64,000 nucleotides of DNA, taken from positions 1 to 64,000 of the forward strand of contig NTMA01000139.1 in NCBI GenBank assembly GCA_002917075.1, given 5' to 3'. This DNA is from Hawksworthiomyces lignivorus (Eukaryota; Ascomycota; Sordariomycetes; Ophiostomatales; Ophiostomataceae). This document shows positions 1-64,000 of this stretch, piece after piece (position 1 is the stretch's first letter; each line of letters starts with the position of its first letter). The position numbers were made by a program, and so were the translations under genes. The notes under the pieces were generated by a model. That model saw only the letters and a program-made list of their open reading frames with translations. It had not been told where the DNA came from and made no database searches.

Positions 1-1430
1 CCGTATTCAGGCGGTGATTCAGGTCAGCCGGAGTCTGGGGCCATACCGGAGGTTTTCCTGCCGTATCGGGGCAGTGTAGTATTACGTGCTTTAGGGTCTT
101 CTTCGCGCCGTAGGTGTACAGAGGGGAGTCCCAGTTTTTGTGTATACGGTGGAGGTGCGTCATCAGGCCGATGTAGCCCGTACGCACCTGTGTCAGAAGA
201 TTGTTTTCGGCTTTGGTGAGGTGCCGGTGGGCTTTGGCTACATCTCTACCGGTCTACCGGGGAGATTGGTTGGTAGGCCTCTGTCGGGGTTCGGTGAGAC
301 GGTGCCAGCGCTCTTGTCACTGGGCTAGTGTACGTTCGTCATCCCAAGAGGTTAGAATGTTATTATATTTAACGTAGAGGTCTGTCGTGGTGAGACGACG
401 ACTATCGAGTGTAGTCGTGATAGTGTGGCCTATGGCCCGGGATTAAGCCCGGTAGTCCTCCCGATTTAAAAGTGTAGTCTGTCGTTAGTTGAGGTATAAA
501 TCTAGTTGTATGAGTCCTGTCTCCGTATATAATAAAGGGAGCGGTGTGGAGCCGAATGTGTCGGTAACGGTGTGGAGGTAGTCGTTGTATCTTTTGTCGA
601 ACCGTTTGACCAACCCTTTGATCGTCTTATCCTTCGGTGTGGGGGTGTAGTATACCGACGCGTCGAAGACGATCAGGCTCCAGATCGTTGTCGTGAAAAC
701 GATATGTGCCCAAGGGAGGGTGTAGCCCTACATCTTACCTATAAACCTCTTGAGGGTCAGGCTTTGTGTTTTAAGTTTCTTAGTGACTTAGTTATAGTAT
801 ACGGCGAAGGTTAACTTTTTATCGAGCCAGATACCGAGGAATCGGGCCTCTGTAAGTAGTTATAAGACGGTGTCGGCGTTCAGCCGGAGGTTCGGTAGGG
901 GCCTACCGTGCTCGACAGAAGTGGAGGAGCTCGCTCTTCGTCGGCGCAAAGGCGACGCCTCTGGCCTATGCCCACCGTACGGCGACATCCCACGCCAAAC
1001 GGAGGCGGTTACAACACAGTCGTATTGTTTTATCCGCGGCTAGTGTGTTGGAGTCGTCGGCGAAGCCTACTGTAGTGATTCCGGGCACGTTTTCCAGCTC
1101 CCTGAATAGGGGTGTGGTAAAGAGAATAAATAGGATCGGCGATAGAGGGGAGCCTTGGGGCACTCCGGCGGTGACCGGCCGTGCCGGTGTGGTTTTGCTG
1201 TCGAACGCTAGCTCCGTGGTGCGGTCGGTGAGGTAGTTGCGGACCCACCCCGCTAGCCAGTCGGGGAAGCGCAGGGACTGAAGCGTGTAGACCAGCCAGC
1301 GGTGGTCTACGTTATCGAATGCGCCCTGTATGTCTAGTTGGAGCAGGGAGGCCTTACCGCCGGCCGCCCACGCCGTGAGCACGCCGTCGACTACCAGGCG
1401 CGCCGGGAAGACACAGTAGGGTACTTCTGC
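1..1430 (-). mobile_element. Degenerate Tad/I-like non-LTR retrotransposon (reverse transcriptase fragment)
   Basis: The minus strand at 966-1382 encodes 138 residues of a LINE-type reverse transcriptase. Visible motifs in order are LDIQGAFDNVDH (palm motif A), GVPQGSPLSPILF (motif B) and GFADD (catalytic motif C, FADD in place of YADD). Downstream, towards base 1, the same protein can be followed in pieces (for example RGVAFAPTKSELLHF) but is cut by TAG/TAA stops and frame changes. The 5' part is missing: homology fades near 1415-1430, where the sequence passes into another repeat. The 3' part runs off the left edge. This is a dead, 5'-truncated copy. The Tad clade is inferred from the fungal context and motif spacing. 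Confidence 0.85.
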
Positions 1431-1484
1431 AATTTTTCAGTTCTCAGTCTTCTATTCTGTCCCAATTTAGCTATTGTTTCGGAC

Positions 1485-1690
1485 TACTGCGGTGGTTACA
1501 AGGCAAATATAGAGAGCACAGAAGAAGGCAAGCCCCTCGCTGCAGACGCTGCCAAAAGCTGCACCACTTGTCAACTAAAAGGCCAGAACAGCACTTTCTC
1601 GACTTAATCTATAAATTTAGACACACTGTTGTGGCTGCCAAATTTGGCGGCCTTTTTAATCAGGAAATAGGGGCTCAAGAGCGGCGCCTA
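1485..1690 (+). repeat. Dispersed repeat family copy 1 (LTR-like)
   Basis: Shares the block GGCCAGAACAGC...CTTAA..CTATAA with copies near 33.5, 41.0, 41.6 and 48.8 kb. It is followed by TGTTGTGGCTGCCAAATTTG and then an AATCAGGAAATA motif, also found near 41.7 kb and, in diverged form, at 7.3 and 13.7 kb. The GGCTGCCAAATTTGGCGGCC core is nearly self-complementary. It could be an LTR edge or a MITE; no target-site duplication was found. Confidence 0.5.
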
Positions 1691-2543
1691 AAGCAAGGGT
1701 TCGGCATAGACACCGTCTCGCGCCTAGCTTGCTGCTGATGCTGGTGCTCTCAGACCCAACTTGTTCAATATCTTCTCTCTATATCGACTTCGACCGCAGC
1801 CTTGCCTAGAGCTGTGATAAAGTCCCTCCTCCTCTTCTTTGCCTTTACTCTCCCCATCTACGATGACACTCCCGTTGATTTGCCTTTTTTTTCCTTAACT
1901 GCGAGTTCTCAGCACTGGGAATCTGTATCGCTCCTTACATTGTTAAAATAATTAATTCGTACGCATTTAATTTCAAGCTCGCGGATTAACGCTAGGGTGT
2001 TTAAGAACGTGTCTAAAAGAAAGTTCATATAGATTCTACATAAATTTGTCCTTCTGATGTATTTCAGCATCCACTTGTACACATATGATACATCTTGGCA
2101 AGCTGAAGCAGATTTCCACGTCGTATATGCCAGACGGAGATTTATGGGTTGGGAATCAGACCTGCTACTTTCTGATTGCTTGCATTTTTCTTGCCTCTTT
2201 GGCATCCCCACAGCGATATTCTCTCATCTCCGGCGATTTGCCGGTTATGGCCTAGATCACCTATACAGCATTCGAGCCAGGTATCTCCTGCAGAATCCGC
2301 CCCGGAGGGAGCCCTCCTACACATTCTTCTACAGCCAAGGCAATAACAATGCGTTGCTCGTATTTGTCAAAGTCAAGGCATTACGCAAGAGTGTCAAGTG
2401 CTGCGCAAATTTCGCACTGGATGCTAGGACTTTTGTGCAACTCCCTGTCTCCCCCGGCATGTATATTCTAGGTTTATTTCTTGTTGGAATGGGCTTAACA
2501 GTGACGCTTAGAGCTGTATTTGACAGCCAACACAACTGGCTCC
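1691..2543. other. No recognisable gene
   Basis: AT-leaning intergenic DNA between the repeat and the 3' end of the HET gene. A 182-codon open frame on the plus strand starting at 2057 has no recognisable domain and runs into the HET coding sequence in antisense, so I do not call it. Confidence 0.5.
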
Positions 2544-5213
2544 TCAAACTAGAACAATATGTTCCAACTTCCACCGCTCGTGGTCGAATATCGTCTCATA
2601 GATGAGGGCATCATTGCTGTCTGGCACCACGTAATTGGAGGACATAAACTCCAGCACTCCGAAGCGCTCCCATCTACCTTCTGCCTCCTTACCTTCGACA
2701 CTCTGCAATACGAGAGCGTAAAGAGAGTCGCTCTGGTCTGTCTCGCGCAGAATGAATGGCGCGTTCTTGACGTGCAAGATCTTCGTTAGGATGAACTTGC
2801 GCCCCGGCCCTACAGGAGAGCGTTCGACTGCTGACCTGCTCAATTCTGAATCGCTGGCGTCGCCCCAGCCTTCGGTAGGGTCTCCCATGATCATGGCCAT
2901 ATAAGGACATAGAATCTCGTAGAGGCTGTCTTCCCGGTTTCCGCTTTCGTAGTACATCCAGTCGTCAGGCAGCTGGATTACGGGCGCGTCAAAGATCAGT
3001 GCCGTCGGTTTTGTCGGGATAAATCGCTCGTTGTCGTCTGTGCGCTGTTCTTCGCCGGCAGCTTGGCGTCGCAGAAACTGGCTCTCGCTCTGAAAATCGA
3101 GCGCTACCTGGACGTTGCGCATGTAGGTCTCTGATTCATAGTTCAAGGCAAAGTTGTTGTGATATCCCATACCGGATGAGCCGGCAGCCCAGCTCCAGGA
3201 AGGTGTCCGTACGGAGGAGACCGCGCTCCGCTTAGACACAGGAGAGTTGCTCACAACTTGGTTCCAGAGCAAGCCGTATTCTATGTGACTCAACCAGAGA
3301 CCGCTTGCATACGTGTTTTGGTCGCCCACGTGCTGTTGAATGACCCGCGCGATTCCGGCTGCAGCTGGCAGACGGTCATTGGCATCAGTGAACTCGCGAG
3401 CTATGAAGAGGTTGACAAAGTCGTAGAATTGCTTCACCAGGTCCAGATTCGAGGACGGGCCAGGCTTGCTGTAATTGACCATCTCCTGCCAGGCGGCCCA
3501 GAACCGTCGGTTTGTGGGCTCGCCCCACATGCTTTCGTCGTAGGCCGCGCGTATTCTCTCGTCCTTCCATTGTCGTCCGTCTTCCGGTGTAATCAAAAGA
3601 CCACTCTCGCTTTTGTGGAGACTCTGACAATCCCATGTCATTTCTTCCTTTTTGAATGCGATGATGCGGCTGGATGAGAGATGCTCCTGCACCGTCCAGC
3701 CACGAGTGTGCCACGCTGCGGCCTTTGCCTTCTGCTCGTTTACGTTCAGGCTAAGCAGCTGTAGTTCACATGGAGAGTGGCAGCCTTCCATCTTCTCTGG
3801 CCAACTGACGAATTCCGGCTGCGGCCGCTTGGAGAAGAGACCGTCGGTACAGGCCAAGGCAGCTTCGGCCACAATGGTGACAGCTGCGTGCATGTATATG
3901 TCGTTCATCCGCTGTGACTCGGCAAGCCAGTCGTTCTTGTCGTCCTGGACAATGCACAAGGCATCTACCCACAGGTAGCGCATGCCCAGGCGCTTTGTTA
4001 CGAGGATGGCATCCGCGATAGTTTTGGGAACAGCGCGCATCTCGATGCTTGCCTGAAAAGAAGCTATGTTGTCCTTCGTAAGAAGAAGAGTATCTTTCGT
4101 CGTACCCCAGCAGTAACTAAGAGCTGCATAGGGGTCATCCTCGCGACTGCGCGTGATATGGAGTCGCGGGGGAAGTGTGCTTACGTCGAGGACGCGGGTT
4201 GGCATAGCGCGACCGCTTGCTATTAGCTGGCGGCAAGCTGGATGGCTTTCGGAGCACTCTTTGAACCAGGAAGCGGCCATGTCCATGCACCCTGCGCTTG
4301 AAGAATGGTCCGAGACGGGGCGGAGCCAAATGAGCTTAGCAATGTCTTCCGGATATGCGTCTGTAAGATTGCGATTAGCGTTGGTAACTCGAGAGGACAA
4401 TAGAAACTGGTAAAAATTAAACTAGCCAATGCTGTTCATCAAGGCCAAATAAGACAGATATGTGGTGTGAGTGGTGTTTCCATCCTTTACTTTTAGTTCG
4501 CGCAGAACTATGCCGGGTGGTTGGTCATCTCTATCTCGTTCAGGGCCAGACCGATAGTCTCGGAGAGGCATATAACGAGAAACCCCCAACGGCGTCTTAT
4601 TCGGATCCGGATTCAAGCTGCTCGACGAGGCTCTTTTCTTCCAGATGTCCAGAATAGCACTTCTCACATCTGCTGAATCTGGTCCCAGTCCTCCTCCAGG
4701 GCTACACTGGACCGCCGTGAATACTGAGGTGCGATCTTCGTCCTGGTCGTCCGCATTTCCGTAATTCCGCACAAACGCCCGGCATATGTTGCATCCAGGG
4801 TCTTCCAGAGCGCAGTCGAGCAGGTCTTGAAGACTCGCATGATGCCTTCTAACTGCGTCGGGATTCAAAAACGTACGCGGAAGCAATGTGGAATTCACTA
4901 TACCACCAAACCAAGCAAACTGGAGCTCCTGATCACTTCGCAAGAGAGAGGCGAGGTCGATGTTTCGGCAGGCGTCACAAGCAGGTGTAGTGCTCGCAGG
5001 TATTTTCTGGTTCGAACTATTCGATGCTTTTGAGGCTGAGTTGGATGCAGGCGGGGACGCGACATCTGAAGGTCTATTGCGTTGCATACTTGGTTCACTA
5101 GCCAAGCCTGCCGCGCCGAGAGCTGTGCGGATCCCAGGAGCCTCTGAGGATGATTGCCGCTGGGCTTGAAAGCAGCCAAACACTAAGTCCATGCAACTTC
5201 GAGACTGGTCCAT
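2544..5213 (-). CDS. HET-domain (heterokaryon incompatibility) protein
   Basis: A two-exon model fits: 4491-5213 and 2544-4406, removing an 84-nt intron with GTAAAG donor and ACCAG acceptor, and giving about 861 residues. The start is the first ATG (MDQSRSCMDL) of the upstream frame. The N-terminal part has a Ser/Ala-rich stretch and the CDACRNIDLASLL segment common ahead of HET domains. The HET domain (about residues 330-485) shows YAALSYCWG, RYLWVDALCIVQDD followed by ESQRMNDIY, and TRGWTVQE. HET proteins act in the cytoplasm in allorecognition and trigger cell death when activated; the partner here is unknown. The intron ends are my best in-frame choice. An alternative acceptor at a CTTACAG closer to the domain is possible. 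Confidence 0.85.
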
Positions 5214-5926
5214 GATAGGCAAATTTATGTTCTCTGTTGTGCAAAACTTGCAAATATTAAGAAATAGTGCAGAGGACTGGGAATGTCATTCTTGTCAACA
5301 ACAAGAGCAGTGGCTTTTATAGTAAAGCATTGCTACCCAACAACCAACTAGAAGATCTCAACCCGGCCAGTATTGCTGTTTGAGGGGTCGTACAGTGTTT
5401 TATAGCTTTCAAGCCACTGTCTCGAACACTGTACAATCAGCGCTATGGTGCTGCGCCTTCGATCCAAGCTGTCGTAGTGGACCTGCGACAGCTTGGAGTA
5501 CTAGCTTTAAGCATAACCCACTGCAAATGTTGTCGCTACTTTCTGTCGAGCTAGAGCACCTCGAGAGTACTATAGAATTTGAAAACTGAAAGCCCCTGCC
5601 AGCGACGTACTGAAAGCCGTGCTTTGGAGTGCTATTTTTGTCCATGCTTCAAAGTTCATCAGCAAACACAGAACATTTGACGAGGCCGGCAGATGGCTAA
5701 GAAGACACTGGAACTGTGAGCAGAGCCGTCATCGCCGCGACCAACCTCCCTAGCGGTTATTTTTTGGCCTCATCCTAAATCACTGCAAGACGCACTTCCG
5801 TCTTCCACATGTTCAATTGACTCCGTCATCCGTCTTTCTCCTATTTCATCTTCGCTTTCACGTCTACTGTCGTCTCATAATTATTGATTCTCTTTCTTTT
5901 TGACTCCTAAAGTTCCTGGGTCAAAG
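5214..5926. other. Promoter-side intergenic region, no gene seen
   Basis: Lies upstream of the minus-strand HET gene and of the plus-strand broken gene at 5927. It is pyrimidine-rich near 5810-5900, just before the second gene, as in many fungal promoters. No open frame with a recognisable product. Confidence 0.4.
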
Positions 5927-7087
5927 ATGACGAAACTTCCATTGTCAAGTCTACGGAACCCTCACCGGCACATCTTCCAACGGGCGATTGCGAACGTCGT
6001 CGCAACTCCCCTCGCTGAGGCCACGTACGGTCAGATCATCGATGGTCTGCCGCTCACCAGCACTGTTTTCAAGACATACGACGGGTGCATCTGCCCAGAT
6101 CATTCTCTAATCGACAAGCATGTAGAGCTCTCTGCCGGCGTGTTCGAGAGAGCACGACAACTCCGCAACAGTTTCAACCTAGATGTGTTGCAGTTTGAAG
6201 CCGAGGTAATGACCCCCGTTATCTGAATACTCCATTCCCCTTTTTAGTTGTTTCTATTAATAGTACTGCGCTCTAAGGTCCTACACCAATACCAGTCAGC
6301 CGCCGTAGGCTCGCGGGCATTCCAGACGCGCCTGATTGAGCTAGTTGCCGTAGCCGTCCATGGCATCGCCGTGTGGCTCTTTAAGCAGGGCTCGCACCGT
6401 CCGAAAGATGACCCTTACTTTTTGTGGAGGCGGTCTAAGGAGGGCTTATGTCCTACTTTGGTCAAATGTATCCTCCTACTCTCTTTCTTCATCCTTGGTA
6501 CTACGACCACGACCTGTATCCCGACGGAGTTGCCGACATGGCTGGATACTGGGCAGAAAATCAAATCCTAGGCGGCGTCGTCCTATTTGATAGACGGCCA
6601 GAGAATTGCCAGCGGAGATCCTAATGTTAGACTTTTTTTTTTTACTTTTTTTTTTTTAAAAAAAAAAATTATAATGTTACATTACATTACGCCACACCTA
6701 ATAAGAACAAGCCTCTAACCATAGAAACGCACACGACAGTCCATATACTTTCATTCAGACAGCCGTGATGTCACATATCGCATCTATCGTGTCCTCGACG
6801 GCCAAAAGCTGCTGCTGCTGCAGTTTCTCCTAGATGAAAACCTGTCCCCTTCCTCCTGCCCACTACCTATCCAAGGCCACCTAAACAACCGTGTTCGTGT
6901 CGACCCGGAGGAGCCCATCTCGGAAACAGGCAATTACCGTGACATTTAGGAACACAAGCCATTACCTAGGGGGTACTTAGATGATCGCACGAGAGACGTG
7001 GTGGATCAGTTCAACTGCACGTCCTATGAGAAGTGGCAAGAGTCCCAGCAGAGGAGCTACGAAGCAAGATACAGGAAGCGGTCCTAG
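5927..7087 (+). pseudogene. Broken conserved fungal protein gene (function unknown)
   Basis: The first exon reads MTKLPLSSLRNPHRHIFQRA and on to FNLDVLQFEAE (5927-6205). A clean 58-nt intron (6206-6263, GTAATG...AATAG) joins it to VLRSKVLHQYQSAAVGSR. The frame is then lost: the next recognisable part ([20 protein letters not shown]) is in another frame near 6490-6570. A T/A-rich stretch (6620-6680) interrupts the gene, and the end (YFHSDSRDVTYRIYRVLDGQ, about 6735-7080) contains an in-frame TAG. I recognise the overall pattern as an uncharacterised conserved protein of moulds, but no domain with known function. It is clearly non-functional as it stands. Confidence 0.65.
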
Positions 7088-7261
7088 GATTATCTTAGAC
7101 TAAACTATATGCGAAGAGAGAAATAAACTCGTTCCGTTAAACTGCTTGAAAATTATGTGAATACGATTTGGATTTATTAACTGTTTGTTCTCTTCATTAC
7201 TTTCTTTCTTCTACGTTTTGCAGATTGTGTTGTTTCTATGCCCTATTTAGCATATTACGTA

Positions 7262-7620
7262 TTTTGACGATTAATGTTTTGTAAACAAATGTAAGTCTGG
7301 AGCCGCTGTTGTGGTCTCCAGAACTGGCGACCACCCCAATTAGGAAATGTGGGGTGAATACTTTCTTGCTGATTGGCTATAGTCTTTCGACCTTCTCAAC
7401 GACCACATATAAATACAGCGCTCCTTTCCGTTGTCTCTTCTTGTACTCTTGACTTTTTATCTTCTTTTTCTTTTCCTTTTTTCAATTTCAATTTCTTCTC
7501 TTTTCTGTGACAGTGTTTTGACTATTACATTGAATCCCCCGGTTTCGCTTTTCTTTTTTCTTGTTAAAATGTTTTGTATCCTATTCTATTTAACTACTAC
7601 TATTAAGAGTAAAACAGTCT
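7262..7620 (+). repeat. TATA-containing repeat, copy 2 (promoter- or LTR-like)
   Basis: About 290 bp from TGTAAGTCTGGAGC to TTAAAATG match the copy at 13640-13945 at roughly 80-85% by eye. Shared parts in order: CTCCAGAACTGGCG, the ATTAGGAAATRTGGGG block, ATTGGCT..AGTC, CTCAACGACCACATATAAAT with a TATA box, a long CT-rich tract, then TTAAAATG. After the ATG the two copies diverge completely. Here only an 18-codon frame follows. It may be a solo LTR of the family at 1.6 and 41.7 kb, or a duplicated promoter. Confidence 0.6.
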
Positions 7621-8690
7621 GACCTTTCGGTAAAAACGTGTTGAAAAACCATTTTCGGGCTTGAAACCATTACAATCATTTCGAAAACGTCGGTCTATAT
7701 GAAGTCTTTAACGAACCATTTGTCTGTGTAAAACTCAAAATAGACTGTGATGTCTTCGTTGGGAAAGATGTATACACTAATGGTTTTCAACTTATTGTTT
7801 CAAAATGCTGCTGTGTTAACGGTGTTAGCGATTTATTGGTTTGTAAAAAATGTATTTAAATTATTAATATGTAAAATGATCTCCAGTCGTTGCAATAGCA
7901 TTGTGATAATAGTTATAGAGTTTAGAACGTTGTTTGATGTGGTTTGTTTTAATGAAGTTCTATTTAATACGGCTACATAAAAGATATGTTGGGTATTAGA
8001 AGGCGTCGAGTCGGCGCCGTTGGGATAGATGGAAATGGTTGATGTCTTGAAGAATGGAACGGCTTGATGGTGATGGTTATAAAAAACATCACAATAAAAA
8101 TATTGAAGAACTGCATCGACGAATTGGCGGTTGGTTTTAGTTAATGATTGTAAAATGCCGGCCAAGCGTCTCGAAAAAGATTAGGTATATCCGTCAGACA
8201 GGCAGCTGCAATAAAGAATTCGAAAACAATGGCGATAGCCGTAGAAACATGTAAACTGGCAGCAAGGCCTTTCGATTGCCCAATGGTCTGAGAAAACCGT
8301 CGGGCTGTCAAAAAGCTTGTTGCGAAGTCGGTAACTCTGCATCGCTTTCGGCCAGGCTCTAGTAGACGGGGGAGGTGGTTGCCAGTGGTGGTTGCTAGTG
8401 GTGTTCGGGGGGCGGTATGGTGTGGTAAAAGGGTTTGTGAAGCTATTGTTTCGGCGTACGGCTCAGCGGCGGTGTCGTCGGCATCTGAGAGGTCTTCGAA
8501 ACCTTCGGTGGTCAGTATGGCGAAAGGATTCGCCGTTAGGAAGGGGGAGGAGGGCGGGAGGGAGATACCGAGGGCGACGCGGGCCGCCAGGGCGCTGGCG
8601 GCCCCGATCCCGGCAGGCGCCATGAGAGAGGGCGTTATTAGACGCCCGCGTGTGTAATTAGAATTGGAAGCGATGTGGTTTGAATTGTGA
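7621..8690. other. No recognised gene; one weak minus-strand ORF
   Basis: AT-rich from 7621 to about 8140. From 8141 to 8623 the minus strand has an open frame of 160 codons (starting MAPAGIGAASALAARV, ending FRDAWPAFYNH) in more GC-rich DNA. I recognise no domain in it. It may be a relic of an older gene, since related-looking codons continue past the stop in another frame. Confidence 0.3.
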
Positions 8691-8794
8691 GATCGAGGTT
8701 TTTTTTTTTTTTTCTTTTATGGTACCAAGCTAAGCAGGTGACACAAGCAGACATTTCGCAAGTCAACGAGTTACACAGCAGCTACCCGGTCACC

Positions 8795-9420
8795 ATGGCC
8801 GCGCGATCCTCGCCTTCGAAGCTGGCAGTGGCGGGGTCAGAGCTCTCTCTTTGTCGTTTCAAAACTCAGCAGAGCTTTCCGGAATCTCCGGCCTGCATGC
8901 GCGAAAATTGAGAAGCTGCCGGGGCTCTGCGCAGGAGTCTCGAACGTCTGCCAGGCTATGATGAAACTTTTCAAAGATGCTCAGAACCTTTCCTCCGCCG
9001 CTTCGAGACTGTCGAAAGCTGTCTCGGTGATACTTTGATTCACCTTGAAAGGCGCCCACCACCAGAACAACAACACACAGAGCATTCCACAGCTTTCTGC
9101 GTCTGCCTTCTGAACGTCGTCTCATAATCTAGACAGCTGCAGCCCGGCCGCCTCCCTACACGCATTCCTTCTCCGTGTTTGTGCCTTCGTTGGGCGGACG
9201 GGAACCTGCATCTCGCTATATGGACGACAGAGGATTTTGGACAGCGTGCTGGGATTCTCGCCAGGTCGTCAAGCGCATCTTTGAGAAACGAGGCGCTTCC
9301 GCCGGAACGGCAGGTTGCTGTTACAACGAGACACCAAGAGGAATACGATGCCGTCGGCGTGGGGGGCTTAACAGACGTGGCGGCCGTCTTCAGAAGTAAA
9401 TCCGTAAGCTCGATGAACGA
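8795..9420 (+). pseudogene. 2EXR-domain gene, decayed paralogue of the gene at 12285
   Basis: Bases near 9099-9300 translate to LRLPSERRLII*TAAARPPP, then REPASRYMDDRGFWTACWDS and RQVVKRIFEKRG. This lines up with LPHELQLMIWAAAARPPP, REPAAHCKDDRGLWTACRAS and REVVTRVYTERK of the intact gene 3.2 kb downstream. The Trp of the domain has become TAG, a RIP-type change. Upstream, from the ATG at 8795, a decayed Ala/Ser/Lys-rich stretch corresponds to the coiled-coil start of the intact gene. Frames break several times, so this copy is dead. Confidence 0.75.
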
Positions 9421-10470
9421 CTAGTAGTCAAGTTTTCTAGAATGGAGAACCTGCTACGTATAACGACATCGGACCCACAAAGTCCTTTTTACGGAACCTA
9501 TTACAGAGATATCTGGGATGGAGCCAAGCTGGAAACTGGGCGAGAAGGACATTCTGTCGAGACACTGGACAAACTCTGCGAAGAGTTAGAGACTGGAGAT
9601 TTCTTTTACGGGGAAAGCTAGTACTGGGGTTAGTTCTCGTGGAGAGACCATGGCTCTACGTGTAGCTGGGGAGATAACAATACCACGGAACGACATGATT
9701 TTACCTCGTACCTAGAACATGCTTGTGCCGTACTTCTGGCAGGGCAATGATGCAAAGCCCGCGCCTCTGTAGCCGCCTAGTCGCGCTACGCGAAGCGACA
9801 CGTTCTGCCTGTGTGGTAGTCACGCGTCCATGTCGTGACTTCCTGTTTTGGAAACCACCACTCGCCGACTGAGCGAGCTCCTGGGCGCCCGGCGTGCAGT
9901 GTATGTACGCAGATAAGTGTTTTCTTCTTTGGAGAGAGATTTTTTCCTTTTCTTTTTCTTCTTCTTCGTCAACCAAGTCTTCAGTATGTGTTTTGCAGGC
10001 CCCTTGTGATCCCCTTTGCTGTTGGGTTGCTTCGCATTCTGCGATATGCGACTCAAGGCTCCTTGCAGCTGCCTCTCATTGATCCACATGCTGTAAGTCG
10101 TCCGCGATCCGCTCACACGGTACCGCTACGCAGCGTTGCTAATGGGATGCTACACACAGAACACGCTTGATTTTAGTTTGCGATAATTCATACACAATTT
10201 TTGTAAGTAGAACTTTGTCCAATGAACTGGGGGCAGAGGCAACATCAAGATGGCCGCCAGTCGGATGCAGAGCGAGAGTACACCTGCTAACCACAGGGTG
10301 GATAGTAACACAGCACTGTGAGTAGGCGCTCTGTGCAGCCGCTTCCCGGCAGGATACTGACGGAAATCGGTTCAGAAACCACACCACCACCACCAACAAC
10401 AGAAGATGACCTTAGCCCTGCCTGTCTATTATCTGTCAGTCCAACAGGCTAACTCAAAACTCAAAGCAGA
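9421..10470. other. Intergenic; possible 5' leader of the micro-exon gene
   Basis: A 53-codon frame at 9442-9621 (MENLLRITTSDPQS...) has no recognisable product. At 10318-10374 an intron-like segment is present (GTGAGTAGG donor, ATACTGAC branch, GGTTCAG acceptor). Just before 10471 a GGCTAACTC branch and an AAAGCAG acceptor precede the ATG. The gene at 10471 may therefore have spliced 5' leader exons. An ATGGCCGCC at 10251 opens a 22-codon frame that ends at a GTGAGT donor, but I could not join it in frame to the rest. Confidence 0.35.
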
Positions 10471-11563
10471 ATGGCGATGAACGTGAGATTATTCAATGTT
10501 TCCTCGGCTGTCCCGGTTCGCAGATAGCGCTGACAGGAAGGCTAGCAGCAGCAATTGGGCGAGCCTGGGCCGGTGGCCGAGCCGGCCACCGGCCCAGTTT
10601 CAGCGGTAAGTCTTTGTAGCGTCTTGCCATCCGTACTCCGTCTATATTCTGATGCACTGACACAAGACTGTTGAAACAGACCAACACGCCGAAAGTAATA
10701 TCCAATGGATCTCCCGTGCGGCCGCAAATGCGCATAAATTGCTAACAATATTGCTAGGGCGTTCAAAAGAGAATAGACGTAAGGTCTATCCGCAGATCAA
10801 GTAGGATATGGGCTTTGTCTAACAACACATGCATAAACATACAGCGTCTCGAGAAGGAGATCGCGGTGAGTCTTCTTTTGTACTGCCCCAGTGTGGTCTC
10901 CGAATGAAGTGCTCTGGTCATATTCGCCGGCGACTAACCGCTCGCTCCCTCATTCGCACAGAATTACGAGGCCAATGCCGAAGTAAGTGACTCACTATGC
11001 CCCTGCTAGATTCTACTCGCTTATGCTCCTTGGACACAAAGCTCACTGACATGTGTTTTAGAAGGCGGAGGAGAAGATGGCGGTAATATACTACCCGAAG
11101 AGATACGTTGGTTGACGGACACAGAGAAGAGATTTAAAAGCTGACAAATCCTTTCAACAATGGGATACGTTTCGAGTTTTCTCGAACGTCATGGCCGAGG
11201 TAAGATGTCGCTCATCTTTAACATCTATTGGCGAACCAGCTACTGACGTAGATCTCGTATTAGAGCAAGAAGCGCGAGTTGGACGTAAGCATTTGCAGAG
11301 CACCCGTCATCTTTTAGTCGTGCAGCGCTGAACTAACGGGTTGGTCTAATTAATAGACGCAGAAAAATCTCAAGGCCGTACGTCGCTCCTCTGCCAGCTA
11401 CAGCAACGTAAACATATTGACGTACCCGCAGCAATTGGAGCGCCTTCCCTCGGCCCGCCAGGGGCCCCCTGCGGCTCAGAACGAATCGGGCGGCCTTGCT
11501 GCCCTTTCAGCTGCTGCTTCGGCGGCCGCCGAGGGCGGCGCCGACTCTGCTTCCGCAGAGTAG
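10471..11563 (+). CDS. Micro-exon coiled-coil protein (11 exons, six of exactly 21 nt)
   Basis: I could splice this by eye into exons 10471-10482, 10546-10605, 10680-10694, 10758-10778, 10845-10865, 10962-10982, 11062-11082, 11125-11199, 11264-11284, 11357-11377 and 11432-11563. The total is 420 nt, 139 residues plus TAG, with every junction in phase 0. Donors are GTGAGA, GTAAGT, GTAATA, GTAAGG, GTGAGT, GTAAGA, GTAAGC and GTACGT types; most introns have CTGAC or CTAAC before a YAG. The six 21-nt exons encode GVQKRID, RLEKEIA, NYEANAE, KAEEKMA, SKKRELD and TQKNLKA. Hydrophobic residues favour positions 2 and 6, so each exon is one coiled-coil heptad. The N-terminus is a Pro/Ala/Gln-rich linker and the C-terminus an Ala/Ser/Gly-rich tail. 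There is no signal peptide or known domain; function unknown. Least certain are the first exon and the 42-nt intron before the 75-nt exon 8. Confidence 0.75.
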
Positions 11564-12284
11564 AGGAATTTGTAAGTTTGCCCTTGTATAACAAATATGT
11601 CCGTTGTATGTTAACACATTGTAAGTTCGGGATATTTTGGTGAGAAAAAAAAAGAAAATAAATTTTTTTCCTCCCTTTGTAAGGGTTTTTTTTTTGAAGT
11701 TTTCTCTGTTTTAATTTTATTTTTAATAAAAAATTTATGAAAAATTATTCAAATACTTCGTAGTTTGTTTCTGATGGATCTTAGCGCAGACTGTGAAAGA
11801 ACTGACACGACTACTTACTGGAGATCGAGCGAAGGCTACCGTGAAGCCTGCGCATACATTGCGACACGCACAGTGAAATTCTTGCTATTAACGAGTGTTC
11901 TTCTAGGGCTAAAAATACTCGGGTCCCACTCACTGACGAAATTAATCGGCAAATTTTAAGAAAATGAGAAAAACAATACCTACTGGTGTCACATATGGTC
12001 TACCTAGTGTACTGATGGTTCGGCATTTCGTCGGCCAAAGATTTCGTGCTTCTGTCTCTGCTTTTCTGCACTAATTGTTTATCAGGGCAACAGTTGTCTA
12101 CGGACGAAAGACGAGGCCCAGATTGCGGACCGGCGAAGAAACAAAACAACTGGCTACCGAAGGGCATTCTACAGTGAGCTCCTAGAGGCATTGCCCATAG
12201 CTATCAGCATCGACGGTCCACGCAGCATACGCCGAACTGACAACAGAAACCATACGTTCGCCGTCCTATCCCGTAGCGTGGACC
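11564..12284. other. 3' flank and promoter region, no gene seen
   Basis: A/T-rich low-complexity DNA at 11640-11760 follows the micro-exon gene. 11760-12284 has no convincing coding frame and serves as the upstream region of the 2EXR gene. Confidence 0.4.
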
Positions 12285-13151
12285 ATGACCTCCCACGCCA
12301 AAACCTCGAGGCTTGCACGGGCCCAGGCAGACCTCTCTGCACTAACCAACAAGCTGGCCAAAGCCCGCGACGACCTCCAGGAAAAGACAGACAAAGCCCA
12401 GAAAGCTAGCTCGCTCTACTACACCGTTTTGTGGGCCTATTTCGACATGGCGTCATGCAACATATACGCTTGTGAACTGGAGACCGCCGCCGCAAAGCTG
12501 GCCAAGACTTCCTCGCTCATCTGCAAGTCCGCGGCAAAGGAAAAAGCCCGCCACTCGGACTCCCCGACCGACCGCCAGACATGTTTCCGCGGCTTTCCAT
12601 CCCTGCCCCATGAACTCCAGCTCATGATCTGGGCGGCGGCGGCCCGGCCACCGCCCTGTGCGCACTACTTTGCCACGTTCGACCTCGCCCTCGCGCTCGA
12701 CGGCCGCGAGCCGGCTGCCCACTGCAAGGACGACAGGGGGCTGTGGACGGCGTGCCGGGCCTCCCGTGAGGTCGTCACGCGCGTCTACACGGAGCGGAAG
12801 GCCTATTTCAAGACGACGATTGCGAGCGGCGGCGGATGTCTGTCCGGCAGCAAACAGGTCGAGACGCAGCACCGCCGGCTGGCCCGGCTGAACAGGAGTG
12901 CTCGCTGTTTTCGGCGGCAGGTGCACAGACTGCGTGGTTTGGTTGCGCGTGCTTTGTCCGTCCTGGAGGGACGGCTGCGCGACAGCTACATTAGGCCCGA
13001 CTTACAACAGCGCCGCCTGGTGCCGGCCAACGAGGTCTGGGGGCCGGGCCCCTTTCGCATCTGGGAACCCGACTGCCCACTAGGGGCCCCTTTTGCGATC
13101 TTGGTCAGGCTCTGCGCAAACGTAGAGAGGGCCGATTTCTTTGATACGTGA
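12285..13151 (+). CDS. 2EXR (F-box-like) domain protein with N-terminal coiled coil
   Basis: A single intact frame of 288 codons starting MTSHAKTSRLARAQADLSAL. Residues about 5-95 are Ala/Lys/Leu-rich with heptad character, a likely coiled coil. Residues about 103-170 show FRGFPSLPHELQLMIWAAAA followed by REPAAHCKDDRGLWTACRAS and REVVTRVYTERK. This is the pattern of the fungal 2EXR family, which is F-box-like at its start (LP.EL...IW). F-box-like proteins usually recruit substrates to ubiquitin ligases, but no partner is known for most 2EXR proteins. GC content is clearly higher than in the flanks. A dead paralogue lies at 8795-9420. It ends with Asp-Thr and TGA at 13151. Confidence 0.8.
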   Translation: MTSHAKTSRLARAQADLSALTNKLAKARDDLQEKTDKAQKASSLYYTVLWAYFDMASCNIYACELETAAAKLAKTSSLICKSAAKEKARHSDSPTDRQTCFRGFPSLPHELQLMIWAAAARPPPCAHYFATFDLALALDGREPAAHCKDDRGLWTACRASREVVTRVYTERKAYFKTTIASGGGCLSGSKQVETQHRRLARLNRSARCFRRQVHRLRGLVARALSVLEGRLRDSYIRPDLQQRRLVPANEVWGPGPFRIWEPDCPLGAPFAILVRLCANVERADFFDT

Positions 13152-13377
13152 TGGAGAGTTGTTTTCTTGTGCAGCGCGGACAGAGCAAGCGAGAAAAGAG
13201 ACGCCGGGTGCATCGTCGAAATGAAGGTGAAAATTTAAAATCGAAACAAGGCAAGAAAGAGCCCAAGACCGGCTGATGGCAGCATGGAAAAAACAAGGTA
13301 CGACCGCAAATTTCTGCAGCGTCTTCGTACGGCGGCGGAGCGGAGACTTTCTCGTATTTGCTCTGCGTGTTTGACAC
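13105..13377 (-). CDS. Possible small protein with PPPY motif (uncertain)
   Basis: A minus-strand frame of 90 codons starts MSNTQSKYEKVSAPPPYEDA. The opening looks like a genuine small fungal protein: a hydrophilic start and a PPPY motif, the ligand type of WW domains. The rest (Cys- and Arg-rich) looks like read-through of an intron or non-coding DNA. It overlaps the 3' end of the plus-strand 2EXR gene. There is no recognisable family. Confidence 0.25.
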   Translation of the reverse strand: MSNTQSKYEKVSAPPPYEDAAEICGRTLFFPCCHQPVLGSFLPCFDFKFSPSFRRCTRRLFSRLLCPRCTRKQLSITYQRNRPSLRLRRA

Positions 13378-13639
13378 AGCTGGATCGCGGAGGGGGAAAA
13401 AAGAGAGACTTCGGGAGAAGAAGAGCCTACAATGGGTGCGGTTTTGTTACCATGGCCGACCACACTGCCGTAAAGCGAAATCAGAGCAATTGGCACCGTA
13501 AAATGGCGCGGCCAAGCACGCGAAGAGGTCACAAAGGCAACCGAGCCGCTCGACCTCGAACTTGGTCAGCTTGGGGAAATCGTGCACCCCAGAAGTGCAG
13601 AAATATAGGCCGAACATGACCTGTGTATTTTCTTGATAT

Positions 13640-13950
13640 TTGTTTACTTTTCTCTGTAAGTCTGGAGCTGCTGTTGTGCCCTCCAGAACTGGCGGTCACC
13701 CCGATTAGGAAATATGGGGCGAATCCTTTTCTTTTTATTGGCTGCAGTCTTTTTGGCCTCCTCAACGACCACATATAAATACAGCACTCCTTTTCGTTGT
13801 CTCTCTCTTGTACTCTTAACTTTTTTATCTTCCTGTTCTTCTCCTTTTTTTTTCTTTTCAATTTCAATTTCTTCTCTCCTCTGCGGCAGTGCTTTGGCTA
13901 TTGCATTGAATCCCCTGGCTCCACTCCTTCTTCTCGTTAAAATGCCTCGC
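13640..13950 (+). repeat. TATA-containing repeat, copy 3 (promoter- or LTR-like)
   Basis: Direct-orientation partner of the copy at 7262-7620, 6.4 kb away. It has the same order of blocks, including CACATATAAATACAGC and the CT-rich tract ending TTAAAATG (ATG at 13942). Here the frame after the ATG reads MPRSYALPCLSFIVSLSRF for 37 codons before it is cut by the solo LTR at 14053. The 6.4-kb segment between the two copies contains the 2EXR pair and the micro-exon gene. Confidence 0.6.
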
Positions 13951-14052
13951 AGCTATGCCTTGCCTTGCCTTTCTTTCATTGTGTCCCTTTCACGTTTTTC
14001 CCGTCTTCATTCTTTGCAATACTCAAATATGTTCCTTGTTTTTATTCTATTC

Positions 14053-14215
14053 TGTCACGGGCCGAAGGCCCGGGATATAGCCTGGCTGTGCCTAGGCCTC
14101 ATAAGCGGGAATTGACGAGATAACACTGTCGTGTTATTTCGTATGTATCTTTCGGTGCAACGATTAAAAGTGTCAATCCCTCACTTGAGCGGTCTTCATT
14201 GCCTGGACCGTTACA
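14053..14215. repeat. Solo LTR, 163 bp, with 5-bp target-site duplication
   Basis: The element starts TGTCACGGGCCGAAGGCCCG and ends GGACCGTTACA, so it has TG...CA ends. It is flanked on both sides by TATTC (14048-14052 and 14216-14220), a 5-bp duplication typical of LTR retrotransposon insertion. No internal region is present, so it is a solo LTR left by recombination. It interrupts the frame that follows repeat copy 3. Confidence 0.85.
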
Positions 14216-14737
14216 TATTCTACTCAACGTATGCTACTGCTATGAACATATGAACCGCGCTCTTGTTTATCTCGAAGCAAAACGTCCTCAGAAGATTCTC
14301 GACCTAAGTGGGTATAATATGCTCGGTAACAACATGGCCTCCATCCCTTCGCCTGGTCTTTTACTTGGCATACCCAACATTTTCGTCAGCATTTTTTCCA
14401 TTCCAGTCGGACCGATTGTCAATACTCCTATGTCAAATCCTATAGAAGACAGACAGTGCCAAGAGGTATGTCTCTGATTTGCCGACGGCTTTAGACTAAT
14501 TTCTAAAGCGCTAATACAAGCTGCATCGTGTAGGGGGTAGGAGGCATTAAAGGGTTCTGGCCTATCCTCGCGGAGAAGATAGAATTAGGAACGAGGCAGG
14601 TCTTAGGATGACGTGGCCTTGCTCGGGCGTCTCTGTTGGCTGAAGAGTGCTTCGAGGCAAGCATATTAGCGATGGATTCATATCCCTGCGATATGTCGAA
14701 CATATCATAGCCTCTTTCGAGGAATAGCGAAGCACCT
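14216..14737. other. No recognisable gene between solo LTRs
   Basis: Short frames on both strands (for example 14503-14757 minus, MPADPLQGASLFLERGYDMF) have no recognisable domain. Probably remnants of older elements. Confidence 0.35.
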
Positions 14738-15000
14738 TGTAAGGGGTCTGCTGGCAATGGGCACAGGAGAGCCCTGAGGCAATAGTATACGCCTAGATTA
14801 ACGAAAGACTAAAGATACAGAAGAAAGGAGACTCTCCTTCGATTCCCAGGAGCAAAGCTCCTGGTTGAAATAGGAGGCGTCAGAGACAAGTGGGCCGGTG
14901 GGCCGGTAGGTCGCCCTCCCCAGCCTCCCCGCTAAGTTTGTCAGTCTGATCTCTGGCCCTGGGCTCGCCCTGGGTCGCTCAAGGGGCCTTGCCCATTACA
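14738..15000. repeat. Solo LTR-like repeat, family B copy 1 (263 bp)
   Basis: Starts TGTAAGGGGTCTGCTGGC and ends GCCTTGCCCATTACA. It aligns over its whole length with the copy at 16141-16401 (shared blocks include CTCTCCTTCGATT, GTGGGCCGGTGGG and GGCCCTGGGCTCGCCCTGGG). The flanks (CACCT and GGTAC) do not match, so no target-site duplication is visible here. Confidence 0.7.
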
Positions 15001-16135
15001 GGTACCTAGCTGACGGGTTCAAGGGATGTCCACATATTCTCAAAGACTATCACGACAATAATCCGGAAATGCCAGAGCCGCCTATGAGACTTGCTCAGTG
15101 GCTTCAAGCTTGCAAAGAGGGCAGAGAAGCTCCTCGCCATTCAAATGACAATAAGCCTGGAAGGGTTAATCTTCATTGAGGTTTATTATAATGCATCGTC
15201 GAAGTGGATTGTTTCCAAACTGTATGTTCGAAATATTCAACTTTCCGAAAAGGGCTATAGAGCTTTCTTGTTCGGTTTGGTGCCATAGTGAAATCCACTG
15301 AAAGAAGACGTGATGGGGGGAGAAGGGCTTGTAGAGCGGAAGAATAGCCCTTTCAGTGGTTTTTGGAGCTCTTGTAAAATGGAGGAATTATTTCATGTCA
15401 GATTGCGAATTGTTAAGGTGACAATGTGCAAATAACTCGTTAATATTGTATATACCACACTGTGGAGCCCCTCACTAAAGGCAGCCAAGTGTGTTTGGTT
15501 TTGACTTCTCTTCCCTTTTGTGCAGAAGCTGCAGAATTGATTAGTCGTGCTGCCTAAAGTGTGGACCAGAGAATGCGAAATCCAAATGAAGTACCACAGC
15601 ATACTGATTCGTCGACAAAGTACCCTACGAGCATACTTAGAGGTAGATATCCAGCCTTCAACAGACTTCTCTAAGCTGACTGTCACATATACCGGCGCCT
15701 ATGCTAGCTGAATGACCCAACAGCTACGGATTCAGTCGATGACGGCCGACGATCAGGACGGCATGCCAACTCAGTTCGAAGTGGTTAAGGAATATCCTCC
15801 GCGTGGCATTTTCCGGCAATATCGACTTACTAAGGCCACAACCTTTACCTGCAGTCGCTGTAGCTAGCAGAAGACATCGAAGCTGGTGATTACGAACCAC
15901 GAGAAATGGGATACTCTCTTGTGTAATGGCTGCTATGGTTGGCTACTCTCTAATCCATCGGAGGCGGGAAAATAGGATGGCAATTCATAACATATAGTAG
16001 ACACTAGAGCCCCAAGTCGCCTTATCCCGTAGTCTTGAAAAAGCGGCCTCGGACACTTAGTGCTTTAGACGGTCATTAATTCCGAAGTAAATAAGCATTC
16101 CTTGCAACCTAGAGTGCATTTGCAGCATGTCGAAG
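15001..16135. other. Degenerate DNA with one zinc-ribbon-like relic
   Basis: No intact gene. The only recognisable piece is the relic annotated at 15712-15975. The rest holds short, unconvincing frames. Confidence 0.4.
15712..15975 (+). pseudogene. Relic of a CxxC...CNGCYG zinc-ribbon-like protein
   Basis: The plus strand reads ...TFTCSRCS*QKTSKLVITN and then EKWDTLLCNGCYGWLLS. The CSRC and CNGC pairs, about 20 residues apart, look like one zinc site. A TAG interrupts between them and no start is present. It resembles short uncharacterised proteins found in many copies in mould genomes. Dead as it stands. Confidence 0.45.
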
Positions 16136-16140
16136 GCATG

Positions 16141-16401
16141 TGTAAGGGTTCAGCTGGCGGGAGCTCAGAGAAGCCCTAAGGCAAAGGTATAGGCCTGATT
16201 AATCGAAAGACTAAAGATGCTAAAAGAGAAAGGCTCTCCTTCGATTGCCAAAAGCGAAGCTCCTGGCTGAAATAAGGGGCCTGTCAGGGGCTAGTGGGCC
16301 GGTGGGTTGCCCGGTCGACTGCCCGCCCCGGTCCGTCCTGCTGGCCTGCTCCTTGGCCCTGGGCTCGCCCTGGGCCGCCTGCAGGGCCTTGGCCCATTAC
16401 A
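16141..16401. repeat. Solo LTR, family B copy 2 (261 bp) with 5-bp target-site duplication
   Basis: Starts TGTAAGGGTTCAGCTGGC and ends CCTTGGCCCATTACA. It is flanked by GCATG on both sides (16136-16140 and 16402-16406). Same family and orientation as the copy at 14738-15000, 1.4 kb upstream. The end sequence CCTTGCCCATTACA also closes the repeat copy near 33.7 kb. Confidence 0.85.
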
Positions 16402-16926
16402 GCATGGGGTCGGAACGATGGGACAAGCCGTTTCCTAGCAGTATACCAGATGCCATGAAAAGACTTTTATTGGGCGAACTATCATGCGATTCGGCACAAA
16501 GAACCTTGAAAGGCGGCCAGGCGGCCGGTTTTCACGCCCGATGATTCGTAGTGCTTCTCTATTTGACAACACATCGTTATAGCGGCATGTACTTATGGCT
16601 GTTATCACCTTTGCACTGGAATGGCTATTTAAGCTGGTCGCCCCGTCCGTGCCGGACATGGCAAGTTCTTTTCTATTAGTATACAGTTTTTTAACATAAG
16701 TATTGTGCACGAGTATTCTACGCTCATCAGAGGCATGATTAGGGCTCCTGATATATCAGCGCCCCCTTTTTACCAGAGCAGCGCTCCCCCCTGTAAATCC
16801 TCAACTTCTAATTGGCTGAAATTCGCGTATTATTTTGATTGCTCAATTAGGCAAAACGCGATACATTTAAACTATCGTGAGATTCTAAACAACACTCCGT
16901 AAATTACACCACAAATTATACCCAAA

Positions 16927-17917
16927 ATGGCCTCCCCGTCACCGAGCTTCATCCAGTCGACTTTGAGCCTGCTCCCGTTGAATTTGATCCTCCTCCTGAA
17001 CTCACGTACTATTCACCCGTGGGGCTGAGCACGCCATTTGACGCGGGCCAGTGCTTCTTATACTTTTCCGTGAAGAAGGTCCAGGCCAGCGTGGTGGCCG
17101 GGGTGTACACGGAAGAGGTACTCGGCGAATACACGTTCGCCGAGCAGAACGGCTCCGCCGTGGCGCCCGTCGTCGCCGGCGGGACGTCATACTAGATCGC
17201 GAACCCATACACAGAGCTGCCCCTCGTGTACCGGGCGCCGTTCGCCGGCGGCGCGCCGAACCACAACGACACCTTTGTCGTGCCGTACTTTGCCCTCTAC
17301 ATGTTGACGCGCCTGTTCACGGCGTCCGACTTCCTCAACGGCGAGATCTACACCGGATACTCCAACGGCCTCTCGGGCCCCGACGTCCCGCTCATGCTCT
17401 TCCAGACGAGCAACTTCACCAAGGCCATGCTCAACCTGGCCACGTATGTGACCAGCGCGATGCGCGCCAACGGCTCCGCCACCACCCTAGGCAACACATC
17501 GGTCGCCGCCCCAGCCCGCGCCATCTAGGGCACCATGTGGGTGCAGCAGCAGTTCGTTGTCGTGCGCTGGGGCTGGCTGGCATTGCCGGCCACGCTGCTC
17601 CTCCTCGCCGCCGCGGCCTCGGCTCATGGCAGTTCAGCCGGCTGACGCTCCTCTTCCACGGCCGCTGGAGCGATGAGGCGTGGGAGCTGGTCCGTAGTAG
17701 AGTAGACGCAGGCGCCCTAGACACTGCTGAGGCTATACAGAAGGCCGCGGAATCCCTGCGCGCGCATATTGCGCCCGGAGGGCATCTGACGATCGAATTG
17801 CACCTGGCCAAGGTCGCCACCAGATTGTCCCCCGAGAAAGCCTCAAGGGTGTCCATGGATTCGTGTCTTCAGACTGACGAAGGCAGCGCCGGCAGAGGCG
17901 TTCGTATTGGGAATTAG
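16927..17917 (+). pseudogene. DUF3176 membrane protein pseudogene (C-terminal part)
   Basis: One frame reads LTYYSPVGLSTPFDAGQCFL, later EIYTGYSNGLSGPDVPLMLF, then FTKAMLNLATYVTSAMRANG and VQQQFVVVRWGWLALPATLL. The repeated membrane-proximal order (N-glycosylated loop, then AMRANGS, then V.V.WGWL.LP with a membrane segment) is that of the DUF3176 family of mould plasma-membrane proteins. It is cut by a TAG after GGTSY (from CAG) and a TAG after APARAI (from TGG). Both are CpA-to-TpA changes as made by RIP. The tail (LTLLFHGRWSDEAWELVRSR) is in another frame. High GC compared with its flanks. Function of the family unknown. Confidence 0.65.
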
Positions 17918-18633
17918 AATCATCGTAGTTTGGCCATAAACTTGACTTCAGTTTGCCTCTCTAGTTTGCCGAGGAAACAATATCGATACCAGGATTGGAT
18001 GGCGTTGGAAATGATGCCTACAAATTAGCATATCCTATGGTAGGCTAGGTTTCCGGAGAGGACAGGATGTCTGCTCCGCCAGGGAATTGGAATATTAATC
18101 AATCACCTTCAGACATCAATCTGGTGTAGCACAGCCGCGTACAACTAATTTTCAATGACCCTGGCCAGGCCATTGTGATATCTACATTCCAATCGTCTTC
18201 ACGTATCCCTCGTAGTCCTGCAGGCACCTTTTCCCTTGCAAATATACAGCCAATGTCAGGCTGTTTCGGGAGCCTTGTTCGTGAAATAGCAGATACATCC
18301 CATCCACGCCAGTAAACCAATGCCCCCTACTTCTATATCTCAGTAATTAGTTGTTCATTACGCCCAGGACTCTAATACTCCTAGCAGAAAGTTGCGCCCA
18401 GCTCGTACGGTAACTAAGCGGTGCGTGAAAGTGCAGCGAACTGAGAAACTCGAGGTTTCGGCACGCTTCAGTTAAATCCGTATCCGGTTTACATTGCCCC
18501 CGTTGAGTCCTCACGTAATCGCCGTGCCGAATGTTTGATAGGGTTGTATGCAGCGCGTTAGAGTCCAGAGCCTTCATAGCCAGCGCTGAAGACTCCAGGT
18601 GCTCGAGGGCACGGGGTATCCTCCATGCTGATC
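17918..18633. other. No recognisable gene
   Basis: Intergenic DNA between two pseudogenes. Short minus-strand frames (18099-18320, 18347-18530) show no domain. Confidence 0.4.
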
Positions 18634-20008
18634 TCATGGCGCCGTTCGCATCTTCTTTTGCATGGCCGCCTCGATCCGCGCGCCCGCCGCCCCAAATTCC
18701 CTCTTCGCGTCCGCCTGTGCCGGTCCGGTGCGCGGCCGCCCTCTCTGGTGATGCCTGGGCTGCCTCGTCGCCAGATCGACCATCTGACCCGGATCGGCCG
18801 CAGACCAGTAGCCGGTGCCGCCGGCGCGCGCAATGCTCTCGTGGGCCCGCCACGAGGCCACAAACCCGTCGTCGACCTCGTGCACCTCGGCCGCATACGG
18901 TAGCTGGCGGAACGGCGCGCGGAACAGCGACATGGCGTCGAGCCGGGCCTTGTCCCACAAGACATAGCCCCACCGGCGCAGGCCGGCACAGTCGCGCCGG
19001 TACGCCTCCACGTGCGGAGCGCAGCGGGCGTAGGCCCACTCCCACGTGTCTTAAGGCCCAGGGTCGCTGTCCCGGTCGGGCACACGCGGCGTCCCGGGTG
19101 CCTGCTGCTGCCGCTGCACCGAGCTGTAGCGCCCAAGGGCCTGGTAGAGAAAATCGTAGTTTCGGTCTGGGCCGCGAAACCGGTAAAGGAGTTTGTGGCG
19201 CTCAGCGTACGTCTTGGCGGCGGCAACCCGGTAGACCGCGGCAAGCCCCGCGGCCATGATGGCCTGGACTTCGTGGGACGCATAGTTGAGCGCCGGCTCG
19301 ACTTCGATGCTGCCCCACACGATGTCGTGCGACGCGATGTCGTCGTATGCTGCATTGAGCGGTTAGCCTGGCGCGAAACAGCAAAAGAAAGCCGCGCACG
19401 TACCTGGCTGTATCTGGTGGAAGAGGAAGTCGTGTATGCAGCCCAGCTGCTCTACCTCCCAGGGTGCGAGCGTGGCAAAGAAAGAATCGGTCGTTTCCAG
19501 CGTGCCCCCTTCTCCCGCTGCGCTCCCAGCGAGATTTCGAAACGTCTCAAAGCGTTAGAACGCGCGCTCGATGCGGACGCGCTCGCTCTGGCTCGGGAGG
19601 GGCGACCGGGTCTGGATCGCGGGCCGCATGTCGGTGACAGACTGGACATAGAGTCGGGCAAATGCCTTGACTGCGACGCTGAGCCTCGCGATGGAGGAAA
19701 ACTTGGTCCGCTGTGAGCAAATGAGGGGCTTGCGTCGGCTCGACGAGAAATGCCTTCCAGCCATCGCGCGTTGATCCTGTGCTCTCAACCGATGCAAGCG
19801 CGTCTGGTATCACGTCGACGCCTACATGGTTGGCCAGAACTCTGGATAGAATTGCACCCTTTGCGTTTGTGAACGCGTCGTGGAGGGTGCGTGAGGCCAA
19901 GCTGGCCGAGGAGAGGGATGGGAGATCGTCGATCGCGGAAAAGATTTCGCCAAGCAGGAGCCCTCTTGGATGCGTTGTGCGCGTTGCAGACGCCTGGAGA
20001 CTGGTCAT
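18634..20008 (-). pseudogene. F-box-like fungal protein gene, disrupted
   Basis: Begins MTSLQASATRTTHPRGLLLG with an F-box-like opening (EIFSAIDDLPSLSSASLASR). The frame shifts near 19702-19710, where a run of four T in CAAGTTTTCC seems one base too long. The protein then continues SSIARLSVAVKAFARLYVQS to RVRIERAF, meets TAA at 19555-19557, and resumes RFETFRNLAGS and ..APWEVEQLGCIHDFLFHQ. A later part reads ALNYASHEVQAIMAAGLAAV and AKTYAERHKLLYRF, meets a second TAA near 19051, and ends DTWEWAYARCAPHVEAYRRD to RRWGYVLWDKARLDA. This order matches a large uncharacterised family in moulds. Three independent lesions make it a pseudogene. Confidence 0.6.
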
Positions 20009-20054
20009 GGATTAAAAAATAATAAATCATAAAAATAGGAAGAATAGAGACCAA

Positions 20055-20076
20055 CCCCCCCCCCCCCCCCCCCCCC
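20055..20076. repeat. Poly-C tract (22 C)
   Basis: Uninterrupted C run upstream of the F-box-like pseudogene. Homopolymers of this length are prone to length errors in sequencing. Confidence 0.95.
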
Positions 20077-21099
20077 TAAGCAAAAAAAAGAATCGAGAAT
20101 GTCGTATGCCAGCCGAAGGCGTAACACCAAATCCAAAATTCCCAGGTAGCCCACACTATGACGGCGCTCACCCGCGTCACCTACACGGTGCTCTAGGCAT
20201 CCAATCAGTCGAAGGGCCTCGTCCTCTGCAGCCATCCATCGCCCTGTATCTCTCCCACGCAACCCAATATTTTCATTCGGGTCTATCATAGATCATTTCC
20301 ATTCTCCTTTTTCTCTGCACTTTGCATGTATTTCAGCAGGGCAAGCTTAATAGACGCCGATGATTTGTTCAGGACCACCCGTGAGGAAGCTAGGGCGGTT
20401 AATGTCACGCCTGCACCCTGTGGCAGCAAAAAGATTGGAGGAAAAGCACTGAAAACTGCAGCACACAAAAACAGGAACACAATAATTAGGGCATCGAAAT
20501 AACCATTTTTTACTCCTGTTCTCCGTGACTGGTGGACCTAGGTATGGCACCCAATCAGGCCAGAACCTGATTCAAAAAAGCCTGACACCTACTTGTACTT
20601 TATCTTTCACGTCCGGAGTAAGCCCCAATTCAAAGATGCATATCTGACACGAGAGGACTTCACCGCCTCGCCCCTTAATTTGCACGTTTGGCAGATCCGA
20701 TACCATTGGCTGAAGGGTCACAATCAGGCGCCTTACTGTCCTTAATTATTACGACAATAGCTAGCGTCGAGTCAAAGCCACAAAGACAATCCCAACCCCA
20801 CGCTAAGTTTTCGGCTTGCAGGCTACCGCTAAATGGCCGCGAACAGAAATAAGCAAGGGAGCTATGGTCGAACCCGACCGCGGAAACGTAAACGATAAGG
20901 GAGGAAAGATTTGCATGGGCCGCCAACCGTCCAGGTACGAATCCACAGCTGAACGCCTCCATGGTGGAGAAGAGCGGCTGTTCATCATATTTTAGTATAT
21001 ATATGCCCTGGCATAATGCTTTCACGCTCGCCTTCCCCGACTTTGCTATAGGACGGCAATTCCAAACTGCATTCGAATGTAGAGCAAACTGTGCCCAGC
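20077..21099. other. No recognisable gene; upstream region of the STAND gene
   Basis: Short frames only. The last part serves as promoter of the gene starting at 21100; ATATATATG lies near 20998-21006. Confidence 0.4.
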
Positions 21100-24000
21100 A
21101 TGCCTCCCCCCAGCCGCAACAAGGACAACAGGCGCCAGCAGGCCTCGGTGAGAGTCTGTTTTGCCTGTTCTACCCATGTCGTATTGCGTTTGGATTCTGA
21201 CTGCACATCAAGATACGAGCAAGGAGGAAGCATCCGAGGATCGTCTTTGTCTCTCACAGACCTTCGCCAGCGGACTCTGTCCCCGAGGATCGGGCATCCC
21301 ACTTCGCAAACGATCTCGCTGAGGTAAACGCGAAAATCTCCCAACTTTCGACAGACGGCTCTCGCGGTGTTTCTCTGCTAGACAGCAAGAAGGCCCTCTC
21401 TGAAGATGCTAGCAAAGGCGGCGTTCCCTTCGTGGCCCAGTCCACCGAGAGCTTCAGCTTAACTTCAATTCCCGAAGAGCGGCAGATCCAAGTGTCCACC
21501 GATCCCTGCAACTCGGCCTTGATTCAGCAAGAAAGACAAATCTCCCCGTCTACGAGCCTTATATCCACAGCAGCTGGAGATAATCAGACTGCTACGTATG
21601 GCCTGAAGCAACCTGATGAACTTCAATTTAAGTCCGCTTATGACAAAGCCTGGGAAGCACTTGATGAGAATCAAAAGGGAACCTTATCCAGAGAGGAGAG
21701 AATACGAGCTGCATTTGAAGAAGTCCGCAAGAAAGTTCAGAGAACTCATATACAAAGGGGTTTCTCAAGAGCAGGACCCTGTCTTAGAAAACTTATCTCA
21801 GCTTTCGATGTGGCCAACCCAGTCGCTGGTCTTGATATCGCACCAAGAACCGCACTCGGGCTCGTCCAGGGCACTGCATTAGTAAGTCTAAAGGGTTTTG
21901 TGACTGATATACTTGCTATTGCCATTCCTCTTTTCGCCTTTCTTTTTCTTCCCTTCCGTTGATTTATCTTTCTGTACAATCGGTCTTTTATATTCTTTTT
22001 TTATTCTTCTTCTTTCAGACGGTCCACCAGTATAATGACAGTTGATAGTTCGCATTTACCTTTTGGTGCGTTGGAAAGCGGCGGAGGCACTGCATCGAAG
22101 CATTCCTACAGAGCATCCCTGGAATTGACCACTGCAACGCAAGAGTGCAGGACGGCCGATGGCCGGATATATATGATGTTAGCCACTTCGTGAAAGGTGA
22201 ATCCTATTGTATTGCTATTTACTTACCGAATCATTGAATCCATCTATAGACACTGTTCAACATCTACAAAGCTCTTTTACAGTTCTACCTAGAGACTTTA
22301 GCTGTTTTCGAAGGCCCGCATTCAAAACAACAACCAGAAGAACCTCTAGTGGAAATTGCACCAATTTTCGATGATTTGAATGCATTTTCGGAAATTCTCA
22401 CGACGTTCCTAGAATTCGAGATCCTCGCAGCGACAGAAGAATTGAAAGAGGATTTGTTAAAGACAAAAAAGGCTATGCTTGATATTCGGGAAGAGATGAA
22501 AGATATGAAGGAGAACATAATAGACGATGAGGAGGATATAGTCGATGATTTTAGTGAGTCAGCACCTCAAGCGACCTGTTGCTTGAGATTCTAAGACTGC
22601 GATTAACAAAATGGATAGTTCACGACATTGGAATCCTGCACGTGGTTGAAAGTAGGCCGAATGATCACGCGTTTGAAGCCCATATCAACGATACGTGCCG
22701 CTGGGTCGAGTCCGATCATGGATTTTCTTCATGGATATCCGACTTGCCCTCTTCGAATGTTTTAGTCTTGACTGGAGACAAAGGCTGTGGAAAGACAGTG
22801 ACAAGCGCTTATGTCTTTAAGATCCTCTCCAAGAGCAGCTCGGCAGTTTGCTGTTACTATCGCAGAAAAGGCCATACTACAACACCCCTTACGAGTATCT
22901 ATAGCAGCATCATGCGACAACTAGTTCAGCAGATCAGTGGCCTAAAGTTCTCCCTCTACCGGTGGTACATGACGGCGTCCTCTGAATTTGACCCATTTAG
23001 GTCAAATGCCAAGCTACGCGAGTTCCTCATTACGGCAATCCTCTCGTCTTCGAAACGCGTCTTCATTGTGCTCGATGGCCTGAACGAATGCGACTCGCAG
23101 AATCGAATTGCGCTCTTTGGCCTCATCCAAGAGCTCCTTGCCAAGAACGCGCAGCTTAAAGTATTCATATCTACTAGAACCGATAACGAGATTGACTTTG
23201 CTTTTCCCGGCGGTATCATCCGGGTCGGGATGCATTCGTCTCAGGAACGGGACCGAAAAATTATGAGCCACCTCATCAAGTACACTTGGGTGCCCGAAGA
23301 GTACTATGAAGCTGTGGTAAACGAGCTGGTGGCTCAAGCACCAGGCTCTACCATCTGGCAGTGCACAGCGATGTATCATCTTCAAAGGCTCATCATACCT
23401 AATTCGAATGACCTGACAGAAGCAGTCAAGATGCTTCCCTTTTCGTATGAGGACCTCGCCAATTGGTATTTGCACTACGTCGATCAGACTTGCCATGGGG
23501 TGTCGATAAATGAAAGACGTTTAGCGCTCTCGCTTGAGATGCTTGCGGTGTCTTGCCAACCGCTAAAACTCTATGAACTTTCCTATGCGGTCTATCTCGG
23601 TATGGAAATGGAAGAGAGGATCATGACTGTCACCGAACTAGACCGTGCGGCCCTATCAATGGATTTGATGAGCCTGCTTAGACCTTTCGTTCGTCTCATA
23701 GATTCCGGCTCGAGAGACAACCCACATCTTCTACTTACTCATCGATCGTTAAGAGAACTCATTCTCTTAGCTCCACCAGAGCAATGGTCGTCGATTGAGT
23801 GGGATATAGGGACACACGAACCTTCTAAGCAACGATTAGCAGAGCTCAACAACTGCCTACTGCAATGCTGTATTAAGTACTTGCTTTTAGACGAGTGTGA
23901 AAAAACCGTGTTGGTGTTGGACTCCCAGGAGGAAGCCGACCTTCACGGAGATGGCGATGGTAAAGATGATATCTCTTCGGGTGATGCCGCATCAACTGGC

Positions 24001-26643
24001 AAATTTGACCCATCTGAGCTTGGTTTGGGTCATTTTTTCGCCTATGCTGCGTCGTATTGGACAATTCATTTCTCCAACGTGTCATCAAAATTTCGTCCGA
24101 AGGCTGCCGACTTAGTCTCGCTCTGTCGCCCGCGCTCTCAAAGACTCAGAAATTGGGTGTACCAGTGGTGTCGGCCGAACTGCACCAAGGCTCCAGAATT
24201 CAGGCTCCCCGTACCTGAGGGGGACCTGGATCCTGTCGTCGTCACGGCTATGTTTGGCCCTGAAGAGTCCCTGGTCGACCTGTTTCTGAGCGACTTTCTG
24301 CTGCCTCCGAATGTTGTGCAGAATTCCACCTGTATCTCCCTCACAGCCCTCATAAAGAGGGGTGAAGTTGCTATAATCTACCGCCTACTCAAGGACCATA
24401 GAACTCGGCCGATTCTGAAGCAATCTTCGTTCTTTGTCGAGGTGGTTCCCGGTTGGCGCAGCCCAACGCGCATGCACGCGATAGACGCGGCCGAGTGGGC
24501 ACCAATCTTCGACATTGTAATTTGGAGCTTGTACGCGGGTATCTGCAGAGTAGGCTACGAGATTTTATTCTATGCGGCCTATTGTGGATGTAACGTTCTG
24601 GTCGAACGGCTCTTCAAGGCGAGCTCCATAGATCCCGCCCTGAGAACAGCAATCCTGACCGACAAACGCAATATGCAGACGGCGGTTTGTACCAGACCCA
24701 AAAATCCCATATTGGAGTCATCAGACTGCACCAACATCCTCCACGAGGTGAAATTTAATTACTGGAGCGGAAGCACGGATCCCGCTCCATATATTAAAGA
24801 CGAGATACCAAAATTCAAGATCAAGGATTGCCAAAATGAAGAATGCAAGGCAAAAAGAGACCGTCTTCAACATATTGCACCTGCTTTTGAATCAATCGAC
24901 TATCCAGGTCTACGGGACTGGGCACTGAATGTCGTATCTTGCTGGATTAACTATTATTACTTATGGCCATGGGATCACACACCCGTACCTGCGATAGAGT
25001 TCTGTTCTGCTTTTTTAGTCCAGCAGTGGCGGCGAGGGGATATGCCTTTCGTTGGCTGCGATAGCGTTGGGATTTGCCGCTTGTTCCAATGGGTCTCCTC
25101 AATATGTCTCAAGAAGTCGAGTTGGGGATCGGCTCGAGTGCTAGAGAGGGCCCTGGGGCAGCGAGCCCTCACGTCCTTGGTCATGCGTGAAGGCGCGCTT
25201 GACATCCCGAAAGGCGTTTGTCTCTATCGATTTTGGAACCTGGGCTTGGCAACCGACCGTGGAGTCGTGGAATTACCCCCCCTTAAAGCCTTGCTGCATC
25301 AGTTTCGTCTTTCTGATCGGCACCTCGAGAGGCATCGCGACTGCACCGTCGACGTGTGCTACCAAAATGACGAGAATACCACCATCGTCCCGCAGCATCA
25401 TGTGTGCAGCAACCCAGATGCCTGTGATATCGTATCTTTTCCACCTACGGTCGTTAACAGCATTGATTGCGCAGAGGACGGCGCAACGGCTTGGAAAATA
25501 TCCTCCAACTGGCCAATGCTAGGAAGCAGTCGCTACATGGCTATCTCCCATGTATGGTCTGACGGAACCGGCGTTGGGTTGAGAGGTTCTGGAAACGTCA
25601 ATAAATGTCTCGTCAACCACTTTAAGACGTTTGCTATGAACAAAAGATGCGATGGCATCTGGTGGGATGCAATCAGTCTTCCCACAATCAAAGAGAAAAG
25701 AATCATAGCTCTAAACAGTATGCACAGCAACTTCAAAAGGGCATCCTGCACACTGGTTCATGATCTCGAGCTAGCTGACTTCACGTGGGCAGATGATGGC
25801 AGTCCATGTCTAGCCTTGGTTTTCTCTACGTGGTTTAGCCGTGGTTGGACCGCTCTGGAATTGTACGCATCTAAACAGGTGTGGGTTCTGTTCCGGGACT
25901 CGGAAGGCAAACCTATCCTTAAAGATCTGGATACAGAGATCCTGGCTCACCCGAGAGATCCATTTGTCCACCCAACACACTTGCAAATCTCCAACATCAT
26001 ACGCAGGCTTCGTAGGCGCAGATCTTCGCCTCTAACCATCGACAATCTTCTGGGCACCTTGAGGCTAAGGCACACATGCTGGACTCGAGATCGGTCTATC
26101 ATTGCTGGGCTTATGATCGGTGAGGGATCCGGAGATGCACAGTGGTTTGATTCAACATGGAGCCAGATGGATATCACAAAGAACATCCTCACGAAATGTC
26201 AGCTTCTGAGTCCTTACGCCTTGTTCCACGATCGGGTACCGGTTTGCGAATCCGGGCCGTGGTCCTGGTGTCCTCCTGTAATCTTCGATCTCAAATCTTC
26301 CCCATCAGTCGATGATTACATGCCATTGACTGTCAAGGAAGGGAGATTATATGGAGATTGGATAGTCATCAAGCTGAAGGAAGGAGATGAGCGGAACCTG
26401 ATGCCTCTTGCTTCTCATGGCATCTTAGTTGAGCGGATCATGGTGGCCTTGAACAAACCTGATAGCTACCGTCTTCTTAACCCTCCTGTGCGACCCTATG
26501 AGAGGGAGGGACTTCCATTTGTTCTTGTCGAGACACTGGACTCGAATTTCTCCAATATGAAGTGCCGTTTTGTTGGCACTGTTGTTGGAACGATCTCCCC
26601 TGGTCACGAAATAACGTATAGCCGAGACTTAATTATAACCTAG
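21100..26643 (+). CDS. STAND/NLR-like protein: N-terminal domain, NACHT, C-terminal HET-like domain
   Basis: A five-exon model is in frame throughout: 21100-21147, 21213-21881, 22049-22189, 22250-22553 and 22619-26643, about 1728 residues. Exon 4 ends at a strong GTGAGT. The N-terminal 390 residues resemble the alpha-helical Goodbye-like domains that open many fungal STAND proteins (FKSAYDKAWEALDENQKG; ALLQFYLETLAVFEG). NACHT follows: Walker A GDKGCGKT (about 440-447), Walker B RVFIVLDGLNECD (about 534-546), then a winged-helix-type region ending in HRSLRELIL. No ANK, WD40 or TPR repeats are evident. At about 1361-1472 comes a HET-like domain: YMAISHVWSDGTG, DGIWWDAISLP, WFSRGWTALELY. STAND proteins are ATP-dependent signal switches in fungal recognition and cell death. 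The acceptors of exons 2 and 3 are the least certain. Confidence 0.8.
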
Positions 26644-27391
26644 ATGCAGCGACGCGTATTGAAGGAAGCGCAAGAAGAACCTTAGTCACAGCATCGTATT
26701 GACTCATCTAATGGCATAAATAAAGAGACGATCCGCCGACAAACGAGACTGATAGTGCCGAACTAGAGAAGTGACGTTCTTATCCGAGTCCCTTTAGTCT
26801 TTGCTGTTCTCGATGTGCCACTCGTTATGGACCAGAACACAAACAAGGACATTATAGTTCGCAAGTAGTGAAGACCAGAGCCGTGGGCGTCATCCTCGAG
26901 AGAGCACATTGAGGTCGCGGCATTAACGCCGAGGTCATCCGCCACTCTAGTTCACCGATGGGTATCTTGCAGAGTTCGAAACGGCGAAGAACCTTGGCTT
27001 TGTGGAGACGCTTATAAAAGCAAATGGCTACCCGCAGGAGATTGCCATGCTATTGTTGTCAGCGCAGCTGATGTAGTTCAAAATAAGACCTGGTAGTGTT
27101 GGATGAGCGAAGGCCCCAAGTGCTTGCAGCCAATGACAAAGCCATGCTCAGGCAGCACGAACTCTTGGGCCTAGATGTATAATTGCAGCCTTGCTCGGTA
27201 TGGTGGTGCTTGAAGAGGTACAGGCGAGATGCACACTAGGAGCGCAGCTTGATGCAATCCAAGTGGCAGGTTGGCCTGCTATCATCGGAAGGAGCTTTGA
27301 TATAGATGGCGACGAATTGGGACATGTGTCTGGGCCAAAGGCTTGATGAGAACAGCTACCATATTTTTCAGATAAACTTCCTATCAATTTT
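26644..27391. other. Convergent 3' region, no gene seen
   Basis: Lies between the ends of the STAND gene and the minus-strand membrane protein gene. Short frames without domains. Confidence 0.4.
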
Positions 27392-28926
27392 TTAACATTC
27401 GCGACCAGGTTGATTTACGCCTTGAGCGCCAACTTGCTTCTCTTCTTGGACTTCCGCCACCGGTAGACGATCTAGTCGGATACCGTGCTTGTTTTCCTTG
27501 TGTCTCGCCTCTAGTGCATACCTCCAGAATGCGATCTCCTCTGTGTTTTCTTGGCGGACGCGTAACGATCCAGGAAAGAAGACGTCGAGGAGCGCCGTGC
27601 CCATGAGGGGGTAATTTGTCTCCACTTCCTTCAGTACTTGGGCTACGCGCCGGTGATGAATTGTCTCGTGTTTCTTGATGTGGATGCCAAGCGCCGCTGG
27701 CGAGCGCGGGATGCTGGCGGCAACAAAGTTCTGAATGCTGCCGAGGAGACCAATGCCCAGCAAGTCTACATCGTCGGAGATTGCGTTAGCCAGGCGGAGC
27801 CGATGCATCAATACACTGGGGAGGCAGGGTGTCTTAACAATGCAAAGGGGTGGACGTACACCACGTTTTCTGCTTCATGGCTGCCACGGTAATAAGTAGA
27901 AGAATCCAGAGCACGGCCAGGATGGCGTTTGCGAGCTTTGTGAAAGACGAGGCGCGGGCCGCGCGGGTGCCCCGCGCCAGGATTTCCAAGTCGAGCCCCA
28001 CGCCTGGCTTCGCCAGAATGATAATCGCGCTCCGCGAGCCGTTCCCCTCGGTGATGGCGACCGTCTGGCCGCCCTTCTTGGGACAGGCCCACTTCTCTCT
28101 CTGCCACTGAGGGAGAGAGCCGCCGATGATGGCAAAGAGGTTGCCCGCAGCCGTGACAAGGAACGTGTCCCACTGGTCGTCGAGGGCCCAGGGAATGGCT
28201 GCAATGCCCAGCTGCACGACAATGGCAAAGACGCCCGTGAACCACACCCAGTCCAAAGCGGGAACGCCGTGTTCCTGGGGGTCCTTGTCCTCGAGCTCAA
28301 ACACGGTGACCCGAAGGCCTTCAAAAGGCCGCTTTTGCCCTTCTCCGTCTCCCCTTTTCCCCTTTGCGCTAGGCTGCAGGCCCTGCCGGTCGCCGTCGCC
28401 GTCGCCGTCGCCGGGTGGAATATGCGACTGCTCGTCTTTCATCTCATCGTCGAGGCGGTCGTTGAAGTCGCGCCACAGCCGGCCCAATATCCAGTTCCGA
28501 GTCTGCCGGCTGTGGCCGCTGACGGGGTCGATCACCAGCAGCGTTGATTCAGAGTCCGGCATCAGGTGTCCGTCTGTGCACGCGCAAGCAGCGTTAGAAG
28601 AATTCACAGGTCTCAGGGCTGACTCTAGCCAAGACGCAGAGCGGCGCACCTCCGAAGCTCGAGAGCAGGACAGCGGCGGCATAGGCCACCCAGCCGAACG
28701 AAAAGGCAACTGGAGTGATGGCGCGCCCGGCGAGCTGCGCGATGGCACTTTTGATGACGTCGGGGCCGACAAGCAGGAGAACGGACAAGATGTCCTGGGG
28801 ATTCCTCCACTGCGCGCCTAGGTAGGCCGCCACCGGCGCGGGAGTCGATGTGGAGATATCGGCATCACGGCTAAATAATTGCGAAATGGGCGAAGGCGCC
28901 AGCCAGGAGAACCATACTGGAGCCAT
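27392..28926 (-). CDS. Multi-pass membrane protein of unknown function (fungal family)
   Basis: Three exons: 28650-28926, 27860-28573 and 27392-27765, in frame, 454 residues. Introns are 76 nt (GTGCGC...GTGCACAG) and 94 nt (GTACGT...GATGTAG). The start MAPVWFSWLAPSPISQLFSR is the first ATG. Hydrophobic segments: ILSVLLLVGPDVIKSAIAQL, VAFSFGWVAYAAAVLLSSFG, WVWFTGVFAIVVQLGIAAIP, FLVTAAGNLFAIIGGSLPQW, ANAILAVLWILLLITVAAM and LLGIGLLGSIQNFVAAS. An acidic, Gly-Asp-rich loop (GDGDGDGD) lies in the middle. A KWACPKKGGQTVAITEGNGS segment and the order of parts match a conserved, uncharacterised mould family. Probably in the plasma membrane or an inner membrane. Confidence 0.75.
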
Positions 28927-29938
28927 TTTGGACTGCGCTAGTATTATGCTGAGTCCCAAAGCTCAGGCAATTTCAAAGAGAAACATACGGTGCGGGTTAG
29001 GACATTAGGGGCAGTGAAGAGAGGGGCATGGGACTAACTTGGGGATATTCTGATCCGTGGCAGTTGTTGCTCTTATTTATAAAACGCGCTGGCTCGCGTG
29101 CGCGAAAGCCGCTACCACTAGGTTGCACCCACCGCCTGTTTTAAACACCGTCAATATACAGTGTATATCTGAATTCTGCAACTTTTTAACTTCACTATGG
29201 CTCAATGACATCTGCCGCTAAAAATTTTTTATAGTGATTTTTTACAGTGTGATACCCGCTATAATTTAGCGCTATTTTCGCTATAAGAAACAGTGTGATT
29301 ATATTTTGCACACGTTTACAACGGAGTATCTTCCAGAGAAGACGGTGAGTGAAACCGTAGTGGTAGTGACCTCCGTATTTATAACAAAATCACTAACGAC
29401 ATATTGAAATGGTCTGTGCATTTGTGCCATCAGCTTCATAATGCGATGACGTAGTTGGTATGCATTTTTGATACGGACTTGACCATATTGCCCCGCCACG
29501 ACAATGCGCACAGCTGCCCCGCAGTCTCTTCATTGCATGTATCTAAAGATCACTGGAATAGAAAAGGGAACGAAGTGCTTATCGACTTTGCTCTTTCTTT
29601 CCCTTCTTCCTCATCGTCTTGAACCTTTTACCTCTTAACTATCTTAAAGACCTGCGTGCGTACAATTGATCTCAAAGGCCTGTTCGGCTAGTAGTGACTA
29701 TCAGACGTGGCTCTAATCTTACTGTCTTATCTTCCGCAGATACCTTCTTGCTATCGTTTCGCGTTGGGCTTGCATTAAAGGCTTTTCATAATCGATCTAA
29801 CAGCAGATACCAACGATAGATAAATAGCAATCTTTCATTAGCCGAATCAAGTTTCCCAGCTGTCTCCTGTGACAGCGATTGCCAAAAATCAGACCAACGC
29901 TTTACATTACACCACGGACAGAAAGGGCCTGGTTCATA
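28927..29938. other. Intergenic; AT-rich palindromic stretch near 29.2 kb
   Basis: Around 29215-29300 the repeats CGCTATAATTTAGCGCTA and CGCTATAAG lie between two ACAGTGTGAT motifs. This could be a short MITE remnant. No coding frame is recognisable. Confidence 0.35.
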
Positions 29939-30193
29939 ATGGCAGGTCAGTCTTGTGCTACGTGCCGTGGCGCCAACCCGCTAACGCTCAAAAACCGTTT
30001 CCTTTTCTATCAATCTCCAAGAGACACTAAATACTGACTCGCTTTACCAGCGGGAGTCCTTAGGCATACTCCACCCGTTAATGAACCATCCACTATTCCC
30101 GACAACCCTGCTTTCAGCATAATCGCATTTATTATTCTAGCGGCTATTCTCTATGTCTCAAAGGGCAAGTTGACGGACACGTTACCCTTGTAA
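29939..30193 (+). CDS. Small single-pass membrane protein (49 residues)
   Basis: Two exons: 29939-29945 and 30051-30193. The 105-nt intron has a GTCAGT donor, ATACTGAC branch and TTTACCAG acceptor. The product starts MAAGVLRHTPPVNEPSTIPD, has one hydrophobic helix (FSIIAFIILAAILYV) and ends KGKLTDTLPL. Too short and too split for ordinary ORF calling. The clean splice signals and the well-formed membrane helix with a following positive cluster support it. Function unknown. It sits just upstream of the metallopeptidase relic, on the same strand. Confidence 0.6.
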
Positions 30194-30289
30194 ACATCTT
30201 CGTGTCCGTCGAAGTCGCTTTTGTCTCCCTTCGGGTCACTTTCCACCGCCTAGGCCTCTTTGTTTTCCGGCCTCCTCTAACTGCCGAGC

Positions 30290-30933
30290 CGCAACATGAG
30301 CACTACCCTTGCGCCACGCAGGAGGATGCCAACACGGAGTTACGAATTGGTATCGGTGGATTTATCCCACGGTAGACACCGGAGTCAACCGTCAAATACA
30401 CCATCTGTGCCGAAAGTTTCCCCGGGGAAAACATGGCCACCTACGCTACCGGCAAAGTAGCTGAGGCGATATCCATGTGGAAGGACAAAGGTATAAAGTT
30501 CTAGCAAGTGTACCGTACTTCTAAGGCTACCTTCCAAGTTGTCTATGAGGTAACTCACAACAACCCCAATGTCTACGCAAGAGCGTTCTTCCCGAACAAT
30601 TACGCCCCTGTAGAACGCACTCTATTTGTCTACAGCCAGGCCCTGAAGGAGAACAACAGAGACTACCTGGCACACATCTTTGCCTACGAAATTGGCCATA
30701 TACTAGGCCTACGTCATGAGTTCGCAGGGAGGAATGACTCCGTAGAGACCGGGTCGGTACTCTGGGGGAAGGAAAACGACAAATCGATTATGAACTACTT
30801 TGGCCACCTCGGGGATTGGTGCGTCCAAGAGCAAGACCTTGAAGAAATCGATTCCTTCTATCAGTTGAGGAAGAAGAAGTACGGGGAGCTAGTTATCCGC
30901 GAGTTCGAGCCTCCCGTATCCGTCTACCGGTGA
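30290..30933 (+). pseudogene. Zinc metallopeptidase (matrixin-like) pseudogene
   Basis: The frame reads ..GGFIPR*TPESTVKYTICA, then ATYATGKVAEAISMWKDKGI, KF*QVYRTSKATFQVVYEVT and LFVYSQALKENNRDYLAHIF. The zinc-binding helix is AYEIGHILGLRHEF. The family motif is HExxHxxGxxH, but the first His is Tyr here (TAC, 30685-30687). TAG codons stand at a Trp (PRWTPES) and a Gln (KFQQV) position. All three lesions fit C-to-T or G-to-A changes, the first two stops in CpA context. The rest, to FEPPVSVYR at 30933, is intact. The family are small secreted or cytosolic mould peptidases; this copy cannot be active. Confidence 0.7.
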
Positions 30934-31600
30934 ATTGATTGCGAGTGGTTCGGGGCATCTCGGCGTTGAAAAGACAGAACAAGTGGTTTGGATCAATCTA
31001 TCGTTCTCGGCCGTAGAAGTGTGGCATTGGGTGCGAGGCTAGGATGGAATCCGGATAAAAGGTTTAACAAGGAAAGAATACAGAAACGAACGGAAGAAAA
31101 GGAACAACGCACAAAGAAAAGGAGAGAAAAAAAGAAAAAGAGAAGGCATATGCCAATGGAGTTAAAGGTTTTGGTAGAATACAAAATTATGTAATATATT
31201 AAAGGAAGAAAGAAAGAGAGCAACGACGAACGGATAGTACGATTGAGACATACATGTAGTTAGATATGTAGGTAGATTAGAATAGAATAAATAATAAAAG
31301 TTTTTTAGCCACTACAATTGTTACGACACTTCAGATCTACTGGCGTACAGTGCAAATATACAGGAATCCAGTATTATATATCCAGTATCAACAAGGAACA
31401 CATCAGGTGTTTATGTGACGTGTCAGCGTTGTGGAGTTTGATTTCGTCTATTCAACCGGACATTGACATAAGTAAACTATTGCATTAGGACTCCCGCCAC
31501 CATGAACCTACTCCAAACACTATACATATCACTACTTTATATATATCTTGTCTTAAGCCGTGCCTGGCTATTCCTTCGAGAGCGATGCTCTCTCTTTGTT
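30934..31600. other. No gene; purine-rich tract
   Basis: A GAAA-rich stretch runs at 31065-31150 and 31200-31230, then AT-rich DNA. No recognisable frame. Confidence 0.4.
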
Positions 31601-32340
31601 ATAAGCCGTAATCCGATGCACCGTGTGTTTCTGGTTTGTCGTTACTTTCCTCGATACACGGATCTTGCACAGGAAACAACGCGGGTACCTCGTGTAGAGA
31701 ATGTCAGTTGTCCCACTTCGGTTAAGGGCGTAGTTGACCATATATGTGCTGCGGGTCCATGACTCGCGCATCCTAGTTGCCAGCGGCGGTGGCGACGCTT
31801 CACTGTGCCCTGCCTCGACCCTCTTCAAGGACTGCAAGAAAGGCATCCAAGCGGGGCGCAAACTACTCGTACCAGCTTGGTAGCAGACCATGCTCGATGT
31901 ATTTGCCAAGCTGTGGGTGGTACACCGCAGGGGAGGGTGTTGAGTAAATGTTGCTGGCATAGCGTTTGTGAACTCGAGCAGGGCGGTAATCCGGTCCGTA
32001 TCCGGGTCGGCTAGAATATCGAACGCGGAGAGATCGGAACAGAATATAGCAAAAGGCCCATTGTCGCCGACGAACTCATTCCTAATGAAGCTTCGTTCTG
32101 TGCGGATCGAAAAGCGACCAGTCCAAATAGCATTGCCGCTCTCGACGCAATGGCCAAGGCAGACACGGTTGACGACTCTGTTTCTAGGCTGGAAGCGCCG
32201 GCATATCTGTACAGCTTTGCTACAAAGTGTCCAATGGCATCTAGTTCAGACTTTGCAGTTGTTCCTGCATTTCAGGCAGACACATGGCGTACCAACGGGC
32301 TTGACAGATTGCTATAAAAGCCTAAGAGGCAGCTAGAGAA
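31600..32340 (-). pseudogene. Aminoglycoside phosphotransferase-like (APH/choline kinase fold) pseudogene
   Basis: The minus strand reads FVGDNGPFAIFCSDLSAFDI then DPDTDRITALLEFTNAMPAT. This lines up with the catalytic and metal-binding region of fungal APH-like kinases (HxDLxxxNILVDP....TAVIDFEFTNAMPAQ). The catalytic segment has CSDLSAF in place of H.DL..N, so the conserved His and Asn are lost. Upstream and downstream pieces are in other frames and contain stops. Family substrate unknown; the copy is dead. Confidence 0.5.
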
Positions 32341-33468
32341 CCATGGGCTTACCGCCCTTGGTTGTGCAGATTACGATCGACAATAAGTAGAAGACGCTGT
32401 AGGCTATCTTGTGATCTCAAAGAACTTCTAGTAGGCTCTGGAGAGTCAAGGGGAAATAGAGCGGCTGAAATGCTGCGTTTTCTTGTACGCTTTATTAATG
32501 AACCACAGAAAAAGAGTTCTGCTATATCCATTGTGGATATAGAGACGGAAATCGCACGGGATGCTTTCCTTATGCTTCAAAGTGCTTCTGTTTCAGTCTG
32601 CATCAAATTGTCTTCCTTAATTTGCTAATATGAAGAGAGAAGACCATTGGCAAAGACCGGCGTTGTCTTTGTTAGATTTCGATCATCAAAGAAATAGATT
32701 TGAGCTGCTTCTTTCCCTTGTTGTGTGTACTCTCTAGCAAGGCCGCTCACCAGGCCAAGATAGGCCGGGCTGCCTGAAACGATGACGAGCGTGCTCGGGG
32801 GCATTGTCAGAAGAAGCAGAAAATGCCTTGGATACAACATCTGCAATAAGATCGGTATGTGGGCTCTCTGGAAACTACCCCAGGCCGGACATTGTGGGAC
32901 TCGGCCGCTTTCCAAGCTATATCTACGGGGGGACAAGATCCGTATACATAGTTATACGTAGTACTAAAGTTGCAAGCTTTCTCGTCGTTGGCTCGCAATC
33001 TAGGCTTTTCCGCAAGGAGAGCCTTTACGCGACTAGCATCGAATCGCTTTGGTGGTTTCAGCTTCCCTGCAAACCCGTTTTTGGCAGCAAGCGCCATCTG
33101 CCCATGTGTTCACAGGTAGGACACTTCGAAGTAAATGTAGACATTTTCGAGGGTTTGGTTACTTAAGCTGGCTGTGTCCTTCGACAACGGCATATTTCTG
33201 CAGTTTAGAGTACACCCCTACAGGAAAAGTGTCAAATCATTAATTCAGAAGGCAGAAATCAGACTGGGACAGTCAGAGGGAGAAGCCCTCTCTAATAGTA
33301 GTAGATACAGTGTGAAGTCTACAGTATCCCGTGCCTATGTGTACGGTAATTGTCAGGTGACCATGATGACTTATCATAACTCAACACAAGGTAACCCCTA
33401 ATACAATATCTTTAATTAGTCAAATAAGTGGCGCCTTACACATATAATCCGACAACTAAAGAGCAACT
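32341..33468. other. No recognised gene
   Basis: Several 60-120 codon frames on both strands (for example 32807-33097 minus and 32804-33166 plus) overlap and show no domain I can name. Confidence 0.35.
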
Positions 33469-33716
33469 GTTACCTACACAAGCACGGAGTACAAAACACT
33501 TCTAAGAGACAAACCCCTCACTGCAGGGGACGCTAAAAATGGTGGCACTTGCCTACTGAAAACGGTGGCCAGAACAGCGCTTCCTGCCTTTAACCTGTAA
33601 GTTTGAACACAATGTTCTGACCACAGGAACTTGTGGCCATCCCAACTACGAACTATGCCTAGGCTTTTTGAGATTACCTTTCTATTACAGGCCTTGCCCA
33701 TTACATAAAATTTTTT
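33469..33716. repeat. Dispersed repeat family copy 4 (LTR-like)
   Basis: Contains AAGAGACAAACCCCTCACTG, then GGTGGCCAGAACAGCGCTTC and CTGTAAGTTTGAACACAATG, and ends GGCCTTGCCCATTACA. The first half matches 40953-41090 and 1520-1615. The last bases match the end of the family B LTRs at 15000 and 16401. Confidence 0.55.
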
Positions 33717-33720
33717 TTGT

Positions 33721-34670
33721 TTAAAAGTCAAAGGAAGCTGCATTTCTTGAAAGAGGAGCTGAGACGGTATGTAGCTCCATGTTATTCCAACTAGCTCCAT
33801 TACGTTTTCGAAGCACAGCCCAGAAAGCAGCAGCTGCCAAAATAAAGGAACCACCAATAGCAGAACCAATAGCAATGCCAACTTTCTCCCCCACGAAGAG
33901 CCCTCGGCTGCTGCTTTTTGCAGTGGCGGATTCAGAGGACACTGGATTCGATGTCGATTCACTGCTGCTGTTTAAGCAAGAGAACGTGGCCGCTAAATTT
34001 TGCACAAATGACTGCCAGACATGTTAAGGTTAAAGGACCTTCAGTCATGAAATGAGATAAAGTCTTGGATAAATAAACTTACAACATCAGCGCAGGCATA
34101 AAAGGCCCGAGCTTTCTGGTCAGAACTATAATATGAGGAATATTGCAGTTGAATTGTTCCATTTGTCCCAGGTGGCACGGTGAGACTATGAGGTACTTTG
34201 TAGCATTGCTGTCCCGGAGTAATGGCAGGCGGCGCTTTGAGAAGCTCAGTTGTGAAATTTGATTGAGACACTGGGTCTGGGCTGGGTGTTAACATGATAT
34301 GTGCTGTTTCGGCATAATGACAGACAAGAAGACAAGTACAAACCATTGTCAAAAGAAACAAGAACACGAAGACCCCAGATGTCGTTGGCTGCAGAGAGGG
34401 AGATCCTTCCTGATTCTGGTTCTGATAAGTATAGGCAATGTAACCAGCAGAGGATCACTATTACCTACCGAGGGGAAATTCCGTTCTCTGGTTGACTGTC
34501 GCATTTGTGTCACAGGGACTTTTAGTCTGGAAATCAGCATACCAGGGACGCTGTATGGGCCATAGAAACTCAGCAGGTCCGGTTATGGCGTCTACGGTGG
34601 TGGCGGAAGCCTTTGCCTGAATACAGGCGAATGGAACTAAGCCAACGGCAAACTTTGTGTGAGACACCAT
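33721..34670 (-). CDS. BIM1-like (X325, LPMO-like copper acquisition) protein with C-terminal membrane anchor
   Basis: Four exons: 34469-34670, 34344-34421, 34083-34276 and 33721-34011 (introns 47, 67 and 71 nt), 254 residues. A signal peptide (MVSHTKFAVGLVPFACIQAK) is followed by ITGPAEFLWPIQRPWYADFQ, ESGRISLSAANDIWGLRVLV, ITPGQQCYKVPHS, GTNGTIQLQY and ARAFYACADV. That order is the fold signature of the BIM1/X325 family of copper-binding surface proteins. The mature start does not begin with His, unlike copper-binding BIM1. The C-terminus is a Ser-rich stalk and a transmembrane helix (VGIAIGSAIGGSFILAAAAF) with RKRN after it, rather than a GPI signal. It lies in a minus-strand run with two CFEM genes. 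Confidence 0.8.
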
Positions 34671-35275
34671 CGAATATTCAAAATTATGAGAAGTTATGGT
34701 AATACAAGAACTTTAAGTTTGAAGTTGTGGCTATGTAAAAAAGAAAGCGTCATGACCATCAGAAAATGGCGTTATAAACTGACAACGGTCCGGAGGGGGA
34801 TAACGACCAACTTATAGTCGCTTGCAGCTGTTCCCACCCATTTACATTCCCTATATTAGCGTCTTTAATATGAGGCAATATTTTCTTTTTTTTCTTTTTT
34901 TATAAAAAAAAAAAACCTCCTCTTTCTGTCTGGTAGTGATTTAGTCATGATGATAATGTAGAGCTAGTCTTCGTAACTCGTAAACGCATTTGCCAGTGAC
35001 GCACCATGCAATTCTTTCCCCTTCTGCGAACTACCTAAATTGATAAACAGCTAGACCGTTTTCCTCTATATCTGATAGTTCTATTTATTTAGCTATACTC
35101 TTTGGCTACGTAGGTTACGTTTTACCATAAAAAGTAGTTCTTCTTAGCTGAAAAGATGAGAGACTACCTTTTACCTCTTAATTATTTGATTAGGTATGTA
35201 CACAAGAGTTGCAGCTCCATTCATGTGATCATCTACATTCAAACTAGAACAATACAAGCAAGCCCAGCATACCAG
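34671..35275. other. Intergenic between BIM1-like and CFEM genes
   Basis: Upstream region of the BIM1-like gene, with a T/A-rich tract at 34883-34916. No gene seen. Confidence 0.4.
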
Positions 35276-35791
35276 CTAAAAACTCCCAACCTGCGTAGCT
35301 ACCAAGGCAGTTGCACCAGCCGTGGATGGCGTCGGGGTTGCCACAGTGGCAGCCGCTCCGGTAGGAACCAACGGAGTGGATGGTGCGCCTTCCATGGTGT
35401 ATCCAAGTCCTTGCAAGACGTGATGAAGCCATTCAAGAAGTCTGCAGTTGGAAAAGGTTAGTTCTTGCTCGCTATTCCGGTTCTAAGTATTTAGACCTAC
35501 CGTCTGCATCTTCTTGGTCACAGGCCTTTGTAACACAAGCAGAGATGTTGCTGTACAGGTTAGGCAGACTGCAGTGGCAGTTAAAATCAGATTCGACACA
35601 GCCATCAGTACTTAGGATTGTTGTGAAACAATTAATCTAAACTCTGATTAGAAAATCTCTAGTTGGACATGAGAACTGGACTTAGGGAGTCTCACAGAGC
35701 AAGGTGGAAATTCGGTGTCGGTCGGGATGGATGAAGCAGAGGCGCTTGCCACAGTCGCCGCAAGCGACAGCATTAGAGTTAAGTTTTTCAT
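35276..35791 (-). CDS. CFEM-domain secreted protein, frameshifted after the CFEM domain
   Basis: Exons 35696-35791, 35501-35636 and from 35441 (introns 59 and 59 nt). The signal peptide MKNLTLMLSLAATVASASAS is followed by a CFEM domain with all eight cysteines: PPCS, NC, GC, NCHC, AC, AC and TSC. CFEM proteins bind heme or iron at the fungal surface or act as effectors. After the last Cys the current frame becomes DTPWKAHHPLRWF and stops at 35299-35301. One base more at about 35400-35406 would open a Thr/Pro/Ala-rich linker typical of GPI-anchored CFEM proteins, ending at 35276. So either a single-base deletion has removed the anchor tail or the sequence has an error. Confidence 0.75.
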
Positions 35792-36129
35792 GGTAGAAAA
35801 GTTGGAGGCTTATTGAGAATAAGGTAACCAAAATGTATTCACAGAAGTGTAAGAGGAAAATGCCGCTTTCCTGTACTTAATACAAAAATGAAATGAGCAG
35901 AGCGGCATTCTTATACCTTTTGTTGACAACTATTAACTCTTCTCTTTCGTTTGTAACGTGACAATCCCACGGGACGGATGCTGATACAAACCACGCCCAG
36001 TTGCCCATGGATGGAGAGAGTCTGTAAACGGAGTAGCCAAAGTCTATTGATGAGTTAGCGATGGCTGCGGCTCTTCGCGTAGCGGAATCCGCTTCGGCCG
36101 CTCCAGTGCCGCACTGCAGAAGTGAGGCT

Positions 36130-36167
<38 letters not shown>

Positions 36168-36619
36168 AAAGGGTTTCAAATTCTTCTTGCCAGTGGAATT
36201 ACCACGGTTATAGCGGAAAAACCAATCAAGACTGATGTTACTGTTGCCAATATTCCGGATAAGCCGAATTCTGACCATGATTTCCACAATGTCTGTAAAT
36301 TATTTCGCTCTCATACGGCGACCGTACAATATACACTGTCGATATAAGATTTTCTTCGAGCGTATTGAAACCATAGCCACATAGAAGTAGACTTGAACGA
36401 GCATTAATTAGAAGGATGGATACTGTCTATACGACTTCGCAATACGGCAATATGAACTGGCGCAAGATCATGTAATACATTATATTAATACAAATTTTGT
36501 ACGAAAAGAAAAGTATTTAAAACTACTCCACAAGTGTAGTGTCGCACAAGACCACTCTGAATTCTGATTAGAAGGTTCTCTCGCCTACCAACATATTCTC
36601 ATGTCGCCATGTTCTCGGT
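35792..36619. other. Intergenic with T26A10 tract
   Basis: Promoter side of the first CFEM gene and 3' side of the second. A run of 26 T then 10 A occupies 36135-36170. No gene seen. Confidence 0.5.
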
Positions 36620-37510
36620 TCACAGTAGACAAATAGATGCGATTGTGGCAGCAGTAACAACGAGGACGGTCCACTCCGCAACTGGCAGCTTTCCGCTGCC
36701 GGCCGTGACGACGGGCACAATTGAGCCTGTAGCCACGGTGATCGGCGAGCTGGTGCGACTGCGGGTTGTTACCAGAGTTGCATTTGGCGTCAACGTGTGG
36801 ACGACAGCAGACGAGGTAGGCTGCGTGGAACTCTTCGCCGGCGAGCTGGTTGGCACAGTCAAACCAATATCGCTGGACGGCAGTGTATCAGAGGGGGTCA
36901 CCTCGCCAGACGAATGTGACGTCGGTAGAGAAGAAGAAGAAGAATGAATTGACGGCGCAGAGGCTGCAGAGGATGAGGCGCGAGTCGAAACAACCGACGA
37001 GCTAGTGCTCAGCCCCACCGTCGGTTCCCTAGACGAAGACGCCGCTGTGCTAGTTGGAACAACTGTCGATGGAGCGCCTGGCACAACAACGCCAACGACA
37101 GAGCGGCACGTCGAGATAAACCCGTTTAGGAATACTGAACGGCGAGTGTTAGTTTCGTCCTTTCTGGCAGCAGAAACTCGATTGATTTGAGCCATGGTGA
37201 CATACAGTCTGCATTAGACTCGCTGCATGCGGAAAACACGCACGTCGACAAGTCGTGGTATATTGTCGGAAGACTGCATTGGCAATTGAAATTTGTCGCG
37301 GGAGAGCAGCTATCATTTTCTAGAATAGAGGTGTAGCAAGGGATCTAGTTCTCGTAAACACCTAGCCTTTCGATATAGGAACAGCTAGCACTGAAGATGG
37401 CCAATGGAAAGAGCACTTACACTGCAGTCCGGAAACTGGTCGGCTGTCTGGCCGAGCACAGTGATAGCCAACGATGCCACCAAGAGGAAGTATTTCGCAA
37501 AGGATGCCAT
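36620..37510 (-). CDS. CFEM-domain protein with Ser/Thr-rich stalk and GPI-type C-terminus
   Basis: Exons 37421-37510, 37206-37344 and 36620-37134 (introns 76 and 71 nt), 247 residues in frame. The signal peptide MASFAKYFLLVASLAITVLG is followed by a CFEM domain (about residues 22-83) with eight cysteines: DCS, IPCY, SC, NCQC, TC, AC and STC. A long Ser/Thr/Pro/Val-rich region follows, then a hydrophobic tail (LPVAEWTVLVVTAATIASIC) as in GPI-anchored cell-wall proteins. Probable role: heme or iron capture, or adhesion, at the surface. It is paralogous in layout to the neighbour at 35276-35791, about 0.8 kb downstream on the same strand. Confidence 0.85.
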
Positions 37511-38305
37511 ATTAGTTCCAGGAAAGACTTGAAGTCAGTATCGTTAGGCCAGCGACTCGGTCTATGGAGTGGAGAGTAAAATAGAAGAACACAAGTTGAA
37601 ATATCGGCCTCCGAAACGAGTGTGCACGCAGGGTAGGATGGATTCTAATTACTGCTTTCGTTCCATGCTGTTCTTATATTCATAGCCATATTTTTTTCCC
37701 GTTCGTATGTGTCCATGAGTGCATCTCGCGCATTTCTCGCCAGATAGCTTCTACTACTGCTCATTGTGCACGATGCAAACATTCTGCTAACGCGGAAATT
37801 AAAGTGCGGCCGAGGCGTTCGGCCGCTTAGAGCCGTTCCCCGCCGCCATCTTAGGCATATCCTGGACTGGGCACCGCACACGGTGTCCGGAAACAGATTA
37901 TCTTATCAATCAGTACATACATGTGCAGCTTTAGCGTCTTTGAAGTGGAGAATACTGGAGCTTTGTGGATCAAATTACTTGTATGATCGTAGAGTTAGCC
38001 ACCGAGTTTGTATTGGCAAGGTTCCACTAGGGAAGATAGGGCTTACACACTTTCATTTTTATTAACTATGTACTAACACCTTATAAGCCTACAAAGTGGC
38101 AGAAACGTTATTTGAGCCAGCTTCCAATATTTGTGCGTATGGAGTTTATCCAGGCTGGTATTCAAAACCGCTCAAACCCAAAATTCCCAGACCACGTCTG
38201 GAAATTCCACGTCGCTTCGGTGGGCCATGTTGTCCAGGGATTCGGCACATCAAATCCTGTAAGCTGGCAGGGATCAAACACGCCGCCGTCTGCTTCATCT
38301 GCCGA
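37511..38305. other. No recognisable gene
   Basis: Upstream region of the second CFEM gene. Plus-strand frames at 37766-38065 and 38096-38341 have no domain. Confidence 0.4.
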
Positions 38306-40624
38306 CTAGTAGCGCTTTGCAGCGTCCCTAAGCTGCGCTAGCGCGTCAAATACCCTGCTGACAGGCTGCTGGCCATTCTCTGTTTTGCTAGTAGCTATTA
38401 ATTCAATGCCATCCACTGCTGCCCATGCGTGCTGGCAAATTTCGCGAGTCTTTTCGTCCAGCATATCAGGCCGGTGGGATGAGAGTTCATTCAAAATATG
38501 CAGGGTCGCATGGAACTGGTTATGCCGGCGGATGTGCCAAAGAAAAGAGACGGCAACAGGATCGGCCATCGCCGCATTGTACAGCTTTTGTAATTCTGTA
38601 GCATTGACCAGAGCCCTAGAGACAAGCACGTCTGTCAGTAGTGCTTCTTGCCCCCTGGGCGAATAAAAAGGGCTCTTACCTTTGTCGTGAAAGACTCCAC
38701 TGGTCGCCGCTTGTGCCAGACGAAGATGGGCTTTTGACAAAGAGGTAACAGTACAACCAGGCTTTATGTTCTGCCATCTTTCCGAGCAGCAGAGTTAGAT
38801 ACGGCACTGGTTCAGCGTCCGTGCAGTATTGGAGGTGGAACCTCTGGTTTCTGCTCGCCATTTCTCGAATGGCACACGCAAGCTCCCTCTCGCTGCTGGC
38901 TTTTTGCTGGGGTTTTGAGGCTGCTGAATGAAATTAGTTTCCGGAAGCAAAAGGACGCATTCAGCCGCACAAGTTGTAGGGACATCTCTGTGTGGCGATG
39001 CCTATCTTGCGGTATTGCCGACGACAATTCCCCGCTCGGATCCGAGGAGATTTCGTCGTCGTCAAAATTCCCCGGAAATGAGCAGCCAACGCCTTCCGGC
39101 CAGAAATCGGACACGCTAATACTTTCAGGGTCAATGCCGCGGGCCTCGCAGACCATCAAGTCCAGGTGCAGGACCTGATGCCACAGTCGACGGCGCGTCT
39201 CCATCAGCGTCTGTGTCATGCCCCTCTTTGCGCTGCCAAACCGCCCGCCTTGCTGGTTTTGGGAGACGAGAATCTCTGGATCGATGTGCAGCCCGAGGGA
39301 CCGTGCTATGCGGATGAGCGCTCCAACCAAGGTATAAATCGACGGCACGCCTGCCTCGTGGTACGCCGCAAACTGGGTAGAATTGAAAAGTCAGCAGCCG
39401 CGACGAGCACCATCTGTATCATCAGAGATGCTCACCAGCAACAGAAAGAGCGCCGATACCGACGGCATGCTCTGCCTCTCGAATATCTCCGACTGGAGCA
39501 AGCACTGGCAGCAGGCATACCTGTAACTCTCTAGGCATGCTAACCTGTTGCGTTCTTTGTTGCTGGACGCGGAGCCAGGAGAGTCGTAGATGAAACTGTC
39601 CTTAGTCACATCTTGAGCATGCTCTCCCAGAACAGAGTTGCCGAACTCGTCAATTGAGAGACTGAAAACTGCACAATAAAACACTGCAAAGAGCAGTGCT
39701 TCAAATCCGGCCTTGATGCGCATGCTTCCATCGTCGAGCTGCGAGCTCAGCGAGGATTCATTTTTCTCTATCGACTGAAAATAGCTCCTCACGTCTTCTT
39801 CAAACGTAGGCCAGTGCATGATCCGGACTACGGGGTGTACTCTGGATTGAAAAACATCGCACAACCAGCGAGCTTCCTGTTCGCCGGGAAGGTAGTCAGC
39901 GGCGTCAAAGGAAAGATTGCTTGGCGAAAATAAGAGCAGTGGTAGAGAAGATGCGCGGTCGCCATCTTCGGAGCTGGAAAAGGAAATATCCTGACGTAGA
40001 TGCCAATTTGAAGTTGCTAGAACTGATGCAAAATCAGGAACATTCCAATTTTCCCCAGGCTGTGCTCTGCCCTACCTCTTGAATCATCTGGCCCCAGTGT
40101 GACGTCGTGCTGTATCGCGGTTCCCCAGCCACATCCGTAAGAAGGCTTCCGAGCTGGGCCAATGTATATGCTGCCGTGCTAGCTACGTCATTGTCATCGC
40201 ACACATTCTCCAAATCCCATCCTGGTGTTTTCTTTTCGCTGTCGGCGTCGACGGGCACTGCGGACACCAGCCGTGCGACGGTGCGCTCCAGCTCCAGCAG
40301 TCGTTTGTGGATGCTGTCGCGTTCTGCCGCCGCGTCTCCACCAGCGCCTTCATGCTGTTCATTATTGATGGGTACCGACAAGGATGCCGGTTGCGGTGCC
40401 CGAGCATACGGCTGCACCAGAAGCGGCGGCGGAGCCTCGTAGAGGCAGACGTGATTGAAGCGCAGACAGTTGTAGCATTGTGGGCGCTCCCGCGTGCAGC
40501 GAATTTTCCGCTGGCGGCATTTCATGCACGAATTTCGCGTGCGCTTGTGCGGCGTCGACAAAGGCCGAAACAGAAGCGGCAGAGACGAGCCTGGTGCCTG
40601 TTCATTCATATTGGCTGATTCCAT
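38306..40624 (-). CDS. Zn2Cys6 transcription factor (fungal-specific), possibly frameshifted
   Basis: Starts MESANMNEQAPGSS. The Zn2Cys6 cluster is CMKCRQRKIRCTRERPQC then YNCLRFNHVC (Cx2Cx6C, Cx5Cx2Cx6C), with basic residues typical of DNA contact and a leucine-rich linker after it. Exons: 40076-40624, 39436-39990, a third from 39372 to 38680, and 38306-38615 (introns 85, 63 and 64 nt). The middle homology region is present (VHPVVRIMHWPTFEEDVRSY; YHEAGVPSIYTLVGALIRIA; ETRRRLWHQVLHLDLMVCEA). Within exon 3 the frame changes near 38905-38930, between FCFRKLISF and RELACAIREM. A 64-nt intron with a GTGCGG donor could explain this but would remove conserved residues. The target genes are unknown; the CFEM/BIM1 run is the nearest candidate. 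Confidence 0.75.
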
Positions 40625-40938
40625 GTGAGATTCTTACTAGGAGTCGCAGCTGATGCTAAAATGTCAAAATCCGGTGGATGGGACATTTGAAGCGCATGTC
40701 ATCATTCAATGCGAGCAACTCACCTCCGTGTTATGGAGGCTAGTTAGAAGCCACTAGTCGACCTGACACTAGCTGGTACCTAGAGGTACGTAGTTAATTT
40801 TATGTTGCACTCGCCGCCCCAAGCTGGTGGCCCGCCAAGCAAAATCCACTATGTAAATATATGGCCTGGCCAATGCGTTGGGTTATGGATGGTAGGGTCG
40901 AGTAGCTGGTTCACGCCAGAAACTGGAATCTAACAGCT

Positions 40939-41215
40939 AAAGTGTATTTCCTACACAAGTACAAAGTCCTCCCAAGAGACAAACCCCTGCAGACGATGCT
41001 GAAATAGTGGCACACGCCTACTAAAAACGGCGTTAGAACAGCGCCTCCTTGCTTTAAACTATAAAGTCGAGAGCACAAGGGGGAGACGACAGAAAAAAGC
41101 ACTGGGATTTAAGCAGATGTGGAACCAAAAGGCCTTGGCCAATGGGCAAGAAAGAATTGGCCAGTCCTAATTGGGGTGGAGAAGAAATAAATATAGGAAA
41201 TGCGTTCAAATGGGT
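40939..41215. repeat. Dispersed repeat family copy 5 (LTR-like)
   Basis: Shares TTCCTACACAAGTACAAAG, AAGAGACAAACCCCTGCAGA and AACAGCGCCTCCTTGCTTTA with copy 4 at 33469. It diverges after 41100. Confidence 0.5.
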
Positions 41216-41613
41216 TCTAAGGAGAAATCATCCAGAATCTGGTTGCAAAAACGTGGCGGCTCCCTTTGATCTGCTCAAGCACGTATCATAGACCATCGTG
41301 CTTGTTCTGTGCCACACACATGTACATGAAAGATGCAGATGCACAGCGTAATTTCTGGATTTTCTATATAAACTTGGATTATCCAATGGGAGTTTTCTCC
41401 ATCGGACGGGCCTATCCAATGTCAGTTCTTTCTATCCGACGGTCTATGCACGTTATATAACCGAGCCTATATTCACTAGGACCGAAGAACGAATGAGAAA
41501 ATCCGACAATAATACAATGTTTAACGCACAGAGAAACATTGTATATGGATCATTGAGCCTCAGAAAGCTCCCGGTGAAATGGAGCGAATATATTCTCCAT
41601 GTGATCTCATACA

Positions 41614-41770
41614 GATAGCAGACAGCCCTGTGGCGGCCAGAAGAGCGTCTCCTGCCTTCAACCTCTTTAAGTTTTGAGAAACTGCTGTGGCTGTCAAATT
41701 TGGCAGTCTTAATCAGGAAATATAGGATCAAATCTGGCTGCTAATTGGCTGTGCCCCTGTTGTCTCTTTA
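41614..41770. repeat. Dispersed repeat family copy 6 (LTR-like), beside the Mutator-like element
   Basis: Contains GGCGGCCAGAAGAGCGTCTC, CTGTGGCTGTCAAATTTGGC and AATCAGGAAATATAGG, then ATTGGCTGTGCC. These are the same blocks, in the same order, as copy 1 at 1485-1690. About 90 bp separate it from the Mutator-like insertion. Confidence 0.5.
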
Positions 41771-41859
41771 CCGCTATTGGAGGATCATGGGACTTCATTA
41801 CGAAATCTCAGTATTTCTCATCCTGGCTCAAGATGAGAAATTGTACTTGTGTTCTTGCG

Positions 41860-44604
41860 GGCCCCCAATAGATGCACAGGCCTGTGCATCTATCAAATCA
41901 CGTGGATTTTTATTTGCACAGGTGCACGTGATATCTTAATCTCTTTTAGGAAATCAATCACTAATATTGTCGCCAAAAAGCATTCAGAAATAACAAAAAT
42001 GACTGCAAATTACTATACAAATTCAGTTCCCCCTTAATGCTCTACTCTGACAATTGCCATGATCGTTGAATTGCCTGCAGCCTTGCATCTATAAACTCTG
42101 CACGTGTCCCCGCCGCCTGCGCCTCTGCTTGAGCCTCTGCGGCAACGGCCCGTGCGGTCCGTATAAGTCTGCTCCGGCGCGGTGTACGTGCCGTCCGCGT
42201 ACGGGTTGTCCGTATACGCCGTTGCCGCGGCGCCTCTGTCTCCATCTCCGCCTCCGCCTCCGCTTCTGCATCCGTTTGCTTTTGCCACGCTGTCTGGGCT
42301 TCGTATTGAGTCATTGTCTGATATTGGGCTTGAGCCAGTGTTAATGTCGTTATATTAGCAATAGGTTCAATCGTTGCCCTCGTCGCTGCTTCTGTCCTTG
42401 CCATCATCTCTGCCTTTGTCGTTACCTCTGCTTCTGTCGTCGCCTCTGCCTCTGCCTCTGCCCTTGTCGCCGTCTCTGCCTCTGCCCTTACCGTCGTCTC
42501 TGTTTCAGCAATTGAAATAATAGATAAAACTGTTGTTGTTGTTTGTGTTGTTAATCGAGCTGTTACCGTCGTCGTTGTCTTTGCCCACGCCGTTTGTACG
42601 GCTGCTTGCACTTCTTGTGTTAATGTTGGACATTTAAATGAAGTCCTTTTATGTCCAATATCGTTACACCGACTACACCGCGGCGGTGCTCTGGGCCGAA
42701 CGGTTGCCGCCACTGCTTCGTGAGCACTTGGCTCTCGTCTTGTACTTGATTGTGGTATTTCTGACATAGGAAGAGTTGTTACTCGTTGTCGTGGTTTTAG
42801 TAAAACAAAAGAAGGCTCTGTATTTTCGCGACGAAGACGCCAATGGGTGTGAAAGTCTGACATTAAAAGCGCTTGTTTGTTTTCGATTTTTTCCTGAATT
42901 GTATGTACGCAAGGAAGACCCAAAGAGGCTGAAAAAGATCCAGAACAAGGACGAAGAGCCTCTTTTTCGGCCTTCTTTTTTTGAATCAATTGTTTTTGTT
43001 TATTTACCTTTCGTAAAGCTTCTTGAGAAATCCAACCATGTATAGCATTATACAGTACTTCAGATAATTCAACTGGTAATCGTATTTGTTGGTTAGTTTG
43101 TGTATATCTTAATTTAGATATTTGATTAATCAATGCACGTTTAATAGCTTGTCAAGCATCAAAAAGATCCTTTTGAGAAGTCTGTAGATAACTTTTTATA
43201 AGAGCATGAATTCCTTCCACTCGTGATGTGACAACATTACCGAAATGGGGATATTGATTAACCCATGTTTTTACCAACTTTGTTTTATACAAATCCAACC
43301 AAGTTTTAAGAATATACTCAACTTCAGTAGGTTGTTGTGATTTGTATTTTGTCTCAAAATCTTTCACACGTTGTTTATAAGTCTCCTCATCTGGTGACCG
43401 AATGATTTGATGTCAACATAAATAGAAAGCTTCCCAGTCTTCGTTGTTGTTAAAAGCAAGTCGACAATGTCGTAATACTGTCATATTAGTATGTCAGACG
43501 CAAAGAAGATGTGTTGATAGTGGAAAAATTACTTCCATTGCATTTATACATGTCAGACAACGGTCAGTTAAAATAACTGACGGAAGTTTGATATCGTGAA
43601 CTGTATACATCTCCATTAATTGTGTTAATGCTCAAAAGTAGTCAGTCTCTGTTTCTCCAGATAAAAATGCAAAAGCAATACAAAAAGACTGTTCACAAAC
43701 ATCAACACCAATTACTTCAAGTAATGGCATAGAATACATATTTGTCTTATATGTACAGTCTAATAACAATGTGTCTGAATAGAATCGAAGGTAATCTACT
43801 GAATCCCGATGAGCAAAAAACACAGTTGTAACATGATTGTCTGAATCTACCTCAAAACGACTCAAAAAACTATCATCCTGAAGATCGGTAGCAAAAGCAT
43901 GTGTAGGACTTAAACCTTGATATCCTTGCCGTCTTATTTCAGCAATTTGGTTATAAATATCTTGTCGAGTAATCAAAGACTGGTGTTCAATTCGAAGAAG
44001 GGACTGGATCTCTTTTGGTGCCAATCCTCCACTAACACTGCTTGAAATTAATTCCTTTTCGGAGGCTGAGATAATACGGTGAACAGGGTGAGCAACAGGG
44101 TCTGTACTAAGACCATGGTTATGTTCAGAATACCGTTGATCAAGCCGGTGCTTCAAGACCCAAGTGCCATCTGCAGACTCTTTGGCCAAGACAGAGTATA
44201 GACAGCCAGTCCTTCTAGTTGTGGTACGCCTGAGTCGTACTTTCGTCGGGTCTGGTGGTGGGCCAAATCGATCACAGGCACAGAAACATGTAAGCCTACC
44301 AGAGCCTTCCTTATTTGACCGACTAATAACAAAGGCACAACCGCGAGGAGCTGCCCACTGATTGATTGACTGAAGGAGGGCCTCTCTTGATTCGTATACG
44401 GCTTCGGGAGGCAGGGAGGGAGGCAGGGAGGGAGGTAGGGAGGGAGGTAAGGAGGCCATTTTGTTGATTTTGGTGATGATATTGGTGATGCAATTGATAT
44501 GGATAAGATTAGGCTTAAAGGGGACTAAGATATCACGTGCACCTGTGCAAATAAAAATCCACGTGATTTGATAGATGCACAGGCCTGTGCATCTATTGGG
44601 GGCC
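41860..44604 (-). mobile_element. Full-length Mutator-like element (MULE), 2745 bp
   Basis: The two ends are perfect inverted repeats of 79 bp (41860-41938 and 44526-44604), beginning GGCCCCCAATAG. They are flanked by an 8-bp target-site duplication, TTCTTGCG (41852-41859 and 44605-44612). Each inverted repeat contains the 20-bp perfect palindrome GATGCACAGGCCTGTGCATC and CACGTG sites. The interior is occupied almost entirely by one transposase frame on the minus strand. Identical ends and intact duplications indicate a recent insertion. It landed between repeat copy 6 and the promoter of the ABM gene. Confidence 0.95.
42042..44459 (-). CDS. MULE transposase, single frame with four TGA codons at Trp positions
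   Basis: From the ATG at 44459 (MASLPPSLPPSLPP) to TAG at 42042 there are 806 codons without a frameshift. Parts in order: a Pro-Ser-Leu repeat; a FAR1-like DNA-binding region (RGCAFVISRSN..CFCACDRFG); the MULE catalytic core (LLLDCTYKTNMYSMPLLEVI, LSGETETDYF, LTDRCLTCINAME, HFGNVVTSRVEGIHALIKSY); a CCHC-type zinc knuckle (CSRCNDIGHKRTSFKC); and a low-complexity Ala/Glu/Thr tail. Four TGA codons fall where relatives have Trp: before ALTQL (43632-43634), in CV*HTN (near 43490), in LC*HQI (near 43413) and in DA*QAI (43152-43154). About ten other Trp are TGG. No TAA, TAG or indel occurs before the end. Read by the standard code the protein is truncated. Confidence 0.85.
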
Positions 44605-44612
44605 TTCTTGCG

Positions 44613-44777
44613 GACCCTCCACGTGATCACGCATGGCCATTTATCCCAGGCAGTCCGTGCCGTCAGTCGGCTTAGTTGGTTTTTATATACACTCAGACCT
44701 CAGCTTCCTTCACATGCGTTGCTGGAAATTCTGAACAGTGCTCCAACAACTTTCCTCCGCAAAACATACGTATTACA
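44613..44777 (+). promoter_or_regulatory. Promoter region of the ABM gene, truncated by the MULE insertion
   Basis: Only 165 bp separate the MULE duplication from the ATG at 44778. TTTTTATATACACTCAGAC (about 44680-44700) looks like a TATA box some 80 bp upstream of the ATG. The element therefore sits immediately upstream of the core promoter. Confidence 0.45.
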
Positions 44778-45193
44778 ATGGCCGTCAATCCAGCCGAATT
44801 CCAGTGCCATGACTTCATGAGCAGCGACTCTCTCCTAGAGATACCAGAAGACGAATTCGTTGTCTTCGGCCTGGTCAGTCAAGTCATCACTGGGACCAAC
44901 GAGCTTGGCTAACCAAAAATTAGGTCTATGCCAACCTAGAGCACGCGGATGCTCTGGAAAGAATTTACGCGGAGACGACTCGCAACGCAGCTTCTGAGCC
45001 CGGAACAATATACTATTGTATATGTAGGGACCAGGACGAGAGAGACAAGTTCCACTTTTTCGAAAGGTATACTGGCAGGTCCGCATTTGAAGCTCATAAT
45101 GATCAGCCCATAATTCGGAAGATTTTTGAAGAAAACATGATGAAGGGCGTGAAGGCCAAGTTCGTGAAGGCTATAAAGCCAGCAACTGAGTAG
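44778..45193 (+). CDS. Antibiotic biosynthesis monooxygenase (ABM) domain protein
   Basis: Two exons: 44778-44873 and 44924-45193, with a 50-nt intron (GTCAGT donor, GGCTAACC branch, ATTAG acceptor). The product is 121 residues. After MAVNPAEFQCHDFMSSDSLL come FVVFGLVYANLEHADALERI, EPGTIYYCICRDQDERDKFH and ERYTGRSAFEAHNDQPIIRK, then KAKFVKAIKPATE. This is the ferredoxin-like ABM/YgiN fold: a strand, a helix with ..ALE.., a strand with EPGT..Y, then F.E.Y....F..H. Such proteins are dimeric, cofactor-free oxygenases or related dehydratases; the substrate is unknown. The gene appears intact. Confidence 0.8.
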
Positions 45194-45240
45194 GATATCG
45201 TTAAACCTCTGTATCATAAATTCTAGACTGTGCCCCATTG

Positions 45241-45650
45241 CCGATAACTTATAGGCAGACTGGACTATTGGATCTCGAGAAGGCCGGAATTGGGACAGCG
45301 GGAGTAGCGCACTTCTCGGGGTGGAATGCAGATGCTATATGGGAGCGTACCAAAGCGTGAGGCATTCTGTGCCTTCTAGATCTAGGCCACAATCTAATCA
45401 ATTTCGAACAGCTGTAGACTATGGGTTTGTCTGTGATTCGATGGATCACTAGAAACCAACACCCGCATCGTATTCTCAAGTTGATCTACTTAAGTAGTAG
45501 CTGGACCTCCGTATGTCTAGTTCACAGCAAAGATGAGCAAAACCAGAACTCGCCTTCCGTACCTTTTGTATATATAAATATTGGAACAGCGGCAGACATG
45601 TTTGCTACAGCATGTTTCTGTTGACGATGTGTAGTTCGCCGCAGATTATC
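45241..45650 (+). pseudogene. Unidentified gene relic
   Basis: The plus frame reads LLDLEKAGIGTAGVAHFSGW then NADAIWERTKA, stops, and resumes GLSVIRWITRNQHPHRILKL and SVPFVYINIGTAADMFATAC. The codon flow looks protein-coding, but two stops break it and no domain is recognised. Confidence 0.3.
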
Positions 45651-45938
45651 TGAAGTCACACCGGAGTGAGACGTTGGGTATAGAGCTTCTTTCACCTAGA
45701 TACATGGCAAATTTTTTTTTTGTTAACGCTTGGATTTTGATCTTTAGCATTAGCAAGGTGGGCCCGTCTGCTTACAATGAACGTTGCCGACATGCCAAAC
45801 TGTGGAGTCTGTACGTTCGTAACAGCGTCCGGGTCACAGCGAAGCATTTAGACATGTCGGCAAATTCCAGTGTGCTCTATGGGGACATTGCTGCCACCAT
45901 TGATGAGGGTTCCTTCTGTATCTTTAGTTATTTGTTCA

Positions 45939-46427
45939 TCAGGATTTTACTATTACCTCAGGGGTGGCTAAGACGCTCTTGTTACCAACCATTTTCCATC
46001 GGACACTGTAGAACTCGACCTCACGCGGCGCGATCAGCTCCTGGAGCGTCCATCCGCGGCGAAACCATCGACTGCACACAAATGACGAATCCAGCCGGGC
46101 GCTGGACACGTCCTCTAGGTGAGCGTAGAAGATCTCCGCCTGTCGGTACCAGGCGAACATGGAATTGACTGCTTCGCCGAGCTCAGTGCTGCTCGATTTA
46201 TCGATGCAGCAGGTGTTAACCCAGGCATACTCGAGGCCGTCCTTCCTAGCCTGTTTACAAGTTGCCCAGATCTTTTGGAACCCACTCTTAGACCATCTAT
46301 GGCTAGCGTTATGAAACTCTGCGAGCGACACCTCCCCGCTGGACCAAGTGTGGGATAGGATGGCATAAGGTGGAGCTCGACCATTGAATTCCACCAATTT
46401 CAATATCTCCGTATTAATTAGCCGCAT
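45939..46427 (-). CDS. Truncated HET-domain protein (HET-D/E-like N-terminus)
   Basis: Starts MRLINTEILKLVEFNGRAPP. The HET motifs are clear: YAILSHTWSSGEVSLAEF, DGLEYAWVNTCCIDKSSSTE, LGEAVNSMFAWYRQAEIFYA and SRWFRRGWTLQELIAP. The frame ends after 162 codons (LATPEVIVKS). Full proteins of this type continue with a second HET part and then NACHT-WD40 or another module. A GTAATAG donor follows LATPE and an AACTAAAG...ATACAG acceptor lies 40 nt on, but the next exon stops after 12 codons. I read it as a truncated copy. Confidence 0.65.
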   Translation of the reverse strand: MRLINTEILKLVEFNGRAPPYAILSHTWSSGEVSLAEFHNASHRWSKSGFQKIWATCKQARKDGLEYAWVNTCCIDKSSSTELGEAVNSMFAWYRQAEIFYAHLEDVSSARLDSSFVCSRWFRRGWTLQELIAPREVEFYSVRWKMVGNKSVLATPEVIVKS

Positions 46428-47766
46428 TTCTGCCAGCTTATTTAAGTCGGGCTAGGCAGTGGTATCAAAAAATGCTAAGGATTTCGAATAGAGCGACGGT
46501 GCCTCTTCTCGTTATGTAGGTTGTTAAGACAGACAAGTGATTACGGCGGGATAACCATCAGAGTGAAGCAACGACGGCATTGAAATTGTCTGCGCCCATG
46601 TGTCACAACCTCCGTCTGTTGCCGCTGGACTACTGGCGGCTGGCCCTCTCTCATTAGTCGCATGTCAGTCAGGTATACATGAATCATGTTGGGCACTAAT
46701 TCCCTAACACCTAGCAAAAATATGGATATTGAACCCTATATAGGGTTCGTTTATTTTCTTCGCAAACGCTATATAATAAAATAGTATGATTCAATTCTTA
46801 CCCTTATATGTGTAAGGTAATGGTATAAGTGGTAATAGATTGGGAGGGTAAGAAAAAGAGAGAAAGGATAACAGGGGTAAAGAAGAAGTAAAAGAGGTTA
46901 ATTTCCTACCCATTCCAACCACTTGCATCGTACGTAGTAAAAAGAACACACTAACTTTAATACAAAATAGTAAAAACTGTAGATAACAACGTATTCTCAA
47001 AAGAATGCTATTTGTAAATTAATTTGTTGCAATTGTCAAAAGGCCGTGTCGCCTGGCAGTAGAGTCGAATATTATTTTTGACAGCACAAGCTTAAGAATG
47101 AGGTGTAATAAGAGATTATACAGATGTACATGTGCTTAGCTCAGATTAAAGGGCTAGATGCTGTGTTTCCCGAGGACAGCGGGCTAGCAGTAGTTAGGTT
47201 ACTTGTATATACCGAGTATTATTGTAGGTAATACGAGTTTCCATTTTAAGTAGTCTGTGTGTCACTATGAAAATGTTTGAAACTTTCCTTCCACATTCCT
47301 TAACTTTAGAGTATATTGTTTGTGGCGCTGGTCGCCTTGAATTGGCAACTTGATTACAGCCCTTTGCAAAATGCATTTTACGTTAGGCGCCCCTTTACAC
47401 AGCCGTATCATCTAGTAAGCACCATCCATCTAAAATGTACTCCTTAAATACTAAAACTACTTTTTTACTAGGTAGAGGTTAGGACTATTGCCACATACCG
47501 GTTCGGCTCTAAAGAACCTCTGCATTTTCCCTATCTCGGCTGTGTCATTGTCGGATATGGCGCCTTGATTGTTGGGATGATGCGTTGTACTTCGTATTGT
47601 GTAGATACTGATGAGTGTACGGTCCCATATAGAACCCTTGAAATACATGCTAAATTTAATGCCTTAAGCATAACCAGTACCGCTGCTATATCCTGCAACA
47701 TCTAACAGTTATCCTCGCTCCTCCAAATTAGTGACATCACTTAACCCTGTTTCCATCGACACCTGC
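46428..47766. other. AT-rich intergenic region, no gene seen
   Basis: Includes a TATAGGGTTCG repeat near 46738-46750 and short frames without domains. It separates the truncated HET gene from the SnoaL-like gene. Confidence 0.4.
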
Positions 47767-48231
47767 TCATTCCCCCGCCATAACTGTGGGATCGCCATCC
47801 AACCAGATAATGTTCGCCTTCCAAGTCTTCATCTTCCACAGCTGGCCAACTTTGACCATATCGCACAGATAAAGACCCCCAGACGTGAGCTTTTTGGAAT
47901 TCGGGTCGATGCCCTGTCCAGGACGAATGTGCTGAGCCAATGCCGAGCATGTTGCCTTCGCTGTGGTGCTGCTCTCGATGCTGATGCGCACGTTGGAGAG
48001 AAAGTGTGTCGTATCGAGCTTGGAGACGCGGTCGAAAACCGCGGCCTTGAATTCTGCGATGCCGTTGGCGGATAAGCCGGGCATTTCGGCGTAGAGATCC
48101 TCAGTGATCGCCGAGAGAAGGAGTGCCTCATCGGCATGGTCGAAGGCTAGAACGGCGCGGAAGAGCGCATCAGCTATAGCCTCGCGCTCCGTAAGGTGAC
48201 TGGCTAGCTGAGCTGGTAGCGCGAAAGACAT
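47767..48231 (-). CDS. SnoaL-like (NTF2-fold) protein
   Basis: An intact single exon of 154 residues starting MSFALPAQLASHLTEREAIA. It shows the SnoaL_4-type layout: an N-terminal helix (EREAIADALFRAVLAFDHAD), LLLSAITEDLYAEMPGLSAN, THFLSNVRISIESSTTAKAT, and a final sheet with GGLYLCDMVKVGQLWKMKTW. NTF2-fold enzymes of this type are small dehydratases, cyclases or isomerases, often beside polyketide or terpenoid genes; the substrate cannot be told. It ends VMAGE. Confidence 0.75.
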   Translation of the reverse strand: MSFALPAQLASHLTEREAIADALFRAVLAFDHADEALLLSAITEDLYAEMPGLSANGIAEFKAAVFDRVSKLDTTHFLSNVRISIESSTTAKATCSALAQHIRPGQGIDPNSKKLTSGGLYLCDMVKVGQLWKMKTWKANIIWLDGDPTVMAGE

Positions 48232-49456
48232 AGTGATGATTTGATATACTTTGTAAAGAGGGAATGAGCCTGAGATGGTGCCTATCAGTGATTGCTAGTA
48301 TTTTGGTGTTTTATTCACCCCTGATTCCTTGATCTCTCAGAATCACTACCACCGAGCAAACTTATACCCTGGCTCAAACAGAGGGCAGACATGTGCCTGC
48401 TTCATTAAGTATGTAGGTTGATATGCACGAAGTCGGCCAAAAGTCCGGTAACTCCTATGTCCGCTAGGGATGCATGATATACAAAGCATGAGCCGTAGCA
48501 GCAGTCAAGGTAAAAACATCGTATTTTTCTTTTAATTTTGGTTATGGACTTTATGCACTACGATGTTAGATCCGATGACATTGGTTGACAATGAATCTCG
48601 GAGTCAAGACTAAGAATGCCTATAAGAAATATGGAGCCAATTCTTTTTTTGCCTTAAGGCTGCAGTCTTTTCTCATATTTGATCCCGTATAGGGATTGGT
48701 TAAATAAGTACCGCAGAACCCCAGAGGGGACTAAATTTGCTGCGAACTTCCTCAGGCTTTTTCAGGCCTTCTCAAGTTTATGAGTTCCTCAAGTCTCCTA
48801 AGTCTACTAGCAAAAAAAAAAAAAAAAAAAAAACAGAGGCCAGAACAGTGCTTTTCCGCCTTAACTGGTAATGAATTGGAAGCCGAGTGACACTTACGTA
48901 TTGTATATACCACAAGTATATCTCATATCTTAGTTCTAGGCGCCAACAATTTCATGTACTAGTATTTTTTTATGTGTCGGCTAATCCTTATATTGTCTAC
49001 TTTTATATCCTCTCTATTATATTATCGTCCTAAATACTACCTATTCTTATTTGCTAGCATCTTATCCGGTAAACAAACAAGCTTGACTCGGTCTTTCTAA
49101 TGAAGTCATTGCCTCGTCCCTTGTCCGAATTTCTCTAGGACGCCGAGTTTCCATGGGCTCCCATTTAGGATTTTCATACACAAGCAACTAGAATCTTCAG
49201 TGGTGTTCAGCGATTATGTTCAGCCCCCAAAGGTATCTCATGATTTGTGGGAGCTCGGTGAAGATTTTCTTCTTCCCTTACAGAAGAGAAATCTAATATT
49301 GTAGAATTGTCTGCCACCAATCGGGAGAGCGGAATCTTGATGCCAAGCAATCTAGTTCCTCCAAGATACTAGTTGAATGAGTCACATCTAGCACTTCAAT
49401 ATATATGGAAGAGCTATAGACTAAGATTTTCCACACTTCTTCGCAATGTAGCAGCC
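48232..49456. other. Intergenic with dispersed repeat copy 7 and a poly-A tract
   Basis: At 48625-48720 AATATGGAGCCAATTC and GGCTGCAGTC resemble the 3' half of repeat copies 2 and 3. At 48835-48870 GAGGCCAGAACAGTGCTTTT resembles the 5' half of copies 1 and 4. A 22-base A run lies between (about 48812-48833). No gene seen. Confidence 0.45.
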
Positions 49457-50103
49457 ATGAACCACCCACGAAATCCCAAGAATATTGTTAACACCATCCG
49501 CCCTCAATTGGAAGCAGTACGAGGTGCCGCTAGAGGGTCGGTGGTATTGATGACGTGTGGAATTGCAGGTTTGTTTTCCGGGAAAGCAGGATTCTCCCAC
49601 ATTCCATTCACCGAATGACTGACCAAGACTTGACGACCTTGGCAGGTGCTGGGAAATCTACACTGGCAAAGGCGCTGATAGAAGAGTTCCCGTCCTTCAC
49701 TCGAGTTTCAGGTGATGCCATCATAGCTTCGCGCCACGGCATTTACGGCGTCGATTACCCACCTTCTAAATACGATGCGTATCAAGAGGAGATGGATCAG
49801 ATATATAAGGATACGGTCATCCAACTGTTGAAAGACAAGAAAGACATTGTGCTTGACCGCTCTTTCTACGCGAAAGAGGATCGCGACGAGTTCAAAGCAA
49901 TGATTGAAGAGGCCGGTGGGCGATGGATCTTGGTGTACTTGAAAGCAGATCGCGATCTACTCTGGCAGCGGATCTGTTCAAGACGTGCGAAGGGTGTGAA
50001 TGCTGACTCGGCCTTGGAAATCCACGAAGAGCTGTTGGATAGCTATGTGCAGGGATTTGAAGCACCGACAGACGAAGGCGAAATGGTCATTACAGTTCAG
50101 TGA
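49457..50103 (+). CDS. P-loop kinase (AAA_33-type)
   Basis: Two exons, 49457-49568 and 49646-50103 (77-nt intron), 189 residues. The splice rebuilds the Walker A motif GIAGAGKST, half from each exon, which supports the intron. Then come VSGDAIIASRHGIYGVDY, a charged helix, KKDIVLDRSFYAKEDRDEF (the hhhhDRS nucleotide-binding strand), AGGRWILVYLKADRDLLWQR, and RRAKGVNADSALEIHEELLD as a lid. The layout is that of small ATP-dependent kinases close to gluconate, chloramphenicol and zeta-type kinases. The phosphate acceptor is unknown. Start at MNHPRNPKNIVNTI. Confidence 0.8.
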
Positions 50104-50392
50104 CTCATGACAGGGAGCAACGTGTATTTCAAGTGGAGGACTATAACTGTGCTCCGAGAGAGTCACAGCATAATACGTGTTTCTGATTAAGATGGCCATA
50201 AACCCCAGTATCCACTAGTACAGAACAACAATGAAGAAAATCTCTAGTTTCTGAGTATTTGGATAAAGCGGTCAAGGTTGCCATTCAGGCTCAGATAACG
50301 AAAATAAATTACAATCTGACATTGGAACATAAGTGCCAACAGTAATTATATTTGGGATAATTTGAAGATTTATGTAAGTCTGTAATTCGCCA

Positions 50393-51613
50393 TCATGATG
50401 CTTGCCGCTGCTCCTTCCAGGCGGCATGTTTTCTGTAGATGTCCCGAGAAAACGTCTGCTTCAGGTCGAGAATCCTATCGCTGCCCTGGATGGGTAACTT
50501 AGGCTGGATGGCACCGATGCCACACAAGTCGTTCTGACGGTCGATGAACCACACAATGGTCAGCCCGCCGCCCCATGTGAGTGTATTTTCGCCATACCAG
50601 CCGTCGGTGCTCTCCAAAGTCAATAGCCCGCCGAGACCGTGGCCCGTCTTCATAGTGACGTCAGGATCAGGGCGGAAGAAGGTACCAAGCGAACCGGACA
50701 TGGCCTCCTCGTGGCCCCTGGATGCCTCAGAACTGAGATGGTCTGCAAACATTTCGTCGACGGTGGCCGGCTTGAGCAGCTTGCCCTCGTTGGCCAGCAG
50801 CGAGCGCAGAACCTTGACATAGTCAGCCGCCGACATAAATAGCCCGTGGCCGCCAAAATCACCTTTGGTGTGCTTGTTCATCTCTCCGCCGCCGCCCAGC
50901 ACAGCGCTGCCCAGAGCACCCGGGTCTTGTGGGTTGAGGTCAACAAGGCGCTCTCGCAGGTCCTCGCGTGTGACGGGATAAAACTGCGCATCCGAGATGC
51001 CCAGCGGCTTGAGGACGCGCTCGTGCACATACTCGCCGAGCGTGCGCCCCGTTACCCGCTCCACGATACGGCCAGCCCAGTCTACTCCTGGTCCATAGGC
51101 CCAGCCTGTGCCGGGTTGAAAGGTCAGTGGGTGGCTGAAGGCCTCCTCGATCGGCTGGCGTTCATCTGCCTTAACTGGGGCGAATTTGTTTCGCCACCGG
51201 CTCACACTGGGATCGAGAAAGTAGTAGCTCTGGCCGAAGCTATGGGTGAGCAGCATCTCCAGCGTGATAGGACCAGAACGTGGCTCAAGCTGGGGAACGT
51301 CGCCTGAGATACTCTTCAGGACCTCCTTCGCAAAAAGCTCAGGCGCCACAGAAGAGAGATCGCCATCCAGACTGAGAAGGCCATCTTCCACGCATTGGAG
51401 AGCAGCAATGGTGGTGATGAGTTTGGTAGCCAAGGCAAGACAGAGAATGTCATCGAGCTTCTGTGGTTTCTTCTCCCCCGATAGAGTGACTCGGTTGCCT
51501 AGAGCGTTGTTGTAGACAAACTTGCCCTCAGCATCTGTGGCACAGAGAACAGCGCCATTAATTTTCTCTATATCGAGGGCACTCCTAAACCGCGTCTCAA
51601 TTGTGCTAGGCAT
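50393..51613 (-). CDS. Beta-lactamase/transesterase-fold protein lacking the catalytic serine
   Basis: An intact frame of 406 residues; the ATG at 51613 (MPSTIETRFRSALDIEKING) is the start. The fold is that of fungal class C beta-lactamase-like hydrolases and LovD-type acyltransferases: the SxxK region, then ITLEMLLTHSFGQSYYFLDP, a GTGWAYGPGVDWAGRIVERV tyrosine segment, FGGHGLFMSAADYVKVLRSL, and a C-terminal TWGGGLTIVWFIDRQNDLCG. In the SxxK motif the sequence is DILCLALATKL: the Lys (residue 64) is present but the Ser position (61) is Leu (TTG, one C-to-T step from TCG). The standard nucleophile is therefore missing. Everything else is uninterrupted. Substrate unknown. Confidence 0.8.
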   Translation of the reverse strand: MPSTIETRFRSALDIEKINGAVLCATDAEGKFVYNNALGNRVTLSGEKKPQKLDDILCLALATKLITTIAALQCVEDGLLSLDGDLSSVAPELFAKEVLKSISGDVPQLEPRSGPITLEMLLTHSFGQSYYFLDPSVSRWRNKFAPVKADERQPIEEAFSHPLTFQPGTGWAYGPGVDWAGRIVERVTGRTLGEYVHERVLKPLGISDAQFYPVTREDLRERLVDLNPQDPGALGSAVLGGGGEMNKHTKGDFGGHGLFMSAADYVKVLRSLLANEGKLLKPATVDEMFADHLSSEASRGHEEAMSGSLGTFFRPDPDVTMKTGHGLGGLLTLESTDGWYGENTLTWGGGLTIVWFIDRQNDLCGIGAIQPKLPIQGSDRILDLKQTFSRDIYRKHAAWKEQRQAS

Positions 51614-52310
51614 AGTTGGGTTGATGTTGAAGAGATAGGATGAGATGGAAGCTAGCAATAGGAGAGAGCAGAGAAAACGAATAGAACGATAGATGAGATA
51701 AACTCGTTTGTTATCCTACCGAGGACTTAGGACAAGTGCAGACCTTCTTCAATTATATGCTACGGATCCGCGATGTGCCCTACCGTTGCATTGCGGCACA
51801 GAAAGGGCGAAAACGAATAGGAGACAAAAACAAGACCAACATCTACTGCCAGTTACTACGCTACCGCTGAAATCAGAATGTGATCTGCGTTGGAGTGTTA
51901 TCGGATCACACCCTAAAGATATTAACTTTAGATTATCCGTTAGACCCCTGAGTCCAAAGGAATCCTAGCGCTTAACAGGTTGCTCCGACGCAGTAGCTCC
52001 CGCCTGGAACTAGGCCCAGAAAAGAAGTCCAACACAAATCACGAAAATCCAAGGTAGCCTTCTCTCAGATCCAGACCTCAGTTTTCTAACATCGCCAGAA
52101 GAGTTACAAAGTGAATACATTGACATTTTCATATTGCAGAAGAGCACGGCACCTCTACTATACTGTCTTGCACATGATAAAAGACCATCACGACATTGTA
52201 AGGAATTATGGTGAATATATTCAAGTTCAGCTAAGCTGAGCTAATAATACCAACTATCAAGGACTCCTAACTGCGAGTACTTCTGAACATCAACGAAATC
52301 AAATCCGTGC
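51614..52310. other. No recognisable gene
   Basis: Upstream region of the beta-lactamase-fold gene and downstream of the small secreted protein. Short frames only. Confidence 0.4.
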
Positions 52311-52552
52311 CTACTTGCTCTCCTCGGATGGGGTCTCCACCCCTTCAATGCACTTAGGGGCACAAGTTCCACCGCCAATAAGCAGCCATCGGGCATCGTT
52401 CTTGTGGTTGTCTAGAGTATCCAGTGAGAACACAAGGCCATGTACAACGACGAGACGATCTTGCTATGCTATAACGTACCACCTGTCGGCAACGCAGCCG
52501 TGAATTGAAATAAGCCAAGTATGGCCAGAAGGAAGACTGTAGGTTGGTGCAT
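52311..52552 (-). CDS. Small secreted protein (57 residues)
   Basis: Two exons, 52480-52552 and 52311-52411 (68-nt intron, GTACGT donor, ATACTCTAG acceptor). The signal peptide MHQPTVFLLAILGLFQFTAA is followed by LPTG, then NHKNDARWLLIGGGTCAPKC and IEGVETPSEESK. The mature part has two Cys four residues apart and no dibasic repeats. It could be a secreted effector-like protein, or conceivably a modified-peptide precursor given the UstYa gene 1.4 kb away on the other strand. It lacks the Kex2-cut repeats of known UstYa-type precursors, so that idea is weak. Confidence 0.55.
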
Positions 52553-53982
52553 AGTGAATTGAGAAGAATACTGCGGCCTTTTAGATCTTGATGTCTGGAG
52601 AGTTTTAGCGTTGATATTGCGTGCAATATGATGAATAGAAGCACAGTTGTAGATGAGACGACTTGTCGGGCTCTTGATCACTGAGAAAAATAGGGAAGAA
52701 ACCCATTAGATATACTTTTCCTTTCCGTCCTTGACTGCCTTAGGCAGGGAAATGCATCTCTTGGCCAGAGTTGAAGTGTACGCAGATGCTGTGTGCTGCA
52801 TTAACATTTCCGACAATACTAATCTTACTTTCTACTACGACGAGCAAGGTTATACGAAGATAATTTTCTGCAGTTGGAAGGTATTGGAACTTGCACGACA
52901 ACGGATTGATGCCGTGCCAGAAGGATTTTAGGGGCCGGATCCGAACAACAGTATCAATTACACTCCGGGAGCCGGTCCTGGCGCAATCTTCGCATAATCT
53001 TTATAACACTATAAAAGAGCCATACGAGAGAAAGCAATCGAAGAGAAAAGAGTTGCAAAATTTCATCATGATTGGTCTAATTCTTCATCTGTGGCATCTT
53101 AGCCGCTGGCCTGCAGATGTGTAATGCGGTAGTAAATGCCTTAAACATACCGACTCCGGTCGTATTTGATGTTCACCTAACTCTTATCTTTGGAATATTA
53201 CAGGATGTGGTCAGAAATTAGCAACAGTATATGTAAATCTCGGCGTCGCATCAGCGCTTAGAATATGCACAGGTTGACTAAAGGCAGAAAATTCACTGGG
53301 AGAGAGCGTCTATTCTGGTAACTGCGAAATCGCCTACAATTAAATTGTGCGCATGTCGCGATAGTAGGCATCCGTGCTGGCGAGACAAGCAGGTCCAGAG
53401 GTCCTAAATGCAACCCTGTGAAGGGTCAACAACCAACAACCTGCCTGCCGATACTACATTCCTAATTACAAGTCATGCTTACCAAACTTGCTCTATGACC
53501 CACACAATCCGTTTATTCATGTACAGCCCCTTCAAAACCTAGGCTCTTCGATAGTGAGCTGGGGGCCGTCAATGTGGGTACATTGTTGGTCTATCTCTAG
53601 GCGAGGTAGAGTGTAAACTATGCGGAAGCCGGCAGGGAAAAGTCGCAAGAACGCTGAATTGTCATGGGTGAAGATTGCACATCGATGAATCTCATCTTAA
53701 TGTATTTGCAATGCGATAACACAACTCGCCCCAGATTAGCCCCTTTTTATGAACTTCTTAAAGCGTCTTTGGGAAATGCCACCGTTGGTTCTGACATGAT
53801 TAGGAAAAACAAGTCAGCCGGATTCCCATTTCGGTTCATTTCATCCGAATAAGACCGTTTCGTATTATATATTCTGTTTTCTGTGAACCTCAGAAAAGAC
53901 TGCAGCAACTTCCATTCCACTTCGACATCCTTTCTCTGTCGTTATCTTTGGTCACGTTAGGAAAATTCTAGAGGACGTCAAA
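52553..53982. other. Divergent intergenic region, no gene seen
   Basis: 1.4 kb between the small secreted protein and the UstYa gene, which point away from each other. Short frames (52731-52931, 52891-53124) have no domain. Confidence 0.4.
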
Positions 53983-54986
53983 ATGCCTACTGACGACATT
54001 CTCGAAGCTGAGCTCCTAATTCAAGAGATAGACGATGATAATATGCGTATAAATCGATCTAGCAATTTGAAAAAGCGATATGCACACCTATTTCCACGAC
54101 TCTCCAGTGACATCTCTAGGCTGTTCCTGGCTTTCTTTGTCCAGATCCTTCTTCTGGCTCTGGCCACCTGGTTATTGGTCAGCTACACCAATCTCACAAT
54201 AGATGAACCTTGGGAATACTACTGTAAGGATCCCTCACAAATGATCTAACCTGCCATCAGCAACTGACGGGCATAGCTCCCATCCGCAAATATATTCAGC
54301 TGCCATTCCACACTATGCAGATCGATGCGAGGGTATTCCCAGATGCCTCTGATCCCATGGCTGTTTTTGCCGCTCCCCCAAGCCGCGAGGTCGACCGTGC
54401 CTGGAATAAGATCTCTCGCAACATGATTTTCGGCCTCACCCGGTCAGATCTGATCCATCTCGGCAAAGACCCGGCCACATCCGTCAAGTTTAATCCCGAG
54501 TGGAACATTTCAGGCGGCGAGGATATGTATCTTGGCGTTCTGGATGTGTTTCATCAAGTGCACTGTTTGAATATGCTGCGCCAGAATCTGATTATGAACT
54601 ACGACTACTACTTTGGTAAGGCCTATGGCTACAAGCCGGAAGTTTTCCATGAGACGCACCTGACGCATTGCACATCAATTCTACTACAGAATATTATGTG
54701 CCACGCAGATTTGGGCGTTTACACGCATGTGTGGCGAGAGGGAAATCCGGTCCCCTGGGCAGATTTTAGTATCAATAGGCAGTGTCGAGACTTCAACGCT
54801 CTGATGGAATTTCGCGATACTCAAGATGTAGAAGACTCGTTTGATAAGTTTCGCTTTTACACAAATATCCCGCAGGATGCAGTTGTTCTTCCTATGGAAG
54901 AGGGTATGGCGGAGATGCTTGCTAGTGCAGATGAGTATAGGGATGGAAAATACTATAAGAAGCTGCGTGTCAAAGGCTGCAATTAA
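53983..54986 (+). CDS. UstYa-like (DUF3328) oxidase
   Basis: Two exons, 53983-54223 and 54277-54986 (53-nt intron, GTAAGG donor, AACTGAC branch, CATAG acceptor), 316 residues. It has a cytosolic start, one membrane helix (about residues 44-65, FLAFFVQILLLALATWLLVS) and a lumenal catalytic part with both HxxHC motifs, HQVHC (about 173) and HLTHC (about 208). These bind metal and define the family. A Trp-containing tail (PVPWADFSINRQCRDFNALM) follows. UstYa proteins oxidise or cyclise ribosomal peptides (ustiloxin-type) and some non-peptide metabolites. Next on the other strand is an MFS exporter, and further on a Zn2Cys6 regulator. Confidence 0.85.
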
Positions 54987-55167
54987 GCATGCCTGACAAT
55001 CCGCTCTAAAAGGGCATCTGAAGACTTGTGAGCAGCCAACCCAGTCTCCTTTAGTCTAAGCAATCCGTACATTTCGATGATAGAGAAACATATTAAGCCT
55101 CGCTTTGTTGTTTAAGAATTTATAGAATAATAATTCATTATCTTGCTCTATTAGAAACAAAAAAAAA

Positions 55168-55212
55168 ATTTAATTAATTAATTAATTAAATTAAATTAAA
55201 TTAAATTAAAAT
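55168..55212. repeat. TTAA/TTAAA microsatellite
   Basis: Five (TTAA)-type units followed by (TTAAA) units between the convergent UstYa and MFS genes. Confidence 0.9.
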
Positions 55213-55328
55213 AGAGGAGACTAGGGTAAACAGGGTAATGTAATATAAAATATGCAAATATATTATCGAAAGACATTTTCTACCTAAAATATTCTGTGTT
55301 ACAATTCCGTCTTTTTTTTTTCGGTAGC

Positions 55329-57463
55329 TCATGTTTCTCTCTGGGCCTCGTTATTGCTTTTCGAAGTTCTCTCAGCGCCATATTCGGCTACACCGGCTTC
55401 TTCCTCAGGCTTCTTTTTTGCCCAAGGTGCAGCGACACTTTTCCACTCCAGCGCGCATGCAAATGGCAGAGCCATGCACGACAGCACCAGGCCAATTAAG
55501 AAAACAAACTGCAGCGCATTATTGTACGCAGCAAGCCCCGCTTGCCGCATGCTGACAGGCAGTTGATCAAGCACTACCGTGGCTCCGCTGCTGTAGATGA
55601 GGCGGGCATCGATGGGCGCGCCTACCAATTTGGAAAACCGGCTGACAAGCTGATTCACTAAAATGGTCTCGCCGACGGAGATGAAGATGGATGAAAAGAT
55701 GAGCCCGCCGAACAGAGCCATGGCAAAGCCTGTGGGTGCGTCCTTCTTCGGCAACACCGCTTGGATGGCCAGGTTGGGGATCTGCATGACCATGCCTACG
55801 CCGATCCCGTTGATGATCTGGTAGCCGATCCACGCCCCGTTGGACGTGTTGACATCCCACGTAAAAATTAGGCCAGCGCCTATGGACGACAGGCATGTTC
55901 CAATAATGGCACTTGGCACATAGTATCCAACCTTGGTGCTGAGAATTCCACCGCCAAGCAATCCGACAATGGAGGATGCCATCAGTGGGATGGTTCGAAT
56001 GCCAGCCTGGGCTGCGGACACCTGTTGGATGGCTTGGAACCAGTTCGGTATGAAGTAAACTACGTAAATCGACAATCAATACTCTATAACTTCAAAATGG
56101 GTAAAAAGAAAAAGGGCCCAAAGATATGCTTACTGAAGACAAAATTGGAGCAGGAAACGAAAACAAACAGAGAAAAAGAAGCGACGACAGTACGGCTTTT
56201 AAAGAGACGTGGAGGTAACGTCGCCCTTTCTGGGAACAGCCACTGGATAATGACAAAAATGACGAGACAAACTGGTCCGATGGTTAAGAGAGAAATAATG
56301 CGACCGCTGTTCCACTGGAGAAAAGGGACTTAGTTCCTCGAAGTAGAAGACACTCAAAGAGAAGACATGAACCAGACTACTACCCCAAAGAAAAAAAATA
56401 CTTACAGCGTATGTCTGGCCACCCCATTGCAAAGCCAGGAGAAGACATATAGCTCCACCAGCTACAATAATTGTTCCCGGCGTGTCCAGCTGCTGGAGCT
56501 TCCACTTCACCGGCTTATCAGCGTAGTCTTTCGAGACGGGGATGTCGAGGAACAAGATGATAGCCGTCATGGCCAGGGCACCAATAGGAAGGTTGATATA
56601 GAAACACCATCGCCAAGTTACATGGGTAGTGAAGGCACCGCCGATCAGCGGCCCACCAATCTGCGCAATTGTCTGGATAGATCCCATCTTTGCACGTTAG
56701 CTGTGCCCAATACATCATTTCTTCTATACAAAAAAAGACCATGAACAAGACAAAAGATATTACTCACCGCAGCGAATAGTTTAGGCTTGTGGTGGAGAGG
56801 CACGACGTGGACCATAGATGTCATCTACTATCTGTCAGTAATGGGGGAGACAACCAGGTAGGGAGGCGGAGAAAGAGGGACACTGCCAACGTACCGCCCC
56901 GGCGAAAATTCCAGCAGCACCAATGCCAGCAATGGCACGTCCGATGATGAACACCGTGGAACTGGGTGCCGCACCACAGATGGCCGAAGCCACCTCGAAG
57001 GCCAGAACACTGAGAAACAGCACATACCGCACCGAGAAGAACGTGGCCACTTTGCCAAACAAGAGCTGCAGCGCACAGCACGATAGCAGATAGGCGCTGC
57101 CATACCAGCCGAAGTCGTTGAGCGAATGGAAGTCGTTGGTGATTTGGGGGATGGCCTGCATGAGTTTTTTAAATCAGAAAAGAAACCGAATGAATTTAGT
57201 TAACAGCACGTCTTTCATCTGCTGTATCCAACTTAACCCGGCCATTAGCATACCGTGGAGAGAATGGTTCTGTCGAGAGCAACGAGAAACATGCTCATAA
57301 GAATTGCCAGCACGACGAGAAACACTGTCCACGCCGGCTTCATTTCGCTAAGTGCCTTTGTCTCGTGGTCATCGCCATCTTCTTCATCCTTGCGAGGTTC
57401 TTTGGTGTTGTCGACCACTGGATTGGAAAGACAAACAGATGATCTCCTTTCGGTACATCCCAT
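55329..57463 (-). CDS. MFS drug/metabolite efflux transporter (14-TM type)
   Basis: Six exons in frame: 57254-57463, 56895-57155, 56768-56824, 56406-56687, 56134-56314 and 55329-56059; 573 residues. Exon 3 is only 57 nt. After a charged start come TM1 ([20 protein letters not shown] with DRTI, the motif D1 region), [20 protein letters not shown], the motif A-like [22 protein letters not shown], the antiporter-type [10 protein letters not shown] (motif C), [13 protein letters not shown] (typical of the DHA2/TOXA-like group) and a further set of membrane segments, ending in a charged tail. Its place beside UstYa suggests export of the pathway product. It shares a 0.9-kb upstream region with the plus-strand regulator at 58360. 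Confidence 0.88.
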
Positions 57464-58359
57464 ATTTGTTTTGAAGTTGAGCTATTATTCTATACAGAGA
57501 AAGAAAATGTAGACAAGTGACTTGATCAAATAAGCATGCAAAGACTCCAGTAGAAGATTACCAGAAGATATCAGGAACAAAAGATAAAGAAGAACGGCTT
57601 TATTAATGTATATGAATTTGCTCCCAAAAGCAACGACAGCAATATAACCAAACGATCTTCTCCTTACAACAACAGTGGTAATGTCCGACCCTTTCCTACA
57701 GACTTCAACCCAGATAATCATATCGACCCTAGTTGATTTTGGTAGCTTGAGCTCCGCTCGCTCTAATGCATGGTCCGCTCCCTCCAACAGAGGTTATTTT
57801 ACCTTACTAGACGTCCTTCCATGGCGCATAACTGAATGCACCGTGCATGGCGAACGGGCTTTACTAAAGTGCGATGTTCACCATGAGCGGCCCCATGTGT
57901 TTGATACAGAGTTAGACCGGGCCAGGTCGCTACAGTATTCAGAAAGTACTACATGTTGAGCACTGCCACTAAGCCGCCGTACCAGTACAAAAGGATCAAT
58001 CTCCTTGGACACATGTCACAGTACCCTTGTAACTCTACAGCAGCTGCTTCTGGTAGTTAGACTAAATTATAGACTAGCGGACTTTACAAAAGAGCGAGGA
58101 TCACCACAGGGTTGTTGATCATCCTGTTCTTGGAAATAAGCGGGTCAACATAAAGCGGAAAGTCCCTAGGCTCGCGCATTAGGAAAGTGCGAAGCGGTGG
58201 TCAGGTCGCGTATCGACAAGCACTAACATCCTGTCCCTTCACAATCATATGCCATTTGCTTGTCTCGCGCATTTTAACCAAATCGAATACTGATTTCTTC
58301 TTACCTTTCATGCTCTTTACTCCTTTTTTGGATCCCTACATCTGTCGTTACGCACTTTT
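57464..58359. promoter_or_regulatory. Shared upstream region of the MFS exporter and the Zn2Cys6 regulator
   Basis: 896 bp between divergent genes. Near 57644-57667 there is CCAAACGATC...CTTCTCC, and a pyrimidine-rich stretch precedes the 58360 start (58290-58340). No CGG-N-CCG site stands out enough to call. A 94-codon plus-strand frame at 57675 shows no domain. Confidence 0.35.
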
Positions 58360-60875
58360 ATGTCATCCAGTGAGCCTGAGCCGCGACAGCGGCCGAGGGT
58401 GTTGGCATGTGCCTTATGCAAGCAGCGCCGGGTGAAATGCGACCGCTCCTATCCTTGCCAAAACTGTATTCGCGCCGGCGTATCGTGCGTGCAGCCAGCT
58501 GTTCGCAAGCGGCGGCGGAGGTTTCCAGAACGTGAACTGCTAGATCGCCTGCGCCGCTACGAGGATATTCTCCGACAGAATAATATACCTCTTGAGCATT
58601 TGCACGGACCTGCAGCGAGTGGTACCCCTGGCAGCGATATATCGCAGGGTGCCGAAAAGGATGACGTACCGTCTTCGCGGATGAGCCATGACAAAGACAA
58701 TATGTATGTGCTGAACTCGGAGGTGTTTGATCGTGTTTGATCTTGTGGCAGGAGACCCGACACTGAATAGCTGATCCGTCTTCCTCCCTCTGGCGCAGAA
58801 ATGTGTGGAAGACAATAAAACGAGCGGTATGTACTTACTTACGTTAGCGTAATTCTCTCCTAGTGATTGTCACAAAACTGACTTTCGCCGCCCAAGGTCC
58901 TGGGTGGTGCTGGAGATGGCGCCAACGGCGGCGCAGGCGAACACTCTCGTGACTACGACAACAGCGACAGCGACAGCGACAGTGTCATCTTTGGACACGT
59001 CGACTTGCCATCTGTCGTCTCTCTGCTCGCCAATGACCATCTGCTGTTTGGAGCCCCGAGCGCCGACCTCCGGCTGGCTTCCGTACATCCCAACCAGGTG
59101 CAAATCTTTCGGCTGTGGCAGATCTACCTGGACAACGTCAACCCACTGCTCAAAGTTACACATACGCCAACATTGCAGCCGCGCATCATCGACGCCATGG
59201 GCGATATAGAAAACATCGATCCAACGCTGACCGCACTCATGTTCAGCATCTATTGCATGGCCATCATGAGTCTCACGGACGACGAGTGCCGCAGCTCCTT
59301 TTCTGCCTCACGCGAGCATCTGCTAGCCACTTTCCAACTGGCTTGCAAGCAGGCCCTCCTGCTGTGTGGTCCTTGGCGGACAAATAATCGCGACAGCCTG
59401 ACAGCGCTGTTTTTGTATCTGGTGAGTTTACATCCACATCCATTAGCCAGGTGCGTCGGATGTCGCTGTTAATCACGCGAAAATGCGCCACACAGGTCTC
59501 GGTCAGCCAGCAAGTCGACCCACGATCTCTCTCATGTATGGTTGCCGTGGCGCTGCGGTGTGCAGAGCGCATGGGCATGCAGTGTGAATCGAGCTATCAC
59601 GGACCTGGCTGCACTATCAGCGCTCTCGAGAGCGAGCTGCGCCGGCGGCTATGGTGGTCGCTCGTCCAGTTTGACCACCGCATCTGCGAGATCACCGGCC
59701 AGGAGAAGTCGACGTCGCTGACGCCTGCCTGGGACTGCCGCCGTCCACGGAATGCAAGCGACTTCGAAATGCAAGCGGAGATACAAGCGATGCCAGCAAG
59801 GACAACGGAAGCTCTGTTGGTCGTCGTCCGTAGCGAACTAGCAGACTTTGTCCGCAAGAGCCCAACTCACCTTGCCGTTATTGGTTATCGACCTAGCAAC
59901 AGCAGCAGCAACAACGACGACGACACTACCAGCAGCACAACTAGTTCTGACGCAGGCGATCTGTGCGGCAGAAGGAGTGAAGAATTGCTCGGCGCCTTGG
60001 AGCGAAACATCCAAGACACGTATCTGGCACACTGCAACCCAGAAATCCCGCTGCACTTTATCACGCTGTGGACGACGCGTAGCTTCTTCGCCCGCTGCCG
60101 CCTCATGAGCCACTACCTTACCTACGCTGTGTCAATGTCTCAGACACTACTGACACCGCGATACCCGACCGATGCCGAGCGAAACCTGGCCATGGAACAC
60201 GCTATGCTCATGGTGGAAAGCGACACGCAGCTGCGGACTGCGCCGGCCAGCCGGGGATTTTTGTGGCTGATCGAGTCCTCATACTCTCCTGTACTAGCCT
60301 ACTTCCACATCCTCAACGGCCTAGCCCGGCGACCTAGTCAAATACATGCCGATGCCGCCTGGGAAGCCATGTGTGCCAACTACGAAGCCTTGGCCAACGG
60401 GCCGAAACATTTTCGTACGCACATCATGTTCGCCCTCAAGTACTCTCAAGTCACGCTCGAGGCCTGGGATGCACTTCAGGCCAGCCGGCAGCAGACACAG
60501 CAGACACAGGCGACGGAGAAAACCCATCAACAAGACGAGACTGGCCATGTACAAGCCGTAGAATCACTACTTCCACGCCTCGTCCTCGATGCCAGAGACA
60601 ACGTCTTGCACGGCCCGACGGCCATCAGGAGCCGCACCGGCGGCCGCTTGCCCGCTTTTGGCAATTTTTCGTCATCTCTTTTGACGTCCGGCCAAATCAC
60701 CGGCAGCAACACACCAGAAACTCCGTCACAGTTCCATCTGACGCCGTCCATGTCTGCGGGACAAGCACCCAGCATGAGCGTGCCACCACCCATCGGGTTT
60801 CCGCCAGGAATTCCCGCCGGCCTGGATGTCAGCATGGGCCAGATTTGGGAACAGAACAGCAACAGCTGGTTTTGA
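58360..60875 (+). CDS. Zn2Cys6 transcription factor with fungal-specific TF domain
   Basis: In-frame exons are 58360-58724, 58799-58826, 58897-59421 and 59496-60875, 765 residues. The second exon is only 28 nt. Zn2Cys6 cluster: ACALCKQRRVKCDRSYPC then QNCIRAGVSC, followed by a basic run (KRRRRFPERE) and a heptad linker (LLDRLRRYEDILRQNNI) for dimerisation. The regulatory domain has LWQIYLDNVNPLLKVTHTPT, ENIDPTLTALMFSIYCMAIM, LRCAERMGMQCESSYHGPGC and ELRRRLWWSLVQFDHRICEI. Exon 3 opens with Gly-Ala and Asp-Ser repeats (GEHSRDYDNSDSDSDS). Probably a pathway-specific activator for the UstYa-MFS block; that link rests on position only. The ends of exons 1 and 2 are the least certain. Confidence 0.82.
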
Positions 60876-61752
60876 TAATGTATATTGATCTAAAAAGAAA
60901 AAAAAACCTCTTCGCTCGTCGATGTACTTGAAGGCACAAGCGGTGGCATTTTATTTTTTATTTTTATTTTATTTTCTTCACTAAGCTCTGCCTGCACTCG
61001 TTAAGTTTTATATTTATTCACTTCAGTTTAGTGTGGTCATCCTCCTTGTCTACTTTTATAATAAGCCTTATGAGTAGGTTCATAATTGAAGTCAGAATCT
61101 GATGTTGTGTATTCAGGGTGGGCAGACCTATGGTCGAGTCGACACTGCCATGGAATTTATATGGCAAATCTTACAGAAAGACTGTACTTGCTTTTCGCCC
61201 GATGGCCTTAACGACGGTCATGGAGGTGACTGACTGCTGGATCATGAAGACAGATCAGATTATGATGAGTATTGATAGTTTGCCAATGGGTGCTGACGAG
61301 GCCAGACATCATTGGCAAGAACTCGCCAAAGAGTATCTCTGGAATGAGATGACCAAGCGGACAGAAATGTGTTATTCTGGGTTTTAAGAATTCTCTCATG
61401 ATATCTAGAGGCTAGACAAGTCATGGTCCTTCTCCAAGGGGTCAAGCCGGGTTTTCCTAACAGTATCAGAGCGCTAGCCTCTTTAAGTGCTTCTTAACTC
61501 GATGAGTTTTGAATTAAACTACTTGTGACTAGATTATTTCCAAAGGCCTACGTCTGATCAAGTGGCAAATCGTGATGCTTCCTGCATTGAGAGTCTTTTC
61601 TTCCATCTATCTCATGGACAGTTGAAACTCTATCCCTTTTAATTTTTTTTTTGGGGGGGGGGGGGGGGAAAGGGAGTGGGAGTTGACAAAGACTAGATAG
61701 TTAGATGGTTAAGAAACTCGTCTATGTCTACTAGCTGCAAGAGGCTTCCTGA
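60876..61752. other. Intergenic with an unassigned 89-codon frame and T/G runs
   Basis: 61118-61387 on the plus strand encodes MGRPMVESTLPWNLYGKSYR to MCYSGF. The composition is protein-like but I recognise no family; it may be the end of a lost gene. A T10G16 run is at 61643-61668. Confidence 0.35.
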
Positions 61753-63613
61753 TTAAACGTGTTTCACAGAGATTTCTCTTTCCTCAGCTAGGTCAAGCTT
61801 TGTCGAATCAACAAACGCCGCGGTGTCGTTCCTATTCGCAAGATCCTTTATAGCTTTCTTGAACAACCTCGGGGGTACCTTCATCGCGTATAGTTCATCG
61901 ATTTTCTGAAAAGAAAGCCCTTTCGTCTCAGGGAACAAATACCAGCCTCCCAGACCAGCAATCAACCCAGTCCCCAAAAATATGAATCCAACCTTACCGC
62001 CCAAGTTCCCGGCATCGGGATTGATCATGTACGGGACGGTGAACTGCATGATCAAACCCCAGGTCGAATTCGTAATGGTGATGAGACCCTGAGTTGTCGA
62101 TCTAAGTCTCATCGTTGCAATTTCTGATGCCAACACGAAGCCAGTAGCGCCAATAGAGAGCTGGTAAATGATGGCCCATATATAGAGCAGAGCGACAATT
62201 CCCCAGCTAGCGTTTTTCTTGTTGGGGATACACCCCAGAATGCCAATGATCAGAAGCATGAGGCATAGCATGAACTGAGGGCCGACAATCAGAAGGCGGC
62301 GGCCGTAAATCTCAGTAAGGGGAAACGCCGACATGCTGGCCACGAGCATGACAACGTACAAGGCAACGGAGGCCTTGAAATAGCTACTGATCCCAATAAG
62401 CTCGAAGAAGTACGTCGCGTATCCGATGACAAAGGTAGCGCCGATCATCTGCTGCGCGGAAGCGGCGAAGATAGCAGTTAGGGTGCGCTTCCGGTTGGTC
62501 GCATCGAAGCATTCGGCCTGGAGTTCCACGTTGACCCCCATAATCGTCCTTGGAGGTCTTGTGTCGATGTTCCCATGGAGGTCGCTTGTGATGCGAATTT
62601 CTTCTTCCATGCGTGCTACCTCAATCTCGTAGTACTCTTCCTCCTTGTAGCCGTATATGCGGCGCAGGGCTTTCTTCGCTTCGGCGCGTCGACCGTGGCG
62701 TACGAGCCAGTAGGGCGACTCGGGGAAGAAGGGCCAGATTGCTGTCAGGAGGACTATGATAGAGATTTGATATTAATGCATCTGTTCTCACAGGTGGTGG
62801 GTTCCCGATTTTGAATGCGCGAGAGCGTGCTTACAAGGAAAGAAGTACATGGCCACGACAGGCAACCACCATTGCCACCGGCCAGAGATGTTGCTGCTGC
62901 CTTGGCACAATACAACAATGGCAAACTGGCCAAAGACAATGCTGGTGTTGAAGAAACAAAGGAAGAAGCCGCGAAGTTCCGGGCGGCAGGTCTCGCCGAT
63001 CCAGAGCGGTGAAATCGTGAACATCATACCGATGGCGATGCCGTTGACACCTCTACCCGCCAGATGCATCCGCCAGTCAGGCGCGAGCTGTTGAAGCAGG
63101 ACCCCGGCAGCAGAGAGCAGAGAGGAAGCCAAAATTCCCCACTTGCGGCCAAACTTCTCAAGCAGCGGCGCGAAGATGAATGTGGTGACGATCTCCATTG
63201 CCGGAGCTATGGAGTTCCAGCCAGAGAGGATACGAGCCCGGATCAAGTAGCTGCCATCGCTCTGCAACTCTCCAAACTTTTCTGCAAATGCAGGCAGTGC
63301 AACTAGTTGGCCACCAGCTACGATGTCGAAACCTTGCATCACAACGCCAGACGATATCAGAAGTGCTATTCGCAGTTTGTCAGACAGTGGTCGTGGAGCG
63401 CGAACTGAGAGGCAGGAGAGCAATGTTGGGTGGACAGCTTACCCCAGAGAGCAAATCGCGACTGTGATCTCAAGATCTTCCATTTGTTCTCTGGATTAAC
63501 AAAGGAGTAGTCAACTCTGCAGCAAGAATAACAGTCAGTCCACGCTCGTCTCGGTATACCGATATATATTATCTCAAAATCACAACGTGTGCTTACCCTC
63601 GTATTAGAGGCAT
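61753..63613 (-). CDS. MFS sugar transporter (SP family, maltose/hexose permease-like)
   Basis: Four exons in frame: 63597-63613, 63443-63516, 62835-63404 and 61753-62753; 553 residues. Exon 1 is only 17 nt (MPLIRG). Family signatures: [17 protein letters not shown] in TM1, [11 protein letters not shown] (loop 2-3 GRK), [30 protein letters not shown] (PExxRG type), [14 protein letters not shown] (PESPRWL signature with Y for R), [14 protein letters not shown] (GRR) and [20 protein letters not shown] (PETKG). It imports sugars across the plasma membrane by proton symport. The start exon is short but its donor (GTAAGC) and acceptor (CTGCAG) are strong. Confidence 0.88.
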
Positions 63614-64000
63614 GGTGAAGAGCTATTCAATACGTCCCGTTTTTTTGAACTACTTAATATTGCTCTTGTTTATGAACCCAGATAAGTGAATACGAGCCGA
63701 CGGTGCTCGTGCATTCATCCAAAATGTGAGGAGGCCCAGGTATATATACCCGTCATAGCGAGGGCCAATTCACAGATAGGACAGCGTCCTCCAGATCAGC
63801 AGAGTTGAACAAAGGGATTACGCGATGCTGCAAAAGACGTCGTGTGCATGTGGGCAGTCCGGGGATCAAACTCCACACCCCACGCGAAGGTGGAGGAGAA
63901 GATTGGATTAGATGGTGCTAAAGGGGCAAGGTGCCGATGCGAGACTTGGGCTCTGGAACTTGACAAGTCTATCCACAGTCAAAGACTTGGAGGTGCTGCT
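63614..64000. other. Upstream region of the sugar transporter
   Basis: 387 bp to the window edge. GGTATATATACCC (about 63739-63751) is a TATA-like palindrome. No coding frame recognised. Confidence 0.4.

Follow-up and report, generated by a model that had tools for sequence, protein, structure and literature searches.

The locus described here raises the question of whether a fungal gene can be assembled from exons of exactly 21 nt that each encode one coiled-coil heptad and, if so, whether splicing uses those exons to vary the product. It lies in a 64,000-nt stretch of Hawksworthiomyces lignivorus DNA (hereafter the window) that forms the start of its contig. A sequence-only reading of the window had proposed an 11-exon gene beginning at an ATG at 10471 and containing six such exons. 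Six candidate exons of exactly 21 nt, each with a branch site, an acceptor and a donor, do occur between 10758 and 11377 on the plus strand, at the positions and with the products given by that reading; they encode one heptad each in continuous register, are open in one frame and are joined in phase 0. The 11-exon splice form likewise translates into 139 residues with no internal stop. The features of the 12-exon model favored in this work are the following:

10250..10317, + strand: exon 1, proposed in this analysis; MAASRMQSESTPANHRVDSNTA plus 2 bases; good-context ATG, donor GTGAGT
10318..10469, + strand: intron 1, 152 nt, phase 2; donor score 6.0, CTAAC branch 18 nt before the exon, CAG acceptor
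10470..10482, + strand: exon 2, 13 nt; completes L, then MAMN; the ATG first taken as the start is at 10471
10546..10605, + strand: exon 3, 60 nt; QQQLGEPGPVAEPATGPVSA, with the number of Q uncertain
10680..10694, + strand: exon 4, 15 nt, TNTPK; donor score 1.3, the weakest in the model
10758..10778, + strand: exon 5, 21 nt, heptad GVQKRID; branch CTAAC, TAG, donor GTAAGG
10845..10865, + strand: exon 6, 21 nt, heptad RLEKEIA; branch CTAAC, CAG, donor GTGAGT
10962..10982, + strand: exon 7, 21 nt, heptad NYEANAE; branch CTAAC, CAG, donor GTAAGT
11062..11082, + strand: exon 8, 21 nt, heptad KAEEKMA; branch CTGAC, TAG, donor GTAATA (second weakest)
11125..11199, + strand: exon 9, 75 nt, doubtful; RRDLKADKSFQQWDTFRVFSNVMAE; preceding intron 42 nt, coding signal weak
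11264..11284, + strand: exon 10, 21 nt, heptad SKKRELD; branch CTGAC, TAG, donor GTAAGC
11357..11377, + strand: exon 11, 21 nt, heptad TQKNLKA; branch CTAAC, TAG, donor GTACGT
11432..11563, + strand: exon 12, last, stop TAG; QLERLPS, then an alanine-rich tail; coding score 7.7

The ten introns of the 11-exon form measure 42–96 nt, as do 10 of the 11 introns of the 12-exon model, the remaining one being 152 nt; a CTAAC or CTGAC branch is present in 9 of the 11. Nine of the ten internal exons are multiples of three (15–75 nt), and the other is 13 nt long. The earlier claim that all junctions are in phase 0 holds for every intron of the 11-exon form but not for the likely intron 1, which is in phase 2; exons 3–12 begin in phase 0, with exon 2 as the exception. 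Three tandem acceptors at 10546, 10549 and 10552 (TAGCAGCAG) have nearly equal scores, so that exon 3 could carry 1, 2 or 3 Gln codons. The same exon holds a perfect inverted repeat (10565–10597) with 15-bp G+C-rich arms and a 3-nt loop. The surrounding 76 nt have a folding energy of −44.3 kcal/mol, compared with −30.4 (sd 3.2) in 200 shuffles, and the genome search made with the locus returned only the self-match for this hairpin, which could influence exon 3 splicing or translation.

Could random AG..GT 21-mers of intergenic DNA simply have been singled out by a reader looking for pattern? This explanation is very improbable. Candidates were defined by a CTRAY branch 6–35 nt upstream, a YAG acceptor and a donor that agreed with GTAAGT at four or more of its six positions and had A or G at the third. 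Single consensus 21-mers do arise by this rule: twenty 10-kb comparison pieces, 18 taken from one further contig of the genome and 2 from a second, contained 7 per 400 kb of strand, or 17.5 per Mb. At that rate about 0.02 would be expected in 1.08 kb, where 7 were observed. The window holds 9 on the plus strand, 7 of them inside 10297–11377, and 2 on the minus strand; 60 first-order Markov copies of the plus strand hold a mean of 2.0. The longest chain of 21-mers comprises 4 in the real strand and 1 (47 copies) or 0 (13 copies) in the Markov set, where no copy had two chained. A frame-consistent micro-exon chain of 7 was found in the piece containing the locus, and 53 of the 54 strand-pieces (window included) had no chain above 3. 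When 67 lengths (9–75 nt) were scanned on both strands of 21 sequences totaling 264 kb (the window plus 200 kb of other DNA of the same genome), at least three equal-length candidates within 1.1 kb occurred only at this locus. The seventh consensus 21-mer of the cluster (10297–10317) has stops in frame 0 and falls in the 3' part of the proposed exon 1; it serves as a separate exon in some of the top 15 gene models and could stand alone as an exon in a different phase.

A coding signal independent of this clustering also argues against chance. Joined, the six 21-nt exons give GVQKRIDRLEKEIANYEANAEKAEEKMASKKRELDTQKNLKA, and they look coding in their composition. Charged residues account for 20 of the 42, compared with a mean of 8.3 in random sets of six drawn from the window's 90 remaining open AG..GT 21-mers; none of 20,000 draws reached 20. 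G+C content at codon positions 1, 2 and 3 is 55, 29 and 76%, and the difference between positions 3 and 2 (0.476, against a mean of −0.046) was equaled in 0 of 20,000 draws. Openness of the frame is in itself a weaker argument, because frame 2 of the joined exons is open too, while frame 1 has a stop. The preference for hydrophobic residues at heptad positions 2 and 6 noted in the earlier reading was borne out, with 7 of the 8 V/I/L/M/F/Y/W residues at these positions (permutation over 7 registers, 0.0017), or 8 of 10 (0.002) when QLERLPS of the last exon is added. These positions are spaced 4 and 3 apart, as are the d and a positions of coiled coils, and Gly or Pro occurs only once among the 42 residues. 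Exceptions to the hydrophobic core are TQKNLKA, with Q and K at positions 2 and 6, and SKKRELD, with K at position 2.

Within 8717–12200, no stop-to-stop frame of at least 150 aa exists on either strand. The gene models were obtained with a gene finder whose codon usage came from four frames of the window (three with Pfam domains plus a beta-lactamase-like frame) and whose splice weights were set by hand from the general fungal consensus rather than from this genome. With these settings, the region 9900–11750 scored 120.4, compared with a mean of 27.0 and a maximum of 49.3 in 100 Markov copies, and the six 21-nt exons were present in every one of the top 15 models. Barring any one of them in its exact form left the other five in place at a cost of 2.2–8.4 units. 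In five cases, a shortened form of the same exon was chosen; for exon 7, the replacement was a 25-nt version combined with a 23-nt exon at 11177, with the frame shifted in between.

The 5' end allows several solutions. The ATG at 10471 sits 1 nt past an acceptor with a CTAAC branch, and the intron 10318–10469, with its GTGAGT donor, joins this acceptor in frame to an open stretch that starts at the ATG at 10250. The resulting 12-exon form scores 106.1, compared with 97.5 for the start at 10471, and encodes 162 residues with the N-terminus MAASRMQSESTPANHRVDSNTALMAMN and the rest of the protein unchanged; the first exon of the earlier model was thus probably incomplete. The top-scoring model of all (120.4) starts at 10046 and replaces the exon at 10250 with 10046–10092, 10160–10202 and 10271–10317. 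The best 15-residue mean hydropathy is 0.03 for the start at 10250, 0.06 for 10471 and 1.99 for 10046, and the predicted location of the protein depends on which of these three starts is used. Judged from its composition, the N-terminus of the 10046 form is hydrophobic and could be a signal or an anchor. A secreted or membrane-anchored micro-exon protein, in which this N-terminus precedes the same coil, would draw on that hydropathy, on the highest model score and on the GTAAGT donors of the two candidate 5' exons in 10046–10202. Yet these two exons score only 1.07 over 30 codons, lack a GC1 excess and could be 5' untranslated exons, which makes this a quite improbable alternative; the start at 10046 was not adopted because of this low coding signal.

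Exon 9 is an ambiguous internal part of the model. Its removal lowers the score from 106.1 to 95.8, a cost of 10.3 units, and its splice sites are decent despite the 42-nt intron ahead of it. Over its 25 codons the coding score amounts to 2.1, compared with 2.9 for exon 10, which has 7 codons, and 7.7 for exon 12, the highest among the exons of the 11-exon model. It would comprise 3 heptads plus 4 residues and would thus shift the register by 4. Its place in the gene is doubtful.

The same region bears on whether the array is intact. Where the spacing of the array predicts another exon, a 21-nt candidate at 11179–11199 (FSNVMAE) was considered and rejected: its donor, at 11200, is good, but no AG lies ahead of it. 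The site is spliceable only as a 23-nt version (11177–11199), a length that preserves the frame only in combination with a change in a second exon, and the stretch is possibly a lost heptad exon. Together with the weakness of exon 9 and a homologue search that came back empty, this would suit a decayed gene, either a pseudogene or a non-coding transcript in which splice sites survive from a micro-exon coiled-coil gene that was formerly longer. Against it, the reading frame is uninterrupted both in the six exons (42 codons) and in the last one (43 sense codons), and the six exons carry a clear third-position signal. Decay is accordingly considered unlikely.

The origin of the array was examined by alignment. 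In none of the 15 pairs were exon-plus-intron units more alike than shuffles, a fraction of 0.07–1.0 of which scored at least as well, and aligning the six exons by codon column gave p 0.07, rising to 0.14 when the core positions were fixed. Neither alignment thus supports a common origin of these exons; long divergence could hide a relation. A 16-nt word at the starts of exons 3 and 12, 88% alike, was judged to be probably chance.

Searches for relatives were empty as well. Among 5.77 billion proteins (word-filtered), the 139-aa form had no homologue at E ≤ 1 (1048 candidates scored), and the 114-aa form without exon 9 had none at E ≤ 10 (682 candidates scored); this search scores only proteins of similar length with common short exact words. 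Fungi were covered, as shown by the beta-lactamase-like neighbor at 50396–51619, for which 7994 candidates were scored and 570 relatives reached E ≤ 0.001; the best of them, 74% identical, is from Niveomyces insectorum. The sequence-only reading knew of no named fungal family of this kind, and this agrees with the protein searches and with the finding that no Pfam family exceeded its cut-off. Profile and structure searches gave either no match or sub-threshold coiled-coil-like matches; among solved structures, none matched with an E value under 0.9. When the home genome (43.7 Mb, 191 contigs) was searched at the DNA level, the locus matched only itself. A genome protein search for paralogs at E ≤ 10, which effectively covered exons 3, 9 and 12, the 21-nt exons being too short for detection, gave 6 matches, three of them the exons of the locus and three weak (best E 0.07). 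No known RNA family was found in the window at gathering scores. Micro-exons are readily overlooked in annotation, and the absence of relatives is therefore weak evidence for a true orphan.

Exons that match structural units are a classic argument for exon-by-exon protein assembly, and collagen is the best-known case. Both systems have many exons of fixed length that each carry a whole number of units of a rod protein, and the underlying exon logic, in which fixed-length, in-phase exons each hold a whole structural repeat, is found at this locus. The unit here is a 21-nt coiled-coil heptad, whereas that of collagen is the Gly-X-Y triplet, which is absent here; furthermore, the present candidate is a small fungal gene with introns of 42–152 nt and units without DNA similarity. 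The accessible text of PMC4450265 describes exons of 45/54 bp in fibrillar collagen genes and argues that the collagen array expanded through duplication of a single exon unit.

The parallel originally drawn was with the micro-exon genes (MEGs) of schistosomes, and it stands in part. Very short exons in runs, mostly multiples of three, are common to both; the intron lengths do not agree, being 42–152 nt here and 0.1–5 kb in MEGs, which, in the part of PMC10526429 available, have mostly 15-bp exons and a signal peptide. The exons are 21 nt here, and no signal peptide was seen in the favored model by hydropathy; the form starting at 10046 could carry one. MEGs also produce protein variants through exon skipping. 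Aphid bicycle genes are also divergent and rich in small internal exons of one phase, but that phase is 2 in nearly all of their internal exons rather than 0, and their product is reported as secreted, which is not the favored reading here (accessible text of PMC9168663). The same text describes genes with many similar-sized, single-phase exons as rare in most genomes. Closer in taxonomy, the filamentous ascomycetes Tuber melanosporum and Trichoderma have micro-exons, of 3 bp in the NACHT-ankyrin nank genes of the former (PMC4986451, PMC10197012) and as a single regulated 20-nt exon in the zinc-cluster factor Xlr2 of the latter (PMC11121469), as far as the available portions of these papers describe them. 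Neither is a heptad array; compared with nank, the repeated exons here are 21 nt and no Pfam family exceeds its cut-off. Fungal micro-exons are thus already known, and none of the fungal cases compared, insofar as their accessible texts go, is an array in which every exon corresponds to one structural unit. Heptad exons of 21 nt were not found among the listed titles and abstract beginnings of an open-access library, subscription papers being mostly outside this scope. What appears to be new is a heptad-per-exon array in a candidate fungal gene; uniform, in-phase exons matched to a structural unit are familiar from collagen.

The reading that we favor, with somewhat better than even confidence, is that of a real, lineage-restricted protein-coding gene whose micro-exons are probably included by default and whose soluble coiled-coil product probably acts as a small oligomerizing scaffold or adaptor. 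The exon anatomy, the clustering beyond chance, the coding signature and the heptad register were computed directly; we infer expression, constitutive inclusion, oligomerization, location and the cellular role of the product. The favored 12-exon product would be soluble and 162 residues long (137 if exon 9 is left out). Its N-terminus would be rich in Pro and Ala, followed by a charged coiled coil of roughly 7 heptads and an alanine-rich tail. Each 21-nt exon would supply one heptad, with the final heptad opening the last exon, and the protein would probably oligomerize via its coil as a small scaffold or adaptor. Fungal short introns with strong sites are recognized across the intron, so that 21-nt exons need no special enhancer. 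The spliceosome would probably take each short intron of this gene as a unit (intron definition) and thereby include the micro-exons by default; constitutive inclusion is suggested by the shortness of the introns and the mostly strong sites.

These same properties weigh against the regulated gene first proposed, in which skipping or retention of individual exons yields coiled coils that differ stepwise in length and in their choice of partner. Each 21-nt exon is indeed symmetric (phase 0) and encodes one heptad, the 12-exon model has weak donors at exons 4 and 8 and weak acceptors at exons 9 and 12, and filamentous ascomycetes do have micro-exons, as the available texts on Xlr2 and nank indicate; nonetheless, short introns with mostly strong sites would favor full inclusion, and regulation of this kind seems rather unlikely. 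Bolder, and slightly less plausible still, is a coiled-coil ruler built by splicing, where exon equals heptad: each 21-nt exon included would help to set how long the coil is and which partner it chooses, and the spliceosome would edit the coil one heptad at a time. Under constitutive inclusion, an occasional skip would shorten the coil while leaving frame and register intact, because the exons are in phase 0 and one heptad long. Symmetric heptad exons tolerate skip or gain and may therefore offer an evolutionary route of coil-length change, even if not a cellular one.

If true, the equivalence of exon and heptad in a fungal gene would provide a compact case in a short-intron organism, where the removal of single exons is easily tested. 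It also raises the question of how an acceptor and a donor only 21 nt apart can serve six times per transcript. No database protein matched the 139-aa or the 114-aa spliced form, and homology-based annotation may miss such genes.

The surroundings of the locus are varied. Two HET-domain frames lie on the minus strand (2544–4421 and 45939–46451), and a 1361-aa open frame at 22558–26643 is NLR-like, with an NPHP3_N match (E 3e-28) and a NACHT match just below the cut-off. HET and Zn-cluster domains in the window, together with hits such as the one to Niveomyces insectorum, suggest an ascomycete genome. According to the accessible text of PMC10684091, the lineage-specific genes of Neurospora are found clustered with HET genes close to telomeres, and an orphan gene at the present position would fit that pattern. 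Pieces of reverse transcriptase and MULE transposase occur on the minus strand in 966–1436 and 43632–44699. A UstYa-like frame (54228–54986) adjoins a frame with a sub-threshold MFS match (55329–56075), and beyond these lies a fungal transcription-factor frame (59388–60875); the three are possibly a metabolite cluster. A 2EXR-family frame lies downstream of the array at 12201–13151, and its N-terminus, QADLSALTNKLAKARDDLQEKTDKAQK, resembles a short coiled coil by eye.
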